Shown here: one piece after another, positions 1 to 64,000 of the stretch
Position numbering within the stretch: position 1 is the first letter of the stretch
How the letters are laid out: the number at the start of each line of letters is the position of its first letter
Assembly: GCF_007752135.1 (NCBI RefSeq)
Contig: NZ_CP036298.1
Span: forward strand, 6,688,501-6,752,500
DNA length: 64,000 nt
From: Aureliella helgolandensis
GTDB lineage: Bacteria > Planctomycetota > Planctomycetia > Pirellulales > Pirellulaceae
Direction: 5' to 3'
Position numbers and translations under genes: made by a program
Notes under the pieces: model-generated
Database searches by the model: none
Told to the model about the DNA's origin: nothing
What the model saw: only the letters and a program-made list of their open reading frames with translations

Positions 1-1
1 G

Positions 2-3000
2 GAACTCAATCCGGACAACGTCGACCTAGCTGCCAGCTACCTAGCCGCCAGCCAGGAAATCCCGAAGTACTTTGAGGCATTCGGGCATACGGCCGACGAG
101 GCCGAGATTTCTGCGTTCGCGACCCGCACGCTTGAGAGACTTAGCCAGAATTTGGACGATGGTCGCTCTCAAGTCATCGTGTACGCCAGCACTCTTGAGA
201 CCAACCGAGCGGCGGCTGAGGCTTTATTGGAGCTCGGAGTGAATCCAGCCTTGGAACGCTTGACCCAGCATCACGCAGAGGTTCAGGCTCAAGCCGATTC
301 CGACACTGCTGCCAAACAAGACGTAACCGGCGAAGCAGCCTTGGCGGCCCTCAGTACCGGAGCCCCACTCACTCCAGCGGGAGAAGATAGCTACCAACCC
401 TACTGGGATTGGCAGATCGCCTTGGAAGGCGCCCGGGTCATGCTGGCGGCAGGCAACTTCGCACGTGCTGACGAGATCTATTCGCAGCTATTGGCGGTAG
501 ATTCCGATTCAGCAAACCCTCAGCAACGCGAAACGGCTTATTACAGCTCAGGCTTGTCGCTGCTAAATTCGGAAGGAATCGAAACCGCCCTCAAGCGATG
601 GCTTGAGGGAATCGAAAAACTCCCCGAGAGTCTTGAACTGTCCAGCGCCCTGGCGTCCGGCTACACATCCCAGCGCCAACTCGAACCAGCTCGGGAATGG
701 ATTCAAAAATTCGAACAACTCGTCGAATCCCAGCTCGATCGGCTTGACGGCACCTTTGGCTCGCGCTTAACGACGGCTTCTAAGCGAACTATCCGTGACC
801 GGCTGGAAGAAGCCCAATGGAACCACCTATTGCTGAGCGCGCAGCTGGCCCTTGAAAGCGGTGATCCTCAATCCGCTGCGCAGCTAGCACATAAGGCATT
901 CAACACCCCTCTCCTACTCGACGACGAAAAACGAGTGCGAGCCGGTGTCTTTTTGGCAAGCTGCTATGAACGGCAACAACTGTGGGATATGGCCGGGCAG
1001 GTGCTGGACCGCTGCGTGAGCATCTCTCCCAACGAGCCAGGCCTCCGCTTGGCCGCAGCCACCGCCTGGAAAAACATGGGAGCCACGGAGCGAGCAACCA
1101 ACCAATTGTCTGCGGTCGACAATGGTTCCTACGAATCGGCCCTGGAAATGGCGCGGCTGACCGTGTTTGCCGAGGGCGCCAAGCCTGAAGGGCAGGCGGA
1201 CTCCGCAGCGATTAAGAACGCAATCGAATTGGCTCGCCAACGCTTCAATCAATTGCCTAGCGAGGCCCAAGCCCAAGCAACTCCCTGGCAGCTAGAATTG
1301 CTCGAACTGAGCTACCTTCCCACCAACGCAGAAACTCCTGAAGAAGTAGAAACCGAGCGTCTAAATCGCTTGGAAGAAATAGCCCAAAAATACCCTACCG
1401 CCGCCGAGCTGCAGGTCTTGTTGGTTTCAAGCATGACGCGAGCCGGTCGCGAGGCAGCTGCGGGATCGGCGCTTGAGCGACTCAGCACCCAAGCCAAGGC
1501 AACCGGTTCAGCCGTCGACCAAGCGAACCTAGGGATGGCTCAAGCCAGTTTGTTGGCTGCCCAGGAAAACCTTGATGCGGCACTCGCGACCATCCGAGAG
1601 ACCATGGCAGCCAATCCCACACAACAACTGCGATTGGCCAAGGCTGGAGCCGACTTTGCACTCCGCGCCAATCGTCCCCAAGATGCCTATGCTCTACTCC
1701 AGTCGGTCACCGCATCAGAATTGGATACAAGCGCTCTGATGAGCTTGGCATCCATCGGCAATTCCCTACGCTCCGTGGCTGAGGTCGACCAAGCCAAACT
1801 CGAAACGGATATCGCGCGTTGGACTCAAGTCTTGAAGGATCAGGAGGGGCCGGAAGGAACTCACTGGAGATACTTGGCGGCTCAACAACTGCTGGGTAAA
1901 GCTCAGAGCCGACCCAATGAGCGCGAACGTTCTCTGGCCGATGCACGCCGGTTGTTCAACGAGATCGATGCGCGCCGTCCTCGATGGGGAAAGGCGGCCG
2001 CCTTGGGTGGACAGATCGCAGCTCAACAGGGTGCTACCGACGAAGCCATTCGTTTGCTGCAACGCGCTATCCGTGATGGCGATCGCCAAGTAAGTACAAC
2101 CATGGTGTTGGTCCGTGAGTTAATCTCCCGCAACCGCCTGGATGAAGCAGAGCAGGAGATGAGCCGCATTAGTAGCAGTACGGTACAGTCTGCTGCTCCG
2201 ATGTCTGCCATGGCGATCACCCTAGCAGAAAGACGAGGCGACTTCAGCCAAGCTACCGAAGTGGCTAAACAACTTTCCGAACAACGCCCCGGCGAGCTTT
2301 CGAGTTGGTTGTTGGTTGCGCAAACGCAACTAGCCGCCAGCCGTGAACCGGGAATATCGGCGGAGCAAAAACAGACCGCCATGGACCAAGGCTGGGCTGC
2401 TCTGGAACGGGCGAACCAGGTTTCTCAAGGCAAAGACCTGCGAGTCTGGGATGCCCGATTCAAGTACCAGTTGGCTGCTGGGGGGCCCAAAAAAGCAGAG
2501 GAGGAACTTGCATTGCTCGAGCAATCAACGCTTCCCGATGCCGCCAAGCTGCTGGCTGCTAGCCGCGGTTATCTACAACTCAACCAACTGGACAAGGCTC
2601 GCGATCGGGTTGAGAAAGCCATTGCCATGCGGCCCAATTCCTCAGAGTCCCAAATGGTACTATCGGAGGTCTTCTCGCGTATCGGTGATCGAACAGGCAG
2701 CCTCGCCGCCCTGCGCAAGGCACAGAGCCTGGATCCAGCCAATTCGCAACTGCGGGAACAGCTGGCCCTGCAACTGGCCTTCGGAGAAACGGCCGGCGAC
2801 GCGCCCTCCTTAGCCGAGATCGACAAACTCCTTTCGACGAGCGATCAAAGCAGTTCGATTCGTTCCCATCTATTGCGGGCAATGATCGACCTTTCCCAAG
2901 GAGATGAAGCACGTAAGCAAAAATCGATCCAAACCCTGACCGATTTGTCGACGACCAACAATCCCGAAGCATTGGATGCCAGGCGTCTGCTGGCCAACCA

Positions 3001-4156
3001 TTATGGCAAACAATGGCAAACCGAAACCACCGAGCATAAGACTCAAGCTGCTGCCAAGAGTCTTGCCCAAGTCCAATCGCTCTACTCCCAGTTGTTGAAC
3101 AGTGCTGAGCCTAGCGCACTTGATGCAGCCCGATACACCGATTGGCTATTGAAAGCCAGCGAGCAAGAACGCACTGCCGGACGAGATCCGGCTGCCGAAC
3201 AATTGCTCAGTGAAGCAACCCAAACGCTCGCCAAACTAGAGTCTTTGACCAGTAGTTCGCTCGCCTCGCTGCAATTGCGAACCAGGCTTACGCTCGCCAG
3301 CAATGCTCCCGAGCAACTGCAAACGGTGGTTGGCGAATGGGTGGCTGCAGCAGGCAGCCCAGGCTCTCCCGAAGAGCTCCGCGCCATGGAGCTGGCCGGC
3401 CGCACCTTAGCTGAAATGGACTTGAAGAAGCAGGCGCTGGTTTGGTTTGAGAAAATCTACGCGACCGATCCAGACAAGTATCAAATACTAGTCATCGGTC
3501 TCGTCCAAGCGGATCAGATCGACCGTGCCGTAAAGCTAAGTATCGAAGGTTACCAGCGAAGTCCCTCTGCCCAAACAGCGACATTAATTCCCGAAGTGGC
3601 TATGCTGATCGGGAAGGCGACACTGCCGGCCGAAACCGAGCAGCTCCTACAACGAGCGGCCGTAGATTATGCCGATTCGGCCGGCTTTGCAGAGGCCATG
3701 GGCACGCTGCGTTTAACCCAAGAGCGTTTCGAAGAGGCGGTGGCTTGGTTCCAACAAGGCGAAGAATTGGCACCCGGACGAGTGCGGACACTTAACAACC
3801 TCGCCATGGCCATGTCCGAAATCCCCATGAGCCAAGCCCAAGCGTTAGCGCATATCGAACGCGCGATCGAATTGCAGGGACGGATGCCTGAACTCCTCGA
3901 CACTTTAGGAACCGTGCTCTATCGGCTCAAACGTTATGACGAAGCTCGCAAAGCACTAACCGAAGCGACGCGTCACTCCGCAGACTCACATTTCCAAATG
4001 CACTTGGCTCAAGTTGCTCTGGCACAAAAGGATCTCGAAGCGGCCAAAGCGGCTTGGAAAAAAATGGACCTGCAAACCATTGACGAACAATCCCTTTCCT
4101 CTAGCGATCTCAAGCTGTTAGCAGAGCTCAAAAATCGATTTTCGGAGACGCTCTAA
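2..4156 (+). CDS. Large TPR-repeat protein (5' end outside window)
   Basis: The reading frame is open from base 2, so the true start lies upstream of the window; the TTG at 152 is only the first start-like codon in view. About 1,384 residues are visible, nearly all alpha-helical tetratricopeptide-like repeats rich in Ala, Leu, Glu and Gln. The C-terminal third (roughly from base 3,600) has the clearest TPRs, with Leu/Ala-rich helix pairs in a 34-residue rhythm. No catalytic motif is seen. The stop is 5 bp before epsI, so the two are probably co-transcribed. Large TPR proteins commonly sit beside exosortase and EpsI genes and are thought to scaffold export or assembly. The role here is inferred from that context only. 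Confidence 0.8.
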   Translation, partial: ELNPDNVDLAASYLAASQEIPKYFEAFGHTADEAEISAFATRTLERLSQNLDDGRSQVIVYASTLETNRAAAEALLELGVNPALERLTQHHAEVQAQADSDTAAKQDVTGEAALAALSTGAPLTPAGEDSYQPYWDWQIALEGARVMLAAGNFARADEIYSQLLAVDSDSANPQQRETAYYSSGLSLLNSEGIETALKRWLEGIEKLPESLELSSALASGYTSQRQLEPAREWIQKFEQLVESQLDRLDGTFGSRLTTASKRTIRDRLEEAQWNHLLLSAQLALESGDPQSAAQLAHKAFNTPLLLDDEKRVRAGVFLASCYERQQLWDMAGQVLDRCVSISPNEPGLRLAAATAWKNMGATERATNQLSAVDNGSYESALEMARLTVFAEGAKPEGQADSAAIKNAIELARQRFNQLPSEAQAQATPWQLELLELSYLPTNAETPEEVETERLNRLEEIAQKYPTAAELQVLLVSSMTRAGREAAAGSALERLSTQAKATGSAVDQANLGMAQASLLAAQENLDAALATIRETMAANPTQQLRLAKAGADFALRANRPQDAYALLQSVTASELDTSALMSLASIGNSLRSVAEVDQAKLETDIARWTQVLKDQEGPEGTHWRYLAAQQLLGKAQSRPNERERSLADARRLFNEIDARRPRWGKAAALGGQIAAQQGATDEAIRLLQRAIRDGDRQVSTTMVLVRELISRNRLDEAEQEMSRISSSTVQSAAPMSAMAITLAERRGDFSQATEVAKQLSEQRPGELSSWLLVAQTQLAASREPGISAEQKQTAMDQGWAALERANQVSQGKDLRVWDARFKYQLAAGGPKKAEEELALLEQSTLPDAAKLLAASRGYLQLNQLDKARDRVEKAIAMRPNSSESQMVLSEVFSRIGDRTGSLAALRKAQSLDPANSQLREQLALQLAFGETAGDAPSLAEIDKLLSTSDQSSSIRSHLLRAMIDLSQGDEARKQKSIQTLTDLSTTNNPEALDARRLLANHYGKQWQTETTEHKTQAAAKSLAQVQSLYSQLLNSAEPSALDAARYTDWLLKASEQERTAGRDPAAEQLLSEATQTLAKLESLTSSSLASLQLRTRLTLASNAPEQLQTVVGEWVAAAGSPGSPEELRAMELAGRTLAEMDLKKQALVWFEKIYATDPDKYQILVIGLVQADQIDRAVKLSIEGYQRSPSAQTATLIPEVAMLIGKATLPAETEQLLQRAAVDYADSAGFAEAMGTLRLTQERFEEAVAWFQQGEELAPGRVRTLNNLAMAMSEIPMSQAQALAHIERAIELQGRMPELLDTLGTVLYRLKRYDEARKALTEATRHSADSHFQMHLAQVALAQKDLEAAKAAWKKMDLQTIDEQSLSSSDLKLLAELKNRFSETL

Positions 4157-4161
4157 TCACG

Positions 4162-4815
4162 ATGTTTCAAAAAATTCCATTCCAATTTTTGCTGGCCACC
4201 GTACTATGCATCGGTCTCACCATTGCCTCCAGCTTTGCCTATGGTTGGCTGGATGGTCGTTGGGCCAATCAACCCGATTTGCAGGCCGCGGCCAGCCAGC
4301 TGGACCGCATCCCCGCACAACTCGGGACTTGGATGCTGGTGGAAGATCGAGAATTGGAGCCTAACGCCCAACAATTGTTGCGTTGCTACGGTTATGCCAA
4401 CCGCATTTACCGCAATTCCGAAACGGGTGACCAAGTCACGGTAGCGGTTCTGATGGGTCCCCGCGGTCCCATCGCCGTGCACACACCCGAGATTTGCTAC
4501 TCGGGGCAGGGCGTGGAAGCGGAGGGAGAGCGACAGAGTGTCAGCATTACAACCAACAAGCAGAACCACGCCCTGTGGGGATTGACCATGCTTTCGAAAG
4601 TGGACCTCCAACCCTCCCTAGAGGTTTTATATGGGTGGTCTGACGGTGGCCCCTGGCAGGCGGCCGAACAACCTCGGTACTGGATGACCGATCGCCTGTA
4701 CAAATTGCAGATTGCGGGTCCCCCTGCTACGGAGGCAGGCGGCTCCCCCACGACAGATTTTTTAGAATTATTCCTGGAACAGGTGGCCCCGCTGCTATCC
4801 GGGCTGTCGAAATAG
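4162..4815 (+). CDS. epsI: EpsI-family exosortase-associated protein
   Basis: 217 residues with an N-terminal membrane segment (about residues 8-27) followed by a periplasmic domain. The family hallmark HTPEICY is at residues 107-113, followed by GQG, matching the His/Cys motif of EpsI (DUF3485) proteins. EpsI is encoded with, or fused to, exosortases, the membrane cysteine proteases that process PEP-CTERM proteins; its exact role is unsettled. The ATG follows the TPR gene by 5 bp, suggesting an operon. The exosortase itself is not in the window and may lie upstream. Oddity: the last four codons and the stop (GLSK-stop) lie inside a dispersed repeat whose same 30 bases recur near 52,190, so the C-terminus seems to be supplied by repeat DNA. 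Confidence 0.85.
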   Translation: MFQKIPFQFLLATVLCIGLTIASSFAYGWLDGRWANQPDLQAAASQLDRIPAQLGTWMLVEDRELEPNAQQLLRCYGYANRIYRNSETGDQVTVAVLMGPRGPIAVHTPEICYSGQGVEAEGERQSVSITTNKQNHALWGLTMLSKVDLQPSLEVLYGWSDGGPWQAAEQPRYWMTDRLYKLQIAGPPATEAGGSPTTDFLELFLEQVAPLLSGLSK

Positions 4816-4947
4816 TAACCCGCTGCGTGACGGGCTGTTGAAATATTAACCCGCCGCGTGAGCAAGGGAACATAACCTCCGCTACAGGGCAATTTAAGGA
4901 TGCTACCTCCGCATTAAAATTCAAATTGCTATTAAATCAACAGCCCG
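4800..4947. repeat. Dispersed repeat family A, copy 1
   Basis: Contains the core CCGCCGCGTGAGCAAGG and ends in TCAACAGCCCG. Its reverse complement recurs almost base for base at 35,441-35,582. Inside it the phrase TAACCCGCTGCGTGA / TTAACCCGCCGCGTGA occurs twice, separated by CGGGCTGTTGAAATA, so the element is internally repetitive. It overlaps the 3' end of epsI. The rest of the gap to 5,295 has no recognisable gene and presumably carries the promoter of the next gene. Confidence 0.85.
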
Positions 4948-5295
4948 TATCGCAACCAGCCCATCGTTCCCAACCTGCACCAACCTAACAATCGCTAGAC
5001 CAAGCCACTAAGCACGTAAGGATTGCTCGATAAAAGTTGCCCCCCTCCTAGGTCCCCAGCATACTGTGTGCTGAATTACCCGTCGGAAGGGGCGTTTAGT
5101 GAGAAACGTCCAACGAACACGTAGCTGCGGTCGCCAGACTGCGGGGAGTCCACGTTCTGGCGAACGTAGCTACGACAGTTATTTTCCGATCGATACTTAA
5201 CAAACACCTTACGTACAGATCCAACACGCTTCCCATTGCCCTCAATTCTCAGTAATTGAAGAAGCGATTGCCATCAAGTTTAGATACAAGAGCAT

Positions 5296-7173
5296 ATGAG
5301 GCCCCTGATGTCGTTTAATTTTACGGATGCACCCTGCATGCCTGAATCGGATTCCAACGATTCCGGTATCTTTCGAAAAGATAGGCCGCAGGCAAACCCG
5401 CATCTCCAAACACGTCGCGGCACGATTGGGGAACATTCCATGCAAACGCGCTACATTGCGATTAAATCGGTGTTCGATCAAATCGTCGGCATCGTTCTGC
5501 TTGTGCCTGCGGCACCGATCATCGCGGTCTTCTGGTGCTTGGTGAGAATCACCTCGGCCGGCCCAGGCTTCTACCTTCAGACCCGCGTTGGCCAACATGG
5601 CCAGTTGTTCAAGATTGTGAAATTGAGAACGATGCGGTGCGACGCAGAACGACCCGGCAAGGTGCAATGGTGTGTCAAAGGCGACCCACGCATTACGCCG
5701 ATTGGCAGCATCCTGCGAAAGTTGCACATCGACGAGCTTCCGCAATTGTGGAACGTCGCCTGCGGCGAGATGTCGTTGGTGGGTCCGCGCCCCGAACGCC
5801 CGGAAATCACCAAGTCGTTGGAGCGTTTGATTCCAGGATACCAATTGCGACATGCGGTTAAACCGGGTGTCACCGGACTTTCGCAAGTCAACCTCGAGCC
5901 CGACACCAACATCAACATCACCCGCTGCAAGCAGATTCTCGATCTGCGTTACATCGCCTGTGCCAATCCGTGGCTCGACGCCAGAATGCTGTTTGCAACC
6001 ATGCTCCGCATGATTGGCATTCGCGGTGAAAGAGCCATGCGTCTCACACGCCTCAAACAAACGATATCCGAAGGTGAATTGGCCGCTATCGGGTACCAGT
6101 TCGATACGCCTGAGGATCAGCTGTGGAATCCCTCACATGACCAGTCCCAAACGGCTTCCACTCCCGGCACGGACGTGCAACCCGCTGTAGCCACAACCTC
6201 GCTCGCATTTCGTCCACCCGCCATAGAGCGTCGACCAAGTTTTTCGGTGGCTCCCCCCAAGCACCTGAGTGGAAGCGTCTTCACGAGTTCCTCCATTCCC
6301 AATGCCTTTACGGTCGATGTCGAAGATTACTACCAAGTGTCGGCCTTCGAGAATCGCGTGAGCCGCAAGCAATGGGACAAATACGAGTCACGAGTCGAGG
6401 GCAACACGGATCGATTGTTAAAGTTACTGGATCAACACAGTGTGCAAGGCACTTTTTTCATTCTCGGTTGGGTAGCCGAGCGGTATCCGGAATTGGTGCA
6501 ACGAATTCATCACGCGGGTCATGAGGTGGCTTCGCACGGATATTGGCATCAGTTGGTTTACGATCAGAGTCCCGAGGATTTTGCGACCGATCTGAGCGAT
6601 AGTGTGGACGCCATTTACAATGCTTGTGGTGTCGAAGTCTCGGCCTATCGTGCGCCCAGTTTTTCGATCACCAGTCGTTCCCTGTGGGCGCTGGACATTT
6701 TGGTCCAGAAGGGCTTTACGGTCGACTCAAGTATTTTCCCGATCAAGGGACACGATCGTTACGGTATGCCGGGTGCCAAACGCGAGATCCATCGGTTGGA
6801 AACGGAAACGGGCAGCATCATTGAATTCCCACCGTCGGCTTGGCATCTGCCAGGTTTGAACATTCCGATTGGCGGTGGCTATTTCCGGATCTTCCCTTAT
6901 TCGGTTTCACGCCGAGCGATGAAGCAGGTCCGCAAGACGGAGCATCCAGCCATGTTCTACATTCACCCTTGGGAAATCGATCCCAAGCAGCCCACCATCG
7001 CCGGTGCCGGCCTGAAAACACGCATGCGGCACTATACCGGCTTGCACAACACTCACGCACGGCTTGACCGCATGCTCAGAGAATCGAGCTTCACCACGAT
7101 GGCGAGGGTTATTCAACGATCTGCCCCTCAATTAGTCTTGCCTTCCCGGGCACCGGTCGAGACCACCGTGTGA
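5296..7173 (+). CDS. Fused sugar transferase / polysaccharide deacetylase
   Basis: A 625-residue two-domain protein. Residues about 49-245 are a bacterial sugar transferase (WcaJ/PssY type) with one hydrophobic segment (about 58-82), FKIVKLRTMR at 105-114, the DELPQLWNV region at 146-154 and LVGPRPERPE at 161-170. Such enzymes load the first sugar phosphate onto undecaprenyl phosphate. After a Ser/Pro-rich linker (about 275-335) comes a NodB-type deacetylase of the exosortase-associated kind: DVEDYY at 341-346 (catalytic and metal Asp), SHGYWH at 413-418 (metal His), YRAPSF at 451-456 and IHPWEID at 556-562. In most genomes these activities are on separate genes. The start is uncertain: ATG 5296 gives a 48-residue leader, and ATG 5440 (Met49) begins exactly at the transferase domain. 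Confidence 0.88.
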   Translation: MRPLMSFNFTDAPCMPESDSNDSGIFRKDRPQANPHLQTRRGTIGEHSMQTRYIAIKSVFDQIVGIVLLVPAAPIIAVFWCLVRITSAGPGFYLQTRVGQHGQLFKIVKLRTMRCDAERPGKVQWCVKGDPRITPIGSILRKLHIDELPQLWNVACGEMSLVGPRPERPEITKSLERLIPGYQLRHAVKPGVTGLSQVNLEPDTNINITRCKQILDLRYIACANPWLDARMLFATMLRMIGIRGERAMRLTRLKQTISEGELAAIGYQFDTPEDQLWNPSHDQSQTASTPGTDVQPAVATTSLAFRPPAIERRPSFSVAPPKHLSGSVFTSSSIPNAFTVDVEDYYQVSAFENRVSRKQWDKYESRVEGNTDRLLKLLDQHSVQGTFFILGWVAERYPELVQRIHHAGHEVASHGYWHQLVYDQSPEDFATDLSDSVDAIYNACGVEVSAYRAPSFSITSRSLWALDILVQKGFTVDSSIFPIKGHDRYGMPGAKREIHRLETETGSIIEFPPSAWHLPGLNIPIGGGYFRIFPYSVSRRAMKQVRKTEHPAMFYIHPWEIDPKQPTIAGAGLKTRMRHYTGLHNTHARLDRMLRESSFTTMARVIQRSAPQLVLPSRAPVETTV

Positions 7174-7938
7174 TCTCTAGGTCGAGCCAATAGTTGCGCT
7201 GCTGGCCTTAGGGTTAGCCCATGCGTTTGGGCAACCTCGAGGGGTTGCCAACGATCTTCTTCTTCAGTTGCAGTCACTTAGCTGGCCAGCGGTTTCCACA
7301 AAATGAAGGCGGACAGAAGCGTCGTTGCGGCTGCCCTTGTAGCAGGCCTCCCTGCACTCAGTGGAGGTTTCCAGTGTTCAATGCATACTTACAACGCCTT
7401 GAGCTCAGAACAATCAACATGCGGAAGTTGAGCATTCGGAATAGGTTGCGCAACCAACCTGCGTTCACGTCGATCTGCCCGGCTGAGTGGATCTCATATT
7501 CAGTTCCGGCCTAATCGGGTTTTAATAGAGAGGGCAACGTAGAACAGAGTGGATCGGGAACAAGGGGGTACAATGGGAGCCGCGCATGGAGCAACAGTGT
7601 AGTCAGTTGTATCCAAATGACTAAGAGAATCCTTACAAGCGGACTGGAGGCTGCACCGTTCCTGTTTTTCGTTCCACCATTGCCTCAGAACTGTTCTATA
7701 TCCCTGAGCGTCACCTAAGCTCGATCAAACCAGCATCGAAACTACCCCAACAGGGGGCACTCGCGAGAGTGCCACCCACCGGAACGAAGTCCGCGCTGCG
7801 AGATGCGCTGGTCAAGCGAAATGCATGTCATAATTTACATGCCGCAGTGTTTGAGTATTCAGAATAAGCAGTGTTCCTTTTCGAATTACGATTCGTCAGG
7901 CTAAGAAGTGTGATCTTGAAATCATTGGTTAACATTTA
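7174..7938. other. 765-bp intergenic region with one hairpin
   Basis: No gene is supported; a 97-codon frame at 7221-7514 has no family features and atypical composition. A hairpin with stem GGCACTC/GAGTGCC and a GCGA loop lies at 7756-7773, without a T tract. AT content rises toward 7,850-7,938, which probably holds the promoter of the flippase-asnB pair. Confidence 0.5.
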
Positions 7939-9483
7939 GTGAGCCCTCTTACCCAAGTATTGCGCAACATTTTTTTCGGGTGGGCCGGATATGCTGCGCA
8001 GATCGTAATCACCCTACTGCTAACACCGCTGGTGCTTGAGAAACTTGGTGAAACTCAGTACGGACTTTGGACACTGCTAATTAGTATTACGGGCTACTAC
8101 GGCTTAATAGACATTGGATTTCGTCCGGGCTTAATACAGTATTTATCTCGATCCATTGGAGAGAGAGACGACACAGCACTAATGCGTGTTGCGAGTTCAG
8201 GTTTTTTTTCCTTGCTGGGTATTGGCATTGTTATTCTCGTCGTAACGTGTGCTGTAGCTTACTGGCTACCGAGTTTTGTTAATCTCACAGACACATCTGC
8301 AAGAGACGTTGCGATATGTGCTTTATTCCTAGGTATAGGAGTGGCCGTACAATTCCCATTTCTCGTGTTTAGCTCCACATTGAGTGCAGCGGAACGATTC
8401 GACGTAGCAAACATCATTGGAATCGTGTCTCGAATTGCGTACGCTGCGTTAGCTTATTCCGCACTCTCCTTCGGGGGCGGTATTCTCTCGCTTGCAATTG
8501 CGATGACAGTCACGAACGTCGCAGACTATGTCGCTCGAGCCGTCTTCGCAAAGCGATACGTCCCCGCATTGGCTATCCGAAGAAAATATATTGATAGGCA
8601 AACGATCAAGAACTTTCTCGGGTTTGGGACTTGGACGAGCTTAGGCAATGCAAGTGAACGGATCGCTAGTTACAGCGACATGGTTATAATTGGTGGAATG
8701 CTATCTGCGGCAGCTATTGCACCATACGCACTGGCCACATCGATGATTTCTCATTTCAACCGTGTCGTGTGGCCAGTTGCAACCGTTTTGTTTCCTGCCG
8801 CAACAAAATTGGATGCGCGTGGTAATATCTCGCAATTGCAAACAATCTATCTAACTGCAACACGACTAATCCTGGGGCTCGCGCTTGCTTTGGCAGTTGT
8901 GGCCTCCTATTACGCTCACCCATTTTTTCACATTTGGCTTAAGAATTCCGCAACTGCTGAGACAATTCGCGTAGCCTCACATCTTATAACATTTTTAACG
9001 ATTCCCGCAGTTGCAGTTTGCTGGCAGATGGTCGGCCGGCAAATAATGTTGGCTCGCCGACACCACCAGTTATTAGCGATGCTTTTGCTGCCTGAGAGTG
9101 TCTTGAATCTAATTCTGAGCCTTAGCCTAGTTCAATATCTGGGAGTATGGGGTGTGGCCCTAGGTACCGTCATCTCTACGTCAATATTTCACCTAATTGT
9201 TCATCCCTACTTTGTAGCAAGAGCAATTTCCCTGCCTGCGTCGCGTATTGTTAGGGAAACCGCTGTTCGACCGATACTGTTGGCAACAGCTACATGCATA
9301 GCGTTCTGGAGTCAAGCAATTCTGATTCCACCTCCCGTGACGTGGTTAGAGCTATTCGCTCAAGCAACCTGCTCCGTAATGTTTGTGACAGTACTTTTCG
9401 TACTGATTGTTCTCTATGGTTCAGAACGCAAAATTTTCTATCCACGTTTGTTCAGACTATTACAACTTAGGCCAAATTTGTAA
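7939..9483 (+). CDS. Wzx-like polysaccharide flippase
   Basis: 514 residues from a GTG start, hydrophobic throughout, with about 12-14 predicted membrane helices. The N-terminal pattern (VLRNIFFGWAGYAAQ, then LTPLVLEKLGETQYGLW) is typical of polysaccharide biosynthesis/export proteins of the MOP superfamily (RfbX/Wzx), which flip undecaprenyl-linked repeat units across the inner membrane. The stop overlaps the start of asnB (TAATG), so translation is probably coupled. The gene is visibly more AT-rich than the 14-25 kb stretch, suggesting separate ancestry. Confidence 0.88.
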   Translation: MSPLTQVLRNIFFGWAGYAAQIVITLLLTPLVLEKLGETQYGLWTLLISITGYYGLIDIGFRPGLIQYLSRSIGERDDTALMRVASSGFFSLLGIGIVILVVTCAVAYWLPSFVNLTDTSARDVAICALFLGIGVAVQFPFLVFSSTLSAAERFDVANIIGIVSRIAYAALAYSALSFGGGILSLAIAMTVTNVADYVARAVFAKRYVPALAIRRKYIDRQTIKNFLGFGTWTSLGNASERIASYSDMVIIGGMLSAAAIAPYALATSMISHFNRVVWPVATVLFPAATKLDARGNISQLQTIYLTATRLILGLALALAVVASYYAHPFFHIWLKNSATAETIRVASHLITFLTIPAVAVCWQMVGRQIMLARRHHQLLAMLLLPESVLNLILSLSLVQYLGVWGVALGTVISTSIFHLIVHPYFVARAISLPASRIVRETAVRPILLATATCIAFWSQAILIPPPVTWLELFAQATCSVMFVTVLFVLIVLYGSERKIFYPRLFRLLQLRPNL

Positions 9484-11396
9484 TGTGCGGTTTTGTAGGT
9501 GTATGCTCATTCTCAGAAGATACGCGTCAATGGCTTGCACAATTGGAGCGAGCTAACTCCCTGCTTTCGCACAGAGGTCCAGATGATGCAAGTTACTTTG
9601 AATCACTCAAATGCAGCTTCGGATTCAGGCGTCTAAAGATAATTGACCTTTCAGACAAAGGCAGACAGCCATTTTCAGATGCAAGAGGCGTGCACACTCT
9701 CGTCTTCAATGGAGAAATTTATAACTATCTGGAATTACGTGAAGAGCTTGTTGCCAAGGGGCACCATTTTGAAACGGCATCTGACACAGAAGTACTGCTG
9801 AAGGGATTGATCGAGTGGGGCGAGGATTGCCTTAACAAGCTAAATGGCATGTTTGCATTTTGTTGGTGGGATAGCGAAAAAAGCCAACTCATGCTTGCGA
9901 GAGACAGATTTGGTGAGAAACCACTGTTTTACCGCCGCACCAAGAATGGACTAATTTTCGCAAGCGAGATCAAGGGACTTTTCCCCTTAATGGAGACTCC
10001 GGCGGAGCCTAACCAGGACGCGATTTACTCTTATCTTGAGCATGGAGACCTGGACATCGCGCCGCACACATTTTTTGAGAACATCTACTCAGTTTTACCG
10101 GCGCACCGAATTGTCGCGAACAAGTCTGGTTTCACAGAGGCAGCTTATTGGAAATTACGGGCGTATTCTACGCACCATCAGCGACCAAGTGAACAGTTTC
10201 GTGAATTATTTCTTAGCTCTCTTAAATTGCGAACTCGGAGTGATGTTCCGGTGGGAACCTGCCTATCTGGAGGGCTAGATTCGAGCGCAATTGTCTGTGG
10301 ATTAAGTCACTTGGAAGACAACAAGATTATTTCAAGTACATCACGGAAGACGTTTTCGGCGTGCTATCAACAGTACGACGAAAGACCTCAGATTCGAGCA
10401 GTTGTAAAACAGTCAAAATCTCAATGTTTTATGACAACGCCGGTCCCAAGGGGAGTTACAGATCTGGCTGCATTGATTGGATTTCATGATGAACCGTTTC
10501 ACAGTTTTGCAGCGTTTGCATCTTACTCGGTAATGAAACTTGCGAGTGAGAATGGAGTTAAGGTTGTTCTAAACGGGCAGGGAGCAGATGAGTCGCTGGC
10601 AGGCTATGGCGCCTATGTGACTCCCTACTTGATTGACACATTTTTCAGCAGAGGGCCGTTGCAGGCCTACCGTGCAGCTCGCGGCGCGCGTGCAGTTTCT
10701 CGTTCAACAGTACGAAGCCTGTTGTGGGATTCCGCAAAACTCTCGGTACGTTCCTACTTGGGCCCAAAACTTCGGGATCTCGGAATCACGGGCAAACCAA
10801 GTCAGAGCAAATGCTACCAACTAACTCAAGAGAGTTTTGCATCCACTGCAACGAGATTGCAGCCCCTCAACCTCCAGCGCGTAAATAGCCATTTGAAGCA
10901 GCAACTTCAAGCATCCCTATTCATTGCAAAGCTCCCCATATATCTTCGAGTTGAAGATCGCAACTCGATGGCGAATTCCATAGAAAGTCGATTGCCGTTC
11001 CTCGATCATAGATTAGTCGAATTCGTTTTCACCGTCCCTCCTTGGCAATTCATGAATGACGGAAAAAATAAAAGGTTGCTTCGAGATGGAATGGCGGACA
11101 TACTCCCTAGCAAAGTCCTAGATCGAAAAGACAAGTTCGGATTCCCAATCCCACAAAGTGATTGGCTGTTCAGTCTATTCCGTGATGAAGTTGAAGAACT
11201 ATTAGCCAACCTATCTACAGAGATGAGGTCTATTCTCCAATCCGATGCCCTGCTTCCATTGTATCGAGAACACATAGCTCACTTACATGGTAAGCGAGAC
11301 AAAGGCGGACCAAGCCAGTTTTGGTTTCGAGTCATTTCACTCGAACTATGGTTTCGGCATGTCGAATTACTGAAGAGCTACTGCTATGCCACATAG
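9483..11396 (+). CDS. asnB: Glutamine-hydrolysing asparagine synthase-type amidotransferase
   Basis: 637 residues. MCGFVG at the N-terminus exposes the Cys2 nucleophile of class II glutamine amidotransferases; RGPDD (31-35), FNGEIYNY (75-82) and the Glu/Asp-rich ammonia-site residues follow. The synthase domain has the ATP-pyrophosphatase loop SGGLDSS at 262-268. Length and layout match AsnB. In exopolysaccharide and O-antigen clusters such proteins often amidate uronic acids (WbpS-like) rather than make asparagine, and exosortase loci carry a dedicated AsnB subfamily. Sugar amidation is therefore the likely role, by context. It is translationally coupled to the flippase. Confidence 0.9.
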   Translation: MCGFVGVCSFSEDTRQWLAQLERANSLLSHRGPDDASYFESLKCSFGFRRLKIIDLSDKGRQPFSDARGVHTLVFNGEIYNYLELREELVAKGHHFETASDTEVLLKGLIEWGEDCLNKLNGMFAFCWWDSEKSQLMLARDRFGEKPLFYRRTKNGLIFASEIKGLFPLMETPAEPNQDAIYSYLEHGDLDIAPHTFFENIYSVLPAHRIVANKSGFTEAAYWKLRAYSTHHQRPSEQFRELFLSSLKLRTRSDVPVGTCLSGGLDSSAIVCGLSHLEDNKIISSTSRKTFSACYQQYDERPQIRAVVKQSKSQCFMTTPVPRGVTDLAALIGFHDEPFHSFAAFASYSVMKLASENGVKVVLNGQGADESLAGYGAYVTPYLIDTFFSRGPLQAYRAARGARAVSRSTVRSLLWDSAKLSVRSYLGPKLRDLGITGKPSQSKCYQLTQESFASTATRLQPLNLQRVNSHLKQQLQASLFIAKLPIYLRVEDRNSMANSIESRLPFLDHRLVEFVFTVPPWQFMNDGKNKRLLRDGMADILPSKVLDRKDKFGFPIPQSDWLFSLFRDEVEELLANLSTEMRSILQSDALLPLYREHIAHLHGKRDKGGPSQFWFRVISLELWFRHVELLKSYCYAT

Positions 11397-11466
11397 AGCA
11401 CGTAGAATCCAAAGGCTTGTCTTAAACGAATGCGCGTTGAGCTAATTGTAATATAGATAGTTGAAA

Positions 11467-11520
11467 AGTTGCACAGACGCGGTATACGCCCCCATTCGCT
11501 CCCCCAGCTGCTGTGCAACT
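11467..11520. other. Inverted repeat between asnB and the next glycosyltransferase
   Basis: Perfect 10-bp arms AGTTGCACAG (11467-11476) and CTGTGCAACT (11511-11520) enclose a 34-nt C-rich loop. There is no T tract, so a classical terminator is unlikely; it could be a regulatory or RNA-processing structure, or chance. Confidence 0.35.
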
Positions 11521-11582
11521 ATCAAATGTGAACGCGATCTAACTAGAACCGATATGACGCATTTTTTTGCCTGAGTGCTCAT

Positions 11583-12698
11583 TTGATCAATTTAAAAATC
11601 ATCTCACGCAAGTCATCATTGCTAAAAACTCGTGTGCCATCACGAGTATTCTATCCATACGCATTATGTGGCCGCGCATTGAAGTCTATCGGAATACAAA
11701 CAAGTTTTTCTTATAGTTTAGCGCAGTCCCTTCCCTCGAAAATAACGATGATCGAGTGCAAGCTCTTTCAAGGGAAACCGCTCGCAGAGAAACTTCGCTC
11801 TCTGGAGGAATTGCGAAAACACACGGACAAAATAATTTGGATTGACAATCGCGACAGCGCTGGCAATACCGAATTCGAAGTTCTCCCCTTGGTCGATGCC
11901 TATTGGAAAGGCCAACTCTATTCGGACTTAGAAGTCTACAACCGCGAATTGATCTGCAACCGTCTCCATTCCGATTTCTTCGTGCGGCATTATGGGATCG
12001 ACGACCTTCAATTCACCCCCGGAGTACCGCTCCCGGCTTCCCCCGAAGAACGCCACAAAATAGAGCTCGGGTGGAACGTTGGTTTTGGGAACTACTTGAA
12101 TCTGGGTAGTGTTGAAGAAATGCTAAAGCTCTACATTCTAAAAACCGCACCACTTCCAAGATTCATCGATGCATGCAGCCCTAGAGATATTGATGTGCAT
12201 TGTCGTTTTAGAGGCGGTGGCGAACCAGTCTACCAACGACACCGTGCCGATATGCGGCAGCGCATAAGCGACATGCCGATTGAATCTACCAGTGAAACCC
12301 CAGTGCCGCGAAAGCAGTTTGTGCAAGAAATGCGGCGTGCTAAGATCGTCGTCAGCCCCTTTGGATGGGGTGAAATATGCTACCGCGATTTTGAAGCAGT
12401 ACTCAATGGTGCCTGCTTGGTCAAACCCAGCGTGTCCCATCTTTCGACCTGGCCCAACATTTTTCATGAGCACGAATCCTACGTTCCCGTTCGATGGGAT
12501 CTAGCCGATTTAAGCGATACCATACGCGAATTGCTCGACGATTCCGACCGCAGACTGCAGATTGCCCAATCTGCTCAAGCAACTCTGCAAGAGGTCTATA
12601 GCGAACGAGGGCTAGCGAATTTCACGAACCTTCAAAGTGATCGCCTCACTGCGTTGATTCACAAAACCACGACCGACCGGAGTATTCTCCCTAGATGA
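11583..12698 (+). CDS. Exostosin-like glycosyltransferase
   Basis: 371 residues from a TTG start (an ATG at 11748 is possible but would remove conserved-looking N-terminal sequence). The C-terminal half has the signature of exostosin/GT47-like and related GT-B transferases: KIVVSPFGWGEICYRDFEA followed by a CLVKP strand, where the Glu residues contact the nucleotide sugar. The donor and acceptor cannot be told. Its last four bases overlap the start of the next gene (ATGA), so it is translationally coupled to the putative polymerase. Confidence 0.7.
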   Translation: MINLKIISRKSSLLKTRVPSRVFYPYALCGRALKSIGIQTSFSYSLAQSLPSKITMIECKLFQGKPLAEKLRSLEELRKHTDKIIWIDNRDSAGNTEFEVLPLVDAYWKGQLYSDLEVYNRELICNRLHSDFFVRHYGIDDLQFTPGVPLPASPEERHKIELGWNVGFGNYLNLGSVEEMLKLYILKTAPLPRFIDACSPRDIDVHCRFRGGGEPVYQRHRADMRQRISDMPIESTSETPVPRKQFVQEMRRAKIVVSPFGWGEICYRDFEAVLNGACLVKPSVSHLSTWPNIFHEHESYVPVRWDLADLSDTIRELLDDSDRRLQIAQSAQATLQEVYSERGLANFTNLQSDRLTALIHKTTTDRSILPR

Positions 12699-14020
12699 AC
12701 TTGACCGCTCTTGTCTGGTTTGCTTGTTTCGTTGGGTTGTCGCTGGCTTCCTTACGACGCCCAATCTATGCATCTCTTGCCAACTCCATGGTCTTTTTTG
12801 CAAGTCCCGCCTTCTGGTGGTTTGGTGGAGGCATGCTGCGTTCGATGACTCTGCGTTGGAGCTTGGTATCCGCCTGCGTAATGATTATTGCCAACGTGAT
12901 CCATTGGAATTCACGAAGAGAGTCGACCGATGCCTCCAAGCGCCTACTGTTCCTCTTCGGTGCAATTGCGATCAACGCCTTTTTCGTCAACGCGATGTTG
13001 GCAGATTACCCTCCCGAAAGCAGCAAAGTGTTCGACATTTTGTGGAAGGGCTGCTTGGCGTCCGCATTGTTGTTATTCAGTATACGAACGGAGCAGGATG
13101 TTGAGCTGTTTCTCTTCTCCATTGTCCTAGGCTGTGGCTTTGTCGGGTACGAAGTGGTTTTTGCGGGACAAGGTTCCATTGAACGAGGAAGACTTGAGGG
13201 ATTTAGCTTTCCAGGTGCTCAGGGTGCAAATGGAGGATCTGCCGTACTATCGCTCGGTCTCCCCCTCGCCGGTTATTTTATTATTTCAATGCGAAATCAG
13301 TTCTACGCCATCGCATCACTCCTGTGTGCTCCTCTAATTCTTGAGACAATTCTGAGATGCAATAGCCGTGGAGCTTATCTGGGGCTGATCGCTGCAGGTA
13401 TTACCATCTTAGCTTTGGCGCGGGGAGCGGCCCGCAAGCGTGCCATTATTCTATGCACACTTGGAGTAGTTGCCGTTCTAACCATGGCGCAGAACGATGC
13501 CATTTGGGAGCGTTTCAATTCCATCTTTGCATCCGAAGAAGAACGAGATGGTTCTGCTAGTGAGCGACTGCTCTATTGGAAGGCCGCCCTCCATATGATT
13601 GGCGATTATCCATTGGGATCTGGCGGAGAGGCGGCTTTCACAAGTCCACGCGGTGTAGAATACATCCGACATTTTCGCCCCGAATTCCGCTCCGTCCATA
13701 ATGGTCCACTCGATATCGCTGCAGGCTGGGGAATCCAAGGCTTGCTACTGCTCCTAACTGCAATTGCAAGTAGTACGTGGCTAGCGGTACGAACTGCTTT
13801 TCATTACTCCCACGCGGGAGATTCCAATCGCGCTTTGCTGGGAGTCGTATTGCTAGCGGTAGTCGTAGACCAATTTGTGTGCGCCTTCTTCACCAGTGTT
13901 CTTGACGGTGAATGGTTTCTATGGCTGGCGGTATGCTGCACCGCCTTTGCGGGAATAGCTATGGATCCATCGAATCTAGAAGAAGAGCTAGAAACGCCAG
14001 CGGAGAAGGGCATCCCGTAG
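12695..14020 (+). CDS. O-antigen ligase / Wzy polymerase-like membrane protein
   Basis: 441 residues, about 10-12 hydrophobic helices and a large extracytoplasmic loop at about residues 265-345 that contains the ERLLYWKAAL and GSGGEAAF segments. The motif RCNSRGAYLGL and the following loop fit the Wzy_C/WaaL superfamily, which polymerises or ligates undecaprenyl-linked glycans in the periplasm. Between a flippase and many glycosyltransferases, polymerase is the likelier role. It overlaps the preceding gene by ATGA. A gap of about 270 bp with no recognised gene follows. Confidence 0.8.
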   Translation: MNLTALVWFACFVGLSLASLRRPIYASLANSMVFFASPAFWWFGGGMLRSMTLRWSLVSACVMIIANVIHWNSRRESTDASKRLLFLFGAIAINAFFVNAMLADYPPESSKVFDILWKGCLASALLLFSIRTEQDVELFLFSIVLGCGFVGYEVVFAGQGSIERGRLEGFSFPGAQGANGGSAVLSLGLPLAGYFIISMRNQFYAIASLLCAPLILETILRCNSRGAYLGLIAAGITILALARGAARKRAIILCTLGVVAVLTMAQNDAIWERFNSIFASEEERDGSASERLLYWKAALHMIGDYPLGSGGEAAFTSPRGVEYIRHFRPEFRSVHNGPLDIAAGWGIQGLLLLLTAIASSTWLAVRTAFHYSHAGDSNRALLGVVLLAVVVDQFVCAFFTSVLDGEWFLWLAVCCTAFAGIAMDPSNLEEELETPAEKGIP

Positions 14021-14289
14021 TGCGCGCCGTTGCGTTCCATTATGGTGCCTATTTGGATTCAGTTGACTCTGTGAAGTAACGGTGCAAAAGGCAAGCAGAT
14101 CCGAACCTCCCCAAGATGCATTGGCTTCAGTCACTTGCGTTTCATATGCTGGTTCTCCCGGTCTTAATGCAATAGAGCATTGGCCTGTCAGCCCTCTACT
14201 GACACCTCGACGTCCCTCACGCATGCGCAGCCAGGCAGGCATGTTTCCCAGCCGCGGATGACTTCAGCCCTTCCAACTCCTATAGTTGC

Positions 14290-15687
14290 ATGTCCGAAAT
14301 CTCTCACTCAATCGTCCCCGTGAACTCCAACTCTCACCTTGCGATGATCGTCGCTTTCAATTTCCCGCCCTGTGCAAGTGCGGGAGTCCACCGAACACTC
14401 CGTTTCACTCGACTGCTCCGGGAGCGAGAGTGGAACTCGGTAATTCTTACCGCAACCCCCAATGCTGACTCACAGATTGACTCGAAGCTGTTGCAGCTTG
14501 TTCCAACCGGCATCGACGTCCAGCAAGTAGACCTAATTCGCATTGAAGAAGTCGTTAAAAACCGTTTGCGCAAGGCCTATCGCCGCCCGATGACGCAGGC
14601 GAAAAGCCAAACAACACGTCCTTGCGATGCTTCGTCTAAGGCCCCCTCCCGACGTATTGTTAGTTCAACCATATCGCGTCTTCGCAAGCAGATTACCGAA
14701 TTATGCTTTGCGATTCCTGACAATCGCATTGGTTGGAGAAAAAATGCGGTCGCTCGGGGGCTTGCAATTGTCGAACAGCAACAGCCGGCTGTCATCTATG
14801 CCACAGCTCCTCCATTCTCAACGCTAATGGTTGGACATGACATTGCGCGCCGCGCAAACTTACCGCTCGTACTTGACTTTCGTGATCCCTGGACGCGAGT
14901 GCCCTGGGGACCACGCAATAAATCCTGGCTGGCCAATCGCTGGGTGGCTCGGCTCGAAAGCCGTTGCGTTCACGCTGCCGCTGCAGTCATTCTGAACACC
15001 GAAGAATTGAGGCTCGACTTCGTGCACAGCTACCCCTCGATTCCGAGCGAGAAATTCGTCGCGATCCCCAATGGATTTGATCCAGAATTGCGGTCGCGCG
15101 TCGATTCGCATCTCCAAACTTTTGAGACGCTGCCTCCCCCCCAGCACGCTTTCCGTTTGCTTCACCCGGGTAGCCTCTATCGCAATCGTGATCCGCGGCC
15201 CATCGTCGACGCGATCGCGTTGCTCAAAAAACAAGGCATAACGATCATCCTGGAACAAGTCGGATATTGCGACCCAACCTTTGAACTAGAAAAATACGCT
15301 GCCGACCGCAACGTGGCCGAGCAGATTGAAATCAAGCCGCCGATTCCCCATGACGCCATGCTGCGACGAATGGCCGAAGTCGACGGATTCCTCCTGTTGC
15401 AACCAGAGACAGCTCTGCAAGTCCCCGGAAAACTCTACGAAATGTTGCTCTATCAAAAGCCGATTTTAGCCTTGTGCGTACCGGGAGCCGTGTCAAGGAT
15501 TATTCAGACCTTCTCGCTAGGCACGATCGCCGAAGCAGACGATGTCCAGGGCATTTCCACCGCACTTTCCAGCCTTGACCGATCGACCACCAACGGCGGG
15601 AAATGGGGGGAAGCTCAAGATCAATTCGATGGTCGCAAGCTGACGCACCAGTTGGCCGACCTATTCGACCGGGTTAGCCGGCGCTAA
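14290..15687 (+). CDS. GT-B glycosyltransferase (GT4-like)
   Basis: 465 residues. The N-terminal Rossmann-like half contains FNFPPCASAGVHRTLRF and, further on, YATAPPFSTL and LPLVLDFRDPW, features of GT4 enzymes of the WbuB-like type. The C-terminal half has HPGSLYRNRDPRPIV and the acceptor-side Q-P-E-T segment near VDGFLLLQPETALQVPGK. There is an internal basic insertion at about residues 95-135 of unclear role. It is cytoplasmic and probably adds one sugar to the lipid-linked unit. It lies 18 bp before the next glycosyltransferase. Confidence 0.8.
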   Translation: MSEISHSIVPVNSNSHLAMIVAFNFPPCASAGVHRTLRFTRLLREREWNSVILTATPNADSQIDSKLLQLVPTGIDVQQVDLIRIEEVVKNRLRKAYRRPMTQAKSQTTRPCDASSKAPSRRIVSSTISRLRKQITELCFAIPDNRIGWRKNAVARGLAIVEQQQPAVIYATAPPFSTLMVGHDIARRANLPLVLDFRDPWTRVPWGPRNKSWLANRWVARLESRCVHAAAAVILNTEELRLDFVHSYPSIPSEKFVAIPNGFDPELRSRVDSHLQTFETLPPPQHAFRLLHPGSLYRNRDPRPIVDAIALLKKQGITIILEQVGYCDPTFELEKYAADRNVAEQIEIKPPIPHDAMLRRMAEVDGFLLLQPETALQVPGKLYEMLLYQKPILALCVPGAVSRIIQTFSLGTIAEADDVQGISTALSSLDRSTTNGGKWGEAQDQFDGRKLTHQLADLFDRVSRR

Positions 15688-15704
15688 ACCAGACCTTGCA
15701 CATC

Positions 15705-16868
15705 ATGAACCATCCCACCGAAGTCAGCATGCCGACTCCGCCCCCAATAAAACGACCCGTTCGCTTCTTGCATATTTTCCCGGAATATGGCCGCGGCGGA
15801 GCAGAATTGCGAGTGACACGAACGATCAATTCCATGGGGCCAGGCGCTGGGCATATGGTGATGTCGATAAGCGGTCGTATGGAAGCAGCCACAACTTTAG
15901 ACAGGGCGTGTCAAGTAGAAGTCGTGTCCGGTCCACCCAAGCGCGGGCCAATACGCTTTCCAATCGACCTCTGGAAAGCTGTCCGAAAAATCAACCCCAA
16001 AGTGGTTTTGACCTACAACTGGGGCGCCACCGATGCCGTACTCGCGGCCAAGATTGCCCGTTTTCGCCCGGTGTTGCACAACGAGTGCGGCCTCTCGGCA
16101 GATGTGGATGGAAAGGGTTGGAGACGCCGCTGGATCCGTCGATTGCTGCTGCCGGGGTGCCATCGCGTCATTGTCACTTCGCATACGATTCGTGACCTTG
16201 CGCTGCAATATTATGGCGTTTCCGAAAAGCAGCTGACGTTTATTAAAACAGGCGTCGACGTCCATCGATTTTCACCAGGTCGCTCCCCACTGGTGCGGCA
16301 GAAGATTACTCAAGGAGACGAGTCCCTGGTCGTGTTCGGGTATATCGGAACGTTGCGACCAAGTAAGAATCTGCCCATGCTGCTGCGAGCCTTTGCTGCT
16401 GCGAACCAGCCGAATACGCGACTGGCGATTTTTGGCGATGGTCCCGAGCGCGAAAATTTGAAGGCACTCGCGCAAGATCTGGGAATTAGTTCCGCGGTCT
16501 ATTTCCATGGATACGTGGACGAACCCGAACACGCTTTCCGCGCCATCGACGTCAACGTCACCACTTCACGCTCCGAAGCAGCCTCCAATTCACTCCTAGA
16601 AGCCATGGCCACCGGATTGCCCGTCATAACCACCGATATTGCCGACAACCAACGGATGCTGGGAATCGACAATCGTGCGTTCGTTTACGCACACGAGGAT
16701 CTCGCCGGCTACACGACAGGGCTGCAGCGCATGGCAACTGAATTTGAATTGCGAATTGCACTAGGAAAAAAGAACCGAGCACACGTTTGCACCGAGTATC
16801 CGATTGAGCGTATGTACCGCGAATATGCAGAGTTGTGGAATTCCGCAGCAGAGTTGGCCCGTCACTAG
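15705..16868 (+). CDS. GT4-family glycosyltransferase
   Basis: About 387 residues. The C-terminal domain is classic GT4: YIGTLRPSKNLPMLLRAF, then FGDGPEREN, and the E-x7-E region SEAASNSLLEAMATGLPV. The N-terminal motif FPEYGRGGAELRV is the usual GT4 glycine-rich loop that ends in GGAE. ATG 15705 is preferred; a TTG nine bases upstream is possible. It follows the previous gene by 17 bp and closes the first run of glycosyltransferases before a repeat-filled gap. Confidence 0.85.
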   Translation: MNHPTEVSMPTPPPIKRPVRFLHIFPEYGRGGAELRVTRTINSMGPGAGHMVMSISGRMEAATTLDRACQVEVVSGPPKRGPIRFPIDLWKAVRKINPKVVLTYNWGATDAVLAAKIARFRPVLHNECGLSADVDGKGWRRRWIRRLLLPGCHRVIVTSHTIRDLALQYYGVSEKQLTFIKTGVDVHRFSPGRSPLVRQKITQGDESLVVFGYIGTLRPSKNLPMLLRAFAAANQPNTRLAIFGDGPERENLKALAQDLGISSAVYFHGYVDEPEHAFRAIDVNVTTSRSEAASNSLLEAMATGLPVITTDIADNQRMLGIDNRAFVYAHEDLAGYTTGLQRMATEFELRIALGKKNRAHVCTEYPIERMYREYAELWNSAAELARH

Positions 16869-16900
16869 AGCGGTGTTGCCCCCTCCGTCTCGAATGGGCC

Positions 16901-17300
16901 TGTCTGCATAGAAACCCGCGGCGTGAGCAAGGATAGATAATGGTCGCTACAGCATATTTTAGAATGCTACCCTCGCCATTTGAATAAAACACTTGCAACA
17001 CGACAAGCTGCCAACAGCCTCACTGAAACGCTCCCCGCCGCGTAACGCCAATGTCTGCATAGCAACCCGCCGCGTGAGCAAGAACAGATGATTGTCGCTA
17101 CAGTATATTTTAGAGTGCACCCTCGCCATTTGAATAAAACACTTGCAACACGACAAGCTGCCAACAGCCTCACTGAAACGCTCCCCACCGCATAACGCCA
17201 TTGTCTGAATAGCAACCCGCCGCGTGAGCAAGGACAGATGATTGCCACTACAGGGAAATCAGGTGTGCTACTTCCGTGTTAAAGCTAAAATCCCTCTTCG
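16901..17300. repeat. Tandem array of ~150-bp units (family A)
   Basis: Two full units (16901-17051 and 17052-17201) and a partial third (17202 to about 17300). Each opens with TGTCTGCATAG(C)AACCCGC followed by CGCGTGAGCAAG and carries AACACTTGCAACACGACAAG downstream. The third diverges after the core. The core is shared with dispersed family A. Open frames across it merely read through the repeat and are not genes. Confidence 0.9.
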
Positions 17301-17353
17301 ATCAACAAGCCGCGCAAGCAGTGAAAAGAAGCAGGCACTTGTCGACGCTGTTG

Positions 17354-17456
17354 CCCGGAAAAAGGTGTCCGACACCAAAAGCCGGAACGGCACTTTGGGT
17401 GCTTTGCACTTTTGGTGTCGGACACCTTTTTCCGAACGCTCGCTAAACCCTAATTC
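17354..17456 (+). repeat. Nested palindromic element, left copy
   Basis: Perfect 26-bp inverted arms at 17356-17381 and 17409-17434 around a 27-nt centre; each arm itself holds the dyad GGTGTC-C-GACACC. The outer end reads CGCTCGCTAAACCC then TAATTC. The reverse complement of the whole element is found at 20982-21085. It resembles REP/MITE-type elements mobilised in trans. Confidence 0.9.
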
Positions 17457-17545
17457 TTAGTGTTGACGATGCACTAGACGCTGCGCTGCGCATCCTTTTT
17501 CACTAAAAAACCAATCTTTGTACCACCTCCAGAATTGGCAAGTAT

Positions 17546-20500
17546 ATGTTCCTGCTAAAACAAGCCACCCACCGTATGCTGCTCCAACACGACGCAGCCA
17601 TTGGCCATCGCTTTGTCCCCAATCAAAATGCACGTCTGACCAATGAAGCGGGAGGCTTCTTCGTCAAGACGAATTCGAGTGGCTTTCGCTCCGATTTCGA
17701 GTTTACTCCGAAACGAGGCAAACGCCCTCGTTTTTTGATGTTTGGCGACTCTTATACCGCCGGAGACAATGTCTCGAATCGGGATCGCTTTTCGGATCAG
17801 TTAGCCAAATTGCACAATTGCGAAGTCTACAACTTTGGAATATCGGGCAGTGGCACTGATCAGCATTTGCTCGCCTTCCGTAAATACGCGCAACAGATCG
17901 AAGCCGATGCGATTGTCCTATGCGTCCAAATCGATAGCTTCCATCGGATCCAGACCCCCTTCCGCCCGTCCATCGATCGCGTCACTGGTGCGCAAGTTCG
18001 CGTTCCCAAACCCTATTTTGAATTGGTCGACGGAGAACTCCAACTCCGACAAGTTCCAGTTCCGATTGAACGCGAGGTTCATGACGATGCTAGTGACACT
18101 ACGTCAAGTAAACGCAACGACAACTTACTCGACAAGGTTCATGACCTCTACTCGCTGATTCCAGGCTTGAAGGAACTCCGCAATTCCTCCCTGCTGTCCG
18201 ATGCTGGATCTCGCTTGATCACGGAGTTCAAAAGAGTTCGAGGTCACCATCCCTATCCCGACATTTTGTCCGACCAAACGCCAGGCTGGCAATTGATGGA
18301 AGCCATTCTCAAGCAATTCATCAGCGAAGCCCAGCCATTGCCGGTTATCATCTTTCCTATTCCAACGCGAGACTTCTATCTGGTTGGCATGGAACCGGTG
18401 TATCAATCCTTGTTCCAACAGCTCGACGATCCGCAAAACAATGTCCACGTCGGAGACGTTTCAACGCTGCTTGCAAAACTTCCTTATCAGGAGCGGTTGA
18501 AGTTGAGTTTTGAGCAAGGGGGGCACTTTACGGAGTACGCCAACCGCCTAGTAGCCGAGCAGATGGATCGCTTTTTAACGGAACGCGACATTGCGGTATC
18601 TCCCTCCATACCGATCGAAGAGTCAGCCAGTCGGTCGCTAGCCGATTCAGGCGGACACCGCGAATCGTCCGAGGATCAATATGTGCTCGGCATCTCTTGC
18701 TTCTACCACAATTCTGCGGCCGCTCTGATCCGCAACGGAGAGATTGTGGCAGCCGCTGAAGAGGAGCGTTTTAGCCGTGTGAAAAACGATCGCCGATTTC
18801 CACACCAGGCCGTCAATTTCTGTCTGGAGCAGGGGGGGATTAATCAAGAGCAACTAGCTGCAGTGACCTTTTACGATGACTCCGCACTGACCTTCGAAAG
18901 AATCTTACACAGCTTGGCTGCCATTGACGAATCCTCCAGCCGCAAAATGTGGAAGACCATCGTCCCCGACTGGGCGCGCTCCAAGCTCCATTTCCCACAG
19001 CGTGTGCGGCAAGCCATGAACTTCCAAGGTCCCGTCTTGCAAGGAGATCACCATCGCTCGCATGCGGCCAGTTGTTTTTATCCATCACCGTTCGAAAGTG
19101 CGGCAATCATTACCATCGATGGTGTCGGTGAATGGGCCACGGCTTCCATTGGTCATGGGCAGGCTAACGAAATTCGCATGTTGCGCGAAATGACTTTTCC
19201 CAACTCCCTCGGCCTGCTCTATTCCGCCTTTACCCACTTCACTGGTTTCAAAGTGAATTCGGGGGAGTACAAGATGATGGGCTTGGCCCCCTACGGGGAA
19301 CCAATCTACACCCAGAAAATCCTGGACAACATTGTCGACTTGAAAGAGGATGGCTCGGTTGAACTGAACATGGAGTATTTTGCATTCCTGCGCGATGTGA
19401 GTACCACCTCAGAGAAGTTTGACGAACTCTTTGGCGGACCGCGTCGCGATCCCGAAAGCCGCATCACTCGCCGAGAGATGGACATCGCCCGTTCGATTCA
19501 GGACGTAACCGAAATGGCATTAATACGCATGGCTCGCCACGCGCGTGAATTGACTGGCGAAAAGAACCTCTGCTTGGCGGGCGGAGTCGCTCTGAATTGC
19601 GTGGCCAATGGAAAACTTTTGCGTGAAGGAGTTTTCGATCAGATCTGGATCCAGCCTGCGGCGGGAGATTCCGGATGCGCCTTGGGGGTCGCCCTCGATA
19701 CCTGGCACACGTACTACGGACAGAAGCGAGGTCCTCGTTCCCCGCTATCCGATCAAGGAGGATCCTACCTGGGCCCCGAGTTTTCGAGCGACGAAATTAG
19801 AGGCTATCTCGATACGCACGGCTACCCCTACCGAGAATTGGGAGAACCCGAGCGAGCGGCATACTTGTCGGCCGCATTGGCCGAGGGCAAAGTGGTCGGC
19901 CATTTCTCCGGTCGGCTTGAATTTGGCCCGCGTTCCCTGGGGGCACGATCCATCCTGGGTGACGTGCGCAATACCGAGATGCAAACGACCTTGAATCTGC
20001 GGATCAAATACCGCGAGTCCTTTCGGCCGTTTGCCCCAGCCGTACTACAAGAACGCATTGGCGACTACTTCGATTTGGACCGTGAGAGTCCCTACATGTT
20101 GTTGGTCGCGCCCGTTAAAAAAGAACGGCGAATTACGAAAGAGGTTGCTGCCCAAGGGAGTGGAGAGGATCTACTCCCCATTGTACGCCAGCTGAGGTCT
20201 GACATCCCAGCGGTCACTCACGTCGATTACTCGGCGCGCATTCAGTCTGTGCGCCGCGAGCACCATGCCCAATTCTATGACTTGATCAAACGCTTTGAAC
20301 AAGACACTGGATTTGGCATCCTTGTCAATACATCCTTCAATGTGCGTGGCGAGCCGATCGTCTGCACCCCATACGACGCCTACCGTTGCTTTATGCGAAC
20401 CGAAATGGATATTCTAGCATTGGGTAACTGTATCCTGGTGAAATCCGAACAACCCCAGTGGCCTGAAGGAATGGGGGAAGGACTGGAGAATGAGGATGTT

Positions 20501-20893
20501 TACGCGGTTGAGCAAGTCGAGCATGCCGATGTTTATCATCAGCAAATTGGTAAACTCTTTGATACCAGTTTCTGGCCTCAAGTGCTAAAAATGCGTCAGC
20601 AAGGGTTGGGGTTGATTCGCGAGACTCAGGAATACGCGACCAGTCCGACCGTGTGGGTCGATATCACTTCGAAGGAAATTGAGCGGACACAATTCGAATT
20701 CGCATCCTCCCTCACCGACGAGCGAGGCGCAACGCAGAAGATGGCTAACGCCATTGCAGCTCGTTGGCGTGATGGCGACAGCAGTGCGTTGTTGGAGCCG
20801 GTGCTCGCTAAGGCACTGCAGACTGCCGTTAAACATCCTCAAATCGAAGAGCAAGCCGACGAATTGTCCGAGTCGGTGTACGTCATGTTCTAG
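17546..20893 (+). CDS. SGNH hydrolase-like / carbamoyltransferase fusion
   Basis: 1,115 residues. Residues about 60-350 form an SGNH/GDSL domain: FGDSYTAG with Ser69, NFGISGSGTDQ at about 97-106, and a terminal GGHFTEYAN block with His327; the usual Asp before that His is Gly. Residues about 378-950 are a NodU/CmcH carbamoyltransferase: LGISCFYHNSAAAL, HHRSHA at 502-507, NSGEYKMMGLAPYGEP, LAGGVALNC, FGPRSLGARSILGD, and a C-terminal STSFNVRGEP-like strand. These enzymes move carbamoyl from carbamoyl phosphate to sugar hydroxyls. The last ~130 residues are unassigned. Separate carbamoyltransferase and SGNH genes are often neighbours, so the fusion supports a joint role in decorating the glycan. 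Inverted palindromic elements bracket the gene. Confidence 0.87.
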   Translation: MFLLKQATHRMLLQHDAAIGHRFVPNQNARLTNEAGGFFVKTNSSGFRSDFEFTPKRGKRPRFLMFGDSYTAGDNVSNRDRFSDQLAKLHNCEVYNFGISGSGTDQHLLAFRKYAQQIEADAIVLCVQIDSFHRIQTPFRPSIDRVTGAQVRVPKPYFELVDGELQLRQVPVPIEREVHDDASDTTSSKRNDNLLDKVHDLYSLIPGLKELRNSSLLSDAGSRLITEFKRVRGHHPYPDILSDQTPGWQLMEAILKQFISEAQPLPVIIFPIPTRDFYLVGMEPVYQSLFQQLDDPQNNVHVGDVSTLLAKLPYQERLKLSFEQGGHFTEYANRLVAEQMDRFLTERDIAVSPSIPIEESASRSLADSGGHRESSEDQYVLGISCFYHNSAAALIRNGEIVAAAEEERFSRVKNDRRFPHQAVNFCLEQGGINQEQLAAVTFYDDSALTFERILHSLAAIDESSSRKMWKTIVPDWARSKLHFPQRVRQAMNFQGPVLQGDHHRSHAASCFYPSPFESAAIITIDGVGEWATASIGHGQANEIRMLREMTFPNSLGLLYSAFTHFTGFKVNSGEYKMMGLAPYGEPIYTQKILDNIVDLKEDGSVELNMEYFAFLRDVSTTSEKFDELFGGPRRDPESRITRREMDIARSIQDVTEMALIRMARHARELTGEKNLCLAGGVALNCVANGKLLREGVFDQIWIQPAAGDSGCALGVALDTWHTYYGQKRGPRSPLSDQGGSYLGPEFSSDEIRGYLDTHGYPYRELGEPERAAYLSAALAEGKVVGHFSGRLEFGPRSLGARSILGDVRNTEMQTTLNLRIKYRESFRPFAPAVLQERIGDYFDLDRESPYMLLVAPVKKERRITKEVAAQGSGEDLLPIVRQLRSDIPAVTHVDYSARIQSVRREHHAQFYDLIKRFEQDTGFGILVNTSFNVRGEPIVCTPYDAYRCFMRTEMDILALGNCILVKSEQPQWPEGMGEGLENEDVYAVEQVEHADVYHQQIGKLFDTSFWPQVLKMRQQGLGLIRETQEYATSPTVWVDITSKEIERTQFEFASSLTDERGATQKMANAIAARWRDGDSSALLEPVLAKALQTAVKHPQIEEQADELSESVYVMF

Positions 20894-20981
20894 CGATCCG
20901 TCTATCGAATCCACCGAAGCGCCCTTGCTGGCTATCTCCACTCACTTACGAGGCGCCACCCTGGTGGTGCCTCAACCCTAC

Positions 20982-21085
20982 GAATTAGGGTTTAGCGAGC
21001 GTCCGGAAAAAGGTGTCCGACACCCAAAGTGCAAAGCACCCGAAGGGCCGTTCCGGCTTTTGGTGTCGGACACCTTTTTCCGGGA
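20982..21085 (-). repeat. Nested palindromic element, right copy (inverted)
   Basis: Arms 21003-21029 and 21057-21083 pair with one mismatch. The reverse complement of the element matches the copy at 17354-17456 including the outer TAAACCCTAATTC end. The pair therefore forms a long inverted repeat around the carbamoyltransferase gene. Confidence 0.9.
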
Positions 21086-21124
21086 AACCCTAAAACTAAA
21101 ATTTGACGCACCACTAGCCCTAAC

Positions 21125-22678
21125 ATGCTCTTCAACTCCTACGAGTTTATCTTTCTACTGCTGCCGATGGCTTTCGTCGTCGGTCAGTTGTTGGCTGGCA
21201 ATTACCGCGCCCGAGTGGGTTGGTTACTCGCCTGCTCGCTCTTCTTTTATGCATGGTGGAACCCAATCTACCTGCCGCTGCTTTTGGGAACCATTCTTTT
21301 CAATTTTGTGGTCGGTGCACGTCTTCGCGTGCGGCCAAGCCGTTGGATGCTGGCCGCTGGAGTCACCGCCAATCTCTCACTGATTGCCTATTTTAAATAC
21401 GCGGAGTTTTTCAGCAACACACTGGTGGACCTGCTCGATACTCCCCCTTTGTTCGGACATGTCGCGTTACCGCTAGCTATTTCATTTTTTACTTTCCAGC
21501 AAATAGCCTACCTCGCCGACTGCTACTCGGGACTGGCCCCCGAGTATCGCCCATCGGAATACGCGTTGTTCGTTAGCTTCTTCCCTCAATTGATCGCGGG
21601 TCCGATCGTGCATCATTCAGAGGTGATGCCGCAACTTCGCTCACCAGAACGTGATTGGTGCCGCAATCTCTCGGTTGGCGGAACTATCTTTGCATTGGGG
21701 CTGTTCAAAAAAACCGTACTTGCAGATGGCGTTGCGCCGTACGCGAATGCCCTGTTCGACGATCCCCAAGCCTGGGCCTCGGTTAGTTTTCTGCCAGCCT
21801 GGATCGGCGTGTTAGCCTATGCTCTGCAAATCTACTTTGATTTCTCAGGTTACTCTGATATGGCAATTGGGGCAGCTCGGATGTTTGGAATCAAACTGCC
21901 ACTCAACTTCTTTGCTCCGTATCGTTCAGAAACGATTAGTGAATTCTGGCGGCGGTGGCATATGACCCTATCGCATTTCTTGCGCGACTATCTCTACATT
22001 CCTTTGGGTGGCAATCGCTTCGGCACTTTGGGGCGTTATCGCAATCTGATGATTACCATGTTGCTGGGTGGTCTCTGGCATGGTGCCGGGTGGACGTTTG
22101 TTCTGTGGGGCGCTCTACACGGCAGCTATTTGATCATCCAACATGGATGGAGCCACGCCACGAGTTGGTTGGAATATCCTAAAAAACACTGCCTCTACCG
22201 ACTGGGAGCCTGCGTACTGACCTTCATTGCTGTGGATATTGCCTGGGCCTATTTCCGCGCATCCTCACTCGCCTCTGCAAACCAGATCGTCTTGGGCATG
22301 CTGGGATACAATGGTGTGTCCTACCCGAGTGCCATTGCTCTACGTATGGGAAAAGGCGCCGAGTGGCTATCCCAAATTGGAATTGGGGTGGATGGGAGTA
22401 GTGGCACCCAATTCGTATCGAGCCTGCTTTGGTTAGCTGGATTATCTGCAATTGTCTGGTTGATGCCTACGACTCAGCAATTCATGCGTAACTTTGAACC
22501 CGCCTGGGAATATACAGATGCAACGCGGCGTTCGAAATTGCCTGACCGAGGGTTTGGGGTTACATTGCCCTTGGTTTGGACCCCCTCGCTATTCTGGTCT
22601 CTTGCCATCAGTTTCATTGCCGTGGCAGGGATTTTGACGTTGCCTGAATTGTCCGAATTTCTCTACTTCCAGTTTTAG
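21125..22678 (+). CDS. MBOAT-family O-acyltransferase (AlgI-like)
   Basis: 517 residues, about 11 membrane helices. The family core is plain: PLAISFFTFQQIAYLAD, SFFPQLIAGPIVHH, FWRRWHMTLSHFLRDYLYIPLGG and GGLWHGAGW, with the catalytic His at about residue 319. AlgI-type proteins take an acyl group from the cytoplasm across the membrane to an SGNH-type partner that acetylates the polysaccharide. The adjacent membrane-anchored protein, and possibly the SGNH domain upstream, would be the partners. ATG at 21125, 40 bp beyond the palindromic element. Confidence 0.9.
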   Translation: MLFNSYEFIFLLLPMAFVVGQLLAGNYRARVGWLLACSLFFYAWWNPIYLPLLLGTILFNFVVGARLRVRPSRWMLAAGVTANLSLIAYFKYAEFFSNTLVDLLDTPPLFGHVALPLAISFFTFQQIAYLADCYSGLAPEYRPSEYALFVSFFPQLIAGPIVHHSEVMPQLRSPERDWCRNLSVGGTIFALGLFKKTVLADGVAPYANALFDDPQAWASVSFLPAWIGVLAYALQIYFDFSGYSDMAIGAARMFGIKLPLNFFAPYRSETISEFWRRWHMTLSHFLRDYLYIPLGGNRFGTLGRYRNLMITMLLGGLWHGAGWTFVLWGALHGSYLIIQHGWSHATSWLEYPKKHCLYRLGACVLTFIAVDIAWAYFRASSLASANQIVLGMLGYNGVSYPSAIALRMGKGAEWLSQIGIGVDGSSGTQFVSSLLWLAGLSAIVWLMPTTQQFMRNFEPAWEYTDATRRSKLPDRGFGVTLPLVWTPSLFWSLAISFIAVAGILTLPELSEFLYFQF

Positions 22679-22691
22679 TTGGTTGGCCGAC

Positions 22692-24032
22692 ATGCATCCA
22701 TCACCAATGCCAGAAGAGCCAACCCGCACGGTTCCAGCAAGCGTCCCAGTGTTGGAAGCAGAAAAGGCCCACTCCCGCGAACACACAGCTTATCTGCGTC
22801 AATCGGCGATCGCCATCTTCGTCCTGCTGTTGTTGGTGACAGCGTGCAACGTGACCATTGACCCCTATTTGCGATTTGGGACGCCACGCATTGAGGGTTG
22901 GAGCCAACGCAAACCTAAGGCCATTCGGCAAGTGCGGATGGCGAAGGCCTACGGAGTAATGCGAGGAGACTACCGCACCATTTTTCTCGGAAATTCGCGC
23001 GTCGACATCGGATTAAATCCACAGAGCGAGCAGTTGTCGGCAAACTTACTGCCGGCCTACAACCTTGGCCAACCTGGCTCGGGCAGTGAGCTTGCGCTGC
23101 AGTATCTGGAGCATGTGCTAGCGGACCAAACGCCGAACACTGTAGTTCTGGGAGTAGATTTCCTGAACTACTTAAGAAAGCCAGCAGTTTTAGGGGCGCA
23201 GGAGGTTAGCGAGGTTGCGACGGAAAGCGTTTCCGCTGACGCAGCCAGACTGAATTCGATGGGTCGCGGCACTCGCTCATGGCCTCAATTCCGTCAACAA
23301 GTCAAAGACACTCTAGCAGCAACAGTCTCATTGTCTGCCCTGGGAGATTCGTTGCTCACGATTCTCGCACAGAATGATCCGAATGCAGCTAACATCTCAG
23401 ATCAAGGATTCAACTCGGGTTCCGCATTCCGCAATTTAATTCAGAATGAAGGACAAGCCTCACTTTTTAGGCAAAAAAACAGCGAATATATCGACAAGTG
23501 CTTAGAACGCGTTGCACCGGTGGATGGCCAGTCCGCCGAACTGCAAGCGATAGAGGCCGCATTGCAATTGTGCCAGCGGCGAGGAATCCGGGTTGAAGTT
23601 TACATCCACCCGTACCATGCAGACGTCCTCGAAATCTTCGACGCGACAGGACACTGGAGCAATTTCGAGCGTTGGAAGACGTTGCTCAATAGAATATGCG
23701 AGGCTCAGGGAGCGAGTTTGTGGGATTTCGCCAATTACTCTTCCCGAACGACCGAGTCACCTCCACCGAAGAGCGATCGGCGAACGATCATGCGGTGGTA
23801 TTGGGAATCGGGACACTACCGAGAAGCATTGGGGGAGCAAGTGCTAGTGGAAATCTTGGGACAGGAATTGCCGGCTACACCAGCCGGTTATCAACTCACC
23901 CCAAGCACCCTAGAAAGCCAATTGGTTGCAACTCGGGCCGCAGCCGTCCGATATAGGTTGGAGCTGAAAGAACAGTCGCATCGCGTACGCCGGATCGTCA
24001 CCACTCGTAAATCCGCCGCTACTCCGCGCTGA
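22692..24032 (+). CDS. Membrane-anchored SGNH-like partner of the MBOAT protein
   Basis: About 446 residues: a short cytoplasmic tail, one membrane helix (about residues 36-54), then an extracytoplasmic domain. FLGNSRVDIGLNP near residue 100 occupies the position of a GDSL nucleophile block (GNSR, Ser after Asn), and NLGQPGSGSELAL fits block III. Proteins of this shape commonly follow MBOAT genes and complete acyl transfer in the periplasm. No clear terminal Asp-x-x-His was found, so activity is not proven. ATG 22692 is chosen over TTG 22683; the gap to the MBOAT gene is 13 bp. Confidence 0.6.
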   Translation: MHPSPMPEEPTRTVPASVPVLEAEKAHSREHTAYLRQSAIAIFVLLLLVTACNVTIDPYLRFGTPRIEGWSQRKPKAIRQVRMAKAYGVMRGDYRTIFLGNSRVDIGLNPQSEQLSANLLPAYNLGQPGSGSELALQYLEHVLADQTPNTVVLGVDFLNYLRKPAVLGAQEVSEVATESVSADAARLNSMGRGTRSWPQFRQQVKDTLAATVSLSALGDSLLTILAQNDPNAANISDQGFNSGSAFRNLIQNEGQASLFRQKNSEYIDKCLERVAPVDGQSAELQAIEAALQLCQRRGIRVEVYIHPYHADVLEIFDATGHWSNFERWKTLLNRICEAQGASLWDFANYSSRTTESPPPKSDRRTIMRWYWESGHYREALGEQVLVEILGQELPATPAGYQLTPSTLESQLVATRAAAVRYRLELKEQSHRVRRIVTTRKSAATPR

Positions 24033-24091
24033 TGCATCCTCTCGCACACACCACCGACAATCCCACTCCTACAGCCAGCGTAACGTAAACC

Positions 24092-25252
24092 TTGAATATT
24101 TTGAGCGTATGTACGAATCTTCCTTCCGCCGGAAATCCATTGCTAGGATTGTTTGTGCAGCGGCGTTTGGAAAAGATGGCAGAATTGGCCTCAGTGCGTG
24201 CCTTGCAGCCACAACCTTGGTTTCCATGCGTTCGGCCGCGACGCCACGATGCCGAGCTACCTGGAGCGAAGTTCCCTATCGATAGATCTGGCATGTTCTA
24301 TTTTCCGGGGGTAGCCAAGCGGCTGGACGGACGTTGGCTCGAACGTTGCGTGAATCGATGGCTCGAACAATTGCCGAAGTCAACGCTGGAGAGTTGCGTA
24401 TTGGACGCCCATTTTGGTTATCCTGAAGGCGTCGGTTGCTGGCGCGTGGCCCAGCGCCGTGGAATCCCTGTTTTTATCACGCTACGTGGCTTGGAAGTGG
24501 ATCTGTTCCGCACGCGAGATCGCGGCCCACAATTGTTGGAGGCGCTGGGTGGCGCGACCGGGGTTATTGCGGTCAGTCATTCGTTGAAAGCTTCTGCTGT
24601 AGCGGCAGGCGCCCCCGCCGACCACATTACCGTGATTCCCAATGGCGTCGACACGCAGCTGTATTGTCCAGGGGATCGACCAGCGGCTCGGACGGCGGTT
24701 GGTTATTCAGAATCGACAAAACTTATCGTGAGCGTGGGAAATTTGAAACCGGTCAAAGGGCACGATACCCTGCTACATGCGATGGCCGAGGTGGTAAAGC
24801 AGTTGGAGGTAAACTTAGTTTGCATCGGAGGCGAAGTGCAATCTCCCTGGGGAATTCGGCTGCAGCAATTGTCCAAGGAATTGGGCATCGACCAGCGTGT
24901 CCAATTTCTGGGAAGCCAAACTCCACAGACGGTGGTGAATTGGCTGCGTGCGGCCGATCTTTTTTGCTTGGCGAGTCGCCGGGAGGGGTGTTGCAATGCA
25001 GTCCTCGAGGCGCTTGCCACCGGCTGCCCCGTGGCAGTCACCAACGCGGGTGACAATCGTATCATCGTGAAAAACCAGGACATGGGACAGGTATGCCCTG
25101 TGGAAAGTCCCACAGCGTTAGCTCAGTCTATCCTGGAGACTTTAGGCAAGCCCCATGCCCCACGATCGATTGCCGCAGGCGTCAGTGAATACACTTGGCC
25201 TAGCGCGGGCCAAAAGACAATCGCATATTTTTCGGAACGAGTGGCCCGTTGA
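24092..25252 (+). CDS. GT4-family glycosyltransferase
   Basis: 386 residues from a TTG start that gives the typical opening MNILSVCTNLPSAGNPLLG. Domain marks: AHFGYPEGVG, VIPNGVDTQLY at the hinge, VGNLKPVKGHDTLLHAM, LGSQTPQTVVNWL and the E-x7-E block REGCCNAVLEALATGCPV. Cytoplasmic; donor unknown. It is separated from the preceding gene by 59 bp. Confidence 0.85.
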   Translation: MNILSVCTNLPSAGNPLLGLFVQRRLEKMAELASVRALQPQPWFPCVRPRRHDAELPGAKFPIDRSGMFYFPGVAKRLDGRWLERCVNRWLEQLPKSTLESCVLDAHFGYPEGVGCWRVAQRRGIPVFITLRGLEVDLFRTRDRGPQLLEALGGATGVIAVSHSLKASAVAAGAPADHITVIPNGVDTQLYCPGDRPAARTAVGYSESTKLIVSVGNLKPVKGHDTLLHAMAEVVKQLEVNLVCIGGEVQSPWGIRLQQLSKELGIDQRVQFLGSQTPQTVVNWLRAADLFCLASRREGCCNAVLEALATGCPVAVTNAGDNRIIVKNQDMGQVCPVESPTALAQSILETLGKPHAPRSIAAGVSEYTWPSAGQKTIAYFSERVAR

Positions 25253-25332
25253 AACATTGGCTAACAACGACGCCCCCAATATCCCAGGGCTTCTCATCGC
25301 ACAGAATCAGAGAAGATTAATTTCAAAATACA

Positions 25333-26529
25333 ATGAAAATCTTATACCACCACCGAACTCGTGGAGATGGGGCCGAGGGCGTGCACATCAATGAAATGAT
25401 CGGTGCATTCCAAGAACTTGGTCACGAGGTGTCGATCGCGGCGCCGCGTGGGGCGACGAAGGCATCGGGTTTGGCGGCTTCGCAGCCCAATCAGCCCCCG
25501 AGCAAAATGAAACTATTTCTCAAGCAGACAGCAGAGATTTTTTACAACATCGTAGACTATGCACGTGTTCGTGCGGCCATCAAACGCACTCAACCCGATT
25601 TCATTTACGAGCGTTATTCTTCCTACAACTTCGCCGGCGTCCTAGCCGCGAAACATTTGAACACTCCGATTATCGTTGAAGTTAACATCACGTACGCGGG
25701 AAGATTCGGGAGTCCATTCCCGGTTTTCTATCGACGAATACTCAAGCTTGCCGAGTCGTACGTATTACGTCATGCCGACGGCATCGTGGTGGTTTCCCAA
25801 GCCCTCCAAGAATGTGTGCAGAATGTCCGCGAAGATATCGCTACGACCATCGTTACTCCCAATGCAATCAATTTAGCTCAGATTCTAAAAATTGATCATC
25901 GGGGCCTTCGCATGAAACGGCGAGCACAGCTTGACGTCGATGACAAAATCGTCATTGGCTTTGTGGGTTCACTACGACAATGGCACGGGATCGACTTCTT
26001 TGCCGATGCCATGGCATCGCTTGTAGAACAAATCCCCAACGTCTATTTTTTAATTGTGGGCTCGGGCGAATATGAGACCACACTCAAGCAGACGATCAAA
26101 GATTCCAAGCTGGAGGAATACGTGAATCTCGTTGGGCCCGTTCCACATGATCAGGTCTTCTCTTACATCGCTGCCATGGACATTGGCGTAATGCCCGATT
26201 CCAACGAATTTGGCTCACCGATGAAAATCCTAGAATACATGGCCATGGAATGCGTTGCCGTGGGCCCAGATCTTGGCCCTATTCGCGAACTTATCCGCGA
26301 CGAGGAAACTGGACGAATTTTCAAGCAGCGAGATACTGATGAATTTACTTCGAGGCTCGTGAAACTTAGCCAAAATGCGGAAGCCCGAAGCGTTATCGGC
26401 AGGCGCGGACGCGATTACGTGCTCGAACAAAGAATCTGGACCCGCAATGCGGAAGACGTCCTTACACTAATTGAAAGACGCTCACAGTCGCGAAGGGGAA
26501 TTCAATTATGCGAGACCGGTGTAGGATGA
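25333..26529 (+). CDS. GT4-family glycosyltransferase, paralogue 1
   Basis: 398 residues. The start ILYHHRTRGDGAEGVHINEM is shared almost motif for motif with the gene at 27857 and with the fragment at 35143. The C-terminal half has FVGSLRQWHGIDF, VGSGEYETTLK and the unusual IGVMPDSNEFGSPMKILEY block that takes the place of the standard E-x7-E phrase. The three related sequences point to local duplication within the cluster. ATG 25333; no clear Shine-Dalgarno sequence. Confidence 0.85.
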   Translation: MKILYHHRTRGDGAEGVHINEMIGAFQELGHEVSIAAPRGATKASGLAASQPNQPPSKMKLFLKQTAEIFYNIVDYARVRAAIKRTQPDFIYERYSSYNFAGVLAAKHLNTPIIVEVNITYAGRFGSPFPVFYRRILKLAESYVLRHADGIVVVSQALQECVQNVREDIATTIVTPNAINLAQILKIDHRGLRMKRRAQLDVDDKIVIGFVGSLRQWHGIDFFADAMASLVEQIPNVYFLIVGSGEYETTLKQTIKDSKLEEYVNLVGPVPHDQVFSYIAAMDIGVMPDSNEFGSPMKILEYMAMECVAVGPDLGPIRELIRDEETGRIFKQRDTDEFTSRLVKLSQNAEARSVIGRRGRDYVLEQRIWTRNAEDVLTLIERRSQSRRGIQLCETGVG

Positions 26530-26773
26530 GCATTACCACGCGAAAATTAAACGGGACAACAAGTGTGGGATAATTCTTGCTCCGGACAAGTCCGCATCGC
26601 TTCCAGCAGCTTTTTTAGCCGCACTCTCAGAAACTTACAAGCGACTATTAATACTTGGTCGAATTTTCAGCAAGTCTCTAAGCGAGGCTCGTATACCAAC
26701 ACTCGATTTGATGGATAGCGTAGGATTTCTACGAGACTATTCGTTCAAGACAAGGTTCGACTATGAAAACTAG
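26525..26773 (+). pseudogene. Possible remnant of an AlgX/AlgJ-like acetyltransferase domain
   Basis: An 82-codon open stretch with no usable start codon, running into the next gene. It reads GIILAPDKSASLPAAFL, then a helix, then ARIPTLDLMDSV and a short FKTRFDYEN tail. The order PDK / IP-x-LDL resembles the 'iPdK...gvpvvDl' part of the AlgX/AlgJ SGNH-like domain. The upstream part is absent. It could instead be a short unrecognised gene with a non-standard start. Its codons overlap the start of the CapA gene by 11 bases. Confidence 0.3.
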
Positions 26774-27842
26774 AAATGTCAAAATGTTCGCGACTGGCGA
26801 TATCATGCTAGGTGACATGCCAGCTTGTTACGGTTTCGGTGTTGCATCCAAAATTCTGGAAAACGGACACGACTTCCCTTGGCAATTGGTGAAGCAAAAG
26901 CTTGATGATGCAGACATATTGATTGGGAACCTCGAAGCAGTTTTGTCCGAAGCAGGACGCAACCCACTTTGGTTGCCAAGTCTTTACATGCGAGGCTCTA
27001 GTAATTGCATCCCGGTTTTGAACGAAGTTGGATTCGACGTTCTTTCCCTTGCTAATAACCATATGATGCAACACGGTGCAATTGCGTATATGGAAACAGT
27101 AGCTGGATTAACACAGTGCGGGATCCAATGTATTGGTGACAGCACAACTACAGCGTTAAAGTGCATTGAATGCAAAGGAATTCGCTTCGGTTTTTTGGCA
27201 TTTTCGATGCGTCCCGAGGAGTACAAACCGGGAAAACAGCTCTATGTGCTAGCGTCCGCTGAAGAAATTGTCAGTGAGGTAAGTAAATATGCCCAAACCG
27301 TGGATCACTTGGTTGTCTCGCTGCATTGGGGCGATGAGTTCGTCAGTACACCCTCAATTCAACAAATTGAACTCGCACACAAACTCATCGACCACGGAGC
27401 CTCTTTAGTTGCCGGTCATCACCCGCATGTTGCTCAGGGCATCGAGCCATATGGAAACGGCTTGATCGCATTCAGTTTAGGCAATTTCATTTTTGATATG
27501 CCGTTTCAAAGAACCAAAGAATCAATGGTGCTTGAAGTCGTTTTTGATAAAGAATCCATTGTGTCTCACAGTGTTCTTCCAATTCAGATCAACGACCAAC
27601 ACCAACCCGAATTTGTGGATGGAGAAACTGCTGAGCGCATATCGAGAGACATACGGCAGTATAGCACCCAATCTTGTGAGACTCACCAACAATACCAACT
27701 CCAAGTTCAGTCGGCGTTCGAGGCCTATCGTCGTAGTGTGAAGAAGAATTACGCTCGATCTATATTTCAATTCAATCCGTTCTATCTCGCGCAACTTCTT
27801 GCGTTGATTGTACTTAGACGGATAACGAACATTCATATTTAG
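26763..27842 (+). CDS. CapA/PgsA-family putative metallophosphatase
   Basis: 359 residues with the CapA order of metal motifs: FATGDIMLGD near the start, IGNLEAVLS, LSLANNHMMQHG, SLHWGDEF, VAGHHPHVAQGIEPY and FSLGNFIFD. CapA proteins occur in polyglutamate capsule loci and in many polysaccharide loci; they have a calcineurin-like metallophosphatase fold, but their substrate is unsettled. No signal peptide is evident, although CapA is often exported. There is a C-terminal extension of about 80 residues with a hydrophobic stretch. Low GC for the window. Confidence 0.85.
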   Translation: MKTRNVKMFATGDIMLGDMPACYGFGVASKILENGHDFPWQLVKQKLDDADILIGNLEAVLSEAGRNPLWLPSLYMRGSSNCIPVLNEVGFDVLSLANNHMMQHGAIAYMETVAGLTQCGIQCIGDSTTTALKCIECKGIRFGFLAFSMRPEEYKPGKQLYVLASAEEIVSEVSKYAQTVDHLVVSLHWGDEFVSTPSIQQIELAHKLIDHGASLVAGHHPHVAQGIEPYGNGLIAFSLGNFIFDMPFQRTKESMVLEVVFDKESIVSHSVLPIQINDQHQPEFVDGETAERISRDIRQYSTQSCETHQQYQLQVQSAFEAYRRSVKKNYARSIFQFNPFYLAQLLALIVLRRITNIHI

Positions 27843-27856
27843 AGGAACTTAGTTAG

Positions 27857-29011
27857 TTGAAGATAATTTATAAGCATCGGACTCGGGGGCAGGATGTTGA
27901 GCAGGTACATATTGAAGGAATTTCAAATGCGTTTCGTGCTCAAGGTTTCGACGTAGACTACTGCTCCCCGCCTTCAGTAAGCACCCATAAACCAGCTTCC
28001 AGTAACTCCAAAAGTTTTTGGAACTTCGTTGCAGACAAATCGCCAACAGTTCTCTACGAATTGCTCTCTATCGCGTACAACTGCGTGGCCGCAAGACAAC
28101 TGTTGAGAATGCTTCGACTTAGTAACTACCAATTTGTTTATGAACGATACGCGTTCTTTGACGCCTCAACATATTATGTCTCAAAGATCAGGAAACTCAA
28201 TTTAGTCCTTGAAGTAAATGGAGCTGTAAATCGCAAAGACCCTACTCATGCTCGCAAGCTAACTCTTAAATGGGTTGCTGGCTATTTCGAACGTAAACTG
28301 TTTCATGTTGCCAAGCTGATCGTTGTTGTATCCAGCTCGTTAAAAAACAGTCTCATCGAAATTGGTATTCCAGCGAAAAAGATCCTCGTCCTTCCCAACG
28401 CGGTTGCCTTGGCAGACTTTCGCGTTCAATTGGCCGGGGATGAAGTTCGGGCAAGATACAAACTCGAAAACAAAACAGTTATTGGATTCGTAGGCAGCTT
28501 TACGTTCTGGCACCGGGTTGGCTTTTTAGTTGAATCCATAGCCCCCTTACTTCGAACTGACCCGAATCTTCATTTATTACTCGTGGGTTCTGGGGAAGAG
28601 AGGCAGTCCGTCGAAACACTTGTTACAGAATGTGGCGTACAGGATAGTGTAACTTTTACTGGTAAACTCGCGCACACTCAAATCCCTGGTACGATCGCAG
28701 CGATGGACATTGGTGTAATGCCTCATTCCAATGACTTCGGTTCACCCATGAAAATCTTTGAATACATGGCGATGAAAAAGCCCGTTGTCGCGGCGAATTT
28801 TCAGCCAATAGCTGAAGTGATAGAACACGGGAAAAATGGTCTGCTGTTTCCTCCGGGCAGTTGCGACGCATTGTTAGGATGCTTAAACCAGCTCATAGAC
28901 GATGCCGACTTACGAAGAACGATGGGCGAATATGGGCGCCGCTGTGTCGAATCAAATCACACTTGGGATGCAAATTGCAAGCGAATATTAGATGCAATTG
29001 AACAGCGATAG
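27857..29011 (+). CDS. GT4-family glycosyltransferase, paralogue 2
   Basis: 384 residues, TTG start giving MKIIYKHRTRGQDVEQVHIE, the same opening as the gene at 25333. Other shared blocks are FVGSFTFWHRVGFLVES and IGVMPHSNDFGSPMKIFEY. It lies 14 bp after CapA and is markedly more AT-rich than paralogue 1, so the two have probably diverged for some time or came from different sources. Confidence 0.85.
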   Translation: MKIIYKHRTRGQDVEQVHIEGISNAFRAQGFDVDYCSPPSVSTHKPASSNSKSFWNFVADKSPTVLYELLSIAYNCVAARQLLRMLRLSNYQFVYERYAFFDASTYYVSKIRKLNLVLEVNGAVNRKDPTHARKLTLKWVAGYFERKLFHVAKLIVVVSSSLKNSLIEIGIPAKKILVLPNAVALADFRVQLAGDEVRARYKLENKTVIGFVGSFTFWHRVGFLVESIAPLLRTDPNLHLLLVGSGEERQSVETLVTECGVQDSVTFTGKLAHTQIPGTIAAMDIGVMPHSNDFGSPMKIFEYMAMKKPVVAANFQPIAEVIEHGKNGLLFPPGSCDALLGCLNQLIDDADLRRTMGEYGRRCVESNHTWDANCKRILDAIEQR

Positions 29012-29125
29012 CCTTCTCTATACCAGAGCAAAAGCCAACCCGCTAAATTTAGATAGCAAAGTAACGACTAATGTTCACCAGCAATTCTTCCACAGCGAAC
29101 TTGAGCATTCTAATTGGCGGTAACC

Positions 29126-30490
29126 ATGCAAATAGACCAAGACTGTTTTGATCAGACGCGTACGATTGTCTCCCGACTGTCTGGCGAAATTCATGTTCGC
29201 GATGGGAAATCCATTCCCAAGCCTCCGAACTTGACTCGAGACTGCATTGACATCGATGCACTTGCAACGCTTTTATACTCAGGCACTATTTTTCCACCAC
29301 AAACAATCTATTCGAATTACGCATCGGTCGGCTTAGGTGGCACGCTCAAAAAAACAGATTTGGGGTTTGAGTACACATCTGTCAGGGACCTATTTTCGGC
29401 CACTGGGGAGAGAATGGCTAACGAGGACAATGAGGGTGATTGCATCACAGCATTGGCTAAAAGCATTGCTTCCCAGAACTTGGATTTTGACAACACGACT
29501 CTCCTTCTTAGCGAAGGAAAGGACTCGACAGGAATTGCTTTAGCTCTTGCTGAGATAGGCGTACATGTCGATTGTATTACGTTCGCAAACTCCGACACCA
29601 ACATTAGTTTCATAGAGTCTTTAGCCCAAACTTTAGGGCACCGATTAACGGTGGTTAGATACAAGAATTTCGCCATTCAGAAAAACACAATCAATCGAGT
29701 TCGGCGAGTTTTTGAGCCTACGGTCGATCAAGCCTTCTTGTCATATCTAGTCCTACCGATGGAACAACTACATGGTAGGGTCATCATAGATGGTATGGGC
29801 AATGACATTTACATGGGCCATTTGCCAACTGCTCAACAGCGAAAGGCAAATACAGTGTGCGGTACGCTTAAACACGTAGTACCAGAAAAGTTTCAAGATC
29901 GCATACGTGACCTGTTTTGTACCGACTACTCATCGTCGGGACTGCCATTCCGAAGCTTCACTGAATGCCAGGGATTCTTCAATGGTTTTTGTCAGTCGTT
30001 GGTCGAAAAGAGCACAGGCGGTAAGCCCGTGAAACTACAAGACCTAGACGCAAATTGGCAAGCTTTTGGTTACGAGCGAGCTCGGGCATTATCGCGAGGG
30101 AGGTTTCTAGACAATTACAGTTACAGTGGAAAGTCCATAGCGCTTGCGGAAATGCTTGACGGTCGGGCATATTTCCCTTGGAGCGCTCCTGAGTTGGCGA
30201 AGCGTTTCTTGGCAATTCCGGACGGAGAACGTTTCAACTGGCCAAAGACGAATAAGTTATTGTTGCGCAGTGCAATCACTAATCGAATAAAATATGCTCA
30301 GCCTAAAATTGGTTTCAGGGCTCCTATAAAAGAAATTCTGAGTGTAAATCGCGAGCTTGTAGAAAAAGTAATTCGCGAGTCCGTGACACTGGGGCCCGGC
30401 TTACAGTCTTTCCTCCTGTCGCTTAAACCAGATAGTCCACGTCTCGCCTGCGGTTTTCTATATTGTTTGTGGGAGCATGCCAGCCGATAG
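29126..30490 (+). CDS. AsnB-like ATP-pyrophosphatase without glutaminase domain
   Basis: About 454 residues from ATG 29126 (TTG 29114 is the alternative). There is no N-terminal Cys2 glutaminase domain. The nucleotide loop is SEGKDS (about residues 129-134) where AsnB has SGGxDS, so one Gly is replaced by Glu and the first Asp is shifted by Lys. IIDGMGNDIYMGH and FLDNYSYSGKSIALAEMLD match later parts of the asparagine synthase C-terminal domain. It may adenylate a carboxylate and use another nucleophile, or take ammonia from the upstream AsnB. Function unproven. Confidence 0.65.
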   Translation: MQIDQDCFDQTRTIVSRLSGEIHVRDGKSIPKPPNLTRDCIDIDALATLLYSGTIFPPQTIYSNYASVGLGGTLKKTDLGFEYTSVRDLFSATGERMANEDNEGDCITALAKSIASQNLDFDNTTLLLSEGKDSTGIALALAEIGVHVDCITFANSDTNISFIESLAQTLGHRLTVVRYKNFAIQKNTINRVRRVFEPTVDQAFLSYLVLPMEQLHGRVIIDGMGNDIYMGHLPTAQQRKANTVCGTLKHVVPEKFQDRIRDLFCTDYSSSGLPFRSFTECQGFFNGFCQSLVEKSTGGKPVKLQDLDANWQAFGYERARALSRGRFLDNYSYSGKSIALAEMLDGRAYFPWSAPELAKRFLAIPDGERFNWPKTNKLLLRSAITNRIKYAQPKIGFRAPIKEILSVNRELVEKVIRESVTLGPGLQSFLLSLKPDSPRLACGFLYCLWEHASR

Positions 30491-30654
30491 AGCACTGTGA
30501 ATAGCAATCGTAGTGCACCCGTTTGCAAGGTAACCGTCGCCTTTATGAGCTATGAATTCATAGAGCAGTCGAATATAGAACGCGGCAGGCTTGACTTGGG
30601 TTGCTGGCAAACCACCCAGCGCTGAACCGCTCTCCAAAGCAAAGAGTTCTAAAT

Positions 30655-32676
30655 ATGATACTTAAATGGATATTTGGCGCATGTGTGTCAGTTGGGCTCC
30701 TTTTTATATTTCAATTGCTCCAACGCGAAAATTCGACGAAGACCTTCGATGGTAACAATTTCCGGACCATGGCTCTTGGAAAACACCCAGTGGCCACTGT
30801 CGGTGAATGGGAAGTCACTCAACCCCTGGCCGACGAACTCATTGCCGCATTGATCCCTCCGCTACAACTTAAAAATGGCGTTTGCTCTGGTAGGTTATGG
30901 TTGCCCCGCGGCGAAGCTTGGCGAAATGTTGATTACAGATCGATTATTTCACTCGAGCAGAAGCCGAATGGTGCTCACCAACTTGCAATGTGTGCACATT
31001 ATGAGGCTTTTTTAGGTAATGAAGATCGCGCACAATTACTTATGAAGGAAGCGAAAAAGTGGTTTTACACCCCAGATCGCGACACTCGAGTGCACTGTCC
31101 CTTTAAGTCGAGACACCTTCTTTCGAAAATCCTGGCGCTTGATTGGATCGTATGGAGTGATGCTCAAGAATTTGAAGAGGCTTTTATTTTAGTAAAGAAA
31201 CAACTAACACAGTCGATTCAAGAGAACCTTGAGCAGGGAGTACACTTTCGGAAACAGGGGTACTGGAATGCAACACACACAATACAAACTCCCTATTTTC
31301 TTGAAGAATTCTTGTGTCTAATAGCTTGTAAGCTGATTAACGAATCAGAGTCAGACAAGTGGGCTCGTAATCGCTTGTCAGCACTAGATACAGGCGAAAA
31401 TAGCGAGCCCCTCTATTCCACCTTCAAGTTTGCGAACGTCTTATCGATCCTTTCTCGCCGTGGAGGAGGACGAGAGTATGGTCAAAACGAAGGGAATCCA
31501 GGAATCGGTGGCTATGAACAGTATTTTGCAGCTGGTGGCCTCGTGCAGCTCGAAGCTGTAGATACCGCAACCGATCGAAAATGGAAGCTCAGAGAACGCA
31601 ACCTCTATCTTCGGACACGCTATTTGGGCTTGCTTACGGAGATCGATCGTAGTGTGGCTCGCACCGCCAATTCGCCTTTCGGAGATGCTTTCGTAGCTAC
31701 GCTTGCAAGGATATATCGAGAGGAAGCAGAGGTGGGAGGCATTTATCAGTGGTGTCTTGGGAGTACAAGCGTCCCAGCTGAGTTCCGAGAGTTTCAGGCG
31801 CTCGCAGGATCCCCCCCCGCCCCCCAGCCACCAGCCGCAACTCCGCTAGTTGATCGTGTGGGCTCGCGTTGGCACTATCGGGAAAACCCTGCTCGTCCGG
31901 ACTCGACATTCCGCATGTGGATCGTCAATCGCGATCTTGCAAACTTTCGCATTGGGCCTGATGAACGCTGCTTGTCTTTCTGCGTGGGAGAGATTGGGCT
32001 CGTCGATGGACATGCCAATCGAACGCACATCAATGGGGCTCTGGCAAATGGAGTCCACTTGGCTCCGCGAAATATAAACGGAGAACCCCATATAGCGGAT
32101 GCAAACTTCTGGGGACATTCTGCTACCAATCACCCTTACTGGTCACCACGCCGCGCTTTAGATGCCGAGGCGGTCCTGCACGATTCCTACTATCTAGTTG
32201 GTCGCGATGGCCCCGTAAAAAAAGAGGGGACGTGGTTTTGGGATCGCGACTACACCTCGCAAATGACTCAAGTCATCGACTCGCATATGGTAGGAAAAGT
32301 GTCTCACGCTCAATCTGAATACCAGATAAGCCCCGAGAACAAGCGAATCGAGATCATCGATACGATTCGTGCGGACCGGAGCCTGTATGTTGGTTGGCAT
32401 TTTTCTCCGTCACATTTAGTGACGCTAGAGCCCGACGGCTTCCGATTCGGCGATGGGCAGGATGAAATCGCTGTTCGGATCGAAGGCCTCAATGGCACCC
32501 AACTCCAGGTCCAACGCCGCAGTGAGTGGAAGCATGACGAATACTCGCTTCCACTCGATTGGAATGAAACCAAAGGAGGGCCGAAACGGATCGCAGAGAA
32601 TGTGGGATACACTCCCACACATTTCCAATCAGAATATAAAGTTCGCGTGGTAATTCAGGCCAACCCCCTCAAGTAA
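30655..32676 (+). CDS. Membrane-anchored heparinase/lyase-like protein
   Basis: About 673 residues. ATG 30655 places a signal anchor (about residues 1-22) at the N-terminus; an upstream TTG at 30601 would bury it. The central part is alpha-helical with YWNATHTIQTPYFLEEF and NEGNPGIGGYEQYF, and the C-terminal 250 residues are beta-rich with a WHFSPSHLV motif. This layout (helical toroid followed by beta-sandwich) suggests the heparinase II/III / alginate lyase-like fold. Such proteins trim or release the polymer made by the same cluster. The catalytic Tyr/His pair could not be assigned with certainty. Confidence 0.5.
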   Translation: MILKWIFGACVSVGLLFIFQLLQRENSTKTFDGNNFRTMALGKHPVATVGEWEVTQPLADELIAALIPPLQLKNGVCSGRLWLPRGEAWRNVDYRSIISLEQKPNGAHQLAMCAHYEAFLGNEDRAQLLMKEAKKWFYTPDRDTRVHCPFKSRHLLSKILALDWIVWSDAQEFEEAFILVKKQLTQSIQENLEQGVHFRKQGYWNATHTIQTPYFLEEFLCLIACKLINESESDKWARNRLSALDTGENSEPLYSTFKFANVLSILSRRGGGREYGQNEGNPGIGGYEQYFAAGGLVQLEAVDTATDRKWKLRERNLYLRTRYLGLLTEIDRSVARTANSPFGDAFVATLARIYREEAEVGGIYQWCLGSTSVPAEFREFQALAGSPPAPQPPAATPLVDRVGSRWHYRENPARPDSTFRMWIVNRDLANFRIGPDERCLSFCVGEIGLVDGHANRTHINGALANGVHLAPRNINGEPHIADANFWGHSATNHPYWSPRRALDAEAVLHDSYYLVGRDGPVKKEGTWFWDRDYTSQMTQVIDSHMVGKVSHAQSEYQISPENKRIEIIDTIRADRSLYVGWHFSPSHLVTLEPDGFRFGDGQDEIAVRIEGLNGTQLQVQRRSEWKHDEYSLPLDWNETKGGPKRIAENVGYTPTHFQSEYKVRVVIQANPLK

Positions 32677-32707
32677 CAAACCTTCTCACACAAATACCTT
32701 TCCACTA

Positions 32708-33862
32708 GTGCTATTTCTCCAAGTTGTTTTCTGGTTAGCTGCTGCGGCCTTTGCTACGCCTTTTGTGCTCTATCCTGTGGCGCTCTTCCTACTGTCGAGC
32801 ATGGCACGACGCCGACAGTCGGGCAAGTACGTCGCCAGCGTCAGCTTGGTTGTCAGCGTGTTCAACGAAGCCGAGGTGATTCGTGAAAAAATCGAAAACG
32901 CGCTGGCTCTTGATTACCCTCCCCAACTTCTTGAAATACTGGTTATTTCCGACGCGTCGGATGACGCAACCGATGAAATCGTCTCCCAATACCAAAGCCC
33001 AAACGTACGGCTGTGCCGGCAAGAGCAACGTTTAGGAAAATCTGCTGGACTGTCCGAATTTTGTCCTACAGCCCAGGGAGACATTCTGGTCTTCACCGAT
33101 GCAAATTCAATGTTCCGCCCCGATGCTCTGAGCAAGCTGGTACGGCATTTTGACAACCCAAGCATTGGATACACCGTCGGAAAACAACTTTACAGCGATG
33201 CCAACCAAGGTGCCTCCGCCGACTCGGAGAACGTCTATTGGAATATCGAGTTGAAAATCAAGGAATGGGAAAGTCGACTCAGTTCGGTCGTCGGTGCCGA
33301 TGGAGCCATCTATGCACTCCGAAAAGAGCTGTTCCAACCACTAGCCCCCGAAGACATTAACGACTTTGTCCTCCCCCTGAAAGTCATCACTCAAGGCCTC
33401 CGCGGAATCTTCGACCCGGAAGCGGTTTGCTTCGAAGAGGCGGCCCCCAGCTTCCAGGGAGAATTCCGGCGAAAATACCGGATCGTCAATCGCAGCCTCC
33501 GGGCCGTGACCAAAGTTCCTCAGACACTCAACCCGTTCCGCGTCGGTTGGTTCGCCTTCCAACTCTGGGGACATAAAGTCCTGCGCTGGCTGGGGCCAGT
33601 ATTCATGATCCTCATGCTCGTTAGCGCCATTCTGTTGTGCTGGCACGAACGAGCGACGCACCAGGGCATGCTCTACACGATTCTGCTCGGTCTCCAGTTG
33701 GCGGGTTACGCACTCGCCGCCCTCTACCTGCTGCCCTTTTGCCGGGGAATGCGTCTCGTCTACATCGCCTACTATTTCCTGCTGGTCAACGTAGCCGCAG
33801 CCGTGGGAATCGGACTGCTGCTGTCCGGAAAAACCATCGGAGTCTGGAAGCCTCAACGATGA
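32708..33862 (+). CDS. Membrane GT2-family glycosyltransferase
   Basis: 384 residues from GTG. An N-terminal membrane helix is followed by a GT-A domain: SLVVSVFNEAEVI, the nucleotide-binding VISDASDDATDE, VFTDANSMF (DxD-like) and GADGAIYALRKELF. Three to four helices close the protein. Processive or polyprenyl-phosphate-sugar transfer is typical of this architecture. Its last four bases overlap the next gene (ATGA), and the two are clearly paralogous. Confidence 0.85.
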   Translation: MLFLQVVFWLAAAAFATPFVLYPVALFLLSSMARRRQSGKYVASVSLVVSVFNEAEVIREKIENALALDYPPQLLEILVISDASDDATDEIVSQYQSPNVRLCRQEQRLGKSAGLSEFCPTAQGDILVFTDANSMFRPDALSKLVRHFDNPSIGYTVGKQLYSDANQGASADSENVYWNIELKIKEWESRLSSVVGADGAIYALRKELFQPLAPEDINDFVLPLKVITQGLRGIFDPEAVCFEEAAPSFQGEFRRKYRIVNRSLRAVTKVPQTLNPFRVGWFAFQLWGHKVLRWLGPVFMILMLVSAILLCWHERATHQGMLYTILLGLQLAGYALAALYLLPFCRGMRLVYIAYYFLLVNVAAAVGIGLLLSGKTIGVWKPQR

Positions 33863-35022
33863 TCATCGAATGGGTCTTTTGGACGGTACTTCTACTCCTC
33901 CTGCATTCCTATGCCGTTTACCCGATGCTGGCGGTCCTAGTCGGTGCAGGGCGCGGAGAGAGGAGCCTGCAACACTTACCAGGCATTAGTCTGCTTGTGC
34001 CCGCACACAACGAGGCCTCAGTGATCGAGGCCAAAATCCGCAATTTTCACCAAATCGATTACCCGCCAGAATTGATCGAGTTGGTCATTGCCGACGACGG
34101 TAGCGATGATCAGACCCGATCGATCGTGCAACCGCTGACCTCCTCCCGTGTGCGGTTATTGGAAAGCGGCCAGAGAGGAGGAAAAGCGGCCGCCATGAAT
34201 CGCCTTGCCACTGCCGCCCAGCATTCCTACCTCCTATTCTCGGACGCCAACGTCATTTTCGATCCCAATGCGGTGCGAAGATTGATCGACCCTATGGGGA
34301 ACGGAAAAGTTGGCGCAGTCACCGGCGAAGTACGATTGCTCGGAAGCGACCTAGAATTTAGCCCTGGTGAGGAACTCTACTACCGATTAGAGCGACGGAT
34401 CCAAGGCGCCGAATCGCGGATGGGGAGCGTCATGGGAGTCGACGGTGGCATGTATTTGGTGAGGCAAGAATTGTTCACCCCCTTGCCAACGGATACCATC
34501 CTGGATGATTTCTTAGTCTCCATCCGAGTCATGCGAGCCGGGCGACGCGTGGTCTATGAGAGTGCCGCGAAAGCGACCGAAAGTGGCACTCCCACCGCTC
34601 GCCAAGAATTCGCGCGCCGTACACGCATTGCCGCCGGCGCCGTGCAACTGCTTAAACGCCGCCAAGTGCCACGTTGGACTCAGCCGATTCTATGGTTGCA
34701 ATTTATCTCCCACAAACTGCTGCGTTGGACCAGTCCCCTCCTGCTGCTCATACTTGCCGTTTCCAACGTCTGCTTGATTCTTCGAGGTTTACACTATCAA
34801 CTGTTGCTCGCGCTGCAAATCCTGGGATTGGCCGCCATGCTGGCGACTTGCTGGTTTCCTCGATTAAGAAATTCGCTGCTGGGTGGGGTAGTGTTCTATT
34901 TCGCCATGAGCCAGGCGGCAATAGCCGTCGGGCTGTTGCGGGGCCTACTGAATCGACAGGCTCCGCAATGGGAGAAGCCGACTCGGGTGCATCCCGCCAC
35001 GCACCGAGACAGCCACAGCTAG
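33859..35022 (+). CDS. Membrane GT2-family glycosyltransferase, second copy
   Basis: 387 residues. ATG 33859 overlaps the previous stop (ATGA) and gives a proper N-terminal helix; an in-frame upstream extension to 33637 only reads through the neighbour and is rejected. Motifs: SLLVPAHNEASVI, VIADDGSDDQT, LFSDANVIFD, GVDGGMYLVRQELF, then LDDF and a basic FARRTR segment, and four terminal helices. It shares gene order and motif order with 32708, suggesting a tandem duplication. Confidence 0.87.
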   Translation: MIIEWVFWTVLLLLLHSYAVYPMLAVLVGAGRGERSLQHLPGISLLVPAHNEASVIEAKIRNFHQIDYPPELIELVIADDGSDDQTRSIVQPLTSSRVRLLESGQRGGKAAAMNRLATAAQHSYLLFSDANVIFDPNAVRRLIDPMGNGKVGAVTGEVRLLGSDLEFSPGEELYYRLERRIQGAESRMGSVMGVDGGMYLVRQELFTPLPTDTILDDFLVSIRVMRAGRRVVYESAAKATESGTPTARQEFARRTRIAAGAVQLLKRRQVPRWTQPILWLQFISHKLLRWTSPLLLLILAVSNVCLILRGLHYQLLLALQILGLAAMLATCWFPRLRNSLLGGVVFYFAMSQAAIAVGLLRGLLNRQAPQWEKPTRVHPATHRDSHS

Positions 35023-35142
35023 GTGCTTCATCGGGAACCGAGACTTGCGTCTTGGTTATGGGCCCAGCCTAGCCATGGAGATACCTCTCAGCATCAGTGT
35101 TCGATCGCACCTCCCTCACTTTCACGAGAGATTCGAAATCAC

Positions 35143-35278
35143 GTGTGCGTCCATTATCAACGTCGCACTCAAGGCGAGGGTGCCGGAGGGATTCACATCC
35201 AAGAGATGGTGCCATATCTTTCGGCAGTTGGAACATGAGGGGCGAGCGGGGTTGCTCGATTGGAGCGTCACCAGTTGA
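35143..35278 (+). pseudogene. 5' fragment of a third GT4 paralogue
   Basis: A GTG-initiated frame reads VHYQRRTQGEGAGGIHIQEM, matching the openings at 25333 and 27857, and stops at 35238. The continuation (LEHEGRAGLLDWSVTS) is in another frame to 35278, so there is a frameshift. Nothing of the remaining ~350 residues is present. A relic of an extra glycosyltransferase gene at the end of the cluster. Confidence 0.75.
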
Positions 35279-35373
35279 GTTCTACCGCAAAATGCGTCCC
35301 CCCGAATCGCACTTTTGCAGTAATGCTGGAATACCTCCTGCCATGTCCAGCAGCTTATGGATGGAGTAGGGTT

Positions 35374-35622
35374 TTGAGTTTTAACGCGAAGGTAGCGTTC
35401 CTAATTGCCCTGTAGGAGCAACCACCTTTCCTTGCTCACGGGGCTGTTGATTTAATCGCAATTTGAATTTCAATGCGGAGGTAGCATCCTTAATTGCCTT
35501 GTAGCGGAGCTTATCTTCTCTTGCTCACGCGGCGGGTTACTATTTCAACAGCCAGTCACGCAGCGGGTTAATATTTCAACAGACCGTCACGCAGCGGGCT
35601 ACTATTTCAACTTGCCGTTGTG
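35374..35622. repeat. Dispersed repeat family A, copies in reverse orientation
   Basis: Two adjoining units in reverse orientation. 35441-35582 is nearly the exact reverse complement of 4805-4947. The phrase CAGCGGG(T/C)TA(A/C)TATTTCAAC repeats three times at about 35,530-35,615. Lies between the glycosyltransferase relic and the 3' end of the G8 protein; no gene inside. Confidence 0.88.
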
Positions 35623-35758
35623 CGGCCGGTAAGGAATTGGAAGTCCCAAGAAGGCCTTCCGCTGTGTTGCGTAGACAAGTGGCTCAGAGTCCACCCACGG
35701 CTGAATGCCGGAGGCAATCAGCCGCCCAATGTACGGTCAGTGCGCAGTCACAGGAACT

Positions 35759-38548
35759 TCAAGTAAGTCGCAGACGGTTGGTGCCTGCCCCTCCTGAGAT
35801 CACGTAATCGGACAAGTCGTAGACGAGTTCGTCGTCACCAATGCCCCCCCAGAGCTTGTCCCGCCCCTCGTCGCCCTGCAGGAGGTTGTTGCCACTGCCA
35901 CCGTTGAGCACATCGTCGCCCAGCCCAGCAAACAGCCAATCGTCTCCGTTTCCTCCTGAGAGGCTATCCTCACCACTTCCGCCATACAAACGGTCTTGGC
36001 CATCGCCCCCTACCAGCACGTCGTCCCCCTCATCACCATGGATCTCGTCGTCACCAGCTCCTCCATCCAGCACCCAGTCGTCGCCTAGGCCACCAAACAG
36101 TCGATCGAGCCCCTCCTCCCCTTGAAGTTTATCACGACCGACTCCCCCTTCGAGCAGATCATTTCCGATACCACCGTAGAGCAAATCATCGCCGGCCATG
36201 CCCAGCAACGTGTCATCCCCATCCTCGCCGATAAGAGTGTCGGCAGAAGTCCCGCCGACCAACCTGTCGTTTCCTGAACCACCAAAGGCCAGCAAAGGTA
36301 GATGCGTTTCGTTGACAAAGGTGTCGTCACCTCCATTCCCCCAAAAGAGGATTCTGGAAAGATCTTGAACGCGAAACAGGACTACCAAACCATTGATTGA
36401 AACCTCGTAAAATTCTGCAGTTTGCACAACCTTGATGGTGTCGCCAGTGTCACCACTTGTCAGACGCAATTCGCCGCTTTCTCTTCGATCCACCTTCACC
36501 GGGAGGCTAGCCGGGATGCGTGGGGGTAACTCTGCAGACTGCGTCCCTGCAAGCAAAACTCCGTGATCTTCATGCCAAAGGTTGGTAACATCCTGTGGCA
36601 TCGATTGAGCAATCCGAGTAACTAAGCTGGGCGCGAACTCCACGTTGCGATAGCTGAAGGTGTTAGGATCGGCGGAGGCATCGAAGGCAATGTTGAGATA
36701 GTTACGTAGAAACGCACCATCGAGCAGAGCCCCCTCCTGTCCCGCATGGACGGGCGCCAAGATCCCAATATTAAAATTTTCGATCCGTGCATCTTCAATC
36801 CTCAAATTGAAGTTTTCGTACGATTCACTGCCGAACCACATCCCCACGTTGGTTCTCGCGGTGAAAATACTGCCACTACCTTCGTTTTCATTCGACACGG
36901 ATGGGTCATTAATCAGTTGAAAATTTCGCAAGGTCGCATTGGCGTCGTGATAGGCTTTGACTCCTTCCAACTGAACGTGCCAAGCCAGGAAATTATCGAA
37001 GATTTGCCGCTGGTACCCCAGAATATCGTGCTGGCCCTGAGACCAAGTCAACCAGAAACCGCCCAGGCTTGAAACGGCTTCATTGCCCTCAAATAGTTCA
37101 ATCTGCTTGTGCAATTCAGCCGCGCCGTTCGGTCCGGCTGGCACGCGGTAGTATCCGTTGAAATTGTAGCCATATCCGGCAGCATCGTAGACAGTATTGC
37201 CGACGAAAGTCCCCGCTGTCGCACGCAGCCAAAATCCACTTCCATCCGCACCTATTTCGATAAACAGGTTGCCCAAGGCATCAACGGTTTGCGCAGCGCC
37301 TGCTCGGCCATCCAAGCGCTGATGACCGCCATCGACCTTGATCACCAGGTTGTTCAGAAACTTATTGCCGATTTCACTACCATCTTCGGTGACGATGGCG
37401 CTGCCGTCGCTATCGAACACAATGCTGTTCTGCACTGTACCATTGTCCGATCCATGAACGGCAATTCCCCATTTCAAGGCATCGTTGACGACGACCCCAT
37501 CAATCATGAAGGGATTGTTTAAGTGGTGCAAGTGAATGGGATAACGTGCAATTTGGTTGTCCCCCAGGGAGAACAAGCTTCCATCCGGATTGAAGAGGGG
37601 ATTGGTAACCGGCCGATCCGCACTGGTGCGTCCCATCGACTCAAACGCAACATTTTTTAGCGTCACCTGAGCATCGGCTGTCGCCATAAAATGCCCACGG
37701 TAGCCCTCTGGGTTTTCACTTCGAAGCACAATGTTCCGCGTCAAATTCCCAACATGCGCGAAGCGTTCAATTCCGAAGCTGTTTTCTGTAATACCCCGGT
37801 GATCAAAGGTAAATCCACGATCCAGAGTCACATCCGTTCCAGAAATCGCTGCCAACCCAACCACTTCAGACTCATTCAGAATCACTTCGGTCTTGCGTAT
37901 TACGGTTTGGCTCGTCTCCGGCAAGACGAGCTGATCGCCCACATTCCAGTCGGATGGGATCGCGTCGAGTGAAAGAGCAGTCTCGCCCGCCACTAGATCG
38001 CTCGTAGCCCGTGCAAAGGCGGTCTTTGCTGCCCCATGCAACTCAAGCGTCCCCAAGACAATTAAGCCGTTGCCAAAGTTCCAAATATCCTCGCCAGGCG
38101 CATTCTTGGTTCCGGTCTTGGGCGTTGAATCGGTGAAGACGATCTCCGCCTTTTGAGACGGCGCCACAGAGTCGTCAGCAGTCCCTATCGTCATAGTGCC
38201 GTGCGGCATGACCATGATCTCGTTGATCCACAACGCTGTATCGACGGTGGGATCGAAGTCCAAGCGTCCACTGACTTCAATTGCGTCCAGTTTGGTGTGA
38301 GAATTGACGTCATAGTCGACGTCTTGGCCCTGCGGAATTTGGACGGTAGCCCCAACGCCAGGGACGCGTCGCTGATTCCAAGTGAGCGGGTCGGACCAAT
38401 CTCCGCTGCGGACTGCCACAAATTCAGCATTCGCTGCAAACCGTGGAATCGTATCGTGCATTGTGACGACGCTGAAATCCGTAACCGAGGCACCATGCAG
38501 CAAACGCCGGCTTTCCAATTGTTGAATTCTCAAACTGCGAGCTGACAT
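35759..38548 (-). CDS. G8-domain, beta-helix, RTX-repeat surface protein
   Basis: About 929 residues from ATG 38548, which has GAGG 6-9 bases upstream; a GTG 27 bases further out is possible. LESRRLLHG at about residues 11-19 is a LEPR-XLL-like planctomycete signal. A G8-type domain follows (GDWSDPLTWNQRRVPG), then parallel beta-helix repeats with GIAVHGSDNGTVQNS and similar turns. The last ~185 residues carry hemolysin-type Ca-binding nonapeptides (GGxGxDxLxGG, at least ten). G8 plus beta-helix occurs in animal CEMIP/TMEM2 hyaluronan-degrading proteins, so polysaccharide binding or cleavage is plausible. It stands alone on the minus strand, facing the cluster. Confidence 0.85.
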   Translation of the reverse strand: MSARSLRIQQLESRRLLHGASVTDFSVVTMHDTIPRFAANAEFVAVRSGDWSDPLTWNQRRVPGVGATVQIPQGQDVDYDVNSHTKLDAIEVSGRLDFDPTVDTALWINEIMVMPHGTMTIGTADDSVAPSQKAEIVFTDSTPKTGTKNAPGEDIWNFGNGLIVLGTLELHGAAKTAFARATSDLVAGETALSLDAIPSDWNVGDQLVLPETSQTVIRKTEVILNESEVVGLAAISGTDVTLDRGFTFDHRGITENSFGIERFAHVGNLTRNIVLRSENPEGYRGHFMATADAQVTLKNVAFESMGRTSADRPVTNPLFNPDGSLFSLGDNQIARYPIHLHHLNNPFMIDGVVVNDALKWGIAVHGSDNGTVQNSIVFDSDGSAIVTEDGSEIGNKFLNNLVIKVDGGHQRLDGRAGAAQTVDALGNLFIEIGADGSGFWLRATAGTFVGNTVYDAAGYGYNFNGYYRVPAGPNGAAELHKQIELFEGNEAVSSLGGFWLTWSQGQHDILGYQRQIFDNFLAWHVQLEGVKAYHDANATLRNFQLINDPSVSNENEGSGSIFTARTNVGMWFGSESYENFNLRIEDARIENFNIGILAPVHAGQEGALLDGAFLRNYLNIAFDASADPNTFSYRNVEFAPSLVTRIAQSMPQDVTNLWHEDHGVLLAGTQSAELPPRIPASLPVKVDRRESGELRLTSGDTGDTIKVVQTAEFYEVSINGLVVLFRVQDLSRILFWGNGGDDTFVNETHLPLLAFGGSGNDRLVGGTSADTLIGEDGDDTLLGMAGDDLLYGGIGNDLLEGGVGRDKLQGEEGLDRLFGGLGDDWVLDGGAGDDEIHGDEGDDVLVGGDGQDRLYGGSGEDSLSGGNGDDWLFAGLGDDVLNGGSGNNLLQGDEGRDKLWGGIGDDELVYDLSDYVISGGAGTNRLRLT

Positions 38549-39065
38549 ACCGACCTCTAGATTAGATTCACGCACAAATTACACCGCAGAGCCTAGAAAA
38601 GATGACGAATTGCAAGGCAATTCAGCAATGCAGCATTTGGGAGAATGTTACTACAATTGCGCACTATAAGAAAGCGCAATACACACCCCTTTTTACCAGA
38701 CCAACCCATTTTGCCGATTCCCGCAAATCAGCAGCGTCCCCTCCCGTAGCAATCCGCTAGAGCTGGCGGGCAGTACAGCAACACTGCACAACGGGCACAA
38801 TTCCCCCATAAACTCTTGCGAACTACAACTGCTCCTGCTCGGAAATTTGTAGCAGGCTGCTTCAGAACTTCGCTTCAGCCCCCTGGCTTAATAACTGGCG
38901 TTCAAACCTTGTGTCGCCATCGCACAATCTGAGTACTGCCCGGCGAAGCAAACTCTTAATATTCGCAAGATCTCTGTTCAGAGCTGTCGCTTTGGACGAT
39001 AGTTGTTCCGCGAGCTTTACCTTACATTCCGCTCCTACTTTGGTAGTTTCACTGGAAAGAATGAC
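38549..39065. promoter_or_regulatory. Divergent intergenic region between the G8 gene and wecB
   Basis: About 517 bp between two divergently transcribed genes and without a supported coding frame. It must hold the promoters of both, but no confident -35/-10 or sigma-54 sequence was recognised. Confidence 0.4.
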
Positions 39066-40169
39066 ATGCAGCGAATAGCCATCGTGGCTGGTGCCCGCCC
39101 CAACTTCATGAAAATCGCCCCCATTCTACGAGAGCTCGACAAGACGGCTGGGGTTGCAACGACGTTAATTCATACCGGCCAGCACTACGACAAGAATTTG
39201 TCCGACGTGTTTTTCGAGGAATTGGGGATTCGCCAGCCCGATATCGCCCTCAAGGTCGGCTCGGGCTCGCACGCCGAACAAACTGCGGACGTGATGAAGG
39301 CCATCGAGAAAACATTGGTGGAGGCAGCCGCAACCTCCTCCCCCTTCGACCGCCTTGTGGTGGTAGGGGATGTGAATTCCACCATGGCAGCCGCCATTGC
39401 CGCTACCAAAGTTCATGTCCCCGTGGCCCATGTGGAGGCGGGGCTGCGCAGCTTCGACCGCAGTATGCCCGAAGAAATCAACCGCCTGCTGACCGATTCC
39501 ATCTCGGACATGCTACTCTGTTCCGAGCCTGCGGGGGTTGAGAACCTGAGACGCGAGGGACACGACATGTCGCGTGTGCACCTAGTAGGCAACGTAATGA
39601 TCGACACCTTGATGAGCCAAGTTGAGCGTGCTCGCAGTCGCGATACGCTCGAGCGTCTGAGCCTAGATGCAGGGGAATACGGAGTAGTCACGCTCCACCG
39701 CCCCTCCAACGTCGACGATCGCGAGACACTCGCCGGTCTGTTGCAGGTACTGGTAGAAATTTCGGCGCGCGTTCCGCTGGTATTCCCAATCCATCCACGG
39801 ACGCGGGCCCGCGTAGAGGCCTTCCAATTGACCGAACTGCTTTCGACTGCTCCCCGACTGCAGCTCCTAGAACCTCAGGGCTATGTCGACTTTCTGTGCT
39901 TAACCTCCCAGGCCAAGGTGATAGTCACCGATTCGGGAGGATTGCAGGAGGAATCGACAGCGCTGGGTATTCCCTGCTTGACGATGCGTGCCAATACCGA
40001 ACGCCCCATTACCTGCGAGGAGGGGAGTGGCACGCTGATCGGAAGTTCTGCTCCTCAACTCCGTGCCCAGCTGGAGCGCGTTATAGCTGGCCAGTACAAG
40101 CCGAGTCAGTGCCCCGAACTCTGGGATGGCAAAGCCGCCGTACGCATCGCGCAATTGTTGGTCACCTAG
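39066..40169 (+). CDS. wecB: UDP-N-acetylglucosamine 2-epimerase (non-hydrolysing)
   Basis: 367 residues from ATG 39066, preceded by GGAAAG; the in-frame start at 39003 adds a non-conserved leader. Motifs: VAGARPNFMKIAPI, HTGQHYD, VVGDVNSTMAAA, HVEAGLRSFDRSMPEEINR, HRPSNVDD, FPIHPRTR, and VTDSGGLQEESTALGIPCLTMR with its catalytic and UDP-binding residues. It interconverts UDP-GlcNAc and UDP-ManNAc, supplying a ManNAc-type donor for the polysaccharide. The last ~177 bp are the first unit of a downstream tandem repeat, so the 3' end of the gene has been amplified. Confidence 0.95.
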   Translation: MQRIAIVAGARPNFMKIAPILRELDKTAGVATTLIHTGQHYDKNLSDVFFEELGIRQPDIALKVGSGSHAEQTADVMKAIEKTLVEAAATSSPFDRLVVVGDVNSTMAAAIAATKVHVPVAHVEAGLRSFDRSMPEEINRLLTDSISDMLLCSEPAGVENLRREGHDMSRVHLVGNVMIDTLMSQVERARSRDTLERLSLDAGEYGVVTLHRPSNVDDRETLAGLLQVLVEISARVPLVFPIHPRTRARVEAFQLTELLSTAPRLQLLEPQGYVDFLCLTSQAKVIVTDSGGLQEESTALGIPCLTMRANTERPITCEEGSGTLIGSSAPQLRAQLERVIAGQYKPSQCPELWDGKAAVRIAQLLVT

Positions 40170-41604
40170 CTCCGTCACGATGGGGCGAGTCTCGAGCTTG
40201 CTTCCAACGAGGAGTGCAACGCCACAGATAGCATTTTCAACAACAGGCAGATAAATCGACCGCGAAAGACGCTAAATAAGCGAAAAATTGAAATCCGACA
40301 TAACGACTACCGGCACCGCACCTCAGGGCCTTCCTTTCGCGTCTTTCGTCTATTTCGCGGTTGAAAATCTGCTTTACTGCGGGCCGGTGCGACGATAGAA
40401 AAGCTACTCACGGCCGCCCCAATCCGCCGTGCGTCTAACGCGGCGGAGCCTGCGGTGATACCACCTGCCAGCCAACGACACTGCCTGGCCTGCCATATTC
40501 CTTGAATACGATCCAACACCGAACACTCCGTTACCTGAGAGACGGGTAGTAGCACGCTGATCGGAAATTCTGCTCCTCAACTCCGTACCCAGTTAGAGCG
40601 CGTTATAGCTGGCCAGTACAAGCCGAGTCAGTGTCCCAATCTGTGGGATGCCAAAGCCGCCGTACGCATCGCGCAATTGTTGGTCGCCTAGCTCCGGCAC
40701 GATGGGGTGAGCGTGGTTCCAGCCAGGTTTGCAACGCCACAGATGGCATTTTCAGCCACCAAGAAGAATAAGATGACCGCGAAAGATGCGAAATACGCGA
40801 AAAGTTCAAACCCGAGAGAACTGCCGCTAGAACAGCTCTCCAGGCCTTCCTTTCGCATCTCTCGTCTATTTCGCGGTTGAAAATCTGCTTTACTGCGGGC
40901 CGGTGCGACGATAGAAAAGCTACTCACGGCCGCCCCAATCCGCCGTGCGTCTAACGCGGCGGAGCCTGCGGTGATACCACCTGCCAGCCAACGACACTGC
41001 CTGGCCTGCCATATTCCTTGAATACGATCCAACACCGAGCACTCCGTTACCTGAGAGGCGGGTAGTAGCACGCTGATCGGAAATTCTGCTCCTCAACTCC
41101 GTACCCAGTTAGAGCGCGTTATAGCTGGCCAGTACAAGCCGAGTCAGTGTCCCAATCTGTGGGATGCCAAAGCCGCCGTACGCATCGCGCAATTGTTGGT
41201 CGCCTAGCTCCGGCACGATGGGGTGAGCGTGGTTCCAGCCAGGTTTGCAACGCCACAGATGGCATTTTCAGCCACCAAGAAGAATAAGATGACCGCGAAA
41301 GATGCGAAATACGCGAAAAGTTCCAACCCGAGAGAACTGCCGCTAGAACAGCTTCTCCAGGCCTTCCTTTCGCATCTTTCGTTTATTTCGCGGTGGGAAA
41401 TCTGCATTACTGCGGGTTGGTGCGACGATAGAAATGCTACTCACGGCCGCCCCAATCCGCCGTGCGTCTAACGCGTCGGAGCATGCGGTGATACCACCTG
41501 CCAGCCAACGACACTGCCTGTCCTGCCATATTCCTTGAATATGATCCAACACCGAACACTTCGTTACCTGCGAGGAGGGTCGTGGCACGCTGATCGGAAG
41601 TCTA
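39993..41604. repeat. ~517-bp tandem repeat containing the 3' end of wecB
   Basis: Units begin at 39993, 40515 and 41031 (periods 522, 516) with a truncated fourth at 41548-41604. Each contains the last ~177 bp of wecB (recognisable by CTGGCCAGTACAAGCCGAGT and the GCGCAATTGTTGGTC stop region), then about 340 bp of non-coding DNA including a family B inverted repeat (40259-40363 in the first unit). Units 2 and 3 are nearly identical. The fourth starts CTGCGAGGAGGG, closer to intact wecB than units 2 and 3 are. None of the extra copies can encode an epimerase. Confidence 0.95.
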
Positions 41605-41617
41605 CAGCCGTAAACGC

Positions 41618-42499
41618 TTACCCTTCCTGTTTAGTCAAAGGGCTCGAAACCGTCCAATTAGTGCGGGCCAGAAAATCTTCTTGACTCCTAATCGCAAGCA
41701 CGTTTGTATGGTGGGTTCGCAAACAGTAGTCACTTCGAATTCTCGATATTTCGGACGGTCCACTCCTGACGTAGAGAGCAAACCCTTGGTGTTCGAAATC
41801 CGTTAGCAATTCTCGGACGCTGTAACCAAACAAGTTGAAATTCTGCTCGGATATTTCGAAGTAGACGCAATCAGTCTTCGCCAGTGTTTCTCGACCGCCC
41901 TGAAATACAAATTTCTCGTATCCTTCGACATCAACTTTGAGTAAATGGACTCGCTCGGCTTCAGCGAGAATATCATCCAGTAGAGCGACGCGTACCGCGA
42001 TTCCAGGTTCATCCACCAAAACATGGTTGGTGTCATCATTGGAAGAACTGGAAAAACGAATCTCGCCTTCGGTAGCGCCCAAAGCGCAATTGAATAAGTG
42101 CACTCGTTCACTGAGCCCGTTCAACAACACATTTTCTACCAGATATCGGTAAATCCTCGGATGCGGCTCAAATCCGAAATGGCCTCCTTTAGGGCTGGCT
42201 AGCGCCGCAGGTATCAAGGTCGTTCCGACATTGGCCCCAACATCGACGTACACATCCCCATCGTTTAGATAGCTCGCAATAAACTCACAGTCGGTCTTGC
42301 GAGAATCCGGATCGTAGAACAATGCCAACGAGAGCGAGCTCTTTCTTAGGTGAATGCGATAACCGTTGGTCTTCACCTTGATTCTCAATAGCTTTCCCGC
42401 ATCAAAGGGCAACTTGACAAGAATCTTGCACAGTATTCTGCGCAGAGGTTTGGGATCTGTTTTCAAGGTTTCCCATAAAGAGTTGAATTTCTCGATCAA
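41618..42499 (-). CDS. FkbM-family methyltransferase
   Basis: 293 residues from TTG. The SAM-binding loop is DVGANVGTT at residues 86-94; FGFEPHPRIYRYL, NCALGATEGE and LLKVDVEGYEKFVFQGG follow in the order typical of FkbM enzymes, which O-methylate sugars or natural products. Probably decorates the polysaccharide. Its 3' end is 14 bp from the wecB-derived repeat array, so the array sits between converging genes. Confidence 0.88.
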   Translation of the reverse strand: MIEKFNSLWETLKTDPKPLRRILCKILVKLPFDAGKLLRIKVKTNGYRIHLRKSSLSLALFYDPDSRKTDCEFIASYLNDGDVYVDVGANVGTTLIPAALASPKGGHFGFEPHPRIYRYLVENVLLNGLSERVHLFNCALGATEGEIRFSSSSNDDTNHVLVDEPGIAVRVALLDDILAEAERVHLLKVDVEGYEKFVFQGGRETLAKTDCVYFEISEQNFNLFGYSVRELLTDFEHQGFALYVRSGPSEISRIRSDYCLRTHHTNVLAIRSQEDFLARTNWTVSSPLTKQEG

Positions 42500-43302
42500 G
42501 CTACCATATCCTTTTGCAACATTATTGGCCGCCCTATGGAACGAAGCCAGGGCGGTGGCGACACCACGGACTGGAGAATCGCATGACAGTTTAGGCTAAG
42601 TGCATCAGCACTAGGTGAGCGAAAAGTTGGAGAATCCCGATGTTTCATTGCGAAAACGATTGAATTCGCTGAAGTCTAGGGGGCTCCCCGACTGTGAAAA
42701 AATAAAGGTAATGATGGTCTCACAGAGATGGAAAGGTAAGTCAAAAAACAGTGCTGGCTTAGCAAGCAACGGAAAGGCACGAAACCTCGACAGCTCTGCT
42801 AGAACTGGCATTTGAAATGCAACTGTACGATGCCTACTCTCGCTAAAAAATTCGGCATGCTCTCCCTTTAAATGCTTTCAATTGGAACCATCCAGCCCTC
42901 CCCCCTCAGACTGAACTCAACCATGCCCTGTCGCGCAAGTCTGCTCTTTCAAGAAGTGCGTTATGCACATTGCTTGGAATCCATGTCGCGGTTGGAGAAC
43001 TAAAATCTCGCCCCGCCTCGCTGAGACAAAAAGCGACCGAATGCACGGTGTTACCTTGGCTCAACAGCAGACGCGGCCCTAAACGAAAATGCTAGCAGTC
43101 CTGGCCACAGGTGCAGGGCACCGCCCCCCTCAGATTGCCCCAACAGATGCGGCTTCACCCGAGCATGCAGCAACTCAACCGTGGAGGAGAATTAACAATC
43201 CCGGCAATTTGCGCCCGTGTTATCCCTTAATCTCACAAAAGTCGACGACTTTAACTCGCCATATGCTTGAATGTCGACCTGCAAAGCAGTACCATAAGAG
43301 GT
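42500..43302. other. 803-bp intergenic region
   Basis: No coding frame with recognisable features and no repeat family member was found. It separates the FkbM gene (minus) from the secreted protein (plus) and should contain promoters for both. Confidence 0.4.
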
Positions 43303-43668
43303 ATGTACCGTCTACTACTAATTCTGCTCATCACTGTCCTGCTCATGGGACGCTCTGCGCATGCAGGGATCATGATGAGTTTCACTTCCCCAGCATCAGA
43401 CCAGGGCGTCGCAATTACGACGGAACCGGTTGACCATGGCCCGGTTTGGGATGAGAAAGTACCTTGTTCGTCGAGTGCAGACTCAGCTGTTTCACTAGTT
43501 AATGCAGTCGCAATGAGCGGATTGAACCTTGCGCTCGACCAATCGTGCGGAAATGAAATGCAGCCGGGGCGGCTGTTACTGTCGAATGCCCGCATTCCTC
43601 CCAAGCCGGATCTAGACGGTTTAATCAAACCTCCGCGTTCTTCTGCTAAACAATCCTTATTTTTGTAG
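43303..43668 (+). CDS. Small secreted protein of unknown function
   Basis: 121 residues. ATG 43303 is preceded by AAGAGGT, a good ribosome site, and opens a clear signal peptide (MYRLLLILLITVLLMGRSAHA). The mature part is short, with two Cys and a Pro/Lys-rich tail, and has no recognised domain. It lies 43 bp upstream of a PEP-CTERM gene, so the two may be co-expressed. Confidence 0.6.
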   Translation: MYRLLLILLITVLLMGRSAHAGIMMSFTSPASDQGVAITTEPVDHGPVWDEKVPCSSSADSAVSLVNAVAMSGLNLALDQSCGNEMQPGRLLLSNARIPPKPDLDGLIKPPRSSAKQSLFL

Positions 43669-43711
43669 TTAGCGAAGAATTTTGAGTTTTTGATACCTTG
43701 AAGGAATGTAA

Positions 43712-44701
43712 ATGTTTAAGAAAATAATTTGTGCTGCGATTCTCGCTGCACTTAGTGTTGTTCCAGTTTCGAACGCCAACGCGACCATCTTGGTTAACAA
43801 TTGGACTGTGGACCTTGACGGAGCTTTTGGTACTGTAGACACCTTCGGCACGATCAGTGGAATCGATCAAATCGGTTTCACCGGTCTATTCCATCAACAC
43901 TTGGACGGTGCGCCTGTTGCAGGGTCACGCATCGCGGTCGATGGACTGATTCAGGTCAACGGCTTGGTAGGTGGACAGCCTGCAGCGAACATATCCAGTA
44001 AGGGCGCGATTCTATCCAGCTCAGTGATCCCACTTACCAAAACGTTTGAAATGACAGCTTCTTTCAGCGTGACCAATCAGATCACCGATGTAACGGGAGA
44101 CGTAGTCACTTTTGTCCATGAGGCGTTCGGGGCTGCGGCTATCGACGGAGCAATCTACGATGGGTACCTCGATATTTACTTAGATGACTTAGGTGGATTT
44201 TCCGGAAATCCCTTAAACACAGGGGCTGTATCGGATGTGAACCCAACCACCGGTGGTGCAGGCTTTGAGGATGGCGTCCACATTGCTCGCTTCGGAGTTA
44301 TGGGCGGGAACGAGGGAACGGTCAACCTTTCCGAGCTAGACGGCAACGATAGCGTAACTTTCCAGCTTGTTTGGGGTAAATCCGGAGTTCTATTCGACGA
44401 GTTCGGCGGCGACCTGTCCTTGCTGACCGGTGCCCCCGAAGAACTGCTCATCGCAGACGCTTCGAGCACTCTTGACTCGGATGGTGGACTGGGAGTTAGT
44501 GCTCCTAAACCAAGCAACTGGCCTGGCGCTGATGCAGGCGGATTCGCGTTCGACGAAGCCGGTTCATTCGGCGATGCGTACGGTCAAGAAGACGGTTCGC
44601 TAAACTTCCAATCAGTACCTGAACCTGCCTCTGCCACTCTTTGGTTAGGCTTGGTTGGTGCTACTTCACTCGTTCGGAAGCGTCGTAAGAATCGTGCATA
44701 G
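43712..44701 (+). CDS. PEP-CTERM sorting domain protein
   Basis: 329 residues. Signal peptide at the N-terminus (MFKKIICAAILAALSVVPVS...), a beta-rich acidic body with many Gly, Asp and Asn, and a C-terminal sorting signal: VPEPAS at about 302-307, a hydrophobic helix, then the basic RKRRKNR tail. Exosortase would cut at the PEP motif and release or anchor the protein in the envelope. The body has no named domain. A strong terminator follows. Confidence 0.92.
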   Translation: MFKKIICAAILAALSVVPVSNANATILVNNWTVDLDGAFGTVDTFGTISGIDQIGFTGLFHQHLDGAPVAGSRIAVDGLIQVNGLVGGQPAANISSKGAILSSSVIPLTKTFEMTASFSVTNQITDVTGDVVTFVHEAFGAAAIDGAIYDGYLDIYLDDLGGFSGNPLNTGAVSDVNPTTGGAGFEDGVHIARFGVMGGNEGTVNLSELDGNDSVTFQLVWGKSGVLFDEFGGDLSLLTGAPEELLIADASSTLDSDGGLGVSAPKPSNWPGADAGGFAFDEAGSFGDAYGQEDGSLNFQSVPEPASATLWLGLVGATSLVRKRRKNRA

Positions 44702-44735
44702 TCACGAACTACGTACCGCTAAGTAATGCCACTTA

Positions 44736-44767
44736 AGGTGGGCGAGTTTTCTCGCTCACCTTTTTTT
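44736..44767 (+). terminator. Rho-independent terminator
   Basis: Stem AGGTGGGCGAG / CTCGCTCACCT (one G-T pair), loop TTTT, then seven T. It ends the PEP-CTERM transcript. Confidence 0.92.
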
Positions 44768-44855
44768 ATTCCAAATGTCGAAGCTCTACTCGGCAGCGAG
44801 GGCGTCTGAGGTACTCGCCCCATGCGTGATTAAACGACAATACATTGAAAAGAAT

Positions 44856-45926
44856 TCATTCGACCGACATAGTATCGGCGGTCATCTTCGCAATGGGCAT
44901 TCTTCCAACACGTCCCGTTGGCTGGTCTGCGTATCCAATTCGCATGAGAGTACACGGAAGAGCCGAATTCAGTTCGGAGGTTAACAGCCGACGAAAATTC
45001 TGCAGAAGCTCTGAAGCGAGTCTTTGATCGCGAGCACTGAGTGTCTTCAGTGTTCCGAATGCAACTAGATTCTGAAGAATTAGCAATGACATCATCGGTT
45101 GGGCAACCATCCCGTGTTCCGTCAATGCCAGCCAAGCTCGTTGCCAAACCCTGCCGCTGCGCCAGCTAGCGATCGATGAGAGCTCGGGAACGCTTACCAC
45201 ACAAACTCCGGAAGCACTCAGCATGAGCTGGCGTGAGACTCGCCCTAATGCAAGCCGTCCCCCCAGGCAATAGAACAGCGAATCAGGCATGGCTCGCATG
45301 GCTCGCAACATTTTGCGTTCCCCCCACCCAGCTTCCAATGAGCCAAGTGATAGACCCTCGTCAACCACGTCGGTATTCGCCTTATCAAACCGAATGCTTT
45401 TCAAGAACGCGTTGCGTATCGCTTTGGTGCCTAGGATCACAGCATCCGCCCTCGAAACCACCCCCGATAGTTTTAGTAGTCTCTCATTGTCCAAGATCCA
45501 GTGAGCGCGAACACCATCCAATTCGGTCGTGCTGGATTCTAGTTTTTGCCGTAATTCAGCAGTAATCTCTCCCCCTCGGTACACGCGGCGGTTGGTGGCC
45601 CGCAACAATAGAAGGGGATTTACTTGTCCTGAATTGGATGTTGGCGAAAGCCGAAAGTGCGTCGAGCTTCCTTTAGAGGGTTGAGAGAGCTGATATTCCC
45701 ATCCGTTTCCTTCTGCGGTTTGAATCATGTTCTCCACCGCGGCACCTACTGCGATGTCCGCCATGCGTTGCCCGACATTCATTGGGGAGGGATCACGCTC
45801 GGGATCGACTTCAATGGCTATCGTCCAATCTGCTCGATTCACCGTGAAACGCCAGGGTTGAGTATTATCTCCCGACGGTGCTAGACTCGCTGCTTCGAGA
45901 AGCGTGTCGAGGGCCGTTTTATCCAT
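44856..45926 (-). CDS. Nitroreductase-family protein (Rv1355c/Acg-like)
   Basis: 356 residues from ATG 45926; the frame extends to a GTG at 45995 with no conserved-looking sequence. The FMN-region motif ASLAPSGDNTQPWRF at about residues 13-27 is the nitroreductase signature, and RATNRR and a C-terminal IGYADQP follow as in Acg-like members. It lies 7 kb from a ThiF-like gene on the same strand. In mycobacteria these two domains are fused in Rv1355c-type proteins, so a joint pathway is possible. Substrate unknown. Confidence 0.7.
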   Translation of the reverse strand: MDKTALDTLLEAASLAPSGDNTQPWRFTVNRADWTIAIEVDPERDPSPMNVGQRMADIAVGAAVENMIQTAEGNGWEYQLSQPSKGSSTHFRLSPTSNSGQVNPLLLLRATNRRVYRGGEITAELRQKLESSTTELDGVRAHWILDNERLLKLSGVVSRADAVILGTKAIRNAFLKSIRFDKANTDVVDEGLSLGSLEAGWGERKMLRAMRAMPDSLFYCLGGRLALGRVSRQLMLSASGVCVVSVPELSSIASWRSGRVWQRAWLALTEHGMVAQPMMSLLILQNLVAFGTLKTLSARDQRLASELLQNFRRLLTSELNSALPCTLMRIGYADQPTGRVGRMPIAKMTADTMSVE

Positions 45927-46986
45927 GCAATTTCGCCTTGGCTGTTCGGTGTGTTGGAAACTGTTGATGCCTAGTGGGCTGTGGGGAACTACCAATTTAA
46001 GACACTTCAGTTTGGCGTTCCCGAGCTGCCAGTGTAGTGCACCGCCCGCGGTAGATTACAGCAACACAACGCAGTGTTCGAGCGGAAATCCTTAACGCAG
46101 AAGTCGAATGAGCATCTAAGCGATGCTTTATGCTCCTATCGTCGCTTCTTGGCAGCCTCTTCAGTTCTCCTCAACATGCACTAGCAACATACCGTCGGAT
46201 TGGTCGGAATAAGAGACCAACACTAAGCGCAGGATGCTGCCGAAGGACCGTTCCGAACTTCGGTTCGGAATCACTTCCCCGGTCAACTTTGTCGCTCTCT
46301 TGTCTTGTAAGACACAATCTCTATCGCTTCGCAGCGGAAATCCCGGCATTAGCCAATGGTATTTAGACAAATCATTCTATCGAAAGTCACGCTCCCGAGG
46401 CGAACGGGTTCCCTGAGCGAACAGCGTTGCGGTAGCAAGAAATATCGTCAGCAGAAAAATCAAAGCCATGCGAAAGTAGAGCCGCTGACGGGACTCCATT
46501 GAGAAACAAGAGCAGCTCAGTTTCCAGTTAGCCAGCATTCTAGAACAGGCTCCAAGTCTAGGCGCAGCAGTCCCCCTCTCCACCAACCGGAGGTACACCC
46601 ACTGATTCTTCTGACGAGCTAAAGCGAAAACGCAACCGTTCACCATCATCCTCATCCTCATCCTTCAGGCAGCTTCAATCGTTGCTTCAGGTTTAGTTTA
46701 AGTCGCAGACAACCGTGAACGCTTACGAAGCATCCAGGCGGACGTTTTGACAGGAAGATGGGGACAGAAAGATGAATTGCCCTGGCCAGCTTCCTGCCAA
46801 CAACACTCTCTGCTGCACCAGACTCGCCCCAGCCAAACTCAACGGAGAGGAGTAATACCAAGCAAGCTCACGATTGCGAAGCATTTCATCCGTTCATTCA
46901 CGACCTTCCTTCCCATCAGGCAGCCTCAATCGTTGCTTCGGGTTTGAGTCTAGGTTTGAGTCGCTGACAACCCTGAACGGCTACAC
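45927..46986. other. 1,060-bp gene-poor region with a ~65-bp direct repeat
   Basis: Two diverged copies of a segment with CAATCGTTGCTTC, ...GACAACC and GTGAACG lie at 46661-46726 and 46911-46986; the second touches the 3' end of the N-acyltransferase gene. A 40-codon minus-strand frame (46377-46499) encodes a basic peptide with one hydrophobic helix, but nothing else supports it as a gene. Confidence 0.45.
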
Positions 46987-47784
46987 TTAAGCAGCCATCG
47001 GAACCATCTGATGATCTTCCGCAGGTAGGTACTGCGCGAAATAGCGTTTTTCGGCGTCGGTCATGTGCGCTCCATCGAGCTGCCACGGAGCGTACTTGGG
47101 GTTGTAGACTTGGCCGAATAAGGGATAGCCTGTTTGATCAAGCTTGGCGAAATCGTGCACGCATAAGATGGCTGGATTGCCGCGCACGGCCGCGTACTGC
47201 TTGACCTCCGAATACCGCTCGCAACCAAACAATCGCTCGTAGACTTTAGCATGCTTCGGGTGCACGGCTAATACGAGACGATCGATGCCTCGTCGCCTGG
47301 CCGTTTGGATTACTAAGCCGATCACCTGAACGAGCGTTTGAAAACAGCGACGCTTGTCGTCCGTTTCCGTGCGACTCGCCAAGCAAGATACTTCGGCTAG
47401 TCGCAGGCCACCCGACCGCATAGCGTCGATCTCCGCTTTGAACAATGCCTCCATCGGCAAACCGGACTCTCCGTCACCGACCAAAGTAGCCGTAAAGCTG
47501 ACGCGCTGCTGCTGCTTGGCAACCACCACAGCAGTAGTATCCAGCAAATGATGCTTCATGACTCGCAGCCCCTGGGGATCCCCAGCAGACAAACCGGTTC
47601 GACAATAGAGCTCTTGAACCAAACGAAACGCCTGCTCACGTTCTGCCTGGCATTCGGTGACCTTCAAGTCCAAGCCTAAAGGTGTCGATTCGTCGCGTTT
47701 CCGTGTGCTGATGGGATCCAACCGGCTGGGAATCCGAGGTTGTTGGCGTGTGTTGCTGGTGGGCAATGCAGACCGAAATTCCAT
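46987..47784 (-). CDS. FeeM/exosortase-associated N-acyltransferase, copy 1
   Basis: 265 residues from ATG 47784 (CGAGG upstream); a longer frame to 47889 is less likely. It carries the blocks shared by all three copies in this window: LRLAEVSCLA (about 128-137) and HPKHAKVYERLFGCERY (about 175-191). They fit the GNAT-like fold of N-acyl amino acid synthases (FeeM) and the acyltransferases associated with PEP-CTERM/exosortase systems, which are related to LuxI-type synthases. The likely reaction is transfer of a fatty acyl from ACP or CoA to an amine. Acceptor unknown. Confidence 0.78.
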   Translation of the reverse strand: MEFRSALPTSNTRQQPRIPSRLDPISTRKRDESTPLGLDLKVTECQAEREQAFRLVQELYCRTGLSAGDPQGLRVMKHHLLDTTAVVVAKQQQRVSFTATLVGDGESGLPMEALFKAEIDAMRSGGLRLAEVSCLASRTETDDKRRCFQTLVQVIGLVIQTARRRGIDRLVLAVHPKHAKVYERLFGCERYSEVKQYAAVRGNPAILCVHDFAKLDQTGYPLFGQVYNPKYAPWQLDGAHMTDAEKRYFAQYLPAEDHQMVPMAA

Positions 47785-47977
47785 ACTAAAGCCTCGAAGT
47801 ATTGAGAAGAGAGGAGATAAGGCTGTCGAGTTGAAGAGTGTTCTTGTTGATAGGGGGCTGGCTGAGATCTCGCGAATCACGCCATACAAGTCAAGCCAGA
47901 AAATAGTCTAGCTCTCTCGGAAGGCATGAAAAAACACATCACCGCAGCTCAGGCAGCCGATTTGAATCAAGCGTGCC

Positions 47978-48322
47978 TCAGGGAGCAACAGGCTCAGGAT
48001 CACAGCTTGCGAGGCCGAGCATATCTGAGAGAGAATTCACACGGACTTGAAGAATCCCCGCCGATTCGGCAGGATTAAAATGGACGATCCGTAAATTGGG
48101 TGCCATTTCAAGTGCATGGGATAGCACAGCGGATAATTCAGGTCCGTCGCTCCAAGAGTGAATCCACAATTGGGGTTGATGCTGGTCAATGAGTGCCAGG
48201 CATTCGAAGAAATTGCACGATTCACCAATCACTTCGGTGTCACTATGCTGTTCAATATCGTATCGCAGGACTTGCTGGCAAAGCTGTTGCTCGATGGAGA
48301 GTAAGACGCGAATTCTATTCAT
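47978..48322 (-). CDS. Degenerate response-regulator receiver-like protein
   Basis: 114 residues from ATG 48322. IRVLLSIEQQLCQQVLRYDI, then a helix and LIDQHQPQLWIHS occupy the positions of receiver strands 1 to 3, but the phospho-acceptor Asp after strand 3 is replaced (LWIHS instead of LLLDL), and the Asp pair near the N-terminus is absent. A stand-alone pseudo-receiver of this kind could act by binding rather than phosphorylation. It lies 193 bp upstream of N-acyltransferase copy 1 on the same strand. Confidence 0.5.
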   Translation of the reverse strand: MNRIRVLLSIEQQLCQQVLRYDIEQHSDTEVIGESCNFFECLALIDQHQPQLWIHSWSDGPELSAVLSHALEMAPNLRIVHFNPAESAGILQVRVNSLSDMLGLASCDPEPVAP

Positions 48323-48964
48323 AAGAGGTAGTTTGCGATTCTTGCTTGCGGGAGGAGTGAAGAGAAGCACAAGTGAACGGAGCTGATTATGCCAATTGAG
48401 GCGACACGGATCCATGATTCTTTGGGGCCGAAAAGGGTTCAATTGTGGCAAGTCTTCGTGAATCCAAAGGACTAGTTCCTCTACTTCAACTGGGCGGCAT
48501 CAAGACTAGCTCAGCGGTGCCCCAATCTGCCGTTTCACTCAAACACAAATCGCTGCGTCAGTACGACTAAAGATGCTGACCTCGTTCATGCGAGTGCTGA
48601 AATCACAACCCGCCGCCTGAGCAAAGGTCGGATCCACGCGTTTAGCCACGCCGTATCCGATATGGAGTGCGATGACTTGTCATCGCTGTGGAGTAACGCC
48701 GGGATGCTGAGTGGCTTGCCCACCGACTGAATGTGTGCGAAGGCCGAAAAGCATCCATCTTCGCTCTGCTCTTGCAAGTAATTGGATCGCAAAAACAACC
48801 GGCTGACGGGCAAGAAAGCTACGACAAGTCGCAGCACTCCATACCATCGGGGCGTGACAGCCTCTTTTCGCATCGTCGAGCGTGATCTGTCGGCGGACTG
48901 TCACGTCTGAATGCTAGCACTACAAGGAAAGTGGCTGGCGTTAATCCCCCCATTGCCGATTGCC
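48323..48964. other. 642-bp intergenic region with a fragment of repeat A
   Basis: About 35 bases near 48,601 (CAACCCGCCGCCTGAGCAAAGG) are a worn copy of the family A core. A 95-codon minus-strand frame (48586-48873) ends inside that fragment and has no recognised domain; I do not call it a gene. Confidence 0.45.
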
Positions 48965-49642
48965 TTAGAAGCGGCTGACCCAATTCTCCTGCCGCGCCAA
49001 CTCCACCGCTTCCATGCGTGTTTCAACGCTTAGTTTCTCGAGGATGTTGTGCACATGATTTTTGACGGTGTAGAGCGACACACTGAGCTCCTTGGCAATC
49101 TGCTTGTTGCTCTTCGCTTTGGCGAGCAAGCCGATCACCTCTTGCTCGCGGCCAGTAAGGCGACAAGCTGAGATGGCAGTGGGGACTTGCCAAGCTGGTG
49201 ATTGGGCAATCCGTGAAAACTCAGCAAACATCGTGGCAGCGAAATCGCCAGAACAGAAGCCACTCCCCTCAAGGACTCGATCGATGGCCAAGTTGAGCTC
49301 ATCCAAGGAAGCGCGTTCCAACACGCAGCCGTGCACGCCGCAGGCCAAACACTCGGCTAAGGAGCCATGGTCATCGGGGACCAACACGATGATCTTGGCA
49401 GGCGAGGAACTGGTTTGAACACGCCCAATAATTTCGGTAGGAAGAACCCCAGGTAAATTTAGATCAAGCAGAACGACATCCGCTGAATTGAAGAGCTCTT
49501 CACCGATCTGAGCGATTTGAGCGTGATCGATGGCTATCGCTTCATCATCTCTCGCCGTCTTGATGTAATTCACCAAGCAGTCGCGGAACAAGCCATTCCG
49601 GTGAAAGACAAGTACCTGATTTGTCGCTTGCGTCGTAGTCAT
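48965..49642 (-). CDS. NarL/LuxR-family response regulator
   Basis: 225 residues. Receiver domain (about 8-125) with phospho-acceptor Asp60 in ADVVLLDLNLPG; C-terminal LuxR-type helix-turn-helix (about 158-220) with LTGREQEVIGLLA and SNKQIAKELSVSLYTVKNHV. It binds DNA upon phosphorylation by a cognate kinase, which is not in view. Being next to acyltransferase genes, it may control them; that is inference. ATG start at 49642. Confidence 0.92.
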   Translation of the reverse strand: MTTTQATNQVLVFHRNGLFRDCLVNYIKTARDDEAIAIDHAQIAQIGEELFNSADVVLLDLNLPGVLPTEIIGRVQTSSSPAKIIVLVPDDHGSLAECLACGVHGCVLERASLDELNLAIDRVLEGSGFCSGDFAATMFAEFSRIAQSPAWQVPTAISACRLTGREQEVIGLLAKAKSNKQIAKELSVSLYTVKNHVHNILEKLSVETRMEAVELARQENWVSRF

Positions 49643-50257
49643 AGCAATCGTTTCCTGGGCAGTGAAACTGAGCTATCCACCTTCGAGAAATCTCGGGAGG
49701 CTGCTGGAAAGGAACTCAAGTCTTAATAACTTTCTTCGGTGACCGAATCGTGCGCACGCTTCCCTTGCCATTCCCCATTCCATGCCATTGACTCCTCCGC
49801 GTTGCTAGCACATCAATGCTGGCAAATACTCAGGAAGCACCAAAAGACGACGAGCACACCGGCCTTTCGGTCCCAATACGGGAAAATCAATATTGGTTAA
49901 ACAACGAATAACATGGCTCACGTTCTCAACGGAGAGCAGCTAAAAGGATACCAAAGCAGCGGTGAGGAGAAGTTTTTAAAGCGATAAGTTGATCACTTTA
50001 TATATGAATCCCCGGATTGTGGAACACCGGCAAACAGGGGGGATTGTGCTAAGACATTGCGCCTAACAACCACTTTCAAGCAGCGATAAAGGTCTAGAGT
50101 CATCCCTTAACCGGCCCCGTGAGGACTATAGCAACGGGATAAAGCGTCCCGGTGGCCACACCATCGATGGCAACTCTGTCTTTGCAGAGATCTGACGAGA
50201 GGGAGATTGACAACCGCGAAAGCCGCAGCGCGTAAACAATGCACGAACAGCTACATT

Positions 50258-50333
50258 GGGGGGGGCGCAATATTGGGGACAGAGCATTGCGAGTCGGGGG
50301 GGGCGCAATATTGGGGACAGAGCATTGCGAGTC
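50258..50333. repeat. 38-bp perfect tandem duplication
   Basis: Two identical units, each a run of eight G followed by CGCAATATTGGGGACAGAGC and ATTGCGAGTC. Recent duplication, since no base differs. Confidence 0.92.
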
Positions 50334-50504
50334 TTGCAGATCTTCCGCAAGTCCCTCTTCTTAGACTCTTGACCAACCTGATGGCGCCAGCGAGGACCGT
50401 TGCTTTGTAGGAATGCCGTCGAATACGTGACAACTTAATGAAAGTCCTGGTCCCAAGTGGACTCCACGCCAAGCACAACAATCACAGACGACAGAGAGCT
50501 TTAC

Positions 50505-50625
50505 AACCGCGAAAGACGCTAAATACGCGAAAGTTGAAGCTCGTAAAAATGGCACGTAAAGTGACATTGGGGCAGTAAAGTGACATTGGGGACAGACCAT
50601 TTCGCATCTTTCGCGGTTGTTGCCT
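50505..50625. repeat. Dispersed repeat family B, inverted arms
   Basis: Left arm ACCGCGAAAGACGCTAAATA then CGCGAAAG (about 50,510) and right arm TTTCGCATCTTTCGCGGTTG (about 50,600), separated by about 65 bp that include GTGACATTGGGG twice. Confidence 0.85.
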
Positions 50626-50934
50626 TCTTGGCTCTGGCCAGGCGGGATCGCGCCAACGGGAGCTATGGCGAGCAGGAAAGCTAGCGCACCCCACAAAGGT
50701 TCTATTAAAAGGCAGCACGACTGGCGTTTTGCCCCCACCATCGAGCGGCCCATACTACTGAGTCGCTCAACTTAGTACAAAATTACTAGTTAGGCTGAAA
50801 GGCAAGCGGCCCAACTCACGAAATAGAGTAGCTACTGGCCGCTAATTACGGCTATGCAAACCATCATGAATTCTGCTCCCTGCCACCTTTTGCTAGCCTC
50901 ATGAAACGCACTATCTGAATCTACGAAATCGCTC

Positions 50935-51666
50935 ATGCGGATATGCAACGCCCATTCTGAAACTGCTGGCGCCAAGATCACTTGCCGGCTGGCACACAGC
51001 CGTGAGGATTTTTGCAACGCATTTCGGCTTCTGCACCAACAGTATTGTGCGGCCGGATTATGCCGCCCCAACCCTAGCGGCATGCGCATCAGCCCACAGC
51101 AATTGCAGCCGGAAAGCCAAGTTATCGTGGCCGAGCAGAGACGGCAGGTCGTCGGCACTGTTTCTTTGACTATTGACAGCAAACGGCAGTTGCCGCTGGA
51201 GAACATATTTGGCACAGAGGTGCGCGCGTTACGCACCCGCAAGTTGCGTTTGCTAGAAGTGGGATGTTTGGCTGCGACGGGGAGTACACACCGCTTCCCT
51301 TCCCCCGTATACGCTGCACTGACTCGAGCAGCTATCGAAGTTGCACAGCGGAGTGGTACGGACCGCATGATAGCCGCCGTACACCCGCGTCATTCGAAAT
51401 TCTACGAGCGTAGCATGGGTTTCCAACGACTGAGCCAGCCGGTTGCCTACGAGATGGTCGAGGGGCAGCTGGCCGTCTGCGTCTCAGGCTCGCCAAATTC
51501 GCCGGGGAACTACCGCAATCCATGGCGACGAATTTTCTTTGAAGGCCCTCTAAATCCTTTGCTCTCGTTGAATTCTGCGATGCTTCCCTTCGACCGCGCC
51601 TATTTCTCCAGGTTGCTCAATCAGCTCCAGCCAGCGTCGCTACCCACCCGCCACCGCGTGGCATAG
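50935..51666 (+). CDS. FeeM/exosortase-associated N-acyltransferase, copy 2
   Basis: 243 residues, ATG 50935. Family blocks: LRLLEVGCLAA at 104-114 and AAVHPRHSKFYERSMGFQRL (about 147-166), aligned with copies 1 and 3. It is on the opposite strand from copy 1 and has a different C-terminal tail (about 60 residues ending in LPTRHRVA). Copies this different in sequence probably use different acceptors or acyl donors, but no residue shows which. Confidence 0.78.
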   Translation: MRICNAHSETAGAKITCRLAHSREDFCNAFRLLHQQYCAAGLCRPNPSGMRISPQQLQPESQVIVAEQRRQVVGTVSLTIDSKRQLPLENIFGTEVRALRTRKLRLLEVGCLAATGSTHRFPSPVYAALTRAAIEVAQRSGTDRMIAAVHPRHSKFYERSMGFQRLSQPVAYEMVEGQLAVCVSGSPNSPGNYRNPWRRIFFEGPLNPLLSLNSAMLPFDRAYFSRLLNQLQPASLPTRHRVA

Positions 51667-51837
51667 CGCGAACCGCTATCCAGAACAAGCACCCTATCCC
51701 TCCGATACTCACGTGGTAGAGGATAAATAGAAGGAGATCCCCGTCGAGCTCATCGGTCATCCCTTGCTTGATCTTCCTCGCGGTGCATTTTCATCTTGCA
51801 GCACCTGGGAACGGGGCACGTTGGCCTTGCTTTACGG

Positions 51838-52600
51838 CTTGTTGATTTAAGAGCGTTTTCAGATCGACCACGAAGGCAGCACCCTGAATCCTCCTGTAGC
51901 AGCGACCACTCTTCCTTGCTCACGCGGCGGGTTACGATTTCAACAAGCCGTCGCGCGGCGAATTGCCATCACCGAGCTCGGCCTGGAAATCCATTGTCTG
52001 GGCACCTCAAACTGCCTGCGTTTTGGAACAAGGCAAGAGCCTCAGGGGCAATGCAACAGCCGGTAAAAACCTAGCAACGAGGTGCTCGGAGCTTGCTTAG
52101 ACAACTGTCGTATAGGGAGCACCTCTAGTTCTAACGCAGAGGCAGTGCTCTAAATACTCAGTAGCGAAAACCGCTCTTCCTTGCTCACCGGGCTGTCGAA
52201 ATAGTAACCCGCTGCGTGAGCAAGGAAAGATAGTTGCCGCTACAAGGCAGTTTGGGACGCGACCTGCGCGTTAAAATTCAAATTGCTATTAAATCTACAG
52301 CCCGTCACGCGGCGGGCTACGGTTTCAACAAGCCGTCGCGCGGCGAGTTGCAATCACTGAGCTCGGCCTGGAAATCCATTGTCTGGGCACCTCCGACTGC
52401 CAGCGTTTGGAACGAGGCAAGAGCCTCAGGGGCAATGCAACAGCCGGTAAAAACCTAGCAACGAGGTGCTCGGAGCTTGCTTAGACAACTGTCATATAGA
52501 GAGCACTTCTAGTTCTAACGCAGAGGCAGTGCCCGAAATACTCTGTTGCGAAAACCACTCTTCCTTGCTCACGCGGCGGGTTACGATGTCAACATTGCGG
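51838..52600. repeat. Family A repeats in a tandem block
   Basis: A unit beginning CAACAAGCCGTCGCGCGGCG at 51941 recurs at 52326 (period 385) and its opening recurs at 52590. Within it are family A copies in both orientations, including 52189-52320, which shares CGGGCTGTCGAAATAGTAAC with the end of epsI. The shared stretch also contains GCAACAGCCGGTAAAAACCT and CTCGGAGCTTGCTTAGACAA. No gene inside. Confidence 0.88.
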
Positions 52601-52651
52601 ACGTAGCGAGGTGCGATCGAAACGCTTTGGAATGTGGTGGAGTAGAAAACG

Positions 52652-53656
52652 CTAGGTACTACTAGCCGACTGGCCATACCCCAGCTTGAGCATTCGCTTC
52701 TTCAGCACGTGGCGTTTCAGGCGTTGCAGAGGATTGCGATTCCCCATGACCAACCGGCCTTGGCGCAGTAGTCCTCGATAGGCATCAAATTGTGCGTAGG
52801 CAGGAGCGGCGCGAAGGCGCCCGCGGCCAAGCAGAATTTTGACCGCTTCTGTGCCGACAACTCCACTGGCTAAATGACAGGCTGCAGCCACCGAAGGCCC
52901 ACGGCCACTGGCATCCACATAGGAGAAATCGAAATAGGGTACGTGCGTAGCGCGTGGAGCTAGGCCCATGGCGAACGCGGCGAACATTTCAACCGGGCTC
53001 ATCGCATCGTGCAAGTCAAAGTAGTCATCAAAACTCATTCCATTTGGGTCAAACAACAGCCAAGCGGTACTGAATCCAATAGGTCCAGCAGTGATCGCCC
53101 AAATACCACGGCGACGAGCCTCATTGAACAACATCCGACGAGCTTTGAATGCAAAAAAGTCGACCGAATCGACCAACAAGTCGACCCCATCGAGAAAGCG
53201 ATCGACATTGTCAGCGGAGACAAACTCGTTCATGGTGTCGAGCTCGAGCTCGGGATTGACTCCCCGCGCTGAGTCCGCCAACACTTGAGTCTTGGAACAA
53301 CCAATGGTGTTGAGTGTAGCGCCAAACTGACGGTTGAAATTCTTCATTTCGAATTCGTCGGCATCCGCAATTCGAAATTTCCCAACCCCTAAACGGGCCA
53401 AAGTCATCAAGTGGATTCCGCCCACACCTCCCATACCAGGTATGGCAACTCGCGTCCCTCGGAGTCGTTGTTGCTCCTCTGGAGACACAAGCCCCAAATT
53501 GCGAGAAAAAGCAGTCTCATAGTCCCAGGACGCATCGACGGAAGGGATCTCTTCTTGTGTTTCCGACTCAGAGGACATCTGCAAGCCTTGCGCAATTCGA
53601 ATTGGAATTCCGTTTTGTGTAGTACTGATCTCTTCGATAGAAGTTGGAACGAGCAT
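52652..53656 (-). CDS. ThiF/MoeB-like E1 adenylyltransferase
   Basis: 334 residues (an internal ATG at 53578 is an alternative start). The nucleotide loop GMGGVGG is at 74-80, and IADADEFEMKNFNRQFGA (about 96-113) carries the Asp, Asn and Arg residues that bind ATP-Mg in MoeB, ThiF and HesA. VDLLVDSVDFFAFKARRML is the following conserved block. The paired CxxC zinc ligands of MoeB are not seen. It should adenylate a carboxyl group (a protein C-terminus or a small molecule). No ubiquitin-like partner is encoded nearby. Context links it to the nitroreductase and acyltransferase genes. Confidence 0.83.
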   Translation of the reverse strand: MLVPTSIEEISTTQNGIPIRIAQGLQMSSESETQEEIPSVDASWDYETAFSRNLGLVSPEEQQRLRGTRVAIPGMGGVGGIHLMTLARLGVGKFRIADADEFEMKNFNRQFGATLNTIGCSKTQVLADSARGVNPELELDTMNEFVSADNVDRFLDGVDLLVDSVDFFAFKARRMLFNEARRRGIWAITAGPIGFSTAWLLFDPNGMSFDDYFDLHDAMSPVEMFAAFAMGLAPRATHVPYFDFSYVDASGRGPSVAAACHLASGVVGTEAVKILLGRGRLRAAPAYAQFDAYRGLLRQGRLVMGNRNPLQRLKRHVLKKRMLKLGYGQSASST

Positions 53657-54165
53657 CGTAGCCTATACTGAATAGAATCGCTAAGAGTTTGCCACTGAAA
53701 TACAATTTTGGTTACGCTAACGGGTGGTCTGCTCTAAAAACTTTTCATAGCCCGGTATGCTGGCGGTTTAGACTTGGATCCCGTCCCAGGCTGGAACTGC
53801 ATCGCTGATCATGATCACGCACTGACGTACCGCCTTGGGTGAGGAGCGGGCAATGGCATAGGCTTCCGACTTGCCGTTTTTCGCATGGCAAGCAGGAAGC
53901 CAACCCCACGCTTTAGGACCTTCGGAACAATTATTGGCGGATAGTCGCCGAATCGCTCCGCCGGTTCGTTCGGGAAAATGCCGATCGGCGGAGCGATCTG
54001 GCGACACTTATCGTTCCGACGTTCTTTAGATCCGACAATTGCTTTCCGCGTTGCTCGGGCAATTTTCCTCCCAGGCCCTCTGGTGGGCAAAGATGTCTAC
54101 AGGCGGCGCACTGCTGGCAAGACATTCGACAGGCGTCGACTCCCCGCGCTCAACCCTCCAGAGTC
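53657..54165. other. 509-bp region without a recognised gene
   Basis: Several short frames on both strands give Arg/Pro-rich peptides with no domain; nothing supports any of them. No repeat family member was identified. Confidence 0.4.
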
Positions 54166-54519
54166 TTAGCGATGAGCCAGCTTGGAAAGCATATCCGCCA
54201 CAATTTCTTGATCTGCCCCCTGTTGCTCGCTCTGGATGGTCAGTAACTGTGAAATAAGCTCTGGCACCATAGCGATGTCCAAACTCATGACCACATCTTC
54301 CCGTTTCCAATGCGCTAGCCAACAAGCATCTTCGAGTTGTTCTGCAAACTGCAACAGGAGGCTATTCTCCGTGCTCCCTGACCGAACTTGGGCAGCCAGG
54401 AGAATCTGCCAACTAGCGGCGCGTACGCGATCGAGATGGAGATCGCAAGTCAGTTTTTCACCGACTGGCTGACTACCCGTTTGCGGATTGGTTTCATTGA
54501 GTTGGGAGCGTGTTTCCAT
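54166..54519 (-). CDS. Hypothetical small helical protein
   Basis: 117 residues from ATG 54519. Acidic, mostly helical, with Cys27, no signal peptide and no membrane segment. Codon use is gene-like and the frame has no competing strand overlap. It is not recognised. It lies upstream of, and divergent from, the ABC exporter operon and may belong with the ThiF group on the minus strand. Confidence 0.55.
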   Translation of the reverse strand: METRSQLNETNPQTGSQPVGEKLTCDLHLDRVRAASWQILLAAQVRSGSTENSLLLQFAEQLEDACWLAHWKREDVVMSLDIAMVPELISQLLTIQSEQQGADQEIVADMLSKLAHR

Positions 54520-54808
54520 GATCAATCCCTAAATCGAATTTCATTAGAAGGGTCCGATGACTGAACAACTCTAGGTTCCCACCAAGATTGCAGCGGCCGC
54601 TCATTAACATTTAGCCGTGCCCAAATCTCTCCATCTAACGATTTTGCGGCTTTTCCCTGTCGCTCTACGTGCTAGTGCAATACACAGCCCCTGCGTCCCT
54701 CCTATGGTGGCCGTCCGAGGTGCGGATGCTCTTGCTCTACAGGGCAGATTCCGCTAATCCAAGGTGAGTCCATTGGCCCCTTTTTTGACGACTCGACATA
54801 GTTTTCCC

Positions 54809-55939
54809 ATGCTCTGGTACTTGTCCCTGAGAACCCTGCTGTTTGACCGTGGCAAATTGCTGACGGGGCTGGTCGGCGTTGTGTTTTCAGTCATCCTTGT
54901 GAATGTGCAGGGAGGGCTGTTTTACGGGCTCATTTCCAAGGCAAGCTATCTGGTAGACCGCAGCCAAGCAGATATTTGGGTGGGTAGTTACCAAATGCAC
55001 AACGTCGATTTCCCGCACGACGTACCCGCCCGCTGGCTGCAGCGGATACGAAGTATTCCTGGAGTAGCCGAGGCGGACCCGATTCGCATTGGATTTTCCG
55101 AGATGAGCCTTCCCGATGGAGGGCACGAGGGAGTCACCGTGGTTGGAATTATGCGTGACAGCAGTCTGGGACGATCGTTTGAAGTTATTCAAGGAAATCC
55201 CCAAGCGCTGGCTGATCCGCTTGGAATCGTCGTGGATGAGTGCGATGACGAAAAACTACAATATCCAGCATTGGGCGAAATTCGGGAAATAGGCGGAAAA
55301 CGAACTCGGGTCGTGGCCAAGAGTCGTGGCGTATTGAGCTTTCTGGTGACCCCTTACGTTTTCACGACGCTGGATCGCGCGGCGGACTTCATTGGCTCCG
55401 ATCGCACGCTGGTGTCCTATTTTTTGGTACGCACGGTGCCAGGGGCGAACAAGGCAGAGGTCTGTCGGGAGATTGACCGGCGTTTACCATCAGCGACCGC
55501 CATGACGGCTCAAGATTATGCTAACGTCTCCATCAATTTTTGGACTACGCGAACCGGTATTGGCCTCAGTTTCGGCGCCGCTGCTGGACTCGGTCTACTC
55601 GTCGGACTCGTCATGGTCGGCCAAACGCTGTACGCCATGGTGCTGGATCGAATCAGTGAGTACGCGACCCTCAAAGCGATTGGTGCTACCGAACGTGAAA
55701 TCATCACGCTGCTGACGCTCCAGTCCGCGACGATTGCCATCGTCGGTATTTGCCTGGGAACGGTACTCTCCTTCCTAATTGGACTGCTGCTAAGTACCCC
55801 CCGCACCACCATTGCCATTCCAGCGATGCTCTACGTAGGCAGCGGCTTGTTGGTCTTCACCATCTGCCTGCTGGCCGCCGGTTTGCCTTACTTGCGCGTA
55901 CGCAGTGTCGATGCTCACACCGTGCTCCAAGGAAGTTAG
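54809..55939 (+). CDS. DevC-like ABC transporter permease (FtsX/MacB type)
   Basis: About 376 residues from ATG 54809; GTG 54764 is an alternative that adds 15 residues. One N-terminal helix (about 17-38), a large periplasmic domain (about 40-255), then three helices, with the coupling stretch ISEYATLKAIGATEREI between the first two, as in FtsX/MacB/DevC permeases. It works with the ATPase and the fusion protein that follow; gaps are 5 bp and a 4-bp overlap, so one operon. Confidence 0.87.
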   Translation: MLWYLSLRTLLFDRGKLLTGLVGVVFSVILVNVQGGLFYGLISKASYLVDRSQADIWVGSYQMHNVDFPHDVPARWLQRIRSIPGVAEADPIRIGFSEMSLPDGGHEGVTVVGIMRDSSLGRSFEVIQGNPQALADPLGIVVDECDDEKLQYPALGEIREIGGKRTRVVAKSRGVLSFLVTPYVFTTLDRAADFIGSDRTLVSYFLVRTVPGANKAEVCREIDRRLPSATAMTAQDYANVSINFWTTRTGIGLSFGAAAGLGLLVGLVMVGQTLYAMVLDRISEYATLKAIGATEREIITLLTLQSATIAIVGICLGTVLSFLIGLLLSTPRTTIAIPAMLYVGSGLLVFTICLLAAGLPYLRVRSVDAHTVLQGS

Positions 55940-55944
55940 CCAGC

Positions 55945-56793
55945 ATGCCCCTAGAGCCAAACCATCCACCAGAACCCAGCAACAGGGCAATTCCCGCCAC
56001 CCCAGGGGCAGATCCCGACTATTTTGCTGCCTTTCGGATCGCAGAGGCCTTGGATCTGCCAGAGGAACTCGGCCCAACAGCGGATTTCTCGCATAGTCCT
56101 AAGCCCCCCACGGACGCACAAACGGCGGTGATTCGCGCCGTGGGAATCGACAAGTCCTACATGATCGGCGATCAGCGCTGCCCAGTTCTCCGCGACGTGC
56201 ACTTCGCAACCCACGCGGGTGAATGCGTCTTCCTGTCTGGACCATCCGGTGGTGGCAAGAGTACTCTACTGGCTATCCTGGGCTGCCTGTTGCAGCCGGA
56301 CCAAGGACAAGTATTCCTGAGTGGACGTCGGGCCGACCAACTAACACCTCAGCAGTTGGCCTTCCTGCGGCGCGACAACATTGGCTTTGTCTTCCAGCGA
56401 TTTCAATTGATCCGAGGCCTGACGGCGATGGACAATGTAGCCCTACCACTCACACTTCAAGGTCAATCCCTGCCCGATGCTCGCACCATGGCAGCCGATC
56501 TGCTGCGGCAAGTCGGCTTGGAACAACACCTTCGCGCCCTGCCGACGGCCATGAGCCCCGGACAATGCCAACGCGTGGCGCTGGCACGTGGCCTGATCAC
56601 TCGTCCTCAACTTCTGCTAGCCGATGAGCCCACGGCGGCCCTCGATGCGAAATCGGGTTTGGAGGTCATGGAGTTGCTGCGGGAACTGGTGCACCAAACG
56701 GGAGCTGCTGCCGTCGTGGTGACGCACGATCCTCGGATCCATCACTTTGCCGACCGCATTTGCGAGATGGAAAACGGGAGTCTCCGCACGTGA
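55945..56793 (+). CDS. DevA/LolD-like ABC transporter ATPase
   Basis: 282 residues from ATG 55945; a longer frame from 55750 lies inside the permease gene and is rejected. Walker A GPSGGGKST at 99-107, Q-loop Gln151, signature MSPGQ at 203-207 (LSGGQ in most ABC proteins), Walker B LLLADEPT at 223-230 and a terminal VTHDPR His. An N-terminal extension of about 60 residues is unusual for LolD-like ATPases. It powers the adjacent permease. Confidence 0.92.
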   Translation: MPLEPNHPPEPSNRAIPATPGADPDYFAAFRIAEALDLPEELGPTADFSHSPKPPTDAQTAVIRAVGIDKSYMIGDQRCPVLRDVHFATHAGECVFLSGPSGGGKSTLLAILGCLLQPDQGQVFLSGRRADQLTPQQLAFLRRDNIGFVFQRFQLIRGLTAMDNVALPLTLQGQSLPDARTMAADLLRQVGLEQHLRALPTAMSPGQCQRVALARGLITRPQLLLADEPTAALDAKSGLEVMELLRELVHQTGAAAVVVTHDPRIHHFADRICEMENGSLRT

Positions 56794-57935
56794 AAAAACT
56801 CAACACAATCGTAGCGATTGCCATCGCACTGGTGGTGGCCGTCATTGTAGCTCGGCAATTTCGGCCATCGACGCTGCCAGACCGTTCCGCCGCCTTGCGG
56901 CAAACCAGCTCTTCAACAGAACGGGTCGCTGCATCTGGATGGATTGAGGGACGCACTTCCAACGTCGAGGTTCGCGCGCGGCTGGCAGAGCAAATCGAAG
57001 AGATCTTGGTCAAGGAAGGGGATTGGGTATCCAAGGGCCAACCTCTGGTGACCCTCGACGCTTCCGTCCGAGTGCTGGAGCAACAGCTGGCGCGGGCGGA
57101 ACTCGCACAAGCCCAAGCAAAGCTGGAGCAGTTGGAGAACGGGGCTAGGACAACTGAGATCGATGTCGCAAGACACGAACTGGCCGCACGCTCTGCAGAG
57201 CTCGATGGCGTGCGCAAGGGACTCGAGCGCATCCAAGTCCTTCGGGCATCCAACGCAGCCAGCCAACAAGCCTACGATGAAGAATTTGCAAGATTCAAAA
57301 CCCTGGAGGGCCTGGTCGCTGCGGCCCAGAATCGCCTGGCAACTCTGGCAGATCCGCCACGACAAGACGAACGCAGTGCCGCTCAAGCGATGGTGGAAGC
57401 GGCCGCCTCGCGGCTATCGTTGGCCGAAGTCAATCTCCGCCGCACCCGTATTGTTTCCCCTCTGGACGGGAGAGTAATGCGAGTGCAGTGTGAAGTTGGT
57501 GAATTGGCCCGTGCCGACTCTTCAGATCCACTGGTAATCCTGGCGGACACTCGACAATTGCGGGTCGTGGCCGAGGTCGATGAATTCGACGCACTGCGAG
57601 TAGCTATCGGTCAGCCCGCGATCATTACCGTCGACAGTGTTGAAGGCATCTTGGCGCGGGGTGTCGTGATAGACTTGGAACCTCAGGTAGGTCAAAAACT
57701 ACTGTTCACTTCCCAGCGAGGCGATCGACTCGATTCCTTTAGCCGCCGCGTTTGGATCGCCTTGGATCAGGCTGGTGACTTGCCCGTTGGTTTACCCGTA
57801 GACGTCGTGTTGTCGACGGCCGAACAGCATCGACGCAGCAGCCAATCTGCTCCAGCAAGTGGCCCGCTGGCAGACACACCGCCTGCAACTGCTCCAGGTG
57901 CACAATACATCAATACGCAACGAGAGTCCCCGTAG
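56790..57935 (+). CDS. HlyD/DevB-like membrane fusion protein
   Basis: About 381 residues. GTG 56790 overlaps the ATPase stop (GTGA) and puts an N-terminal helix (about 5-22) at the start. A lipoyl-like half (ASGWIEGRTSNVEV, then EGDWVSKGQPLVTLDA), a coiled-coil hairpin (about 95-205) and the second half SPLDGRVMRVQCEVGEL follow. This is the periplasmic adaptor of DevBCA/MacAB-like exporters, which in cyanobacteria export glycolipids. The substrate here could be a lipid-like product of the acyltransferases (inference). Confidence 0.9.
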   Translation: MKKLNTIVAIAIALVVAVIVARQFRPSTLPDRSAALRQTSSSTERVAASGWIEGRTSNVEVRARLAEQIEEILVKEGDWVSKGQPLVTLDASVRVLEQQLARAELAQAQAKLEQLENGARTTEIDVARHELAARSAELDGVRKGLERIQVLRASNAASQQAYDEEFARFKTLEGLVAAAQNRLATLADPPRQDERSAAQAMVEAAASRLSLAEVNLRRTRIVSPLDGRVMRVQCEVGELARADSSDPLVILADTRQLRVVAEVDEFDALRVAIGQPAIITVDSVEGILARGVVIDLEPQVGQKLLFTSQRGDRLDSFSRRVWIALDQAGDLPVGLPVDVVLSTAEQHRRSSQSAPASGPLADTPPATAPGAQYINTQRESP

Positions 57936-58023
57936 CGACGAGCATTTTTTGGTACTCAATACTTTCCTGGCCGAGTCGGGGAACGCGCGTTGCCTCTGCC
58001 CCCGTCTCAAGGTGGTCTGGCCG

Positions 58024-58380
58024 CGTGGTACTTCTCCACAAACACGCTCCTGCAAGACACCTTTTCGCGTATTTTGCGTCTTTCGCGGTTCCTATTCTCT
58101 GGTGGCCGCGGCATGCCTTCCGAACGATCTACAACCGCGAAATATGCGCAATATGCGAAATGAAGACGGGGCACGGTAACGGCGGGACACATGCAACGCC
58201 AGTGTTCGTGTCTCCCAGTTCTTTCGTGGTTGTCCCAAACTCGTTGCTGGTACCGGTGATCTCGCGATGCCTGGTCTAGCAGCGTGGTACTCTCAAACAC
58301 GCGCCTGCAAAACAACTTTTCGCGTATTTAGCGTCTTTCGCGGTTCCTATTCTCTGGTGGCCACAGCATGCCTTCAAACC
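58024..58380. repeat. Family B repeat, one full and one partial copy
   Basis: Copy A (about 58024-58265) runs from GTACTTCTCCACAAACACGC through TTTCGCGGTTCC and ACAACCGCGAAATATGCG to the TGGTTGTCCC end. Copy B (about 58270-58380) repeats its first half. The same unit recurs at 59430-59700, so the PEP-CTERM gene in between is bounded by direct repeats. Confidence 0.88.
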
Positions 58381-58584
58381 GCCAGGTTTGGGGGTATCCT
58401 GCCATTCCACTCGCTGCGACAGCTCACGGACACCCCCTTTACCGCTGCCAGGGATTGGTCCAAAGGGATTAGTAGCGACAATCTGGGCAAAATTGGTTCT
58501 AACGTGCTTGACCAGGGCGTTAGTGGTAGATATTGTCAGCTTAGGTTCAATTCAATCCCTTAATTTTTTGATGGTAAACTAGCC

Positions 58585-59319
58585 ATGCGTGTTTTGTCCG
58601 TGTTGGTTTTGCTAGCGATTTTCGGAGCAAATCAAGTTTCTGCGGGTGTTGTGACTTCCAATGTAATTTTTGGGACCGGAGTCACAAATGGCTCCTTTAC
58701 GGTGGCTCAGGCTGGAGGAGTCGAACTTGGCTTGCGTGCTAAACTGCGTTACAACGCAGCCGGAAACCCTGAAAACACCTTCAACGAAATCGGTCCAGGC
58801 AAGTACGCATTTGATCCTGGCGTCGCGCCGACTCAACCTGCGACAAGAGGTGTTTGGAGTTATGAGTGGTCGATCAATTCTGATTTCGATGGTACTAGTG
58901 GATTCAAGTTGGACGACCTGACCTATTCGCTTTCCATGACTTCGACCAATGGAGCTTCTTTGGCAGCTAGCGATATTATCAATCAATTTCCCTTTAATCC
59001 CTTTGCTGACCATGCCATCGGAAACTCGTCAACAGCAGAAGGCGCAGGCACCGTTGCTAATCTTTTTAACTATAACAATTTGATTGCAAACAACACATTG
59101 GCCCAAAACTCCTGGCGTGCTGACTTGTATGCAAACAATTATGACCCAACGCTGACAGGTACTTACACTTATACACTTTCCGCATTCCACAACGGCAACC
59201 AAGTCGTCTCAACTTCGATCGACGTTTTGGTCGGCGTGGTTCCTGAGCCAACCAGCTTGATGATTTTTTCGTCGATGATTGGAATGATGATCGTTCCATT
59301 TCGTCACCGAAGAAAATAG
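58585..59319 (+). CDS. PEP-CTERM sorting domain protein
   Basis: 244 residues. Signal peptide (MRVLSVLVLLAIFGANQVSA), a Thr/Ser/Asn-rich beta body and a terminal sorting signal: VPEPTS at about 219-224, a hydrophobic helix and FRHRRK. A likely exosortase substrate secreted to the envelope. The body shares no recognised domain with the other PEP-CTERM protein. It lies between direct repeats and has its own terminator. Confidence 0.92.
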   Translation: MRVLSVLVLLAIFGANQVSAGVVTSNVIFGTGVTNGSFTVAQAGGVELGLRAKLRYNAAGNPENTFNEIGPGKYAFDPGVAPTQPATRGVWSYEWSINSDFDGTSGFKLDDLTYSLSMTSTNGASLAASDIINQFPFNPFADHAIGNSSTAEGAGTVANLFNYNNLIANNTLAQNSWRADLYANNYDPTLTGTYTYTLSAFHNGNQVVSTSIDVLVGVVPEPTSLMIFSSMIGMMIVPFRHRRK

Positions 59320-59359
59320 TGTCCGATATAGCTCTCGATGAGCAAAGTCTTCATTTCGA

Positions 59360-59392
59360 AACCAGTAATCCACATCGGATTGCTGGTTTTTT
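59360..59392 (+). terminator. Rho-independent terminator
   Basis: AACCAGTAATCC pairs with GGATTGCTGGTT (one wobble) and is followed by a run of T. Ends the second PEP-CTERM gene. Confidence 0.88.
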
Positions 59393-59429
59393 CGTGAAAT
59401 CATAAGCGATCTACGGGGACAGAGCACAT

Positions 59430-59700
59430 TGATGCTTGGACTAGCAGCGTGGTATGTCTCTCAAACACGCGTCTGCAAGGCAACTTTTCGCGTATTTAGC
59501 GTCTTTCGCGGTTCCTCTTCTCTGGTGGCCACAGCATGCCCCAAACGATCTATAACCGCGAAAGATGCGAAATACGCGAAATGAAGATGGGTGGGGACGG
59601 TAAAGGCGGGACACATACGCTGCCAGCTTTCGTGTCTCCAAGCTTTAACGTGGTTGTCTAACATCCGTTGCTCGTACCTGCGATCTCACGATGCTTGGTG
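59430..59700. repeat. Family B repeat, full copy
   Basis: Begins GACTAGCAGCGTGGTA, has TTTCGCGTATTTAGCGTCTT then TCGCGGTTCC, the inverted ATAACCGCGAAAGATGCGAA arm, and ends near CTCACGATGCTTGG. It matches 58024-58380 and lies between the terminator and N-acyltransferase copy 3. Confidence 0.88.
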
Positions 59701-59715
59701 AATAAATGGGAACGC

Positions 59716-60555
59716 CTAGCAACTCAACTCCTGCAGGTACTGAGACGTCTCTTCGGTCCATGCGGTTTGCTGCATGTCACTAGCGGTGAATGGTTCACCA
59801 AACAATCGCTCGTGAATGCTCGTTCCCTTGAGGCGTTCGAAATTCATCACGAGAGCAACCGCCGGATTTCCCTCGGCGTAGGGACAACTCTTCAGACCGC
59901 CAAATTGCTCGAATCCCAATGCACGCTTGTAGAATCTGGCGTGTCGCGGGTGGGTGGCAAGCACCAGTCCGTTCATTCCGCGAGACTGAGCCACTTGAAC
60001 GACCAGGCAGGACAAACGGCCAATAACATTTCTGAAGCGGGTTGGAGAATCACGGCGATCAGCCAGACAGCCAATTTCGGCTACCTTCAATCCGTTCTGC
60101 CGCTGAAATTCAATTTCCTCCGCGTACATCGACTCCATGGGCAATCCCGAGGGATTATCGGCAATCATGGTCAGTGTGGAAATAACCTCCCCTACATACT
60201 TAGCCACAAAAACTTCAGTCGTGGGCAAGAGATGATAGGGGGTTCTACGAATCCCCTCCTCATTTCTGGCAGTTAGGCCAGCTGAGACATAGGCTTCGTA
60301 CAATAGACGAAAGGCTGCATTGAGCTCGGTTCTCGTCCTAGCCAATGCAACTTCAATTTCAGGGTATTTCGGAGGAACGACCGGAACGGTAACGTGCCCC
60401 ACGGCAGGGAGTGAGGTAGTGCTGAACACTATGCGACAAGCCTTCAATTGTTGGTGACTGTCATCGCCGGTCCCTTGGGAGTTCTGTTTTATCGCGTTGC
60501 GGCGAAGCCTCCGCCCTAGAGGCCATTCCAGGCTGAAGCTTTTTCGAACCGGCAT
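59716..60555 (-). CDS. FeeM/exosortase-associated N-acyltransferase, copy 3
   Basis: 279 residues, ATG 60555. The first ~65 residues are basic and not conserved with the other copies. Family blocks: LKVAEIGCLADR at 156-167 and ATHPRHARFYKRALGFEQF (about 200-218). A GLPMESMYAEE stretch is also shared with copy 1 (GLPMEALFKAE). It diverges from the export lipoprotein gene, with an intergenic gap of about 257 bp that should hold both promoters. Confidence 0.8.
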   Translation of the reverse strand: MPVRKSFSLEWPLGRRLRRNAIKQNSQGTGDDSHQQLKACRIVFSTTSLPAVGHVTVPVVPPKYPEIEVALARTRTELNAAFRLLYEAYVSAGLTARNEEGIRRTPYHLLPTTEVFVAKYVGEVISTLTMIADNPSGLPMESMYAEEIEFQRQNGLKVAEIGCLADRRDSPTRFRNVIGRLSCLVVQVAQSRGMNGLVLATHPRHARFYKRALGFEQFGGLKSCPYAEGNPAVALVMNFERLKGTSIHERLFGEPFTASDMQQTAWTEETSQYLQELSC

Positions 60556-60812
60556 CTCTCCAAACCTAGGACGGTTTGCGTCCAGTTGACGGGCGTAAGG
60601 CTTCTCTCGCCCAATTCAACTTTACCTCTGAGGTTAGAACTGCCGATTGAAGGGATATTGCGGGTAACACGCAAAGTGACAGACTCCTTGTGGGGGCTTT
60701 CTCCATCCAATCCATTGGGAGTACCCTCATTTGCTAACGTCACAATGGGTAAGAAGCCGATACTTCCCCCAAGCGGTCTTTGTTTGGTGTGGGCGAGAAA
60801 AGGAATTCTCCC

Positions 60813-62099
60813 ATGATTCTTGGTAGAAACACTTGTGCAGTTCAGCGGATTGCATGGTCGATTCTCGTTTTGATGGCTCTCCCATGGGCCACGGGCTGTT
60901 CGACCTTTACATTCAGAATTAAGGGTACGCCGGCGTGCAGCTTGCCTATCGAATGCCGGGCTGAATCCAAACGCTACCTAGAGCGCATCGATGTGACACG
61001 GCTCACGCAACTGCCTCCCGACCACTACCGCCTGGCTGCTGGGGACATTATCGGTGTCACCCTCGATGGTGTCATTCCGCTCCGCGGCATTGACGATCCA
61101 CCGCAATTGGCACCCGTCCATTTCCCGGAAGCGGGCAGCAACCTTCCGCCGGCTATTGGAATCCCTGTCGTCGTTCAAGATAGCGGGTCCATTACCTTGC
61201 CGGCTCTGCAACCATTCTCCGTGGATGGCTTGACTCTCGAAGAAACCGCTGAGCAGATTCGTCAAACGTACTTGGATCGTGGCATCCTCAAGAGTGAAAA
61301 TACGTTTCCCATCGTAACCCTAATCAAGGCTCGTACGGTAAACGTCACGGTCATCCGCGAGGATACTGGCGGGACGGTTGCCCCAGGTGCAAATGATCGC
61401 GATGCCACGGGCGGGCGCATCCAATTGGAAGCCTACCACAACGATGTTTTGACGGCCTTGATGCAAACCGGTGGTTTACCGGGACTTCGAGCGAAGAATG
61501 AAATTCGCATCTATCGCAATGGAGGCTCGCACTCGGGAATGTACATCCCAGCGCCCGTCGTCGATGCCATGGAAGTCAACCAAAGCTTCCCGACGGTGGC
61601 TACGACCAACATGGATGGCCCTGAGACGATCATTCCTCTACGAATTCCACGTGGGAGTCCCATCAACTTCGCTCCTGAAGATGTACTGTTGCACGAAGGA
61701 GACGTGGTCTACGTTCCCAATCGCGATACGGAAGTCTTCTACACCGCGGGCCTGCTTCCCGGCGGAGAGCACTTGTTGCCGCGTGACTACGATGTCGACA
61801 TTTTCGAAGCCATGGCCATCGCCGGCTACTCTTATGGCAATTCACAGTCTGGCGGCGGTGGCGGCATGGTTCCGGCCACTGGCGTTATTCCGTCACAGCT
61901 GTTTGTATTCCGCGAGCTTCCCAATGGTTCGGAGTACACGATCGAGGTTGATTTAGAGAAGGCTGTCGCACTGGACTGCGAACGCATCTATGTCAAGCCA
62001 GGTGATAAGCTACTGCTTCGCTACTCGCCGACGGAAGAAGCCCTGAACTTCGGTATCTTCTCCTTCTTCACCTACGGCATCCGAGAATTATTCCGCTAA
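60813..62099 (+). CDS. Wza-like polysaccharide export lipoprotein
   Basis: 428 residues from ATG 60813; the frame extends to TTG 60780. Signal peptide with lipobox PWATGC, lipidated Cys at about residue 29. Poly_export domain from YRLAAGDIIGVTLDG, then SLBB-type segments (VRPGD-like PEDVLLHEGDVVYV and CERIYVKPGDKLLL). It forms the outer-membrane or periplasmic export channel for exopolysaccharide. It lies 25 kb from the synthesis genes, but a strong terminator marks it as an independent unit. Confidence 0.92.
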   Translation: MILGRNTCAVQRIAWSILVLMALPWATGCSTFTFRIKGTPACSLPIECRAESKRYLERIDVTRLTQLPPDHYRLAAGDIIGVTLDGVIPLRGIDDPPQLAPVHFPEAGSNLPPAIGIPVVVQDSGSITLPALQPFSVDGLTLEETAEQIRQTYLDRGILKSENTFPIVTLIKARTVNVTVIREDTGGTVAPGANDRDATGGRIQLEAYHNDVLTALMQTGGLPGLRAKNEIRIYRNGGSHSGMYIPAPVVDAMEVNQSFPTVATTNMDGPETIIPLRIPRGSPINFAPEDVLLHEGDVVYVPNRDTEVFYTAGLLPGGEHLLPRDYDVDIFEAMAIAGYSYGNSQSGGGGGMVPATGVIPSQLFVFRELPNGSEYTIEVDLEKAVALDCERIYVKPGDKLLLRYSPTEEALNFGIFSFFTYGIRELFR

Positions 62100-62156
62100 G
62101 GAATCAAGCTCTCTGACAATCGGTCTCAATCCCACTTCGACCGCCACTCATCCACA

Positions 62157-62190
62157 CCTTCCCCAGGCATCCTGGGGAAGGCTTTTTTTT
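62157..62190 (+). terminator. Rho-independent terminator
   Basis: Perfect 11-bp stem CCTTCCCCAGG / CCTGGGGAAGG, loop CAT, then eight T after one C. Ends the export gene. Confidence 0.95.
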
Positions 62191-62275
62191 CGTTACTGCT
62201 ATTCAGTAACGCGATCGGCCTGGCAACTGGTTGCGTTGCTACCGTCCAAGAAGGCACCGCAGACGACCGCCAGTT

Positions 62276-62460
62276 TGCGCGTCTTCCGCTTATTCCGCGA
62301 CGACTGCGAACTCCATGAATGCATGCTCACCGTAAAGCGAGTTGTGGAGAGAGGGGGGGACCGCGAAAGACGCAAAATATGCGAAAGAAATGCAGGACGC
62401 GGGGCCCGAGGGGGAGCGTCCGTATGCTCCGACACCTATTGTTTCTTTCGCGGTTGTCTA
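62276..62460. repeat. Family B repeat next to the GxxExxY gene
   Basis: GACCGCGAAAGACGCAAAAT at about 62,369 and the inverted TTTCTTTCGCGGTTGTC at about 62,443, plus a weaker arm near 62,280. The stretch TGCTCACCGTAAAGCGAGTT with its flanks recurs near 63,380. It abuts the 3' end of the GxxExxY gene. Confidence 0.8.
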
Positions 62461-62472
62461 AAACTTCTGGAG

Positions 62473-62859
62473 CTACTTCTTCAGTTGGCGAATTATCCGC
62501 TCCGACTCTACTTGCGGATAATGACCGAAGTTGACAAGCAACCCAAGTTCACAGCCGGTAGCTTTCAAGTAATTATGGACTTGAGCGCGATGCTCGTCCT
62601 TCAGCATTGAGACCGATATGATCTCGACAATGATCTTCTCGAAACAGATAAAATCAGGCTTGAAAATCTGCTGCAACGGTTTGCCTTTGTAAGTTAGCCG
62701 GAGACCAGGCTGCGCAAGGAATGGAACGTTGCAAAGTCCGATTTCTAAGACCAAACATTCCTGATAGACCGCTTCAAGAAATCCACACCCCTTCTCCTTG
62801 TAGACTTCGAACACCGCTCCCATGATCTGATACGACTCGTCTTTGAAGAGTATGCTCAC
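62473..62859 (-). CDS. GxxExxY protein (PD-(D/E)XK-like)
   Basis: 128 residues from GTG. GCGFLEAVYQECL gives the GxxExxY motif; FKPDFICFEKIIVEIISVS is the position of the nuclease core (Asp, then Glu-x-Lys), but the Lys is Ile here (EII), so nuclease activity is doubtful. The C-terminal HRAQVHNYLKATG and LGLLVNFG match the family. Function of the family is not known. Family B repeats lie on both sides, a pattern I associate with such genes in other bacteria. Confidence 0.87.
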   Translation of the reverse strand: MSILFKDESYQIMGAVFEVYKEKGCGFLEAVYQECLVLEIGLCNVPFLAQPGLRLTYKGKPLQQIFKPDFICFEKIIVEIISVSMLKDEHRAQVHNYLKATGCELGLLVNFGHYPQVESERIIRQLKK

Positions 62860-63059
62860 TGGAAAGCTCCAATTGCAAGTCGTTAGCTACCGCGGCTGAA
62901 TTCAGGATCCAGCCGTTGATCCCCTCCCTTTTACTCTAACCGTTTTCGCGGCCTGGGTCCCCTTCGCAGTCGCCCAAACGGCATGAACCAATGCCTACAA
63001 TGAAATAATAGTCTGTGAATGGAAGGACTAGACCGCGCCAGTGCTCTCAGAAAGGCAGA

Positions 63060-63612
63060 CCGCGTCTCCAAGAACAAGAGCGGGAAGCGACCGCGAAAAA
63101 TGCGAAAAACGCGAAAGGAAGAGGGGAAGGGCAGGGTAGGTAGCCGCGAACCACTTGCACTGCCGATTTTCGTTCCTCTCAGTTTTTTTCATGGTTATCA
63201 CCATGGGCTACGCAGTACCGCATGATAAGGCAGAAGGCGCATCCAGGGATTGAGTGGGAAGCGACCGCGAAATACGCTAAAGGAGAAAGGGATGTGCCAG
63301 ATAATGGCGGGTCACTTGCTCTGCCGATTTTCGCTTCTTTCGCTTCTTCCGCGGTTGTCTAAAAATCCATGAATCGATGCTCACTGTGAAGTGAGTTGTG
63401 GAGAGAGGGAACTGACCGCGAAAGATGCGAAACACACGAAAGGAAGAGGGGACGGGGGCGGCAATGGCGGACCACTTGCGCTGCCGATTTTCGATACTCT
63501 CGGTTTTTCGTGGTTTTCAATATGGACTGCGCAGTACACCATGGAAAGGCAGGCGGCGCATCCAGGGATTGAGAGGGAAGTGACCGCGAAATACGCTAAA
63601 TACGCGAAAGAG
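63060..63612. repeat. Two ~210-bp family B repeat units
   Basis: Units at about 63080-63290 and 63410-63612 share GACCGCGAAAnATGCGAAA, CCACTTGC(A/G)CTGCCGATTTT, GGCGCATCCAGGGATTGAG and a terminal GACCGCGAAATACGCTAAA. The interval 63,327-63,358 holds an inverted TTCTTCCGCGGTTGTC arm. The 144-codon frames on both strands here only read repeat DNA. Confidence 0.85.
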
Positions 63613-63643
63613 AAGGAGGGAAGGGGGCCTGCGTTTTGTAGTG

Positions 63644-64000
63644 TTAGGGAATGCCACGGACGATGTGGGGGCCGAGCAGACGACTTATCGGAACCGGTAG
63701 CTTCTTCCAGAGTTCCACCAACTTCTGCTTGCCGCCAGCATCGGGGCGCATGTCTTCCGGGGAGCCCTTGCGTACATAGTATTGCCAAATGGCTGGATGC
63801 GGCTGAGCACCCCACTGGGCTTTGAATTTGTAAGTTCCACTATCTCGGCTGCTGCGTCCAAAATCAAAACACTGGCTACCACGCTCAATAGCGCGGCGCA
63901 ACAAGTTGCGATACATCCACATGTTCGCGTTAGTGCGATTGAATTTGCGCAAGCAACTAGCACTCGGAACTTCGCTGATTTGATTGAGATGAGTTAGCAG
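63644..64000 (-). CDS. FemAB-family PEP-CTERM-associated protein (C-terminal part)
   Basis: The frame is open to the window edge, so this is the last 118 residues of a longer protein. FNRTNANMWMYRNLLRRAI, CFDFGRSSRDSGTYKFK, WGAQPHPAIWQYYV and the terminal KLPVPISRLLGPHIVRG are typical of the FemAB-like (GNAT fold) proteins that accompany exosortase/PEP-CTERM loci. They probably transfer an aminoacyl or similar group to a cell-surface component. It strengthens the case that this end of the window belongs to the exosortase system. Confidence 0.85.
   Translation of the reverse strand: MLTHLNQISEVPSASCLRKFNRTNANMWMYRNLLRRAIERGSQCFDFGRSSRDSGTYKFKAQWGAQPHPAIWQYYVRKGSPEDMRPDAGGKQKLVELWKKLPVPISRLLGPHIVRGIP

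What the first reader, a model, noticed from the sequence alone, without database searches (positions are those of the whole stretch)
44856..57935. Candidate small-molecule system: N-acyltransferases with ThiF-like, nitroreductase-like, LuxR and ABC exporter genes
Two FeeM-type N-acyltransferases, an E1-like adenylyltransferase without visible zinc CxxC pairs, a nitroreductase-like protein, a LuxR regulator, a pseudo-receiver and a DevBCA-like exporter lie within 13 kb, with a third acyltransferase 2 kb further on. Nitroreductase and ThiF domains are fused in mycobacterial Rv1355c-type proteins. FeeM relatives make N-acyl amino acids, and DevBCA exports lipids. Together they suggest synthesis, modification and export of an acylated amino compound in an exosortase setting. 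That these genes form one pathway is inference.
Basis: partly seen in the sequence, partly recalled or inferred. Interest (0 to 1): 0.75.

Follow-up and report, generated by a model that had tools for sequence, protein, structure and literature searches.

The report
Stieleriacine-type N-acyl amino acid cluster
This stretch of a planctomycete genome carries enzymes that join fatty acids to an amino acid and then probably cyclise and oxidise the product, a pathway type already described in related bacteria, together with an exporter that is inherited with it, which gives a testable route for how such molecules leave the cell.

Summary
Three FeeM acyltransferases (the only three found in this 8.44-Mb genome), a PRK08223-type ThiF, an Acg-like nitroreductase, a LuxR regulator, a receiver-fold protein and a DevC/DevA/DevB-like exporter lie at 44.8-60.6 kb in an exopolysaccharide locus; an exosortase gene lies 3.3 kb outside the window. 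The enzyme set is published: it is the stieleriacine (NasY/ThiF/nitroreductase) type, parallel to the oxazolone pathways TyzABC and TrzAS. The product, the reactions in this organism and export are inferred.

The parts
43712..44701 (+). Protein with a PEP-CTERM sorting signal (VPEPAS ... RKRRKN), convergent with the nitroreductase, 155 bp away
   Evidence: Motif read in the sequence; PF07589 19.3 bits, below the cut-off of 20.7. A PEP-CTERM gene holds the same convergent place in S. maiorica (L147) and G408 (L142), but no homologue of the window protein was found among 85 PEP-CTERM proteins collected
44856..45995 (-). Acg/TyzC-like nitroreductase-fold flavin oxidase, proposed 2,3-desaturase (true start possibly near residue 23, my reading)
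   Evidence: profile A5 finds Acg 2ymv at 7.9e-19; 47% identical to L137, 40% to the S. maiorica protein
46987..47889 (-). FeeM1, N-acyl amino acid synthase
   Evidence: PF21926 136.3 bits; 8-row clade with S. maiorica 37340, support 100/99
47978..48451 (-). Receiver-fold protein that seems to lack the phospho-acceptor Asp (true start probably near 48322)
   Evidence: orthologues beside LuxR and FeeM in L139, L142/L143, L147, L149
48965..49642 (-). NarL/LuxR-type regulator with degenerate receiver
   Evidence: close orthologue in 7 of 241 Pirellulaceae genomes at E <= 1e-45, all 7 with FeeM
50935..51666 (+). FeeM2, N-acyl amino acid synthase
   Evidence: PF21926 133.5 bits; unplaced in the tree
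52652..53656 (-). ThiF/E1-like (PRK08223) adenylating protein, proposed cyclase
   Evidence: NF006077 421.3 bits; closest solved structures are TcdA/CsdL; conserved ATP-site residues; no CxxC
54166..54525 (-). Conserved small protein of unknown function (119 aa)
   Evidence: Orthologues near ThiF or NTR in L139, L142, L147, L149, L152; model pLDDT 78.9, best PDB match E 0.1, none at 0.001
54764..55939 (+). DevC-like FtsX-type ABC permease
   Evidence: PF02687 59.4 bits, TIGR01185 99.9 bits; subfamily co-occurs with FeeM
55750..56793 (+). DevA-like ABC ATPase (ORF as listed; real start probably near 55945, my reading)
   Evidence: PF00005 99.4 bits; Walker A at residue 163 of the ORF
56760..57935 (+). 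DevB-like membrane fusion protein
   Evidence: PF16576 46.2 bits, TIGR02971 104 bits
58585..59319 (+). Second protein with a PEP-CTERM-like signal
   Evidence: Motif read in the sequence; PF07589 15.1 bits, below the cut-off
59716..60555 (-). FeeM3, N-acyl amino acid synthase of the NasY1-containing clade
   Evidence: PF21926 157.9 bits; 18-row clade with S. neptunia NasY1, support 99/99
60780..62099 (+). Wza-type polysaccharide export protein (flanking EPS gene)
   Evidence: PF02563 36.5 bits

Best explanation
A stieleriacine-type biosynthesis and export cluster. FeeM enzymes join a fatty acyl group (from acyl-ACP or acyl-CoA) to the amino group of an amino acid, probably an aromatic one. ThiF adenylates the free carboxylate of the N-acyl amino acid and the amide oxygen closes the ring to an oxazolone, a step of the kind TcdA performs on t6A. 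The nitroreductase-fold flavin enzyme introduces the 2,3 double bond using O2. The product stays an oxazolone or opens to the N-acyl dehydroamino acid. The DevC/DevA/DevB-like ABC exporter carries the N-acyl amino acid product across the envelope. The LuxR-type regulator and the receiver-fold protein control the locus, which sits in an exosortase/exopolysaccharide region. SHOWN here: gene families, co-inheritance, neighbourhood conservation, clade membership. INFERRED: each reaction in this organism, the amino acid, the chain length, export, regulation.
For: Families over cut-off. PRK14852 (989 aa) matches FeeM, ThiF and NTR in different parts of one profile, though below its own cut-off; L090 is a FeeM+ThiF+NTR protein, and ThiF is fused to NTR in 28 of 80 named loci. 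FeeM is in 8 of 8 genomes with ThiF over the cut-off in a phylum sample of 246 and in 13 of 14 in Pirellulaceae (Fisher 1.4e-10); the window's genome is in both sets. DevC subfamily: 34 genomes, all FeeM+, 0 of 201 FeeM- (Fisher 1.3e-35; 15 DevC genera, counting G289's split gene, all among the 17 FeeM genera of 68, p 3e-13); within 10 kb of FeeM in 26 of 34. Nearest structures: FeeM 2g0b, TcdA 4yed/4d79/4rdh, Acg 2ymv. Homologous steps were shown biochemically (PMC10404671, PMC12856293), and nasY1 by knock-out (PMC12479983).
Against: In S. neptunia the synthase beside ThiF/NTR (NasY2) is not the main stieleriacine enzyme, and no acyl-oxazolone was observed for stieleriacines, thalassotalic or kyonggic acids, so the authors call the ThiF role enigmatic (PMC12479983). 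The window genes lie on both strands and are not one operon. In S. maiorica ThiF and NTR are about 18 kb apart. Five of 40 FeeM+ genomes lack the DevC subfamily. Of 43 named ThiF genomes without FeeM nearby, 20 have a strong FeeM (over 100 bits), 19 only weak matches and 4 none. The nitroreductase of the window is only 19-26% identical to 10 of 14 ThiF-linked ones aligned. No SfmM2-like methyltransferase was recognised among the 27 window proteins scanned with Pfam.
Confidence: 0.82

Rival explanations
1. Two modules that only share a neighbourhood: FeeM + exporter make and export plain N-acyl amino acids (surfactant or aminolipid of the matrix), while ThiF + nitroreductase act on a different substrate.
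For: 27 of 40 FeeM+ Pirellulaceae lack the strong ThiF, and most of these still have the exporter subfamily. In S. neptunia the clustered NasY2 is not the main stieleriacine synthase.
Against: FeeM-ThiF-NTR protein L090 and PRK14852; in Pirellulaceae ThiF was found without FeeM in 1 of 14 genomes; homologous enzymes act in sequence in vitro (PMC10404671, PMC12856293).
Confidence: 0.1
2. The E1-like protein activates a ubiquitin-like or sulfur-carrier protein, as ThiF and MoeB do, to load sulfur or modify a protein.
For: Fold membership (PF00899).
Against: No CxxC and only two Cys; closest to TcdA; paired with FeeM and NTR. I did not search specifically for a carrier protein.
Confidence: 0.04
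3. The ABC genes are a general MacAB-like drug or lipoprotein exporter that lies here by chance.
For: FtsX/MacB domains; hits below the DevC and DevB cut-offs. DevB-like genes were found in only 8 of 80 named ThiF loci.
Against: This DevC subfamily is confined to FeeM genomes (34 of 34) and lies within 10 kb of FeeM in 26 of 34; also beside FeeM or ThiF outside the family in L035, L038, L040, L043, L044, L045.
Confidence: 0.08

Closest known systems
Stieleriacine cluster of Stieleria maiorica Mal15 (BGC0002080) and S. neptunia Enr13
   Same: NAS genes, ThiF-family protein, nitroreductase-family oxidoreductase, transporters; in S. maiorica also several NAS, a regulator, a PEP-CTERM gene beside the oxidoreductase and EPS genes upstream; FeeM1 and FeeM3 each have an S. 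maiorica relative in their clade; LuxR, receiver-fold protein and 119-aa protein are shared
   Different: Gene order and spacing: ThiF 6.7 kb from NTR (about 18 kb in S. maiorica), exporter 1.1 kb from ThiF; no SfmM2-like methyltransferase or fatty acid desaturase recognised among the 27 window proteins scanned
TyzABC (M. tuberculosis) and OxzAB (P. rubra) tyrazolone pathways
   Same: N-acyltransferase + ThiF cyclase + nitroreductase-fold flavin oxidase
   Different: Actinobacterial or fused forms; the neighbour named in the passages read is MmpL9, not a DevC-type exporter; OxzAB known only as quoted in those papers
TrzAS (Rv1356c-Rv1355c) tryptazolone pathway
   Same: ThiF and FDO domains acting on N-acyl amino acids
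   Different: Fused ThiF-FDO; window proteins are separate and score far below the Rv1355c-family cut-off (70 and 139.5 against 476)
DevBCA exporter of heterocystous cyanobacteria
   Same: FtsX-type permease, ATPase and membrane fusion protein
   Different: Below the TIGR01185 and TIGR02971 cut-offs; linked here to FeeM. Glycolipid export by DevBCA is recalled and from listings only

Membership tests
Stieleriacine-type NasY/ThiF/nitroreductase cluster | N-acyl amino acid synthase (FeeM/NasY) | tested here: met
   Three PF21926 proteins over cut-off; FeeM3 in the NasY1 clade
Stieleriacine-type NasY/ThiF/nitroreductase cluster | ThiF-family protein and nitroreductase-family protein in the cluster | tested here: met
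Stieleriacine-type NasY/ThiF/nitroreductase cluster | Tyrosine C- or O-methyltransferase for methylated products | tested here: inconclusive
   Only an FkbM-type methyltransferase (41618-42499) was recognised among 27 window proteins scanned; the S. neptunia gene is itself unsettled
Stieleriacine-type NasY/ThiF/nitroreductase cluster | Production of N-acyl dehydrotyrosines | not testable with these tools
   Needs LC-MS
PRK08223 (NF006077) | Score over 266 bits | tested here: met
   421.3 bits
Rv1355c/TrzS family (NF005901) | Score over 476 bits, ThiF fused to FDO | tested here: not met
   ThiF 70 bits, NTR 139.5 bits, separate genes
Oxazolone cyclase (TyzB/TrzS) | ATP-site Asp (D217 of TrzS) and ATP-dependent cyclisation of an N-acyl amino acid | not testable with these tools
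   TrzS and TyzB sequences were not at hand; D163 is invariant in 11 of 11 ThiF rows and aligns with an Asp of TcdA
DevBCA exporter | DevC TIGR01185 over 290 bits, DevB TIGR02971 over 129 bits | tested here: not met
   99.9 and 104 bits: resembles, not filed as DevBCA
PEP-CTERM proteins | PF07589 over 20.7 bits | tested here: not met
   19.3 and 15.1 bits; the VPEP-hydrophobic-basic motif is present in both sequences
Exosortase system | Exosortase (PF09721) in the locus | tested here: met
   197.1 bits at G000:C1:6684457-6685212, 3.3 kb upstream of the window; five matches over the cut-off in the genome

The most novel reading that the evidence does not exclude
The ThiF-nitroreductase module is a dedicated partner of the exosortase system: it makes an electrophilic N-acyl oxazolone that is exported and reacts with, or is bound by, the fast-evolving PEP-CTERM surface protein encoded next to it, giving matrix proteins a lipid that holds them to the cell surface or exopolysaccharide. 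This would explain why unrelated PEP-CTERM genes keep being found immediately downstream of ThiF-nitroreductase across phyla.
Probability: 0.1. Interest if true: 0.8.

Novelty: new member of a known kind. Interest (0 to 1): 0.47.

Why it matters
Stieleriacines alter biofilm formation of other bacteria (PMC7293339, as summarised in the passages of PMC12078418), but their exporter is only guessed at in print and the link of these synthases to exosortase loci is unexplained. The near-perfect co-inheritance of one ABC exporter subfamily with FeeM in Pirellulaceae names a concrete gene to delete in S. neptunia, where gene deletions work (PMC12479983). The concentration of PEP-CTERM genes just downstream of ThiF-nitroreductase in several phyla makes the exosortase link testable with one protein and one small molecule.

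Tried and rejected
Homology of the adjacent PEP-CTERM proteins: some pairs and small groups match, others not, and none matches the window's first one, so place rather than sequence is shared. A fold for the 119-aa protein: model made, no significant PDB match. Recent transfer judged by base composition: 50-60% GC over 38-64 kb, no clear break. Craig et al. 2011 (NAS-exosortase link) is not held; I know it from passages of PMC7293339 and PMC12078418. G258 has ThiF without FeeM; the PEP-CTERM protein on that 6.9-kb contig matches Roseateles and other Pseudomonadota, so I suspect contamination, but it is kept in the 14.

Biases: the DevC profile was built from 14 FeeM- or ThiF-linked DevC proteins, so its confinement to FeeM genomes tests absence elsewhere and is not an unbiased draw. 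At E <= 1e-40, 69 of 241 genomes match; I took the 34 at 463 bits or more after seeing the gap (next whole gene 249 bits); at most 8 candidates per genome were scored. FeeM+ means E <= 1e-10. Related genomes are not independent, hence the genus count. In one search the densities quoted are for all 80; the p-values drop three (L063, a copy of a locus already held; L113 and L116, near duplicates). Both sides: 32 of 48 PEP-CTERM genes within 2 kb, p 6.2e-9; downstream only: 27 of 43, p 6.3e-13. The sorting-signal pattern gave 85 hits in 8100 ORFs and 2 in shuffled ones. Literature: one search listed 10 of 27 papers and one search listed 25 of 58; in these listings, and the passages I opened, I saw no test of the exporter link and no statement of the ThiF-NTR/PEP-CTERM position as a general rule. 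In print already: a PEP-CTERM gene in the S. maiorica cluster, a suggestion that exporter genes of the S. neptunia cluster secrete stieleriacines, a Rubrivivax table listing ABC, ThiF and exosortase-type genes in one locus without comment on a link in the passages seen, and a comparison of nasY clusters in Stieleria.
Full report
WHAT IS THERE. The window lies in an 8,439,957-base single-contig planctomycete genome. Its family in these searches also holds Stieleria: contig lengths of G451 and G453 equal those of JC639 and JC645, G450 (9,894,293 bases, four FeeM in one region) fits S. maiorica Mal15, and G452 (10.98 Mb, three FeeM whose spacing fits the locus tags of NasY1-3) I take for S. neptunia Enr13; the last two are inferences. 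From 43.7 to 60.6 kb the window encodes: a PEP-CTERM-like protein (+), a nitroreductase (-), FeeM1 (-), a receiver-fold protein (-), a LuxR-type regulator (-), FeeM2 (+), ThiF (-), a 119-aa unknown (-), DevC-DevA-DevB-like genes (+), a second PEP-CTERM-like protein (+) and FeeM3 (-). The genome has three FeeM matches at E <= 0.001, these three, and one PRK08223 match over the cut-off. Upstream is an exopolysaccharide locus (sugar transferase, flippase, O-antigen ligase, MBOAT, EpsI-type DUF3485), with an exosortase 3.3 kb outside the window.

ENZYMES. The FeeM profile finds solved FeeM (2g0b, 1.8e-19). The ThiF protein is closest to TcdA/CsdL (4yed, 4d7a, 4rdh, 4d79), which dehydrate and cyclise N6-threonylcarbamoyladenosine; the resemblance of that substrate to an N-acyl amino acid was already argued for Stieleria. 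It shares 24 invariant columns with 10 aligned relatives, among them D98, K122 and D163, and has no CxxC. The nitroreductase profile finds Acg (2ymv, 7.9e-19). Two nitroreductase types accompany ThiF in planctomycetes: the window's is 47% identical to that of G352, 40% to that of S. maiorica and 33-35% to those of G110 and G076, but 19-26% to the ten others aligned.

DO THEY BELONG TOGETHER. In a phylum sample of 246 genomes, ThiF over the PRK08223 cut-off occurs in 8 and FeeM over cut-off in 33; all 8 have FeeM. In 241 Pirellulaceae genomes, ThiF occurs in 14 and FeeM (E <= 1e-10) in 40; 13 of 14 overlap. NTR is beside ThiF or in the same cluster in 13 of those 14 (and the window; the miss is G258, a 6.9-kb contig). 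In 80 named loci, NTR is present in 58 (fused to ThiF in 28) and FeeM in 37, 35 of these within 5 kb. Of the 43 genomes without FeeM nearby, 39 have some FeeM match and 33 a match over cut-off, but only 20 have one over 100 bits. One Desulfobacula protein carries all three domains (L090), as does the family PRK14852.

EXPORTER. A profile of FeeM- or ThiF-linked DevC finds 34 Pirellulaceae genomes at 463-654 bits (plus G289, split between contigs); the next whole-gene hit has 249 bits. All 34 are FeeM+; none of 201 FeeM- genomes has it; five FeeM+ genomes lack it (G373, G397, G403, G467, G482). FeeM and DevC lie on one contig in 29 of 34 and within 10 kb in 26. Within the window's own genus (G000 and G251-G264 in these searches) the window's genome alone has both. 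Outside the family all three exporter genes sit beside FeeM/ThiF in L035, L038, L040, L043, L044 and L045. Across the named loci DevB-like genes are uncommon (8 of 80; DevC 16, DevA 20), so the link is shown mainly for planctomycetes. The S. neptunia paper had suggested that permease and exporter genes there might secrete stieleriacines, without evidence.

REGULATORS. The LuxR-type protein has a close orthologue in 7 of 241 genomes, all with FeeM and six with ThiF. LuxR, receiver-fold protein and a FeeM keep their order in the window, G388, G408, S. maiorica and JC639.

FEEM PARALOGUES. An 80-row maximum-likelihood tree puts FeeM1 with S. maiorica 37340 and relatives (100/99) and FeeM3 in an 18-row clade (99/99) that holds S. 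neptunia NasY1; FeeM2 is unplaced. Deletion of nasY1 cut stieleriacines to near the detection limit; deletion of nasY2, in the cluster with ThiF and NTR, or nasY3 did not (PMC12479983). FeeM3 is therefore the best candidate for the main synthase here, and cluster position alone is not proof of function.

PEP-CTERM NEIGHBOURS. In 80 named ThiF loci a PEP-CTERM gene lies within 2 kb of ThiF/NTR in 31, within 3 kb in 38 and within 10 kb in 43; a looser look adds a few variant signals, for example in Janthinobacterium. Downstream densities per kb are 0.325, 0.109, 0.116, 0.051, 0.018, 0.037, 0, 0.021 and 0.063 for the first to ninth kb; upstream 0.069 in the first and 0-0.017 beyond. With three loci dropped, 27 of 43 genes fall in the first 2 kb downstream (binomial 6.3e-13; relatedness not corrected). 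The window gene is convergent with NTR at 155 bp, as in S. maiorica (153 bp) and G408 (86 bp), though its sequence matches neither. PEP-CTERM genes are not rare in this genome (33 PF07589 matches at E <= 1, 26 over the cut-off), and they also lie near FeeM-only loci. In print, NAS genes are linked to exosortase loci in general and a PEP-CTERM gene is noted in the S. maiorica cluster.

PAPERS SEEN. PMC12479983: abstract, introduction, two results sections, term search. PMC7293339: one section and passages. PMC7378531: one section and passages. PMC10404671: abstract and first part of the results. PMC12856293: abstract, first part of the results, TrzS section, discussion. PMC12254169, PMC12078418, PMC3684757, PMC2907700: passages only. 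PMC12254169 reports clusters related to that of S. maiorica in S. neptunia, JC645 and JC639. Others: listings only.

VERDICT. The biosynthetic type is known, so this is a new member of a known kind, in a genus other than that of the Stieleria genomes. What is added is evidence for the exporter, the likely main synthase, and a position-specific tie to PEP-CTERM proteins. The chemistry in this organism is inferred.

Noticed in passing
window 40256-63609, ten places: A 30-base motif (near ACCGCGAAAGATGCGAAATACGCGAAA) recurs ten times, part of longer interspersed repeats; several listed ORFs seem to be products of these repeats (my reading).
   Followed up: partly
window 39984-41654: A roughly 516-bp unit is tandemly repeated about three times, overlapping the 3' end of the gene at 39003-40169 (epimerase-like, recalled).
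   Followed up: no
window 51896-52577: Two copies of a roughly 385-bp unit lie in the gap between FeeM2 and ThiF.
   Followed up: no
window 41618-42499 (-): FkbM-type methyltransferase 2.4 kb from the nitroreductase; could be an EPS gene or a tailoring enzyme.
   Followed up: no
window 35759-38575 (-): Large protein with G8, CEMIP beta-helix and RTX calcium-binding repeats.
   Followed up: no
L135 (G258:C78): A ThiF contig in a same-genus genome carries a PEP-CTERM protein most like those of Roseateles and other Pseudomonadota; possibly contamination of the assembly.
   Followed up: partly
L081, L083, L086, L087, L089, L092, L104, L122, L127, L129, L134: Eleven named loci carry two DevC/FtsX-type permease genes in tandem near ThiF, at nearly the same distance in several; a possible alternative exporter.
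   Followed up: no
window 62473-62859 (-): Small protein that looks like a GxxExxY-family protein (recalled, not tested).
   Followed up: no
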